In this document: in pieces, positions 1 through 27,947 of the stretch
Layout: each line of letters starts with the position of its first letter
How positions within the stretch are numbered: the first letter of the stretch is position 1
DNA from: a virus
IMG/VR virus record: IMGVR_UViG_3300032006_000067
Span: 1 to 27,947 of that record
Length of the DNA: 27,947 nucleotides
Direction: 5' to 3' (one strand)
Notes under the pieces: generated by a model
Seen by the model: the letters and a program-made list of their open reading frames with translations, nothing else
What the model was told of the DNA's origin: nothing
Database searches by the model: none
Program-made: the position numbers and the translations under genes

Positions 1-385
1 AGAGTCTCAAAAACTCTCCTATAGATAGTGGTCTATTAGATGGTCTATTAGGTAGCGGTACGTGTACGGGGGGCTCACGCACACCCTCTACGGGGGGCGT
101 TGACCCTGTCCATATGAACTCGTACTGATTTGAGTTATTAAAGCGTCGATGAATCTTGAGTATCCCACCACGTTCAGCTATACGATTAAGCTGCTTACTG
201 CAGTAACTTGGAGTCATACCACAACGCTTAGCTATAGTGTTTATACTGGGGAATGCTAGATTCGTACTGTTAGGATCTCTGAAAGATAGTATACCTATCA
301 GAGCCCTGATTTCTCCCTTACTGAGATCACCCATAGCCGGGAGCAAGCTATTGGGTAAGATGCAAAAGTTCTCTGCTTGTTTCAA
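1..385 (-). CDS. Winged-helix DNA-binding protein, probably replication-associated (partial, runs off left edge)
   Basis: This reading frame is open from a TTG at 385 to the window edge (128 codons) and has no stop. The in-frame TAA seven codons upstream leaves TTG as the only start before an ATG at codon 18. An AGAGG Shine-Dalgarno lies 7 nt before it. The TTG overlaps the TGA of the upstream gene as TTGA, which implies translational coupling. Residues about 45-90 contain FPSINTIAKRCGMTPSYC followed by LNRIAERGGILKI and a YEFIW strand. This is the layout of the HTH_36-type winged helix found in phage replication O-like and other initiator proteins. A Pro-rich linker (TPPVEGVREPPVHVPLP) follows, as is usual between the DNA-binding domain and a C-terminal helicase-loader region. 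The role in replication is inferred; it could instead be a regulator. Confidence 0.72.
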   Translation of the reverse strand, partial: MKQAENFCILPNSLLPAMGDLSKGEIRALIGILSFRDPNSTNLAFPSINTIAKRCGMTPSYCSKQLNRIAERGGILKIHRRFNNSNQYEFIWTGSTPPVEGVREPPVHVPLPNRPSNRPLSIGEFLRL

Positions 386-879
386 TGTATCCCTCTTACG
401 TTGTTATGTATATTCTGTGCCGTTGTTCTCACAACCATCCAAATATCTTTTGGTTTTGCTTCAGGTCCAAAATCTATACCTTGAGCAGCGAAGGCCTCCT
501 TTACTTGGCCCTGCATGTTTAGTAATTCTCGTAAACTATCTTTAGCAACATCTTCAGTATATCGATGCGCCACTAATGGCTTATTGTTTACAAGATACGC
601 AGCAGCATATATTTGGCTTCTATGCCACCAATACTCTATACCGGCCATGATCTCGCTGTCATCGTCTTCATTTTCAAAAACATCTGGATTCAATAACATA
701 GCGAAGTAAAGATCTGGAGAATCTTGTTTCTCATCTTTCTGCCACTGCATAGCCCACGCCATCTCGTCAGGAAACCAAAAGAATCCATCTATTACAGTAC
801 CAATATCGTTCTCTACCCGCTCTCCAGACTTAATAGCTTCGGCTATTTCCTCAACATCATTAATGTTATATTCCTTCAT
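382..879 (-). CDS. Hypothetical protein (165 aa) downstream of dUTPase
   Basis: I do not recognise this family. The protein is acidic at its N-terminus and rich in aromatic residues in the middle (WFPDEMAWAMQWQ, GIEYWWHRSQIYAAAYLV). Its C-terminal tail looks helical and resembles a small soluble phage protein. The start ATG overlaps the stop of the dUTPase gene as ATGA. Its own stop overlaps the TTG of the next gene, so it lies in the middle of a coupled leftward operon. The Shine-Dalgarno is weak, which fits dependence on coupling. Its position between dUTPase and a replication-like gene suggests an early or accessory role. No enzymatic motif is visible. Confidence 0.8.
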   Translation of the reverse strand: MKEYNINDVEEIAEAIKSGERVENDIGTVIDGFFWFPDEMAWAMQWQKDEKQDSPDLYFAMLLNPDVFENEDDDSEIMAGIEYWWHRSQIYAAAYLVNNKPLVAHRYTEDVAKDSLRELLNMQGQVKEAFAAQGIDFGPEAKPKDIWMVVRTTAQNIHNNVRGIH

Positions 880-1376
880 AACTCAGTAACTGGAACTGGT
901 TCTTCACCATAGTCCCAACCTCCAAAGTCGTCAGTGCTGCCAAAACCGCCATCCCCTCGCTGCGACTGAATATCAAATAAACGATGCTTTTCGACTTCGA
1001 TGATTTGTGGCAGTGCTACAGGTAGATACAAAAACTGTATCAGTTTGGTATTAGGCAAGATAAAGACAGTACGATGACTGACATTCATAACGTGCAGGTG
1101 TATCTCGCCTTCGTAACCTGAATCCACTACACAAGCACCAACTTGAAGCCCGTGCTTGGTTGCTACACCCGATTTATTAAACGCAACTAGAGCCATACCA
1201 ACAGCAATGTCAGCTTTGATACCGCTAGCTATCTTCTCTGAATGACCTGGCTCTATACCATCAGACCGGTAACCAGCTGGTACATAAAAGTCTATACCGG
1301 CATCGTACTGATGAGCTCGACTAGGTGATTTCACGTCCCTTATTTTACAGAATCTCAATGTTTGCGGTAAACTCAT
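876..1376 (-). CDS. dut: Trimeric dUTPase (dUTP diphosphatase)
   Basis: The enzyme hydrolyses dUTP to dUMP and pyrophosphate, which limits uracil in DNA and supplies dUMP. All five family motifs can be read: DAGIDFY (25-31, motif 1), NKSG (67-70, motif 2), VVDSGYEGEI (83-92, motif 3, with the uracil-pocket Tyr), NTKLIQFLYLPV (109-120, motif 4) and RGDGGFGSTD (140-149, the glycine-rich P-loop-like motif 5). Its 166 aa is slightly longer than a typical trimeric dUTPase because of an acidic tail after motif 5. The start overlaps the preceding stop as ATGA. It shares an operon with a thymidylate synthase-family enzyme, so the two probably work together in phage dNTP metabolism. Confidence 0.95.
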   Translation of the reverse strand: MSLPQTLRFCKIRDVKSPSRAHQYDAGIDFYVPAGYRSDGIEPGHSEKIASGIKADIAVGMALVAFNKSGVATKHGLQVGACVVDSGYEGEIHLHVMNVSHRTVFILPNTKLIQFLYLPVALPQIIEVEKHRLFDIQSQRGDGGFGSTDDFGGWDYGEEPVPVTEL

Positions 1377-1561
1377 TCTACATGATCCTTGATTGTTTCT
1401 ACTCGACCTGACCAGTCGATGGTTATTGACATGGGTTTAGGATCCGGCCATATAGCATGGATCTCGCCCTTCATATCTAACTGGTTAAGGAAGCTCACCA
1501 ACTGGAACGCTGACTCCGCTTCGCTCTTGTCGTCCGTCTTGATATCGATACGTATTGCCAT
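1373..1561 (-). CDS. Hypothetical small protein (62 aa) overlapping the DUF6378 gene
   Basis: This is an unrecognised small protein. It starts with a beta-strand-like segment (MAIRIDIKTDD), then a helix (ESAFQLVSFLNQL) and a second strand (GEIHAIW, SITIDW), so it may be a compact alpha/beta fold. The ATG at 1561 has a GGAGG 9 nt upstream. Its stop overlaps the dUTPase start as ATGA. Its first 77 nt lie inside the end of the upstream gene in another frame, an unusually long overlap for this operon. The good ribosome site and the end coupling support it as real. Confidence 0.65.
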   Translation of the reverse strand: MAIRIDIKTDDKSEAESAFQLVSFLNQLDMKGEIHAIWPDPKPMSITIDWSGRVETIKDHVE

Positions 1562-1904
1562 CCTCTGCTACCTCCCGTTTTTGCTGTTCTGTTGCATGAA
1601 CCTCTGGATCGTTGTAATGTTTCTGTAGTTCCAACTCTCGTTTTTCTTTGTACTCTGACCAACCTTCCATGTAACCACACACATCGACCATATTGTCTCG
1701 CTTGTGGTTCTGCTTCTCACGAGCAAACTTAAGACCTATCAGTATGGCATACGCCATGTCCATAGTTACTGCATTACCTGTTACTACCATAGCGAAGTTA
1801 CATGCATCCTGCATATTCTGATCGAACGATCCATAATCGTGACCATCGGCGTCTTTATAGACGATGTTGTGTGCATCCAACAGTATGCTCTTGTCTATGC
1901 TCAT
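1485..1904 (-). CDS. DUF6378 domain protein
   Basis: The 139-residue protein matches the DUF6378 pattern by eye. It has an N-terminal DAHNIVYKDADGHDYGSF segment, a central helix with VTMDMAYAILIGLKFARE, then NHKRDNMVDVCGYMEGW. The conserved K/R, H-x-RDN and VD-x-x-GY residues resemble the acidic/basic helices of all-alpha nucleotide pyrophosphohydrolases, but that link is only my inference. The chosen start is the ATG at 1904. It has AGGAGGGAG just upstream and overlaps the stop of the thymidylate synthase-like gene as ATGA; a longer frame exists but lacks such a site. Members of this family are common in phage nucleotide-metabolism clusters. The C-terminal 30 residues are polar and probably disordered. 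Confidence 0.75.
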   Translation of the reverse strand: MSIDKSILLDAHNIVYKDADGHDYGSFDQNMQDACNFAMVVTGNAVTMDMAYAILIGLKFAREKQNHKRDNMVDVCGYMEGWSEYKEKRELELQKHYNDPEVHATEQQKREVAEDGNTYRYQDGRQERSGVSVPVGELP

Positions 1905-2758
1905 AATCTCCCTCCTACGAAGTTCTCTTGTTCGAATACATCTACCATTTCCCACATTGTCTCAAGCTCTATATCTCTGGTGGGTAAGTGAAGCATGTCT
2001 TCCATTGCATGACGCCATGTAAACTCTTCGACTAACTCATACCTATCATAGACTTCGTTAGTATAACTATCAAATAGTAGATTCCAATGAGGCTCATAGC
2101 AATGCAATGATGTCGCGTTGTACGTGAACGAACCTAATTCAAGATCCCTCTCAAAGAACATTCCACAACACTCTCCATGACGCTTCAGTTCGTTGCGCAT
2201 CATCTGTAAGAACAACATACCTACAGCTATGTCATTGCAGAATCCAAATATGAAATCACTGGATCTCATATTCCAAATCAGATGCAGTTTATCATCTCGT
2301 ATAAAGAACTGAACAAACATCGTGCATGGTACATCCTTCATACCATAGTCTACGTCAGGCTGATTCAAGGCTATCACAGCTCGCCGTGATTCTGGTAATC
2401 TTAATAACTCATTAGCAACTCGATCCCAGCTGCGATAAAGACAAGCGCCATAATTACTATGTACGTTACCATTGACACTAGCAATATCTTGCCAGGTAGA
2501 GGCTGCTTTCCCAATATTTCTAACGTTTTGATCTTGTGATAGATACCACATAAATTCGAGTAAAGCGTAGCGAACATTGAATTTTCTCTTTGGATTATAT
2601 ATATTGATCTGACATACATCATCGATCGTTATACTTTGGTTTAATAACTCGATAGCTCTGCTATCTCCCTTAGACGACTTAGTTGCGATTATCTCACCAT
2701 CATATCGTAAGTAATGCCGTGTACCTTCATATGCTTCTTGTAAGGTGTGGTACCTCAT
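1901..2758 (-). CDS. Thymidylate synthase-family enzyme, predicted dCMP (hydroxy)methyltransferase-type
   Basis: This is a folate-dependent pyrimidine C5-methyl or hydroxymethyltransferase of the ThyA fold (285 aa). Visible landmarks are Glu68 in LLEFMWYLS, Trp89, Arg125-Arg126 in SRRAVIALNQ (phosphate binding), the catalytic Cys145 in VPCTMFVQF, the phosphate/base segment MRSSDFIFGFCNDIAVG (164-180), and His219/Tyr221 in LHCYEPH. Counting from the conserved R-S-x-D, residue Asp176 falls where E. coli ThyA has Asn177. In known enzymes Asn at that place selects dUMP and Asp selects dCMP, as in T4 dCMP hydroxymethylase. The product is therefore more likely 5-hydroxymethyl-dCMP or 5-methyl-dCMP than dTMP. 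The start is coupled as ATGA to the gene before it. Family membership is sure; substrate preference is inferred. Confidence 0.88.
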   Translation of the reverse strand: MRYHTLQEAYEGTRHYLRYDGEIIATKSSKGDSRAIELLNQSITIDDVCQINIYNPKRKFNVRYALLEFMWYLSQDQNVRNIGKAASTWQDIASVNGNVHSNYGACLYRSWDRVANELLRLPESRRAVIALNQPDVDYGMKDVPCTMFVQFFIRDDKLHLIWNMRSSDFIFGFCNDIAVGMLFLQMMRNELKRHGECCGMFFERDLELGSFTYNATSLHCYEPHWNLLFDSYTNEVYDRYELVEEFTWRHAMEDMLHLPTRDIELETMWEMVDVFEQENFVGGRL

Positions 2759-2919
2759 TTCTTCTCCCTGGTCATTGCCACATAATATTTGCCATCAATC
2801 TCTGCTATGAACTCGCCCTTCTCCTCGTTGTACGTACACTTGAATTCATTAGCGATACAACCTTCCATCACACGTTGCTCGAACATCTCTACAATACCAT
2901 CAAATGTATCACAATCCAT
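2755..2919 (-). CDS. Hypothetical small protein (54 aa)
   Basis: The protein is an unrecognised short acidic one with a helix (FDGIVEMFEQRVMEG) followed by two strands (EFKCTYNEEKG, EFIAEIDGKYYVAM). The ATG at 2919 is preferred because GAGG lies 7 nt upstream, just after the stop of the previous gene. An in-frame TTG at 2940 would overlap that gene and has no better site. The stop overlaps the thymidylate synthase-like start as ATGA, so it is translated in the same operon. It has no motif that gives a function. Confidence 0.68.
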   Translation of the reverse strand: MDCDTFDGIVEMFEQRVMEGCIANEFKCTYNEEKGEFIAEIDGKYYVAMTREKK

Positions 2920-2921
2920 GT

Positions 2922-3155
2922 CTAATCCTCGTATGGCCAACCATCTTCTTGACTCCTCGCTAGATCATCTTGGTACTGTATGATGATCGCATCTTTACGA
3001 TTATCCTCATCAAAGGATAGATCCTCAATAGCTTCCTCAAGATCTCGTTTAGAATCAGGTCTGTAAAAATCCTTTTTCTTGTCGCGAATAGTCTTGGGCT
3101 TATTGAACTGTTCTGAGTTCTTAGCTACTGGATTCCTCCTTATTGTTTTGCCCAT
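2922..3155 (-). CDS. Hypothetical charged protein (77 aa)
   Basis: The protein has a strongly basic N-terminal half (TIRRNPVAKNSEQFNKPKTI, RDKKKDFYRP) and a strongly acidic C-terminal half (DLEEAIEDLSFDEDNR). That composition suggests a disordered or nucleic-acid-associated adaptor. An AGGAG lies 7 nt before the ATG. The ATG overlaps the preceding stop as TGATG. Its first 35 nt also overlap the end of the 3121-3357 frame. The family is unknown; position gives only membership of the leftward operon. Confidence 0.72.
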   Translation of the reverse strand: MGKTIRRNPVAKNSEQFNKPKTIRDKKKDFYRPDSKRDLEEAIEDLSFDEDNRKDAIIIQYQDDLARSQEDGWPYED

Positions 3156-3357
3156 CAGTTTTCTCCTTGATCTTCGTCGCCGCGTATTGCTGCAACGTTT
3201 CTCCCCATTTCTCGTTGAACCACTCTTCCCACGTTATTTTGTGCTCTGGCGGTACTCTCTCGTACTTTCGCCTCCAACACCACCTCGCGGCATGCAGCTT
3301 GAGCGTTTCGTAGTCTTTTGCTACTCTTTCCGGTGTACGTACTCTCGATTGCACCAT
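3121..3357 (-). CDS. Hypothetical protein (78 aa) in an alternative frame inside 3155-3658
   Basis: This frame overlaps the neighbouring 167-residue frame by 203 nt. It is kept because its translation is protein-like, with a Trp/Arg-rich core (RWCWRRKYERVPPEHKITW, then EEWFNEKWGETLQQYA). It also has an ATG with GAGG 7 nt upstream, immediately after an in-frame TAG. The family is unknown. Either both frames are translated, or the two frames are pieces of one protein joined by a frameshift, with the C-terminal half of the other frame being a shadow. The sequence cannot decide between these. Confidence 0.5.
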   Translation of the reverse strand: MVQSRVRTPERVAKDYETLKLHAARWCWRRKYERVPPEHKITWEEWFNEKWGETLQQYAATKIKEKTDGQNNKEESSS

Positions 3358-3658
3358 CTAAATGCCTCAAGAAGTAAAAGCCAAGCGGATCCTCTATCAG
3401 AGGGAAGACCCTCAAGCCTAGCCAATGCTTCAGTTTGTTAGTCTCTTTACCAAACCCACAGCGCTCTGATAACTCTCGTACTGTGATAGTCTGGGGCGGC
3501 ATGTCTATGTACCAATTGGGTGAACGATCATGATGCGTGATCTTACCTGTATCGTAGAATAACTTAAAATCTGAACAGGCTCTAGATCCCTCAACACATA
3601 TCCAATAGTTATGACATGTATCACATGGTGATTCGGACATTGTCTCGTTGTTCTCCAT
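3155..3658 (-). CDS. Hypothetical protein with N-terminal cysteine cluster (167 aa)
   Basis: Residues 10-35 read PCDTCHNYWICVEGSRACSD. These four cysteines could bind zinc, and the cluster resembles short Cys-rich heads seen in phage accessory proteins. The middle (MPPQTITVRELSERCGFG) may be a helix-turn-helix-like segment. The last about 65 residues are Arg-rich and lie opposite a second good frame, so the true C-terminus is uncertain. The start ATG at 3658 has only a weak ribosome site. Met7 at 3640 is an alternative. It is the first gene after a 124-nt non-coding gap. Confidence 0.65.
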   Translation of the reverse strand: MENNETMSESPCDTCHNYWICVEGSRACSDFKLFYDTGKITHHDRSPNWYIDMPPQTITVRELSERCGFGKETNKLKHWLGLRVFPLIEDPLGFYFLRHLDGAIESTYTGKSSKRLRNAQAACREVVLEAKVRESTARAQNNVGRVVQREMGRNVAAIRGDEDQGEN

Positions 3659-3782
3659 TCTTTAGATGTAAAAAAGAGCAGTTTAACGCCATGCTCAGGG
3701 CGACAGAGACTTATCCTGTTAAGAGCTCTGATTTTAGGTCCGGAAATGCCAGGGGGTAGTCTCTGGTCTTAATCCTGACGAC
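3659..3782 (-). other. Short intergenic region with an inverted repeat
   Basis: No gene is visible in this gap. CAGAGACT at 3704-3711 is perfectly inverted as AGTCTCTG at 3758-3765, with 46 nt between the arms. The leftward gene 3155-3658 begins just beyond it, so the gap could hold a leader, processing site or weak promoter. There is no U-tract next to the arms and no tRNA-like T-arm. Confidence 0.4.
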
Positions 3783-4175
3783 CTATCTGCAATATACAGA
3801 CATACGATCAGCGAATTCAAGCGGTAGATCTTGATTGAATCTGTATGTCAAACCTCTCATTACCTTTGGTAAAGGCATTTCTTTCCAGCCTTCCCACAGA
3901 TATTTCTCGCGAAGCTTTTTGCTTTTCATTACAGTTTCAACAGCTTTGACACGTGAACCGCGTCCACGAAACCGAAGATTCTGTCCTTCGAACAGGTTTT
4001 TTAAGTGAACTGGTACATCTTTAGCTATAAGTCGTTGCGTCGCGTATTTTCGCATTGTACATTGCTCTCCGTCGTTGAATTTGTAAACGTTTAAGGTTAC
4101 TGCGTATCTTTCGTGAACGTGATGAATTGTATACGTCACGAGAAGATTCTTGGTCGAACCGCCATTCAGGTTCAT
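3783..4175 (-). CDS. Hypothetical basic protein (130 aa)
   Basis: The family is unrecognised. The N-terminal part looks beta-rich (NLLVTYTIHHVHERYAVTLN), followed by basic stretches (NLRFRGRGSRVKAVETVM, KSKKLREKYLW). Net positive charge and a possible OB- or RNA-binding-like character are only impressions. It starts 9 nt after the stop of the upstream gene 4185-4511, so the two are probably co-transcribed. The ribosome site is modest (GAG about 8 nt upstream). Confidence 0.75.
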   Translation of the reverse strand: MNLNGGSTKNLLVTYTIHHVHERYAVTLNVYKFNDGEQCTMRKYATQRLIAKDVPVHLKNLFEGQNLRFRGRGSRVKAVETVMKSKKLREKYLWEGWKEMPLPKVMRGLTYRFNQDLPLEFADRMSVYCR

Positions 4176-4184
4176 CTTTGTATC

Positions 4185-4511
4185 TCACTTCGTACCTCCG
4201 TAGTTAAAGATCGTTCGATTATTATCGATTGTCTTCTTGAGCTTATCAAGCGCTTCCATGATCGTCTCATCACGTCGCTGTAAAACTACTTGAGCTTCAG
4301 TTGGGTCTGGTTGAGTATCGTCAATGAATCCAGACTGCCAACCAACATGATACGCATCGTAAGCAATATCAATAAGATCTTCGATCATTTCTTCTTGATG
4401 GTCAGGATTATCACCAAGTTTCTCGACGATATCCTCAATATTAGCTGATATGCGAGAACGAACTCGCTTTGGGATATCACTGTGAGAGCGATTTGAATAT
4501 ATTTCGGTCAT
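4185..4511 (-). CDS. Hypothetical mainly helical protein (108 aa)
   Basis: The family is unrecognised. Predicted helices run through VRSRISANIEDIVEKLG, HQEEMIEDLIDIAYDAYHVG and a C-terminal amphipathic stretch (ETIMEALDKLKKTIDN), with an acidic overall charge. An AGGAGG site precedes the ATG and lies at the edge of a conserved 41-bp promoter-like element (4520-4560). This makes it the probable first gene of the long leftward operon that runs to the window edge. Confidence 0.78.
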   Translation of the reverse strand: MTEIYSNRSHSDIPKRVRSRISANIEDIVEKLGDNPDHQEEMIEDLIDIAYDAYHVGWQSGFIDDTQPDPTEAQVVLQRRDETIMEALDKLKKTIDNNRTIFNYGGTK

Positions 4512-4519
4512 ATAATTTC

Positions 4520-4560
4520 CTCCTATATAAGGAAATTTGAAGTGGTAAAAAAATTAAGTG
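4520..4560 (-). promoter_or_regulatory. Conserved leftward promoter-like element, copy 1
   Basis: Read leftward, this begins CACTTAA, runs through an A/T tract to ACCACTT, then AATTTCCTTATATAGGAG. It aligns without gaps to 5380-5420 and 6254-6294, and each copy lies upstream of a leftward gene. Its upstream end overlaps the CCA end of tRNA-Asp by 2 nt. Its downstream end merges with the ribosome site of 4185-4511. A phage-specific or strongly degenerate sigma promoter is inferred; no transcription start can be read directly. Confidence 0.5.
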
Positions 4561-4635
4561 GCGGAGTGGACGGGACTCGAACCCGCAACCACTGGCGTGA
4601 CAGGCCAGGATTCTAACCAATTGAACTACCACTCC
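4559..4635 (-). tRNA. tRNA-Asp (anticodon GTC), CCA encoded
   Basis: A complete 77-nt cloverleaf can be folded. The acceptor stem is GGAGTGG/CCACTCC. The D-arm carries GTTC and GAAT with the GG of the loop. The anticodon stem CTGGC/GCCAG holds the loop CTGTCAC. The variable loop is 5 nt, and the T-arm is GCGGG-TTCGAGT-CCCGT. The discriminator is G, and the terminal CCA is present in the DNA. Its 5' end overlaps the stop region of the small gene 4626-4781 by 10 nt. It probably supplements host decoding of Asp codons; use as an integration target cannot be excluded, but no integrase is in the window. Confidence 0.95.
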
Positions 4636-4781
4636 GGAGGATCATCGTCAAACCGTCCCATACTGACCTCGTTGAGACTATCATCGACATATGGATCTGG
4701 ATCATTTGCATCTGCGATACACCACCAACACATACCATCTTCTAGTATATCGAATGTACCGCATATTTGACAATTATTCAT
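4626..4781 (-). CDS. Small zinc-ribbon-like protein (51 aa)
   Basis: Two Cys pairs, NNCQICG and MCWWC (the latter at residues 17-21), are spaced as in a short zinc ribbon or knuckle. An acidic tail (DANDPDPYVDDSLNEVSMGR) follows. The frame continues upstream to 4886, but that part runs through a transcription terminator, so the ATG at 4781 is the likely start. Its ribosome site is weak (CGAG close to the ATG, GAGG further out). The stop codon lies inside the first 10 nt of tRNA-Asp, so processing of the tRNA would cut at the very end of this message. The function is unknown. Confidence 0.6.
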   Translation of the reverse strand: MNNCQICGTFDILEDGMCWWCIADANDPDPYVDDSLNEVSMGRFDDDPPEW

Positions 4782-4805
4782 TATCTCGTCTACCTCGTTT
4801 TCAAT

Positions 4806-4872
4806 GAAAAAAAAAGCACCAACATCTGTCTCATGCTTCACCAGTGGTGCATGTTCTTGAGATGCTGGTGCT
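4806..4872 (-). terminator. Large-hairpin intrinsic terminator (leftward)
   Basis: In the leftward RNA the arm at 4872-4860 (AGCACCAGCAUCU) pairs over 13 bp with the arm at 4827-4815 (AGAUGUUGGUGCU, one G-U). Nine U residues follow (4815-4807). The 32-nt loop has its own CATGC/GCATG stem. It lies downstream of the gene ending at 4936 and should end that unit. Confidence 0.75.
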
Positions 4873-4928
4873 AAAGCATCTGTCACGAGCCATAGCTGGT
4901 CGGGCCGTTCTTGAGATGCTGGTGCTAA
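4853..4928. repeat. 22-bp exact direct repeat (two copies)
   Basis: The 22 bases beginning gttcttgagatgctggtg occur at 4853-4874 and again at 4907-4928, an offset of 54 nt. The first copy supplies one arm of the terminator hairpin. The second could compete for the same partner arm, or it may mark a short duplication. Confidence 0.85.
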
Positions 4929-4935
4929 TTGTTAC

Positions 4936-5346
4936 TTACGCAGCTTGAGCTAAACTCTCGGCAAACTCATCAACACGTGCTTCGATTTTAGCAGCAAGAT
5001 TTGCTGGCCAGATCTTTAAATATCCTGGCATTTGCTCATAACGACATTCAGTATCTACACCATCAGCAGTATCACCAAATATAGCTTTTAATTTACTGTT
5101 ATGCAAAGACACAATAGCAAATTTACGCTCAGTAGGATGGAGCTTCGATGGTTTTTTAACTCGAGTAAAGACTTTGTTTGATCCCTCAGGATCAGACTCA
5201 ATCTCGATCGAATCTGCATGATACGTAACTTTGAAACTTGAACCGGGTTCAAATCCATCCAAACCATATCGCTGTTGCTCAAGCCACAAGCGTCTTTTGC
5301 CCTTTTGGGTATGGATTTTCATCGGCTTTAATTCGATTCCTGACAT
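4936..5346 (-). CDS. AbrB/SymE-like small protein, paralogue A (136 aa)
   Basis: The core contains KIHTQKGKRRLWLEQQRYGL, GFEPGSSFKV, a KVFTRVKKPSK segment, then AIVSLHNSKLKAIFGD and GYLKIWP. The pattern of two short beta-hairpin halves ending in a hydrophobic strand resembles SymE/AbrB swapped-hairpin domains. It also resembles, as I recall, the small N-terminal domain of some mobile-element C5-cytosine methyltransferases. That assignment is inferred. The core is clearly paralogous to 5874-6218. This copy has an extra helical tail (IEARVDEFAESLAQAA). The ATG at 5346 is chosen because GAGG lies 9 nt upstream and the start then matches the paralogue (MSG versus MSN). The gene stands alone, with its own promoter-like element and terminator. 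A DNA-binding or anti-host role is possible. Confidence 0.75.
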   Translation of the reverse strand: MSGIELKPMKIHTQKGKRRLWLEQQRYGLDGFEPGSSFKVTYHADSIEIESDPEGSNKVFTRVKKPSKLHPTERKFAIVSLHNSKLKAIFGDTADGVDTECRYEQMPGYLKIWPANLAAKIEARVDEFAESLAQAA

Positions 5347-5379
5347 AGGCATTGTCCTCAAGGTTGATTAAAAAATGTA

Positions 5380-5420
5380 TCTCCAATTAAGGAAAATTAA
5401 AGTGGTAATTTTTTTAAGTA
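5380..5420 (-). promoter_or_regulatory. Conserved leftward promoter-like element, copy 2
   Basis: This is a gapless counterpart of 4520-4560 (offset 860). It shares the taagg, agtggtaa and ttaagt blocks (plus-strand reading) with the same spacing. Its near end is about 34 nt upstream of the ATG at 5346. It should drive the AbrB-like gene independently, because a terminator at 5701-5726 separates it from the upstream unit. Confidence 0.5.
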
Positions 5421-5700
5421 ACAGTTAAATAACAATGGCGCAAGAATATCATGAAATGCTAATGTTCATCACACTTTGGTTAGTTTGAAGTTCTGTTTTA
5501 ATCAGAAGAAGCTTGCGCGCACGCAAAGATTCTCAGATTCTCTCCCCCCGCCAGAGTTTCTGGTTCTTCGGTTCAGAGTTTCTGGTTAGTTCGGGCTAAA
5601 CCGTGGGGTTTGAACTGAATAATATATGAATATAATGAAATTCTAATATTTGTTCTTGTCTCGCCGAGATGCCAGTTTTTGGTGTTATGATTTTCGGGCG
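5421..5700. other. Non-coding A/T-rich region with short repeats
   Basis: I see no gene on either strand between the promoter-like element and the terminator. It contains a short stem (TTGCG, loop, CGCAA) near 5514-5527, a tandem agattctc-like repeat near 5528-5541, and a 14-bp direct repeat at 5552-5587. An AAACC/GGTTT hairpin lies near 5598-5611. It could hold an origin, an operator cluster or a small RNA, but nothing proves any of these. Confidence 0.45.
5552..5587. repeat. 14-bp direct repeat pair
   Basis: cagagtttctggtt occurs at 5552-5565 and 5574-5587, spaced 22 bp apart, which is two helical turns. That spacing is compatible with a dimeric protein binding site. Confidence 0.7.
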
Positions 5701-5726
5701 AAAAAAAAGGGGACCCGAAGGTCCCC
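5701..5726 (-). terminator. UUCG-tetraloop intrinsic terminator (leftward)
   Basis: Leftward, the RNA reads GGGGACC, loop UUCG, GGUCCCC, then eight U residues. The 7-bp G/C stem, stable tetraloop and U-tract make a textbook Rho-independent terminator. It closes the unit 6218-5797. Confidence 0.93.
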
Positions 5727-5796
5727 AAAAGCTTTGCAGTTAATCTAGTACTTTGTCATGAAGATTTTAAGAGCTTTGAAAAAGTACTCCAGTAAG

Positions 5797-5877
5797 CTAT
5801 TTTGTTGCTTGAAATAATATGTAAGCGAAGACGAACAAAAGCGTCAGTGAAACAACCCAGAACTCTAGAAAACTCAC
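5797..5877 (-). CDS. 26-residue membrane peptide coupled to the AbrB-like gene
   Basis: A GTG at 5877 overlaps the stop of the upstream gene as GTGA. It opens a 26-codon frame that is one hydrophobic segment (FLEFWVVSLTLLFVFAYILF) ending QATK before a TAG. Single-helix peptides of this size occur as phage toxins, holin-like or exclusion peptides and small regulators. The coupling, the continuous hydrophobicity and the terminator about 70 nt downstream support translation. There is no independent ribosome site and no family to compare, so it may be chance. Confidence 0.42.
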   Translation of the reverse strand: MSFLEFWVVSLTLLFVFAYILFQATK

Positions 5878-6218
5878 GAAGCCACCGGCATAATTTTGAT
5901 ATAGCCTTCAGACATTTCGTAAGACACCGGAGTATCGACACCATTTTCGGTATCGCCAAAAAGCTCTTTGAGACGAGCATTGTGAATACCAACAATCGCG
6001 AAACGACGCTCAGTCGGAATTCGTTTTGACGGAGCTTTTACACGAGTGAAAACTGTGTTAGTTCCGTTTGGATCGGACAACAACTCAACAGAATCGGCGT
6101 TGTATCTCACCGTGAACTTCGAACCCGGGGCGAATCCCGGCAATCCATACTTCTGTTCTTCAAGCCACAATCGGCGCTTGTTCTTTTGAGTGTGAAGTTT
6201 CATTGGTGCATTACTCAT
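5874..6218 (-). CDS. AbrB/SymE-like small protein, paralogue B (114 aa)
   Basis: This is the second copy of the 4936-5346 family: KLHTQKNKRRLWLEEQKYGL, GFAPGSKFTVRYNADSVEL, TVFTRVKAPSKRIPTERRFA, AIVGIHNARLKELFGD, GYIKIMP. The alignment is collinear over the whole core, and only the C-terminal helix of the other copy is missing. AAGGA lies about 9 nt before the ATG. It is the first leftward gene at the divergent junction, behind its own promoter-like element, so it is probably expressed early or strongly. A role in binding DNA or countering a host system is inferred from fold impression and position only. Confidence 0.75.
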   Translation of the reverse strand: MSNAPMKLHTQKNKRRLWLEEQKYGLPGFAPGSKFTVRYNADSVELLSDPNGTNTVFTRVKAPSKRIPTERRFAIVGIHNARLKELFGDTENGVDTPVSYEMSEGYIKIMPVAS

Positions 6219-6253
6219 ATTATCATATCCTTATATTGATGATTGAAATTTAA

Positions 6254-6294
6254 CTCTCATATAAGAAAAATTCAAATTGACAATTTTTTAAGTA
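6254..6294 (-). promoter_or_regulatory. Conserved leftward promoter-like element, copy 3
   Basis: It aligns without gaps to the copies at 4520 and 5380 (offset 874 from copy 2), with the plus-strand pattern ataag, aaaatt, then a T-tract and taagt. A TTGTCA and a TTATAT block can be read leftward but are only 13-14 nt apart. A phage-specific or activator-dependent promoter is therefore more likely than a plain sigma70 one. Confidence 0.5.
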
Positions 6295-6427
6295 TAAGTA
6301 AATAATTAAATAATTATAAATCAAGTTAAGCATATAACCCTTTTCTAATGTTCGCGTAGGGAATCCGTCCTGGTACGACCGGACGCACGACCTATTTTTT
6401 TGATTTCTATTTTTTTCTAAAATTTTT

Positions 6428-6454
6428 TTGATATTACCAATACTGTGTTAGAAT
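6428..6454 (+). promoter_or_regulatory. Candidate late promoter (sigma70-like)
   Basis: TTGATA (6428-6433) and TAGAAT (6449-6454) match the -35 and -10 consensus at five of six bases each, but with a short 15-nt spacer. They lie in an A/T-rich stretch about 45 nt before the first rightward gene. A short stem (CGTCC/GGACG) lies further upstream, around 6369-6388. This is the only promoter-like site seen ahead of the whole rightward block. Confidence 0.45.
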
Positions 6455-6496
6455 ATCCGGCACCTGGGGAGGAGATTATCAAACGAGGACATATAT

Positions 6497-8182
6497 ATGG
6501 GATGGTATGAAGACTGGCGAAGACAGAATCTAGCTTTCACCCCAAGGATGGACCAGGGCGGGGGCGAATATACTGGATATATACCAGATGTATATGAAGG
6601 CGACGATGCTCAACGGGCATGGTTACAGCCAAATCTATTGTCATTAGTAAGAAAACCAACACCAGGCACAAGAGAGATATCGGGTGCTCCAGCAGTTACA
6701 CGTCCTAATGATGCCACTACTAACCTATCAGGTGTACCAAATCCTAATCCAGGATTGATGACCAACGAGTTTGCTTCAAGTCCTATGGTTACAGAAGCAC
6801 CACCTATGCAACAAATGGCAACGCCACCAGCAGTAACAACATCTGCAGTAGCCCCAACAGGAACGGGAGCACCATGGACTGGCATGGCTGGTCTTGCTAA
6901 GAAAACAGGTAATTTAATACCAGAACCCTACTGGAATGCTGGTTTTGGTTTGTATGACAAGATCATGGGGGACGTTAAGAGGGATTTTGATCAGGGTGGC
7001 GGAGCTTTAGATCCCACTAGTCACAACAATTATGTACAACAATTAATTCGAGCTGGGGCTAATAGCGAAACCATAGCTAGACTCATGGATAAGTTCATGC
7101 CTATGGGGGAATCTGCCGCTGGTGTTATTGCTGGTTTAGGCCAGAACGCACTTTCATTACCTGTCACAGAAACAGCTACTAAATATGGTAAAAACTTACT
7201 TGGGTATGGTAACAAATTAGCCAATTACCTTGGCGAGCAAGGAAGATTCACTAAAAATTTCTGGGGTAATGTATACGATGAGCAGTTGGGGAATGTAAAG
7301 GACAAATATCAATCATTATTTCCCACTACTGAAGCTGAACCCACGAGAGACTTTACCACCTCAATGAACCCCGAGAACACGTTGAGTAGTAACCCGTTAT
7401 TGAACCCGGCGCTGAATAGCCAGTGGGGCGACGGCACAGAAAATTGGGCAGGCGGTTTCATGGATGAGCAGATAGACCAAAGTGGAAGAGGATTTGGGGA
7501 CACGTCTCCACTTGCTAAAACTTTAAGAAATGCATTTGGTAGTGGCGATACAAGTAGTATTGTTGATAACTGGAGAGAATCACGACCAGAATTTGCTTCA
7601 CCTACAGCTGGCGACAAAATAAGAAGCTTAGGTCAGGGTATGCATGATACAGCAGCGGGTGCGGTGGATACAGCTGTAGATATGGCGCCTCCAGCGGCGC
7701 TTGGGGCAGGAGGCGCATTTCTTGCGAAAAAGGCGTATGACAATACAGAGATGGGCCAGTTAAAAATACAACTTAAAAATGCACCAAATGACATGGCGAG
7801 GAAGAACATACAAACGCGCATAAGCGAGAAGAGAGCGCGAAATATGGCGGCGTTCAAGGCTAAGTACCTACCAAAGGGTATGAAAGGCGTCACCAAACCT
7901 AAATTATTAGCAGTACTTAGCGGTCTTGCATTCGGGCTTGGCGCGATAGACCTTGTACGGGCAGAAGGTGGTGATGAAGAAGCAGCTACTGACAGGGCAA
8001 TACAATACGCACTAGATAATCCTCAAGTTATGCAAGGACTCTCCACGGTGCTAGAACTCACAGACCCAGTATCTATGTTGTTGGGCGGCACCTCTGGCAG
8101 AACAACAAACCAGATGGGTCCACTGGTAGGCGGGCAATACCAATGGAATACGCCATCTATAGATCCTAGTTGGAGGTATTAA
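6497..8182 (+). CDS. Large Gly/Ala/Pro-rich protein, probable inner virion or ejection protein
   Basis: The family is unrecognised (561 aa). The N-terminal third is polar and Pro/Thr-rich (TPPAVTTSAVAPTGTGAPW). The middle is Gly/Asn-rich and amphipathic. The C-terminal third has Ala/Gly-rich, membrane-compatible segments (MAPPAALGAGGAFLA; LLAVLSGLAFGLGAIDLV) separated by a basic helix (ISEKRARNMAAFKAKYL). Such disordered-plus-amphipathic proteins are typical of podovirus ejection proteins that cross the envelope, so that role is inferred. The ATG is preceded by GAGG at 8 nt. It is the first gene of the rightward arm, just before the small-terminase-like gene. Confidence 0.8.
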   Translation: MGWYEDWRRQNLAFTPRMDQGGGEYTGYIPDVYEGDDAQRAWLQPNLLSLVRKPTPGTREISGAPAVTRPNDATTNLSGVPNPNPGLMTNEFASSPMVTEAPPMQQMATPPAVTTSAVAPTGTGAPWTGMAGLAKKTGNLIPEPYWNAGFGLYDKIMGDVKRDFDQGGGALDPTSHNNYVQQLIRAGANSETIARLMDKFMPMGESAAGVIAGLGQNALSLPVTETATKYGKNLLGYGNKLANYLGEQGRFTKNFWGNVYDEQLGNVKDKYQSLFPTTEAEPTRDFTTSMNPENTLSSNPLLNPALNSQWGDGTENWAGGFMDEQIDQSGRGFGDTSPLAKTLRNAFGSGDTSSIVDNWRESRPEFASPTAGDKIRSLGQGMHDTAAGAVDTAVDMAPPAALGAGGAFLAKKAYDNTEMGQLKIQLKNAPNDMARKNIQTRISEKRARNMAAFKAKYLPKGMKGVTKPKLLAVLSGLAFGLGAIDLVRAEGGDEEAATDRAIQYALDNPQVMQGLSTVLELTDPVSMLLGGTSGRTTNQMGPLVGGQYQWNTPSIDPSWRY

Positions 8183-8183
8183 C

Positions 8184-8480
8184 GTGCCGTGGAAACAAGG
8201 ACAATCGGGGAATCCTAAAGGTAGACCCAGAAAAAGTCAAAAGACGATGGCTCAATTGCGGAGCCAGATTAGTGAGCACTTGCCAGATGTTATTGAAGTT
8301 CTGGCGAACGCAGCTAAGGATGGAGATGTACAGGCAGCGCGTATACTGGTCGAACGATGTGTTCCGTCTATGCGGGCACTAGATCAGAATATTAACGTAA
8401 ACGAATCAGTGCGTGGCATCTCTGATGAAGAGCTGTTAAGCTTAATGAATGAATTTGAACTCGGAACGGAGGCTAACTAA
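8184..8480 (+). CDS. DUF5681 / small-terminase-like protein
   Basis: The N-terminus WKQGQSGNPKGRPRKSQKTM is the signature of the DUF5681 family, often found near terminases. A helical domain (LPDVIEVLANAAKDGDVQAA) follows, which in related phage proteins corresponds to small terminase or DNA-recognition subunits. It starts at GTG with GGAGG 7 nt upstream and overlaps the next gene as TAATG. At 98 aa it is short for a classical TerS. Small terminase is the best guess, because no other candidate is present before the large subunit. Confidence 0.75.
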   Translation: MPWKQGQSGNPKGRPRKSQKTMAQLRSQISEHLPDVIEVLANAAKDGDVQAARILVERCVPSMRALDQNINVNESVRGISDEELLSLMNEFELGTEAN

Positions 8481-9124
8481 TGGCAGCAAATGTAAGAATT
8501 ATTGAAGACACTTTTTCAGGAGGGCTAGAAGTAGTTAGCTTTACTGTAACAGCCGGGGGTTCTGGTTATACTAGTGCGCCTACTGTCGCTGTGGCAGCTC
8601 CTCCTTCCGGCGGTGGTCAAGCAACGGCTACAGCTACTATCACTGGTGATGCTGTGACTGCGGTTACGATAGTAAACCCAGGTAATAGTTATGTTGTAGC
8701 ACCTGCGGTAACTTTCTCAGGAGGAGGGGGAACATCGGCTGCGGCTACTGCTGTGATGTCTACCGGTGACCCGACACTCTATTCTGGCGAAACTTGTGCA
8801 TTGATCGACTTCTCCAACCACGGCGCGGCGGTAACTATTGATGCTAGTGCACAGTTAGGTGGGTCGAATGGGACACAAGGCTTCCAAAAGTATCGTATAA
8901 CCGATGTGCGTTGGTCTACAGATAAGTATATTACTGTAGCGTTTACAGGCACAGGTACAAATCAGGCGATCTGCGTAGCACCTGGTCAGGGTCATTTTAG
9001 CGTTCCGCTTGTTAACCTAGCAACACAACCTGGCGATGCAACTAATGCAGACATTACTGTAACACCTAATACAGGTTGTTACGGTTATATGTTGCTTAAG
9101 CTGGCTAAAGAGGCCTTCGTCTAA
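8480..9124 (+). CDS. Beta-rich virion protein with GGSGY-type repeats (214 aa)
   Basis: Residues about 22-95 hold two copies of a phage beta-repeat: VTAGGSGYTSAPTVAVAAPP and VNPGNSYVVAPAVTFSGGGG, each followed by an Ala/Thr-rich strand. The second half (VTIDASAQLGGSNGTQGF, then ITDVRWSTDKYITVAF) is a different beta domain with three cysteines. A decoration, neck or fibre-base protein is plausible. It starts TAATG-coupled with GGAGG 7 nt upstream, and the next gene is coupled the same way. Confidence 0.78.
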   Translation: MAANVRIIEDTFSGGLEVVSFTVTAGGSGYTSAPTVAVAAPPSGGGQATATATITGDAVTAVTIVNPGNSYVVAPAVTFSGGGGTSAAATAVMSTGDPTLYSGETCALIDFSNHGAAVTIDASAQLGGSNGTQGFQKYRITDVRWSTDKYITVAFTGTGTNQAICVAPGQGHFSVPLVNLATQPGDATNADITVTPNTGCYGYMLLKLAKEAFV

Positions 9125-9585
9125 TGCCAAGTACTATCAGCGCTGGAACGGTTACAGTAAAAATAACCGAAACAGTTTCTTTAAACGGCTCTACTTATGA
9201 TGCGACTAACGTGTTAAGTATACCATTGGTAAACGAGGTTAGCCAAAGGATAATGACGTTACCAGGTCAGCAGAATAGGGAAATAGCAAAGTTTACTACT
9301 ACTGTAGGTCCTGGAGAGTTTTTGCGGAGTCAAGTGCAGTATATGCGTATAACTAATTTAGATGATACTAACTCTTTGGCTGTTGGTACCAGAGCGAGTT
9401 TAAACTACGCATGGCAGTTATTGACGCCGGGAAGATCTTGGATTTTATCTGCTGGTGATGTGGCATTTGAAGGCGTTACAAGTGCTGCTATGTCCATCCC
9501 ATCACTTGGCAATGTGGATTCCGTATGGTGTTATGGCTCTAGTATTGCTGATATTGATATAGAATTTTTCATAGCTTTAACATAG
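9124..9585 (+). CDS. Hypothetical virion-type beta protein (153 aa)
   Basis: The family is unrecognised. Long alternating strands (AGTVTVKITETVSLNGSTY, FTTTVGPGEFLRSQVQYMRI, LNYAWQLLTPGRSWIL) and low Lys content suggest a small capsid- or tail-associated protein. The start is TAATG-coupled to the previous gene, so the two are probably made together. Confidence 0.75.
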   Translation: MPSTISAGTVTVKITETVSLNGSTYDATNVLSIPLVNEVSQRIMTLPGQQNREIAKFTTTVGPGEFLRSQVQYMRITNLDDTNSLAVGTRASLNYAWQLLTPGRSWILSAGDVAFEGVTSAAMSIPSLGNVDSVWCYGSSIADIDIEFFIALT

Positions 9586-9594
9586 GAGATTATT

Positions 9595-9945
9595 ATGTCT
9601 ATGGGACGATATATGCGGGCTTGGGATCGTAGTAATGTGCAACCAATTATGTATGGCGCACAAACCGTTTCGGCTCCAAGAGATGATCTACGCGGTAAGG
9701 CGACAGGAATATCGCCTTCTACCGCGGCGGCAGTTGGTTCGACGAAGGTTCCATACCATGCTACATTCTTAGGTCACTATGGTGCTGTTGGTACACCTAT
9801 GACAACTCTTGGTACTCATGGGGCGTTGTCCTACGGCTCTCCTGGGCAAAGATTGGCTCTGGCTGATCAACCGCAAGAGGACGCATGTGCACCAGGTGAT
9901 ATTCAGTGCTACATGCGAAAAGGAATGAAACCTGGTGGCTTCTAG
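9595..9945 (+). CDS. Hypothetical virion-type protein (116 aa)
   Basis: The family is unrecognised. The protein is rich in Gly, Ala and Met with no clear hydrophobic core (MGRYMRAWDRSNVQPIMYG), and a Cys pair near the end (DACAPGDIQCYMRKG) could form a disulphide. AGGAG precedes the ATG by 8 nt. Its last codons overlap the GTG of the next gene by 11 nt. A minor structural role is guessed from location. Confidence 0.7.
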   Translation: MSMGRYMRAWDRSNVQPIMYGAQTVSAPRDDLRGKATGISPSTAAAVGSTKVPYHATFLGHYGAVGTPMTTLGTHGALSYGSPGQRLALADQPQEDACAPGDIQCYMRKGMKPGGF

Positions 9946-10162
9946 AAAACCTAGCAGTCAAAAGAGAAACTGGATTGGTAAGGCTTCCGCAAGTATGAAG
10001 CGGCGGGGTACAAAGGGTACATTTAGTAAAGCTGCTCAAAAGGCGGGTATGTCTACCGGTGCATATGCTAACAAGGTGCTTGCGAACCCCAAAGCTTCGC
10101 CTTTGCAGAAAAAAAGAGCTAATTTTGCTCGAAACGCAATGAAAGCGTCGAAAGGAGGTTGA
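9935..10162 (+). CDS. Small very basic protein (75 aa)
   Basis: It is Lys/Arg-rich throughout (ASRKPSSQKRNWIGKASASM, KKRANFARNAMKASKGG) with a central helix (SKAAQKAGMSTGAYANKVLA). Similar small proteins with an aromatic-basic head and a K-x-A-x-K-A-G-[ML]-S core occur in many phage structural modules with no assigned role. It starts at GTG, with AAGGA about 10 nt upstream. DNA binding or condensation inside the head is inferred from charge. Confidence 0.75.
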   Translation: MASRKPSSQKRNWIGKASASMKRRGTKGTFSKAAQKAGMSTGAYANKVLANPKASPLQKKRANFARNAMKASKGG

Positions 10163-10163
10163 T

Positions 10164-10304
10164 ATGCCAGTAGTAGCAGGAAAACATTACGCTTATACAA
10201 AGAAAGGAAAAGCAAAAGCAGCAAAAGCCGCAAAGGCAAAAGGCGTTCCTGTAAAACACGCTGCGGGGTCAAGAGCAAAGTCAGGCTCTAAGCGAACTTA
10301 CTAA
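10164..10304 (+). CDS. Lys/Ala-rich 46-residue peptide
   Basis: GGAGG lies 5 nt before an ATG opening a 46-codon frame: MPVVAGKHYAYTKKGKA, then KAAKAAKAKG and a basic Ser-rich tail ending in Tyr. The head matches a short phage family that begins with K-x-Y-x-YT-x-KG and is often found near terminase and portal genes. The composition resembles histone H1 tails. It is almost adjacent to the other basic protein, so the two may act together on packaged DNA. Confidence 0.75.
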   Translation: MPVVAGKHYAYTKKGKAKAAKAAKAKGVPVKHAAGSRAKSGSKRTY

Positions 10305-10307
10305 GCA

Positions 10308-10958
10308 ATGGCAACTATAGCGAACATCAGCAAGCTGGTAGTTCCCGCTTATAATAAAGGTCCCAAGGATGTAGTAGATTACATCAACGCACAGGCTTGG
10401 GCGCCCACAAGCGCGGACGTTGGTTTGATTGAATATCCGGGAACTTTTGGCTCTTATGTAGGCAGCGTTGTAGGTATATTACCTTTAGATATCACGCCGT
10501 TTTTACAGGCGACTATTACTTCTACAGATTTGATTATTCCCGTTACGAATCATACACCGCCCAGCAAACCTTTGTCATCTTGGCCGGCTAGTGGTTATGC
10601 GCAAGTAGATAATGAGGTATTCCTTTATGAACTCATTAACCCAGGAGCAACTAGCGCTAGTGGTTATGACGAGTTTTTGATCGCCACGCCTGATAACCGA
10701 GGCGTTCTTGGTACTACAGCAGCCGGACATACAGCGGGTGCTGGAGCAGCATTTACAACGATTCTATTGGGTGCTACTCAAAAGATAGAATATAACAAGG
10801 ATCAAGGCGTTTTTAATATCTGGACGCAAACATCGCAGCAACAAGACTTAACAGGTTTTTATGGTAACAACGGCTGGTTATATATAAACACGACTTACTT
10901 GGTGCCTTGTCCTGAGGACGTAGTGACTTTCTTCGAAACCGAAGGTGGCGTCTCTTGA
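10308..10958 (+). CDS. Hypothetical virion-type protein (216 aa)
   Basis: The family is unrecognised. It is Thr/Gly/Pro-rich with strands (GILPLDITPFLQATITSTDL, IIPVTNHTPPSKPLSSWP) and a C-terminal aromatic domain (FYGNNGWLYINTTYLVPCP). It could be a capsid-associated or tail-accessory protein. The ribosome site is weak. Its TGA overlaps the TTG of the large terminase gene. Confidence 0.75.
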   Translation: MATIANISKLVVPAYNKGPKDVVDYINAQAWAPTSADVGLIEYPGTFGSYVGSVVGILPLDITPFLQATITSTDLIIPVTNHTPPSKPLSSWPASGYAQVDNEVFLYELINPGATSASGYDEFLIATPDNRGVLGTTAAGHTAGAGAAFTTILLGATQKIEYNKDQGVFNIWTQTSQQQDLTGFYGNNGWLYINTTYLVPCPEDVVTFFETEGGVS

Positions 10959-12382
10959 GTCTTTCTATAGCTCTGGCTAATGGATTACCAAGGGACGAAA
11001 TCCGTGCTTTATTACTATCAGAAATGCAACGACGCATGGAAGCGCGGAAGACTCGCTGGGTTGCACTCGACGGCCCACAAAAGAAGTTTGTTAATAGTGA
11101 GCATCCTCATATATTGTTTGGCGGAGCGCGAGGAGGTTCAAAAAGTGTTGGAATGCTTTTAGCATTTCGTAAGCATGCAGAGAAATATGGAAAGGAGGCG
11201 CAAGGCCTTCTGTTCCGCAGGTCATTTCCAGAAACGGGCGAGCTTATCAAGTTAGGTCAGTATGTCTTCGTGCAAGAAGGTTGGGAATGGAAAGTCGGGG
11301 AGCGAAAATGGGTTTCTCCCAGCGGATCCGTGCTACAGTTGAAACACCTAGACGAGGATTCCGACGCTATGAAGCTTCAGGGGTTTTCGGTAACTTTCCT
11401 AGGTTTTGACGAACTCGGGAACTGGCCATCACCAGAACCTATCGATATGCTACAGGCTACGATGCGTTCTGCTGCCGGCGTGCCGGTGCTATTCCGTGCT
11501 TCTGCCAACCCAGGTGGACCAGGGCATAACTGGGTCAAAGAAAGATATATCGACAGTGAAGGTGGGGAATCGATTTTTATTCCGTCTAAGATACAAGACA
11601 ATACTCCTCTGATGGAGAACGACCCGGGTTACGTTGAAAGAATCAAAAAGAGTGGACCAGAATGGCTCGTAAAAGCATGGTTAGATGGTGATTGGAACAT
11701 AGCGCCAGGTGCATTCTTCGAAGGCGTTTGGGATCCTAAGAAACACGTTGTAGAGCCGTTTGAAATACCATTACATTGGAAACGGTGGAAGGCTTACGAC
11801 CACGGTTATAAATCTCCAGCTGGATGTGTCTGGTTTGCACAGGATTATGATGGTATAATCTATATCTATAGAGAACTTTATTGGAGTTCGAGACCTAACA
11901 AGGGTAGTGAGACGCCCATAGAGGAGATTGCAAGGGAGATTAACGATGTTGAGAAAGACGAGAGAGATAGGAAGATCAGGTTTAAGAGTAACGTTGCCGA
12001 TTCTGCAATCTTCATGCGTGACGGCCGTAATAAAAGTGTTGCAGACGTATTTGCTGATTATGGTGTTATGTGGGAGTCTAGCGCGAAAGGTCCAGGATCT
12101 AGGGTGCAAGGTTTACAAGAGATTGTGGATCGCTTGGCAAACGAAAATCTTAAGGTTTTCAGTACTTGCAAACATTGGCTTCGTACGGTACCCCCGCTTC
12201 CTGCTGACCCCAAGAGGGTGGAAGATATTGATACGAGCGCGGAGGATCACCTCTTTGATGCCACGCGATATGGGTTGATGTTGAGAAGGGCTAGAACAGT
12301 AAAACCAAAGCCCAAACCCAAAAAGCCTAAAAGATTTACGATGGAATGGTTGGATAAAATAGACGAACTATATAGGGATTAA
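10955..12382 (+). CDS. terL: Large terminase subunit (ATPase and nuclease)
   Basis: This is the packaging motor that translocates and cuts phage DNA at the portal. The ATPase has Walker A GARGGSKS (57-64), Walker B FLGFDELG with the catalytic Glu (148-155), and the coupling motif RASANPGGPGHNW (181-193). The C-terminal RNase H-like nuclease shows Asp282 in YDHGYKSP, Asp349 in VADS and Asp431/Asp435 in DHLFDATRYG. Its 475 aa is normal for the family. The start is TTG, coupled as TTGA to the upstream gene; the next in-frame ATG would lose over 20 residues. The small-terminase-like gene is separated from it by six virion-type genes, which is unusual. Confidence 0.95.
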   Translation: MSLSIALANGLPRDEIRALLLSEMQRRMEARKTRWVALDGPQKKFVNSEHPHILFGGARGGSKSVGMLLAFRKHAEKYGKEAQGLLFRRSFPETGELIKLGQYVFVQEGWEWKVGERKWVSPSGSVLQLKHLDEDSDAMKLQGFSVTFLGFDELGNWPSPEPIDMLQATMRSAAGVPVLFRASANPGGPGHNWVKERYIDSEGGESIFIPSKIQDNTPLMENDPGYVERIKKSGPEWLVKAWLDGDWNIAPGAFFEGVWDPKKHVVEPFEIPLHWKRWKAYDHGYKSPAGCVWFAQDYDGIIYIYRELYWSSRPNKGSETPIEEIAREINDVEKDERDRKIRFKSNVADSAIFMRDGRNKSVADVFADYGVMWESSAKGPGSRVQGLQEIVDRLANENLKVFSTCKHWLRTVPPLPADPKRVEDIDTSAEDHLFDATRYGLMLRRARTVKPKPKPKKPKRFTMEWLDKIDELYRD

Positions 12383-12384
12383 CC

Positions 12385-14466
12385 ATGTCAGAATTAGATA
12401 TCATTAACGTACCAGAGTCTGGTTTGAATCCCGGAATTCCACCTGATTCAAAAGGTTTGATTCGCAAGTTTCAAAAAAATGTAGAACTTTCATACACAAA
12501 ATGGAAGTCGCAATATAAGCAGATAGCTTATGCTCGAAGATATGCTTTAGGTAGGTTAAACAGTAACTCTACTGTTATAACTAGTACGCAAGCTATACAG
12601 GAAGGCAACAGGCTAATCAAGGGTAACTTGATTCATGCTACGTTGCAAGGATTGCTACCACATATCTATGCGCAGAATCCTGAAATAAAGATTCGTTCAA
12701 AAGAGTTAGTAGAGCCAGAGGGTTACGATTATCGACCTGGTGACTTGTTCGCACAGACGTCGGAATTAGTCTTAAATCATTGCTTGGAAGAAGCAAATCT
12801 AAAAAGAATTGCTAAGCAAGTATTACGTTCTTGCATGACAAGTAAAGTAGGTATTGTAAAGGTAACATACCAAAGAGATTACTTTACAGATCCACTTGTT
12901 AGTCGCCAATTAAAAGATGCACAAGACAGTTTGGCTCGTATGCAAGACGATATAAAGCGTTTGACAGAGGAAGGAAGTTACGAAGGCGATAGAGACGAAT
13001 TAGTTGAAGAGATAACAAATATTATCGGAGGTCTTGAGAGTCAAGTAGAAGTAATGCAACGCGAAGGCTTGAACTTAGGTTTTGTGCGTCCTGAAGATTT
13101 TCGTATGGATACCGCGTTGGATTCGCTTCAAGACTATGAAGCGGCACAATGGATGGCTAATGTAACATGGATGACACCAAGCCAAGCAATGGATCGCTTT
13201 CAGTTAACAAAGGATCAGATTGGCGAGTATGTTATATACAAGCGTACAGCGCATGGTATACAAAACAGGTTAAGTAAAGATGACATGGTGGGTTATTCTT
13301 ATGACCAGAATGAAGATGTAAACCTGGCTTTAGCGGTGTGGGAGTATTGGGACAACACCACGCAAACTGTTTACACTTGGATAGAGGGTGGCAAAGCTTG
13401 GATAAAAGATCCATTTCATCCTAACAAGATGGGTGCTGATTTCTTTCCATTTTTTATTCTTGGTTTGAACTGGATTGATGGTGAAGAATGGCCAATTGCA
13501 GAAACAGAATTATTGATGGCATTGCAGGACGAGTACAATACCATTAGGACACAAATGGCAAAGCATAGGGAATTGTCTGCGCCATTCTTTGTAGCAGACG
13601 CGTCTCGAGTTAACTATGAAGATATTGAAGTTTTCAGCAACGCGCAGATTGGCGAGATAGCCTTAATTAACGCCTCTGGCACGGGTGTAAATAACGTATT
13701 TCAACCCGCTACTCCCCCTCCTATGAACCCTATTGTTTACGATACAGCACCAATAAGATCTGACATGGAGTGGATCAGTGGCTTGGGAGACGCTCAGAGA
13801 GGCGGTATACAGCGTGCGAAAACTGCTACAGAAGCTAATATACAAAATGAGGGGCTTGCCACCCGTATACAGGAAAAGGTAGATCAAGTAGAGGGTTGGT
13901 TGCATAAAATAGCCCGTTATAGTTTAGAGATATTAGTGCAAGAAATGTCTGTAGAGATGGTATTTCAGATTGCTGGACCGAGAGCTTTTTGGCCTCAGTT
14001 AATGGAAGGCAAGCAAGATCTATATAGAAACATTAATGTAGTTATAAAGGCTGGTAGTACTGGTATGCCAGATGAGAATGCAGAGAGAATGCGTTGGGTA
14101 GAGGTTATGCCAATTATTATGCAAAATTTGCAAATGATTCAAGCTATGCGGCAAATGGGTATGCCAGATCAATTTAACCCTTATATACAATTACTAGAAG
14201 AAACGCTTAAAAGGTTCGATGAACGTATTGAGATAGGGAAATTTCTACCACCATTGCCAGAAAGCATCAATACTTACATGCAGCAAACTATACAGATGCA
14301 GCAAGCTATGGGTGATCCTGGTGGTGTAGCAAAAGCAATGTCGCCGTCTGTTACGCCTCAAGGTATGGAACCACCACAACAGTTAAATGAGGCGGTGAAC
14401 GCGCCGCAAAATCGCGTGCAACAAAGAACTCGTAATGAGTACAGGGAACCACAGGGAGGAATTTAA
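12385..14466 (+). CDS. Portal protein (P22-type)
   Basis: This forms the dodecameric ring at the packaging vertex. Its 693 aa agrees with the large podovirus portals. The N-terminal stretch has LIHATLQGLLPHIYAQNPEI, typical of P22-type portals. The middle shows LGFVRPEDFRMDTALDSLQD and WPIAETELLMALQDEYNTIR. The helical stem region holds TATEANIQNEGLATRIQEKV. The C-terminal end is Gln/Met-rich (YMQQTIQMQQAMGD), as in the barrel of such portals. It starts immediately after terL. Family assignment is by pattern, not by search. Confidence 0.88.
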   Translation: MSELDIINVPESGLNPGIPPDSKGLIRKFQKNVELSYTKWKSQYKQIAYARRYALGRLNSNSTVITSTQAIQEGNRLIKGNLIHATLQGLLPHIYAQNPEIKIRSKELVEPEGYDYRPGDLFAQTSELVLNHCLEEANLKRIAKQVLRSCMTSKVGIVKVTYQRDYFTDPLVSRQLKDAQDSLARMQDDIKRLTEEGSYEGDRDELVEEITNIIGGLESQVEVMQREGLNLGFVRPEDFRMDTALDSLQDYEAAQWMANVTWMTPSQAMDRFQLTKDQIGEYVIYKRTAHGIQNRLSKDDMVGYSYDQNEDVNLALAVWEYWDNTTQTVYTWIEGGKAWIKDPFHPNKMGADFFPFFILGLNWIDGEEWPIAETELLMALQDEYNTIRTQMAKHRELSAPFFVADASRVNYEDIEVFSNAQIGEIALINASGTGVNNVFQPATPPPMNPIVYDTAPIRSDMEWISGLGDAQRGGIQRAKTATEANIQNEGLATRIQEKVDQVEGWLHKIARYSLEILVQEMSVEMVFQIAGPRAFWPQLMEGKQDLYRNINVVIKAGSTGMPDENAERMRWVEVMPIIMQNLQMIQAMRQMGMPDQFNPYIQLLEETLKRFDERIEIGKFLPPLPESINTYMQQTIQMQQAMGDPGGVAKAMSPSVTPQGMEPPQQLNEAVNAPQNRVQQRTRNEYREPQGGI

Positions 14467-15591
14467 ATGGCAGAGCAAGCTCAGGTTATTTCAGATGCCG
14501 ATATGTATAATGAGACTTTAAACGTTATGCAGGCAGAGTTAGAGAATCTAAACGAAGAGAGGCCAGAGGAGGAGTTAGATGTCAAAGCAGAATCAGAACC
14601 CCAACCCGAATCAGAACCAATCAAAGAGTCAAAGGCCGATACTGACACTCCCACCTACCAAGAAGCTGAGGCAGCACAAGAAGACACGCGGAGTGGAGAT
14701 GATAGCAAAGAGGAACCAGCAGAAGCAATTTCAGCAAGCGAGGGAACAAAAGAGAGGACAGATCTAGAACCAGAAGATGCCGAGGTTTATGGTAATCTCA
14801 AACCTAAAGCACAAGAGCGTTTTGAGCATTGGATTAACAAAGCTAAGGAGTTAGAGGTTCAAACAACAGCGTTAGCATCTTCTAAAGAGCTGCACAAGTA
14901 TATTACCGATAGTGGCACTAACCCAGATCAATTACAGTGGGCTATAGAGACATTTAGGAATTTAAACTCTGGTAATTATGAGCAGGCACAACGCGCTTTA
15001 CAATCATTAGATCAATTTGCTGACCAGATCGGCGAAGCGTTAGGTGTAAATAAAACAGAAAACGAAGATAGTTCGTATAATGATTTTGAAGATTTAAAGG
15101 GTGCTGTAGAGAATCTTGAGATAAGTGAGGAGTGGGCTAACAAGTTAGCTACTCAACGTATTTCGGCACACTCTCAAGACCAAGCTAAGGAGACGTTTAA
15201 TCAGGCGCAAGCTCAACAAATGCAAGCTCAACAGCAACTGGAAAACGGTAAAGACCAAGCTTACAAGGATATAGATGATTGGGAACAATCTATTGCAGCT
15301 CAGGATGCTGATTATAATAGTACGAAAAAAGAAATCATGATGGAGATCGGTAGGGAATTAGCATCTTCTAATATTCCACCGGAAAATTGGCTACCAAATC
15401 TTCAACAGCAGTATAATGTACTAACTCGCGGTATGTCTGCCGCTTCCGCGGGTAATTCAAAGGCTAGTAAAAGTTCTGGGCCCCTAGCACCCGGTAGAAC
15501 AAGCGGCGGATCAGGCAATCCATTAGAACTAGGGCAAGCAGAAGTTACCCCGGAGTTTCTTCAAGCACATCTAGATCGAATGAGAAGCTAA
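14467..15591 (+). CDS. Acidic scaffold-like protein (374 aa)
   Basis: It lies between portal and major capsid, where scaffolding proteins are found. The N-terminal 120 residues are extremely acidic and disordered (LNEERPEEELDVKAESEPQP). The centre is a Gln-rich coiled-coil-like helix (QAKETFNQAQAQQMQAQQQL). A short basic Ser/Gly segment and an amphipathic tail (LQAHLDRMRS) end it, as in coat-binding scaffold C-termini. It starts directly after the portal stop with GGAGGA upstream. Release or cleavage during maturation is expected from known scaffolds, not shown here. Confidence 0.82.
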   Translation: MAEQAQVISDADMYNETLNVMQAELENLNEERPEEELDVKAESEPQPESEPIKESKADTDTPTYQEAEAAQEDTRSGDDSKEEPAEAISASEGTKERTDLEPEDAEVYGNLKPKAQERFEHWINKAKELEVQTTALASSKELHKYITDSGTNPDQLQWAIETFRNLNSGNYEQAQRALQSLDQFADQIGEALGVNKTENEDSSYNDFEDLKGAVENLEISEEWANKLATQRISAHSQDQAKETFNQAQAQQMQAQQQLENGKDQAYKDIDDWEQSIAAQDADYNSTKKEIMMEIGRELASSNIPPENWLPNLQQQYNVLTRGMSAASAGNSKASKSSGPLAPGRTSGGSGNPLELGQAEVTPEFLQAHLDRMRS

Positions 15592-15693
15592 CAGGATTAG
15601 ATGTCAGCTGGATTCATCACCAGTAGCACGTATTGGCTTTCGTGTGGCCACACCTGTTCCATGGAACTACAACAACTTAAAAGGTAACGCACA
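15592..15693 (+). promoter_or_regulatory. Leader of the major capsid gene with a palindrome and a short open frame
   Basis: This is a 102-nt gap in an otherwise packed operon. GTGTGGCCACAC near 15644-15655 is a 12-bp perfect palindrome that could form a hairpin or bind a dimer. An ATG at 15601 opens a 28-codon frame ending at 15687 with only a weak upstream AGGA. It may be a leader or translation-control element for the most abundant virion protein. Confidence 0.35.
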
Positions 15694-16899
15694 ATGGCAA
15701 TGAATTATGCAATTAACGCTGCTGATGTCGTTCAATTAGGTTTCGTAGCTCTTGAGAATTATCTGAAGAACAAACCTATCGATCAGGTGGCTGTTCAGCA
15801 TCCCTTGCTAAAAGCTCTACAAGCTAAGAAAAAGCCGTGGGGTGGTGGTAATCAGTTTATCACTGAACAGATCCGCAAAGATTACGATAACTTTTTCCAA
15901 TGGTTTGGTGACGCGACTGGTGGTACTAAGAACGAGTCGACGGACGTTGGTTATAACACTCGTGATACGGTAGTGCAGGCGAAATATCCTTGGAACGCAG
16001 CACACGATGGTTTTCAGTTCTCTGAAGATTTCTTATTGGGCAACGGCATTCTAATTAGTGACTCACAGAATCCCACTAACTCAAGCGGAGCCAGTATGGT
16101 TCAGCTTACCAATATTTTCAACGAGGCGATGGATGTTCTACGCCTTGGTTTTGAAGAAATTCTTGACCAATCGTTGCATCTGGATGGTACGCATAACCTA
16201 GGTGGTGGAACGTCGGCGGCTTCTAAAGCTATCAATGGTTTAGACTATTTGGTAACTTTTGATCCACGAACTGGTACACCTGGCGAAATCGACCGATCAA
16301 CTGAGACATATTGGCGTAACAACTGGGACACCGGCGGTGGTCTAAATACCCACGTGTCAACTACCCCAGCTGGTCACGGCCACGCTTCTCTATTGGCTGC
16401 GATGCACACTATGTGGCGCGCATGCCAGAAGAATGGCGGCAGTCCTAATTTGATCCTAGCGGGTACGGATTTCATTAAGAGTTATGAACTAGCGGCAGCG
16501 CTAGGCACATCAGGTCAATTATCGCGATATGCGGTACAGCCTGGTACTATGGACTCTCCATGGAATCTTGATCCTTCTATCGAGATCAAAGATGGCGGTA
16601 CGTTTACGGGCTTGTACTTTCAGGGTGTTCCCATTATTTGGGATCCAGTGTTTGATACTTTAGGTGCTACTGCGGCGCAAAACGTTAGTAATGGCACTAC
16701 GGTGGCATGGTCTAAGCGTTGTTACATGCTTAACACCAACCACATCAAACTTCGCCCAATTGAGGGTAACGATATGATCGCACGGAAGCCTCCGCGTGAG
16801 CATACAAGCTACAACTACTACTGGGGCATGACCTGGCGTGGTGGTCTCACGATGAATCGTGGAAACTGTCATGGCTGCATTATGGCTACTGGTGCGTAG
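15694..16899 (+). CDS. Major capsid protein (HK97-fold type, 401 aa)
   Basis: The size, the order after portal and scaffold, and the sequence style support the major capsid. The N-terminal arm (NYLKNKPIDQVAVQHPLLKA) leads to KKPWGGGNQFITEQIRKDY, the E-loop region with WNAAHDGFQFSEDFLLGN, a P-domain helix region (NEAMDVLRLGFEEILDQSLH) and an A-domain beta core (LYFQGVPIIWDPVFDT; INPUT ending CYMLNTNHIKLRPIEGNDM). Cys residues occur near the C-terminus (RGNCHGCIMATGA). A terminator hairpin directly downstream fits high expression. HK97 fold is the default expectation for tailed phages, not shown directly. Confidence 0.88.
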   Translation: MAMNYAINAADVVQLGFVALENYLKNKPIDQVAVQHPLLKALQAKKKPWGGGNQFITEQIRKDYDNFFQWFGDATGGTKNESTDVGYNTRDTVVQAKYPWNAAHDGFQFSEDFLLGNGILISDSQNPTNSSGASMVQLTNIFNEAMDVLRLGFEEILDQSLHLDGTHNLGGGTSAASKAINGLDYLVTFDPRTGTPGEIDRSTETYWRNNWDTGGGLNTHVSTTPAGHGHASLLAAMHTMWRACQKNGGSPNLILAGTDFIKSYELAAALGTSGQLSRYAVQPGTMDSPWNLDPSIEIKDGGTFTGLYFQGVPIIWDPVFDTLGATAAQNVSNGTTVAWSKRCYMLNTNHIKLRPIEGNDMIARKPPREHTSYNYYWGMTWRGGLTMNRGNCHGCIMATGA

Positions 16900-16912
16900 T
16901 AAGGTATGGATT

Positions 16913-16943
16913 GTGGGGGCTTCGGCCCCCGCGATTCTTTTTT
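16913..16943 (+). terminator. UUCG-tetraloop terminator or attenuator after the major capsid gene
   Basis: GTGGGGGC, loop TTCG, GCCCCCGC (one G-U pair), spacer GATTC, then six Ts. The 5-nt gap between stem and T-tract may make it leaky, which would cut expression of downstream genes relative to the capsid protein. Confidence 0.85.
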
Positions 16944-16961
16944 ATCAAGGGAGATAAGATT

Positions 16962-17312
16962 ATGCAATTTCCGTTATTGGAAGGTTTCGCACCTAATGGT
17001 TCTGGTGGAAATTCAACAAGACAAGTTTTTATGGGGCATGAGTTGCCCATATATATGTTTAAATTTTCTGGTAGAATAACAGGTATCTCTACCATAAAAG
17101 AAGAAACACGAGAAGTAGAAAGTGTTGAGCAAGAAATAGAAAGAATGATAGATTTCTTCGGTCGACCATTACTTGAAGCTTCTTATGGCGAGAATTTTAA
17201 AGACGGCATAAAAGAAGCTATACACAGTATCATGGAAAAGGAGAAGGAAAAGAATGGCAGCGAGAACACTGCTAAGTCTAAGAACGGAGTTAGCTCAAAG
17301 ACTGGGGTTTAG
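16962..17312 (+). CDS. Hypothetical protein with charged tail (116 aa)
   Basis: The family is unrecognised. An open frame from 16911 runs through the terminator, so the ATG at 16962 with AAGGGAG upstream is taken as start. The N-terminus is Gly/Pro-rich (FPLLEGFAPNGSGGNS). A helical part with many Glu and Lys residues follows (EESVEQEIERMIDFFG-like pattern), then a long Lys-rich tail. The last 59 nt overlap the adaptor gene. A minor head or neck protein is possible. Confidence 0.7.
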   Translation: MQFPLLEGFAPNGSGGNSTRQVFMGHELPIYMFKFSGRITGISTIKEETREVESVEQEIERMIDFFGRPLLEASYGENFKDGIKEAIHSIMEKEKEKNGSENTAKSKNGVSSKTGV

Positions 17313-18060
17313 CGCCTCTGGTTCTGGTGCTATCTTACAGAAGGATCTTCTAAATTCCGCTTTACGCAGTGGACAAGAACAACTGTTTTACGAATATGGT
17401 GACGTATTAAGTCATCGCGTTAATGATACCGAGCCTGGCGCAACAGCAGCAGGTGTAAATCAGTATGAGTTTCCACTTGACTGCGATCCACAGAAATCTA
17501 TGACTGTTTCCCTACAAAGGGAAAACAACAGTTTTTATACAGAAATGCAAATAGGCATTGGTGTTGCTCAACATAATGCCGAAGCTGCTATAAATAATCA
17601 GTTTCCATATCGTTGGGATGTTATAAACAGCGCGCGATTTGCTAGTGTTGTTAAACCCAAATTAGAACTTTGGCCTACACCAAACGGCGTTTATAAGATA
17701 AAATTAGAATACAACGCCGCGCTAGGAGAGTTCTCAGAAGATGTAGATACGACGACGATTAACGCGCAGTTGATACTACTACACGCTATAGTGACGATGA
17801 AGGCTCACTATCAGCAACCTGATTTCCAGTTATATGCCGGGCAGTTAGAATCCTTGCTCGGTAGGATTCGAACTATCGGTTTGCAAGCTGGTGGTTCTAC
17901 AAGACGATACTTTAAGAAAACCCAACCGTTTGCACTTGATCCAGAAAATCCGTTCCTCACAGGCTCTAATGTGATCAGAGAGGTTAACAATATTATCTCT
18001 AGTTCGACATTTATAACACCTGCAGGATCTGATGACTACATAGCCACTGCAGCGTCTTAA
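17254..18060 (+). CDS. Head-tail adaptor protein (gp4/gp11-like, 268 aa)
   Basis: This is a portal-adjacent connector by analogy with P22 gp4 or T7 gp11. Residues 8-46 form the N-terminal helices with LRTELAQRLGFSASGSGA. The beta insert includes NQYEFPLDCDP and YRWDVINSARFASVVKPKLE, then LWPTPNGVYKIKLEYNAALG. The C-terminal helices hold TINAQLILLHAIVTMKAHYQ followed by GQLESLLGRIRT, a pattern I associate with this adaptor family. A good AAGGAGAAGG region precedes the ATG inside the previous gene. The function is well supported by order and pattern, less so by residue evidence. Confidence 0.78.
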   Translation: MAARTLLSLRTELAQRLGFSASGSGAILQKDLLNSALRSGQEQLFYEYGDVLSHRVNDTEPGATAAGVNQYEFPLDCDPQKSMTVSLQRENNSFYTEMQIGIGVAQHNAEAAINNQFPYRWDVINSARFASVVKPKLELWPTPNGVYKIKLEYNAALGEFSEDVDTTTINAQLILLHAIVTMKAHYQQPDFQLYAGQLESLLGRIRTIGLQAGGSTRRYFKKTQPFALDPENPFLTGSNVIREVNNIISSSTFITPAGSDDYIATAAS

Positions 18061-18071
18061 CAGGAATACTA

Positions 18072-19625
18072 ATGGCGACAACAAAAGTTATCAATATGAC
18101 GGCGAGGACGACCTCGAACCTCGCTCATGATGAATATCTATATCTTACAGGTGAAACACCAGATATAGATAATAAGATGCCAGCAGCTGTACTACGCGAT
18201 TTTGTTTTGAGCGGTATAGATCCTGGATTAGCATTAACAAAGTCAACTACTGGTTATTCTTCGTCCAATCCCGTAGCAACGTTAGATTTAGATGTTTCTG
18301 AATTAACTGCTTTGCCTTCAGTGGACGTGACTGGATCTGATTATCTAGTTATTGAAGATGTTTCTGCGCCTGCTGGTAGTAAAAGCAAGAAAGTTTTAAT
18401 ATCAGCATTAGGTCCACACGTTGGTGATATAACTGATGTAGTTGCTGGAACAAATTTGAATGGCGGGGGCGCGACAGGTTCTGTAACGTTAAACCTAGAT
18501 ACTACCGTAACGGGATTAACTTCTGTTGTATCTACTGGATTCACTGGAGCTTTAACGGGTAACGCAGATACGGCTACTACGTTGGCTACCCCAAGGAATA
18601 TATCAGGTGTAGCATTTGATGGTAGCGCTGATATAACTCTCTTAATGACGGGTCTTGGTGATGTTGATGGTGGTATGGTACCATTACATGGTCAGATACT
18701 CACATACGACACCACTGCTCCAGCGGGTTGGACGGCTAAGAACGTATCTGGCACAGGGACAGTAACGAGCGTAGGTGTATCTGGTACGACGGGTATTGTT
18801 GTGGATCCCGCGACTACACCGGTAACTGGCGCTGGAACAATCGCTTTATCATTGTCTGGGGTGCCTAACTCTTCGCTTGCTAATAGTTCTCTGACTATCG
18901 CTGGCAAAACTATCGCTCTCGGTGGAACGGATACAATAGATGTGGGTGATCTCGACGATGTGACTATCACTAGTATTGCGGATGACCAATTCCTGCAATA
19001 TGATGCTGCGTCGGGACTGTGGAAGAACGAAACGATGGCGGTTGGTGATATAACAGAGGTTACGGCAGGTACTGGACTAAGCGGTGGGGGCACTACGGGC
19101 GCGGTTACTGTAAACTTTGATCCAGACAGCTTAACATTAGCAACCGTCGCTAGTGGTGACAAAGTTGCTATCGCTGATATAGATGACTCTGGCGCCGCCA
19201 AATATGTAACAGCACAAAGTATAGCTGATCTAGGCACTACAGGTGATATAGAGGGCGTTACTGCAGGCACAAATCTAAATGGTGGTGGAGTAAGCGGTAC
19301 AGTTACATTGAATCTAGATACGGTTATAACGGGTTTAACATCGGTAGCCGCTACAACTTTTACGGGTGCTCTTGTCGGCAATGCTGATACAGCAACGGCT
19401 CTAGCTAGCACTTTAGGTGTTACAGGTGGGGGAACCGGATTAACAGCAATCGCAGAAGATTCCGTTCTTGTAACAGATGCTGCGAATACATTATCTGCTG
19501 AAACCGCTACAACTAGCGGGCACGTTTTAACCTATAATGGCACTAATATAGTGTGGGCTGCTCCTGCAGCCTCTGGTGACCCAGCAGGAACGGCCGTAGC
19601 CATGGCCATAGCTCTAGGAGGGTAA
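18072..19625 (+). CDS. Repeat-containing tail fibre/appendage protein (517 aa)
   Basis: The N-terminal about 115 residues are non-repetitive and likely attach to the virion. Then follow beta-repeats with the core GDIT/E-x-V-x-AGT-x-L-x-GGG-x-T/S-G-x-VT-x-N. They begin near residues 118, 324 and 391. The first and third are long copies sharing NLNGGG, TLNLDT, VTGLTSV and FTGAL-GNADTAT. The repeats make it a trimeric fibre shaft. Low Lys/Arg and Cys absence suit an extracellular beta fibre. The start has a CAGGA site. It is the first of the fibre cluster that follows the adaptor. Confidence 0.85.
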   Translation: MATTKVINMTARTTSNLAHDEYLYLTGETPDIDNKMPAAVLRDFVLSGIDPGLALTKSTTGYSSSNPVATLDLDVSELTALPSVDVTGSDYLVIEDVSAPAGSKSKKVLISALGPHVGDITDVVAGTNLNGGGATGSVTLNLDTTVTGLTSVVSTGFTGALTGNADTATTLATPRNISGVAFDGSADITLLMTGLGDVDGGMVPLHGQILTYDTTAPAGWTAKNVSGTGTVTSVGVSGTTGIVVDPATTPVTGAGTIALSLSGVPNSSLANSSLTIAGKTIALGGTDTIDVGDLDDVTITSIADDQFLQYDAASGLWKNETMAVGDITEVTAGTGLSGGGTTGAVTVNFDPDSLTLATVASGDKVAIADIDDSGAAKYVTAQSIADLGTTGDIEGVTAGTNLNGGGVSGTVTLNLDTVITGLTSVAATTFTGALVGNADTATALASTLGVTGGGTGLTAIAEDSVLVTDAANTLSAETATTSGHVLTYNGTNIVWAAPAASGDPAGTAVAMAIALGG

Positions 19626-19626
19626 T

Positions 19627-19980
19627 ATGGCAAATACTTTTACATATGGCGCGGCGAATTTATCTGGTACCGGCAGAACAACATTGTATACTGTGCCGCA
19701 TACAGCGCCGTCTTCGACTGACACAACAGCTATCGTACACTCTTGCACTGTAGCTAATACACATGCTACTGATTCGGTGAGCGTCACAATAGAGGTATAC
19801 GATACGAGTGCGACTACTTATTATCCAGTCGTATCAACCGTTCCAGTACCTGCAGATTCTACGCTCGTCCTAGATGGCGTGAAAGTTAACATGGAGGCGC
19901 AAGATTTTTTGTGTACTAATTCTGATACGGCCGGTGGTCATTTAACAGTGTTCGCATCGATATTGAGGATTGATCCCTAA
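19627..19980 (+). CDS. Small virion or fibre-associated beta protein (117 aa)
   Basis: The family is unrecognised. Almost the whole chain is Thr/Val/Ala-rich strands (HSCTVANTHATDSVSVTIEV, VPVPADSTLVLDGVKVNM), a single jelly-roll-like or Ig-like domain by impression. GGAGG precedes the ATG by 5 nt, and the stop overlaps the next start as TAATG. It may cap or decorate the fibre base. Confidence 0.75.
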   Translation: MANTFTYGAANLSGTGRTTLYTVPHTAPSSTDTTAIVHSCTVANTHATDSVSVTIEVYDTSATTYYPVVSTVPVPADSTLVLDGVKVNMEAQDFLCTNSDTAGGHLTVFASILRIDP

Positions 19981-20531
19981 TGTCTTACATTGGTAAAGTA
20001 GAACTAAAAGCTAGTGATATCAGAACATCTGGTGTTATAACTATTAGCGGTGGTGCTACCAATACAGTTGCATTAGGTGGATCCCCACCAAGCGTACAAA
20101 CGGTTGTTTTAACTATAAATGGTGTAACGCAGGCTACTAATACATATACAATAGCAGGTTCTACACTTACCCTAGCATCTGGGTATTTTACTGATGGTGA
20201 CACAGTAGAAGCTATAACCATCAACGATATCGGCACTACTATTGTACCGGCTGATGGCTCTGTAACACTTCCTAAGATTTCTGCTGGAACGGGATCGGCT
20301 GGGCAGTATCTAAAAACAGATGGTGTTGGTACAATTTCTTGGGACACTATAGCAAGCGCAGGTACGATAGGCGATATAACTACAAAGTATAACCTTTTCC
20401 AAAATTGGAATACTATTGACGCAGACACAACTAGCACGATTGCTACAACTATTAACGCCGCACTCATTGGACCGATTAGTGTTACAGGTTCTTATGTTTG
20501 GACTGTGAACGGCACTTTGAATATCCTTTAG
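19980..20531 (+). CDS. Fibre protein with attachment-type N-terminus (183 aa)
   Basis: The N-terminus SYIGKVELKASDIRTSGVIT and the SPPSVQTVVLTINGVTQATN, TYTIAGSTLTL segments parallel the start of the 25586 gene (AYIGNSPYP, VLVFIDGVRQDPLNYEI). They probably share a virion-attachment domain. The GSAGQYLKTDGVGTISWDT linker is the common fibre joint. The tail (YNLFQNWNTIDADTTST) resembles the linker used in the two largest fibres. It is shorter than those and has no obvious receptor domain, so it may be a baseplate connector. Confidence 0.78.
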   Translation: MSYIGKVELKASDIRTSGVITISGGATNTVALGGSPPSVQTVVLTINGVTQATNTYTIAGSTLTLASGYFTDGDTVEAITINDIGTTIVPADGSVTLPKISAGTGSAGQYLKTDGVGTISWDTIASAGTIGDITTKYNLFQNWNTIDADTTSTIATTINAALIGPISVTGSYVWTVNGTLNIL

Positions 20532-20540
20532 GAGTTAAAC

Positions 20541-21182
20541 ATGGCAAGTAAAATTTTAGTAGACGAACTGGCACCGCAATCACATGCGACAGACGTTACG
20601 ATTACGACAGGTAAGAAGATCGCCGGCGCAAATACTCAGTTCAAAATGACAGGGGGAGCAGCGAATAATATTATAGAAACGGATGGCTCGGGCAATCTTT
20701 CGTTTGTTGCGCCGACTATTGGTTTATCAAATGCTACTCAGTATAGATTAACTGCAGATTTCACTGGTGCTGCCAACCCAGTTACTGGTTGGACACTGGT
20801 CCCCGATACTCCGCCGTTTGGGATATTAGGCTCTAAAGTTGTTGAGACAGCAGGAACATTTTCGTATCCGACTGATGGATCAGGATTGGGGTACTGGTTG
20901 GTTGCGTGGGATTTGATGGCTGAGGGCAGCGCGCACAGTAGCGTGTACTGTGATATAAGTGCAACGACAGACAACTCCACTTACGTCAAAGTAGCAGAAG
21001 GTCAAGCAGGAACATATTACGGGTATTGTAACCCTAAGTGTTCTGTTATTCAAAAGGTAACCGACGTAACTCAAGACAAGATCAAGTTTAACGTGAACTT
21101 TGCAACTGCAACTGTAACATCACATGGTGATGCAGCATTTAACGAATCAACTGTAACGTTTATAAAGCTCGGAGTATTATAA
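20541..21182 (+). CDS. Fibre protein, duplicated module copy 1 (213 aa)
   Basis: An N-terminal linker (SKILVDELAPQSHATDVTI) precedes a globular C-terminal domain with ATQYRLTADFTGAANPV, FGILGSKVVETAGTF and TTDNSTYVKVAEG. This domain is paralogous to that in 22279-22920 (ASQWRLTTNFS, GFGVLGSSMTESSGIF, TTTTDNATYAQASEF). It is probably a C1q-like or other beta-sandwich receptor-binding head. AGGAG precedes the ATG. It overlaps the following 90-residue gene as TAATG. Confidence 0.8.
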   Translation: MASKILVDELAPQSHATDVTITTGKKIAGANTQFKMTGGAANNIIETDGSGNLSFVAPTIGLSNATQYRLTADFTGAANPVTGWTLVPDTPPFGILGSKVVETAGTFSYPTDGSGLGYWLVAWDLMAEGSAHSSVYCDISATTDNSTYVKVAEGQAGTYYGYCNPKCSVIQKVTDVTQDKIKFNVNFATATVTSHGDAAFNESTVTFIKLGVL

Positions 21183-21454
21183 TGAGGCCTGAACATATAG
21201 AAGATATACTAGTCCATTTGCATACAGGACAGTGGTTTGGTTGGCGTGATGGTATCAAAGATTATGCTCACCTAACTATACATAGTTCGGTTGCGACACC
21301 AACACAAGAATTTTTGGAAACGGAATTAGCAAGTCAACAGGAGGCGTGGGATACAGCAATGGCCGATGCTGCTGCAAACAAGGAGAGTGCAAAAGCTAAA
21401 CTAGCTGCGTTAGGACTCTCTGAAGAAGAAATCTCAGCTGCGTTTGGGATCTAA
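21182..21454 (+). CDS. Fibre-associated 90-residue protein, copy 1
   Basis: It has a conserved head (PEHIEDILVHLHTGQWFGW) and a helical C-terminus ending in LAALGLSEEEISAAFG, like copy 2 at 22917-23192. It always directly follows a 213-residue fibre here, so a fibre-assembly chaperone or stabiliser is plausible, but the family is unknown to me. TAATG coupling and GGAG at 7 nt support the start. Confidence 0.75.
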   Translation: MRPEHIEDILVHLHTGQWFGWRDGIKDYAHLTIHSSVATPTQEFLETELASQQEAWDTAMADAAANKESAKAKLAALGLSEEEISAAFGI

Positions 21455-21699
21455 TGGCTACTACTAGAGTACAAGTCAGCACGCTACCAACTGGTGCAAC
21501 TGCTGGTACGTTTTTAAGAGGCGATGGCACTTGGGCAGCTGCAGGAGCCTCGGATGGTATCTTCTGGGAGAATGACCAAAACGTGACGACTAACTACACC
21601 ATAACAGCTAGCAAGAATGCCGTAAGTGCAGGTCCTGTGACTGTGGATAGTGGTGTAGAAGTAACAGTGCCCGCTGGGGCAACTTGGGTGGTGGTATGA
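21454..21699 (+). CDS. Small fibre-type protein (81 aa)
   Basis: It begins with a fibre linker, VQVSTLPTGATAGTFLRGDG, followed by TWAAAG. It ends with the beta-helix or capping motif DNQNVTTN-like then VTVDSGVEVTVPAGATWVVV, a common C-terminal pattern in phage fibres. At 81 aa it may be a complete short tip or the remnant of a longer fibre. Starts are coupled on both sides (TAATG, ATGA). Confidence 0.75.
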   Translation: MATTRVQVSTLPTGATAGTFLRGDGTWAAAGASDGIFWENDQNVTTNYTITASKNAVSAGPVTVDSGVEVTVPAGATWVVV

Positions 21700-22277
21700 G
21701 CAAATTATACGTAGATGCTGTAGAGCCAGAAGGCGCGTCAACAGTTTTAACACTGGGCACCGTTGGTGATACTGTAAATATTGGTGGAACTGCTGGAACT
21801 GGGTTTCCTGCCACCGGCACAAACGCTCCTGCATTTTATGCTTATCGAAGTGCTAATCAAACTATCGCGTCAAGTAACACGTTGACAAAAGTAGAATGTG
21901 ACACTGTAGGGTTTGATTCTGATTCTAAATATGATGGAACTACAGATTTTCGCTTTACACCCGGAACCGTCGCAAAGTACTTTGTATCTTGTCAGATACA
22001 AATGGCAAACTCTGTTGGAGATAACATCAGTGACTGCCAGATAGCGATTTACAAGAATGGTGTGTTATACAAAGACAGCCGTATTGTTGGAGGAGGTCAT
22101 CCTTATTACTCGCCCGGAAATTTTGTAACCATGCACCTAAATTTCATAATAGATTTGAATGCAACTGACTATATTGAGTTGTGGGGAGCGCAAGAGGAAC
22201 TGTCGGCAAGTACAAAATGGTTTGGCGTAGGTCAGCAAGCGACTGCTTTCAGTGCGTTTAAGTTGATAGGTATTTAA
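21696..22277 (+). CDS. Fibre protein with C1q-like head (193 aa)
   Basis: The ATG at 21696 overlaps the previous stop as ATGA and is preferred over an upstream in-frame TTG. After the linker (SKLYVDAVEPEGASTVLTLG), residues about 50-193 read PAFYAYRSANQTIASSNTLT, FTPGTVAKYFVSCQIQMAN, ISDCQIAIYKNGVLYKDSR. This is the C1q/TNF-like jelly-roll signature seen in many phage fibre tips. It should bind a surface receptor. The assignment is by pattern. Confidence 0.83.
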   Translation: MSKLYVDAVEPEGASTVLTLGTVGDTVNIGGTAGTGFPATGTNAPAFYAYRSANQTIASSNTLTKVECDTVGFDSDSKYDGTTDFRFTPGTVAKYFVSCQIQMANSVGDNISDCQIAIYKNGVLYKDSRIVGGGHPYYSPGNFVTMHLNFIIDLNATDYIELWGAQEELSASTKWFGVGQQATAFSAFKLIGI

Positions 22278-22278
22278 T

Positions 22279-22920
22279 ATGAGCGGCGAAATTAAAGTCT
22301 TAAAGATCTCCCCGACGACTGGAAGTGATGTCACTATGGGTGATTCTGGTGATACGTTTACCGTGCCGTCGGGGGCAACGCTTGCGGTGGCGAGTGGCGC
22401 AACGCTCAACATCACGGGTGCTACTAAAACGGGATTTCCTGCTGGTGGATTAACCCATGCAAGTCAGTGGAGATTGACGACTAACTTTAGTAATGATGCC
22501 GCCCCAATAGCATCAAATCTTGAAGAAGTTGATGCGCCTGTTGGGTTTGGTGTTCTGGGTTCCTCCATGACAGAATCCAGTGGCATTTTTACTTTTCCTG
22601 TAACGGGTTATTGGTTGATCCATTTTCACGCTTCATGGAGTGTTGCTACTAACTCACAGTGGAATTTAGGTTGGATTACGACCACAACCGATAATGCAAC
22701 ATACGCTCAAGCGTCAGAGTTTAATCAAGATGCGCATCTTTCAGGCGCTTCTCCTATATATCCATCTGGCGATTGTTTTTATATTTTCGATGTCGCCGAC
22801 ACCACGCAATGCAAATGTAGGTTTGACATCGATGTTCAACAATCTGCGACAGTTACAGAAGGGAATACTGACAGAAATAAAACTTACATGACCTTTTTAA
22901 GATTGGCGGATAGACCATGA
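22279..22920 (+). CDS. Fibre protein, duplicated module copy 2 (213 aa)
   Basis: This is the paralogue of 20541-21182 with the same length. Its linker is different (SGEIKVLKISPTTGSDVTM) and contains two tandem SGATL blocks. The head domain aligns collinearly with copy 1. Substitutions are spread through the head, as expected for receptor-specificity change. Its stop overlaps the 90-residue paralogue as ATGA. Confidence 0.8.
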   Translation: MSGEIKVLKISPTTGSDVTMGDSGDTFTVPSGATLAVASGATLNITGATKTGFPAGGLTHASQWRLTTNFSNDAAPIASNLEEVDAPVGFGVLGSSMTESSGIFTFPVTGYWLIHFHASWSVATNSQWNLGWITTTTDNATYAQASEFNQDAHLSGASPIYPSGDCFYIFDVADTTQCKCRFDIDVQQSATVTEGNTDRNKTYMTFLRLADRP

Positions 22921-23192
22921 AACCAGAACATATTGAAGACATCTTGGTGCATTTACATCCCGGTCAATGGTTTGGTTGGAGTGATGCTCATAATAAGGTT
23001 TATGCCAATTTGGTCATTTACAGCACCGACGAGAAACCTACCCAAGCGTGGTTAGAATCAGAATTAACTAGGCAGCAAGAATCATGGGATGCGGAGCAGG
23101 TAACAAAGCAAGAAACGTTGACTTCCGCTAAGGCGAAACTTGAGAGTTTGGGCCTAACCGCAGAAGAAGTAAAAGAGGCATTTGGAATATGA
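22917..23192 (+). CDS. Fibre-associated 90-residue protein, copy 2
   Basis: It is nearly identical to copy 1 over the first 22 residues (PEHIEDILVHLHPGQWFGW), with codons differing mostly at third positions. The middle diverges, and the C-terminal AKLESLGLTAEEVKEAFG is again similar. ATGA couplings at both ends keep it linked to its fibre. Function is as for copy 1: assembly chaperone or stabiliser inferred. Confidence 0.75.
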   Translation: MKPEHIEDILVHLHPGQWFGWSDAHNKVYANLVIYSTDEKPTQAWLESELTRQQESWDAEQVTKQETLTSAKAKLESLGLTAEEVKEAFGI

Positions 23193-23836
23193 GCAAAATA
23201 AAAACAGATGCTATAGAAACCCGCGCAGGTGGAACGTCTGTACTGACTATTGGTACGGCTACGCAGACTATTAAGCTACCTGGTGGAACCCCAGGTGCTG
23301 ATAAGGTATTAACGAGTAATGCAACTGGTGAAGCTTCTTGGGTTGCTGCCGCTGGCGGGTTGTTCTCAGCTTATGCTGTGATCTGCGATGAAAAAACTTA
23401 TCTTGTTGCAGGGGGTGCGTTTACTAGTGGTGCATGGCAAACAAGAGATTTAAATAAAAAGATACTTGATCCAAGCACTATGGTTTCTATCTCTTCAAAT
23501 AAATTTACATTAGGAGCGGGTAATTATTTTATAAAGTGGTCAGCGCCTGCTACTCAAGTAGATTTGCATCTTAGCCGTCTTTATGATGTGACTAATACCG
23601 CTGTTGTGGAGTATGGGACTTCTGAGAACGCTGAATCGACAATGACTGGTTACCCTGTAGAGGATAATAAAGTTTCTACAAAAAGTTTTGGGTTTGCCCG
23701 TGTTACTCCATCGGGAAGCACAGAATATAGTATTGAGCATCGTTGTTCATCCACCAGAGCTGACTGGGGTTTTGGTAACGCTTCTGATATGGAAGTCAAT
23801 AAATACACGATAGTAGAGATCTACAAGGAAGCGTGA
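23189..23836 (+). CDS. Fibre protein with C1q-like head (215 aa)
   Basis: The linker (SKIKTDAIETRAGGTSVLTI, PGADKVLTSNATGEASW) joins a head with YAVICDEKTYLV, FTSGAWQTRDLN, ILDPSTMVSISSNKFTLGAG, NYFIKWSAPA and HLSRLYDVTNTAVVEYGTSE. I recognise this as a common C1q-like tip in phage fibres. The start is ATGA-coupled to the 90-residue gene. The stop overlaps the next ATG as TGATG. Confidence 0.83.
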   Translation: MSKIKTDAIETRAGGTSVLTIGTATQTIKLPGGTPGADKVLTSNATGEASWVAAAGGLFSAYAVICDEKTYLVAGGAFTSGAWQTRDLNKKILDPSTMVSISSNKFTLGAGNYFIKWSAPATQVDLHLSRLYDVTNTAVVEYGTSENAESTMTGYPVEDNKVSTKSFGFARVTPSGSTEYSIEHRCSSTRADWGFGNASDMEVNKYTIVEIYKEA

Positions 23837-23994
23837 TGGAAGAAAAAGACTATAAAGAAAAGCGCAAAGAGGAATATCCGCTTTTTGAAGAACTCATAGT
23901 AGCACTTTGGGAGGGTGTTGTAGAAGAAAGAATGGCAGCAGTTACTAAACTAGAGGCGAAGCGACAGGCTGTCAAACTTAAATATCCCAAGTGA
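23836..23994 (+). CDS. Small tail-associated protein (52 aa)
   Basis: This is too short for common gene calls but well formed. It is TGATG-coupled to the fibre upstream and GTGA-coupled to the next gene. Its sequence starts MEEKDYKEKRKEEYPLFEEL and ends VKLKYPK. Phage tail loci often carry a small protein of this layout (Y-x-x-KR-x-x-EYP at the start, a V-K-x-KYPK end) after fibre genes. I recognise the pattern, but its role is unassigned. Confidence 0.75.
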   Translation: MEEKDYKEKRKEEYPLFEELIVALWEGVVEERMAAVTKLEAKRQAVKLKYPK

Positions 23995-24155
23995 GTTTTA
24001 TCGTTGGGATCGCGCGAATAGCGCATTGGTTTTTAATACCGTTCTTGGTGGTGTGGATGACAATAGCACCGAACGACATGCTACCTCAGTGTCTATCAGA
24101 CGCTAAGGTGCACATAGCAGAACAATTTAGAGGATCGTATTTTGGCACTAACTAA
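23991..24155 (+). CDS. Small membrane protein (54 aa)
   Basis: A GTG overlapping the previous stop (GTGA) opens a 54-codon frame. One hydrophobic helix (FIVGIARIAHWFLIPFLVV, residues 3-21) is followed by a soluble tail with a single Cys (NDMLPQCLSDAKVHIAEQF). Its end overlaps the TTG of the next fibre by 14 nt. It could be a lysis- or exclusion-type membrane protein within the fibre operon. No family is known to me. Confidence 0.65.
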   Translation: MSFIVGIARIAHWFLIPFLVVWMTIAPNDMLPQCLSDAKVHIAEQFRGSYFGTN

Positions 24156-25584
24156 AGTAGGTTTAGATTTGATCGATGCGTCAGGTAAAGCTGACGACAA
24201 GTACTTAAAAGGTGATGGTACTTGGGGCACTATAGCCTCGACTGACACCACAGGCATCGAAGATGATATCGCCCTCTTAGGTTTCAAGGTAGCATTAAAT
24301 GGATCCATGGCTAAATATAACTTAGTGAACCAGACAGAGGACGCTTTCTACGACGCTACAGGTATTGATGCTGGTGACTCAACTAACGCTACATGGAATG
24401 CTGCTAAATATGTCTCTGGGACATCTGGTGGTTCTGTTACTGCGACTGGTGGGACAATCACTACAGACGAAGCTGGCGCTTATACCATCCATTCGTTCAA
24501 CAACGCGTCAAGCCCTAAAACCTTCACTACTGATACAGCACAAGATGTAGAAATCCTACTAATTGGCGGTGGTGGAGCGGGTAGTAACGATTACGGTGGA
24601 GGAGGTGGCGCTGGTGGTGTTATAGCGCATCCATCTTTCGCTGTATCTGCTGGCTCACATTCTATTGTCATAGGAACTGGTGGTGCAGCTACCACGTCTA
24701 TTCCTGGTCCTTCTGGGCTGGATTCAACGTTTTCAACATTGACGGCTGTTGGCGGAGGTGGTGGAGGTGGTTGGACTCCTGTGAATGGAGTAAATGGCGG
24801 CTCGGGCGGCGGCGGTGCTAGGGCGGCTTCTGCTGGTAATGGTGGTTCAGGAACGCAAACGTCTCCCGCAGGCGGCACGGGCTACGGAAATGACGGTGCA
24901 GATGGTAGCACCACGGTAGGTGCTGGCGGTGGAGGTGGCGCAGGGGCTGCCGGTTCTGCAAGAACTGGTGGAGATGGAATTGAATCAGATATTTATCAAA
25001 CTGGTGTAAATGTTTATTACGCCGGTGGAGGCGGTGGTGGTAATACTCCAAGTTCAAATTCATCCGGTGGCGCCGGTGGCGGAGGTTATGGCGCTAATGG
25101 TAATACGAACCAAGCTGGCGGTGCAGCAACAGCAGATACGGGTTCAGGAGGTGGTGGCGGAGCCGGTGGTGGTGGCGCTCTCGGGGGCGCGGGAGCTAAT
25201 GGTTTGTTTGTGTTAAGGCGTCCAACAAGCAGTCTAGTTATATCCGACATGACCCTAGTATCAGAATTTACTGAAGCAGAAGCTGCACCTACGAAGGGTG
25301 ACCTTGTGATGACTTACACCACTGTCGGGGGTGGTAGCACCACTGTGGGTACAGATTTAACCGCAGAAGTTAGCGCAGATGATGGTAGCACGTGGACGGA
25401 CTTAGGACTTGTTACGGGTGATATTCAAGGCACAACTGGTGGTCATACCATCATTAGCAAGCACGATGTAACTATAAGCTCCACTATAACAGCTCCTTAC
25501 AAAATGCGATATAGAATTAAAACATTGAATCAAGCCGCAGCAAAAGAAACACGAATCCAAGCTGTATCTTTAGGATGGAGTTAA
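24142..25584 (+). CDS. Large fibre/adhesin with glycine-rich domain (480 aa)
   Basis: Domains in order: a short linker (KADDKYLKGDGTWGTI), a helix-like joint (TTGIEDDIALLGFKVALNG) and the YNLVNQTEDAFYDATGID region. A glycine-rich central domain follows (about 135-355) with GGGGAGSNDYGGGGGAGGV and many GGG runs, resembling polyglycine-sandwich adhesins such as S16-type gp38. The C-terminal beta domain (about 365-480) has LVISDMTLVSEFTEAEAA, YKMRYRIKTLNQAAAKETRI. The joint and the C-terminal domain are shared with 25586-27262. The start is TTG with AGAGG 8 nt upstream. Receptor binding by the glycine-rich part is inferred. Confidence 0.85.
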   Translation: MALTKVGLDLIDASGKADDKYLKGDGTWGTIASTDTTGIEDDIALLGFKVALNGSMAKYNLVNQTEDAFYDATGIDAGDSTNATWNAAKYVSGTSGGSVTATGGTITTDEAGAYTIHSFNNASSPKTFTTDTAQDVEILLIGGGGAGSNDYGGGGGAGGVIAHPSFAVSAGSHSIVIGTGGAATTSIPGPSGLDSTFSTLTAVGGGGGGGWTPVNGVNGGSGGGGARAASAGNGGSGTQTSPAGGTGYGNDGADGSTTVGAGGGGGAGAAGSARTGGDGIESDIYQTGVNVYYAGGGGGGNTPSSNSSGGAGGGGYGANGNTNQAGGAATADTGSGGGGGAGGGGALGGAGANGLFVLRRPTSSLVISDMTLVSEFTEAEAAPTKGDLVMTYTTVGGGSTTVGTDLTAEVSADDGSTWTDLGLVTGDIQGTTGGHTIISKHDVTISSTITAPYKMRYRIKTLNQAAAKETRIQAVSLGWS

Positions 25585-25585
25585 A

Positions 25586-27262
25586 ATGGCATATATAGGA
25601 AACTCACCGTATCCCAGTGGTAACTTCTCTGCGACCACCCATAATGGTGGAACAGATGTCTTCACAATGGGGCAATCACCAGGTACTAAAAACGCTGTAT
25701 TAGTTTTCATAGATGGTGTAAGACAGGATCCTCTTAATTACGAAATATCAGGAGCTACACTGACGCTTGGAACAGCTGCTCCCGCAGGCGTGAATAACGT
25801 CCAGATTTTAGTATCTGGTAATGAACTCGGTTTAAACGTACCTGCAGATGACAGTATAGCTGTAGATGCATTAAACACCACTTCTGCTGGCACTACGGGC
25901 CAATTCTTGCAGAAATCAGGTGCTTCTACTATCGATTGGTCTACCGTACCCGATGAGGTAGCAACGCAAACAGGTCAGGCTGGTAAGTATCTTACAACTG
26001 ATGGAGCTACAACTAGTTGGGGTACTGTAGCAGCAACAGATGTAACAGGATTGCAAAATGATATTGCAACTTTAGCTTTGCATTCTGCAATACAAAACAA
26101 TCAATCCGCCTACAACCTAAGTAATGCTTTTATTGACCAGTACGAAAATAATGATGGCATTGATACTACTAGCACTGTTACAAGAGATGCTGCTAGTGAA
26201 TATATGGCTTCTGGTTCAGTAGGAGCAGGTGGCGCGGCTTTTGTTAGTGATGCAAACACTATGGTTTTACTGCATATGGATGGTGCTAATGACGGCACGG
26301 TATTCACAGACGATAGTTCCCCTGCCTATACCGTAACTCCGAATGCTAATATGAAAACTGTTACGGGAGTTAAAAAGATAGGCACTGCGTCTGCGTACTT
26401 CGCATCTGGTGGTAGCGGCACTAATAACGGTGATTTTTTAAGCGTAGCTGGTCAATCCGTTTTTAATCGCACTGGAGATTTTACATTAGAGGGTTGGTTG
26501 ATTTCTACCCACACAACTCATTGTGCTTTGAATGATTTTCGTTCTCCGGGTAATGCTAGTAACTTTTATATGGATTGGCAATATGGCGGTAGTAGCAATA
26601 AAATAGCAATTATATTCGGGGCGGGATCATTTACCCGTGTATTTTCTTGTCCTAGCATGGCAGATGGAAATTGGCATCATTGGGCTACTGTAAGAGATTC
26701 AAGCGACTCATGGTATTTTTATTTTGATGGTACATTGGTTGCTCCAGATAGTGGCAGTATGACTACTGCGCTCTCAACCGCTATTGACGCTGGTAATGAA
26801 GATTTATCTATTGGAACTAATGAATCACATGATGCTGCTGCAAACTTTATAGGTCATATGGACGAATTCCGGTTTAGTGATAATGTTCGATACCCCAGTG
26901 GAACAACGTTTATTCCTAACGCTGGTGTTATAACAAGTGCCACTGGAAACTACACATCAACTAACCAAACATCTGCTGCTACAGTTTCTAAGATGGGTTT
27001 AGTTCTATTGTATAAGGACGAAGAGGGTACAGCAACGTTGGATACCGACTTGGTTGCTCAGGTATCTGCTGATGGCGGAAGCAACTATACATCTGCTCCA
27101 TTAACTAATGGCGGTACTTTTTCAACAGGTATTAAAATTGCCAAGTCAAATGATATTACAATTAGCAATACTGGCTCAGCTCCCAAATACAAAGTTTCTT
27201 TTGCAAACCAAGCAGCAGGATCAAAAGTTACCCGAGTTTATGGCGCTGCTTTGCTTTATTGA
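25586..27262 (+). CDS. Large fibre/adhesin with LamG-type domain (558 aa)
   Basis: The N-terminal attachment domain (AYIGNSPYPSGNFSATTH) parallels the gene at 19980. A linker (AGTTGQFLQKSGASTIDWST) and the joint VTGLQNDIATLALHSAIQNN, with YNLSNAFIDQYENNDGID, follow. Residues about 220-450 form a concanavalin/LamG-like sandwich: MVLLHMDGANDGTVFTDDS, DFTLEGWLIST, WHHWATVRDSSDSWYFYFDG and HMDEFRFSDNVRY. The final beta domain (LVLLYKDEEGTATLDTDLVA, KYKVSFANQAAGSKVTRVY) matches the tail of 24142-25584. The LamG-like part probably recognises host glycans. GGAG lies 5 nt upstream of the ATG. Confidence 0.87.
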   Translation: MAYIGNSPYPSGNFSATTHNGGTDVFTMGQSPGTKNAVLVFIDGVRQDPLNYEISGATLTLGTAAPAGVNNVQILVSGNELGLNVPADDSIAVDALNTTSAGTTGQFLQKSGASTIDWSTVPDEVATQTGQAGKYLTTDGATTSWGTVAATDVTGLQNDIATLALHSAIQNNQSAYNLSNAFIDQYENNDGIDTTSTVTRDAASEYMASGSVGAGGAAFVSDANTMVLLHMDGANDGTVFTDDSSPAYTVTPNANMKTVTGVKKIGTASAYFASGGSGTNNGDFLSVAGQSVFNRTGDFTLEGWLISTHTTHCALNDFRSPGNASNFYMDWQYGGSSNKIAIIFGAGSFTRVFSCPSMADGNWHHWATVRDSSDSWYFYFDGTLVAPDSGSMTTALSTAIDAGNEDLSIGTNESHDAAANFIGHMDEFRFSDNVRYPSGTTFIPNAGVITSATGNYTSTNQTSAATVSKMGLVLLYKDEEGTATLDTDLVAQVSADGGSNYTSAPLTNGGTFSTGIKIAKSNDITISNTGSAPKYKVSFANQAAGSKVTRVYGAALLY

Positions 27263-27287
27263 AATGGAGTTAACCGGGGAAAGATAA

Positions 27288-27653
27288 ATGAAGAAATTAT
27301 TGGGAGCAATTTTGTTGTTATTTCCGCTTGTAGCATCGGGTGAACCGTTCGCTACTGTGGTACCAATGCAGGTATTGTGTACTAAAGGAGGTCCAGAGTA
27401 TTTGATGCTTGAGTTGATGGAGAAATATAACGAAGTACCAGCTTATACGATGGAGATCACTGTAGATAGACCGTTACCATTATATATGATCATCACAGAG
27501 AATAAGAACAACCCTACCTCTACGATTATATTGGGTAACCCGAATCTGAATATGTCGTGCATTTTCATGACGGCTAAGGATACATTGCTACCCACAGAGG
27601 CAAAGAGTTTACCTGCTAAGACATTTGACGAGGAGAAGAAACTAGGCATATGA
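27288..27653 (+). CDS. Exported protein with signal peptide (121 aa)
   Basis: The N-terminus MKKLLGAILLLFPLVASGEP is a clear Sec signal peptide with a likely cut after ASG. The mature part has two cysteines (VLCTKGG, NMSCIFM) that could pair in the periplasm, and compact strands (YTMEITVDRPLPLYMIITEN). I do not recognise a family. It stands right after the fibre genes and before two membrane proteins, so lysis, exclusion or envelope work is possible. An attached lipid is unlikely because there is no lipobox. Confidence 0.75.
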   Translation: MKKLLGAILLLFPLVASGEPFATVVPMQVLCTKGGPEYLMLELMEKYNEVPAYTMEITVDRPLPLYMIITENKNNPTSTIILGNPNLNMSCIFMTAKDTLLPTEAKSLPAKTFDEEKKLGI

Positions 27654-27838
27654 AACATTTAAAAGATAGTAATATGGGTTATTTTGAGCATCTAGGGTTC
27701 GCTTTGAAGCTCTCTGGACAGCTCATAGTAATGGCAGTAGTAGGCGTAGTACACGCTGTATTTCCGTTTATTTTCGCTAATTCTGTGTCTTCTGGTGTGA
27801 AGGCTATGGACGCCAAGCTTCAGGAACTTGCTGGATAG
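27650..27838 (+). CDS. DUF6356-like membrane protein (62 aa)
   Basis: It starts with MKHLKDSNMGYFEHLGFALK and has a hydrophobic segment (QLIVMAVVGVVHAVFPFIFA) before a soluble end (GVKAMDAKLQELAG). This arrangement matches my memory of the DUF6356 family of short phage and bacterial membrane proteins. It has an ATGA-coupled start and overlaps the next start as TAGTG. A holin-like role is conceivable but not shown. Confidence 0.72.
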   Translation: MKHLKDSNMGYFEHLGFALKLSGQLIVMAVVGVVHAVFPFIFANSVSSGVKAMDAKLQELAG

Positions 27839-27947
27839 TGGCGGAGAACAACGGCGGATGGCACCTGTCGAAAGGCCTGAGCGTTTCTCATATTCTTTCC
27901 ACGGCTGTTATCGCGGTTGGTTTTTTCACGTACGTTACAGACATAGA
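27838..27947 (+). CDS. Small membrane protein, start only (runs off right edge)
   Basis: A GTG overlapping the previous stop (TAGTG) opens a frame reaching the window end (36 codons). A short polar head (AENNGGWHLSKGLSVSHILS) is followed by a hydrophobic helix (STAVIAVGFFTYV). This layout (GGWH-L, then SHILST, one membrane helix, soluble remainder) is common in short phage envelope or i-spanin-like proteins. The rest is outside the window, so function remains open. Confidence 0.68.
   Translation, partial: MAENNGGWHLSKGLSVSHILSTAVIAVGFFTYVTDI

Follow-up and report, generated by a model that had tools for sequence, protein, structure and literature searches.

A divergent thymidylate synthase-superfamily gene of an uncultivated bacterial virus, predicted to encode a T4 gp42-type dCMP 5-hydroxymethylase

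Introduction

Phages commonly begin disguising the cytosine of their DNA by making 5-hydroxymethyl-dCMP. A gene on the minus strand of a viral record (1901-2758, 285 aa) raises the question of whether its product, a member of the thymidylate synthase (TS) superfamily, takes part in such a pathway: which nucleotide would it bind, and what would it make of it? The record is linear and was analysed over its complete length of 27,947 bases (hereafter the window); it probably represents a genome fragment. A preliminary description of the locus had pointed to an Asp at the position that discriminates between dUMP and dCMP, and had proposed 5-hydroxymethyl- or 5-methyl-dCMP as the product and modified cytosine in the DNA of this phage.

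Results

The region carries many stops on the plus strand, and the open reading frame sits on the minus strand, tightly packed between its neighbours. Its start codon (ATG, 2758-2756) overlaps the stop of the preceding gene, a small one lying directly upstream (2755-2940, minus strand), while its stop codon (TGA, 1903-1901) overlaps the ATG of the following DUF6378 gene (1485-1904, minus strand; ATGA); a ribosome-binding site of the 'agggag' type precedes it. By Pfam (Thymidylat_synt, PF00303, E = 6e-18) as well as by PHROGs, its product belongs to the TS superfamily. The gene recurs with the same start position in six related IMG/VR viral contigs at 72-84% identity, and its dN/dS of 0.12-0.19 in these relatives is a clear sign of purifying selection. 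A profile re-scan of IMG/VR returned no relatives beyond the same six, and a peptide-pattern scan of 84,980 GTDB species genomes found no relative of the enzyme. When 54 TS-family proteins are placed in a tree, the window group forms a separate clade (support 97/99), with long branches that make its exact sister group unsafe; for this reason, our classification of the enzyme rests on residues and not on the tree.

The residue that had drawn attention to the locus is Asp176 (codon 2231-2233, minus strand). Alignments by phmmer, MAFFT and BLASTP all pair it with Asp179 of T4 gp42 and Asn177 of E. coli ThyA. Starting from the conserved Arg, the stretch reads MRSSDFIFGFCND in the window protein (R165-D176), MRSNDVVFGFRND in T4 (R168-D179) and QRSCDVFLGLPFN in ThyA (R166-N177). 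Because this stretch aligns without a gap with both proteins, Asp176 can be taken to occupy the base-selecting position, as first proposed. The possibility raised at the same time, that the preceding Asn175 might be the residue in question, is excluded by its pairing with T4 Asn178, both proteins reading N-D here. None of the six nearest relatives has lost Asp176, although its codon varies (GAC in two of them, GAT in four), and peptide-pattern scans found it invariant in 41 homologues, a mostly T4-like set that reveals retention among hydroxymethylase-like proteins rather than independence. These synonymous changes, together with the invariance, argue that Asp176 is not there by chance. As far as can be judged from the sequence, a preference for dCMP over dUMP is well supported. 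In phage DNA physically enriched for modified cytosine, TS positions 177 (Asp versus Asn) and 147 discriminate best, and Asp is present at 177 in most of the physically selected contigs (PMC8670742). At position 147 the window protein has Thr (Thr146), as does T4.

Overall similarity points in the same direction. In a PDB sequence search the top matches were T4 dCMP hydroxymethylases (80-86 bits), any TS reaching at most 44 bits. By BLASTP the window protein scores 100 bits against T4 gp42 (identity 31-32%), 66 against ThyA, 44 against the 5-hydroxy-dCMP synthase of RB69 and 37 against the dUMP hydroxymethylase of SPO1. It falls far below all cut-offs of the NCBIfam TS models (56.7 bits versus 327; 41 versus 108). 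The AlphaFold2 model, built from the alignment of 41 homologues, has a confident core (mean pLDDT 75.7, pTM 0.79) and is poor at residues 234-247 and 275-285; the C-terminal ~55 residues, which are extra relative to T4 gp42, are modelled with low confidence. The best Foldseek match is T4 dCMP hydroxymethylase (1b49, E = 1.6e-17), closely followed by the Streptomyces CMP hydroxymethylase MilA and by TSs. VIA-align places MilA at the top (Z 26.4, 255 aligned residues, rmsd 2.4) and TSs at Z ~22, with T4 gp42 absent among the 50 matches listed, so that gp42 does not stand out by its overall fold. The modelled fold confirms the superfamily, and the type of reaction is read from the residues.

Which reaction follows the selection of cytosine appears to be decided elsewhere in the active site. 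Mutagenesis and the ternary structure of the T4 enzyme identified Asp145, Ser94 and Tyr96 as required for the reaction, with activity gone or nearly gone in the mutants D145N, Y96F, S94N and D179N; an Asp three residues before the catalytic Cys combined with Ser-x-Tyr was proposed as the hydroxymethylation signature, TSs having Leu at the former position (PMC6400193). The window protein carries both halves, Asp142-Val-Pro-Cys145 and Ser101-Asn102-Tyr103. Asp142 (codon 2333-2335) corresponds to T4 Asp145, which activates water in T4; Cys145 (2324-2326), the nucleophile, to T4 Cys148 and E. coli Cys146; and Ser101-Tyr103 (2450-2458) to T4 Ser94-x-Tyr96. Glu68 (2555-2557, all four on the minus strand) corresponds to T4 Glu60 and E. 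coli Glu58, involved in methylene-THF activation. The phosphate-binding arginines 123/124 and 168 of T4 are matched by Arg125, Arg126 and Arg165, and T4 His216 and Tyr218 by His219 and Tyr221. All of the T4 catalytic positions (E60, S94, Y96, D145, C148, R168, D179, H216 and Y218) are conserved, and Ser101, Tyr103, Asp142 and Cys145 are, like Asp176, invariant across the 41 homologues. One difference from gp42 is Cys174, located where T4 has the folate-contacting Arg177.

A comparison of family members at the positions of T4 Ser94, Asp145 and Asp179 separates these enzymes further. E. coli ThyA and an Arthrobacter phage TS have Pro, Leu and Asn; the SPO1 enzyme has Ala, Asp and Asn; T4, Muldoon, an Enterococcus phage and the window group share Ser, Asp and Asp. 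Manatee Spring podovirus and Microbacterium phage BAjuniper combine Leu with Asp, the pattern that would be expected of dCMP methylases. The signature is absent from ThyA and from these two Asp177-bearing, Leu-type homologues. Four positions (Ser-x-Tyr; Asp, Glu or Leu before the Cys; RSxD; Asp or Asn) therefore serve as a key to TSs, dUMP hydroxymethylases, dCMP methylase-type enzymes, dCMP hydroxymethylases and 5-hydroxy-dCMP synthases, five groups for which databases frequently use the single label 'thymidylate synthase'.

The remainder of the genome was reconstructed in part from a relative, G002 (42.9 kb). Positions 1-6218 of the window match G002 at 36.0-42.4 kb and positions 10955-27838 match it at 0-15.4 kb; the window thus overlaps both ends of G002, and together they cover practically the whole genome, which we estimate at ~47 kb. 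Recognised genes encode a class II ribonucleoside-triphosphate reductase, a DnaB-like helicase, a replication initiator-like protein, SSB, an exonuclease, a RusA resolvase, a dUTPase, DUF6378, a terminase, an SU10-like portal and adaptor, a major head protein and tail fibres. The reductase (619 aa), encoded to the left of where the window begins, belongs to the G002 replication module (L010, 12571-14430, minus strand), and its closest NCBIfam model is TIGR02505, ribonucleoside-triphosphate reductase (304 bits, under the cut-off of 340). The window and its relatives showed no recognisable gene for a DNA polymerase, a DHFR or a further TS, and the lineage probably depends on the host polymerase.

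The preliminary description had suggested looking for a dCTPase, a dNMP kinase or a glucosyltransferase; the search of the contig and its syntenic relatives, with T4 as control, found none. A T4 gp1-family dNMP kinase is absent from all seven records (T4 control positive), and beta-glucosyltransferase is absent from the window and its relatives (detected in T4 and Enterococcus phage 140). Neither dCMP deaminase (T4 gene detected) nor MazG (control genome positive) was found in the same set. The all-alpha dCTPase/dUTPase family of T4 gp56 had no match in the lineage, the profile being weak even on T4 (E = 8.5e-6).

Two neighbours of the gene deserve mention. The trimeric dUTPase-type gene (876-1376, minus strand), ~525 bases downstream, is a possible source of dUMP and, more speculatively, of dCMP. 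Its product scores under the NCBIfam dUTPase cut-offs and has Lys in place of the motif-2 Arg (NKSG versus PRSG); it is a possible dCTPase candidate. The intervening DUF6378 protein (also L123-L202) is small and very widespread in phages, with more than 360 IMG/VR matches and the invariant motifs YG, KxxR and KxDNxxDxxxY; its AlphaFold model is all-helical, with a core pLDDT of at least 90. We considered whether it might be a MazG-like dCTPase, an idea that gained no clear support: Foldseek gave no significant match, and E. coli MazG reached only Z 3.4, within noise. The protein is also widespread in other viral contigs. The PHROG label 'phosphofructokinase' is likewise unsupported by fold or Pfam evidence. 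Elsewhere, the window encodes two nearby small paralogues (4936-5361 and 5874-6218, minus strand; 66% identical), conserved in relatives, and, in the early gene region, a tRNA-Asp (anticodon gtc; 4559-4635, minus strand). The structural block of G002 includes a gene for a 2567-aa protein that has no Pfam or PHROG match (L010, 3583-11286, plus strand).

Discussion

The identity of catalytic positions, the fold and the conservation lead us to predict, with considerable assurance, that this is a gene for a T4 gp42-type dCMP 5-hydroxymethylase; the activity, the compound formed and the make-up of the DNA are predictions from these data. Very probably the enzyme is a new, divergent representative of a known enzyme kind in an undescribed lineage of uncultivated bacterial viruses. 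By homology with T4, Cys145 would attack C6 of dCMP, while Asp176 would hold the cytosine and protonate N3, allowing dCMP but not dUMP to be used. Glu68 would open 5,10-methylene-THF, the one-carbon unit would pass to C5, and the departure of THF would leave an exocyclic methylene. To this a water activated by Asp142, with the aid of Ser101 and Tyr103, is expected to add, yielding 5-hydroxymethyl-dCMP and THF in place of a methyl group and DHF. Thus, of the two products proposed initially, the dCMP-derived character of both seems right, and the presence of Asp142 and Ser101-x-Tyr103 narrows the choice to the hydroxymethyl compound.

The alternative half of that proposal, a dCMP methylase of the kind known from phage XP12 and from L. 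casei TS with the N229D mutation, converting dCMP to 5-methyl-dCMP and DHF, appears improbable. Asp at 177 by itself suffices for dCMP methylation in TS mutants, according to papers cited in PMC8670742. However, Asp142 and Ser101 are of the hydroxymethylase type, no DHFR was recognised in the window lineage, and the methylase-like proteins of Manatee Spring podovirus and BAjuniper combine Asp177 with Leu three before the Cys; this comparison uses homologues with the expected residues rather than XP12 itself. An ordinary TS, fed with dUMP by the nearby dUTPase, is less probable still. The protein does belong to PF00303, and the dUTPase gene is compatible with a dUMP-using enzyme, which counts against our preferred reading. 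Yet Asp176 replaces Asn, Asp142 replaces Leu (Asn177 and Leu143 in E. coli) and Ser101 replaces Pro/Val, the scores lie far under the TS cut-offs, and an Enterococcus homologue likewise adjoins a dUTPase, together with a beta-glucosyltransferase.

Two further activities known in the superfamily have to be weighed against the gp42-type reading. RB69-like phages (Mosigvirus) possess a flavin-using 5-hydroxy-dCMP synthase (PMC13390438). The shared superfamily, the cytosine-selecting Asp and the occurrence of 9iqu/9iqc among the structural matches speak for an enzyme of this kind, which has different chemistry. We nevertheless give it very little credence: in RB69 ORF048c, Ser94 is replaced by Thr, Asp145 by Glu and RSxD by RSxN, and the folate-contacting Gly is missing, whereas the window protein shows Ser, Asp, Asp and Gly at these positions and is, as its BLASTP scores indicate, much less similar to the RB69 enzyme than to gp42. 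A ribonucleotide (CMP) hydroxymethylase resembling MilA is the least probable of all. MilA, which acts in antibiotic biosynthesis, gave the highest structural Z, has a fold alike over almost the full length, including the C-terminal part, performs hydroxymethylation and has Asp at 177. Its ribose preference, however, stems from Ala176 and Lys133, in contrast to Ser and Arg in dCMP/dUMP enzymes (PMC5175136), and the corresponding residues of the window protein, Ser166 and Arg125, would suit deoxyribose over ribose. SPO1 gp29 shares the Asp three before the Cys but has Asn at the base-selecting position and Ala for Ser94.

The gp42-type reading leaves the question of what becomes of the product. 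T4 requires its own kinase and dCTPase for bringing hydroxymethylcytosine (hmC) into DNA. Since T4-type versions of these were not found in the window lineage, either host or unrecognised enzymes fill in, or only part of the cytosine is substituted, or the nucleotide has another use. We lean towards incorporation into DNA: kinases of the host, or unrecognised ones of the phage, might phosphorylate 5-hydroxymethyl-dCMP for use by the replication machinery, and the outcome would be hmC DNA, possibly unglucosylated, that escapes restriction. The initially suggested modification of cytosine in virion DNA is plausible, though its T4-type supporting genes were not recovered in the contig and relatives. 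A complete scheme, in which the reductase makes dCTP, a dUTPase-fold or DUF6378 neighbour converts it to dCMP, the gp42-like enzyme adds the hydroxymethyl group, and the product is phosphorylated and polymerised by enzymes that are unrecognised or come from the host, would let this ~47-kb phage replace cytosine with plain 5-hydroxymethylcytosine by a minimal pathway without T4-type kinase, dCTPase or glucosyltransferase; we consider this scheme conceivable but doubtful. A small phage with neither a recognisable polymerase nor T4-type auxiliary genes is mildly unusual, and since the other pathway genes of T4 could not be recognised in it, the lineage would, if the prediction is true, be a test case for the minimal machinery of cytosine substitution. 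Should the enzyme have the predicted activity, modified cytosine is probably present in this uncultivated lineage, with effects on restriction, cutting by Cas nucleases and sequencing.

Among known systems, all catalytic and substrate-selecting residues are shared with T4 gp42 (1b49, 6a9b). Isolate homologues aligning over all 285 residues (100% of the query) occur in the Enterococcus phages vB_EfaS_140 and nattely (85 kb), about twice the size of the window phage; they share the Ser-x-Tyr, Asp-3 and Asp177 signature and a nearby dUTPase. In vB_EfaS_140 the gene, whose product is 28% identical to the window protein, is followed by the dUTPase gene and by one for a beta-glucosyltransferase that shares 42% identity with that of T4.

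Several phage genes encountered in the comparison are of interest in their own right. On sequence grounds, the TS genes of BAjuniper (L027, 2797-3720; DHFR gene close by) and Manatee Spring podovirus (L024, 11851-12666; preceding an NTP-PPase-like gene) are candidate dCMP methylase genes, which would imply 5-methylcytosine DNA. In the 42-kb Microbacterium phage GardenB, a gene labelled thymidylate synthase (L025, 4004-4771) carries the full Ser-x-Tyr, Asp-3 and Asp177 signature and clusters with genes for a glycosyltransferase, an AAA-ATPase and a MazG-like protein, suggesting that this small actinobacteriophage likely has an hmC pathway.
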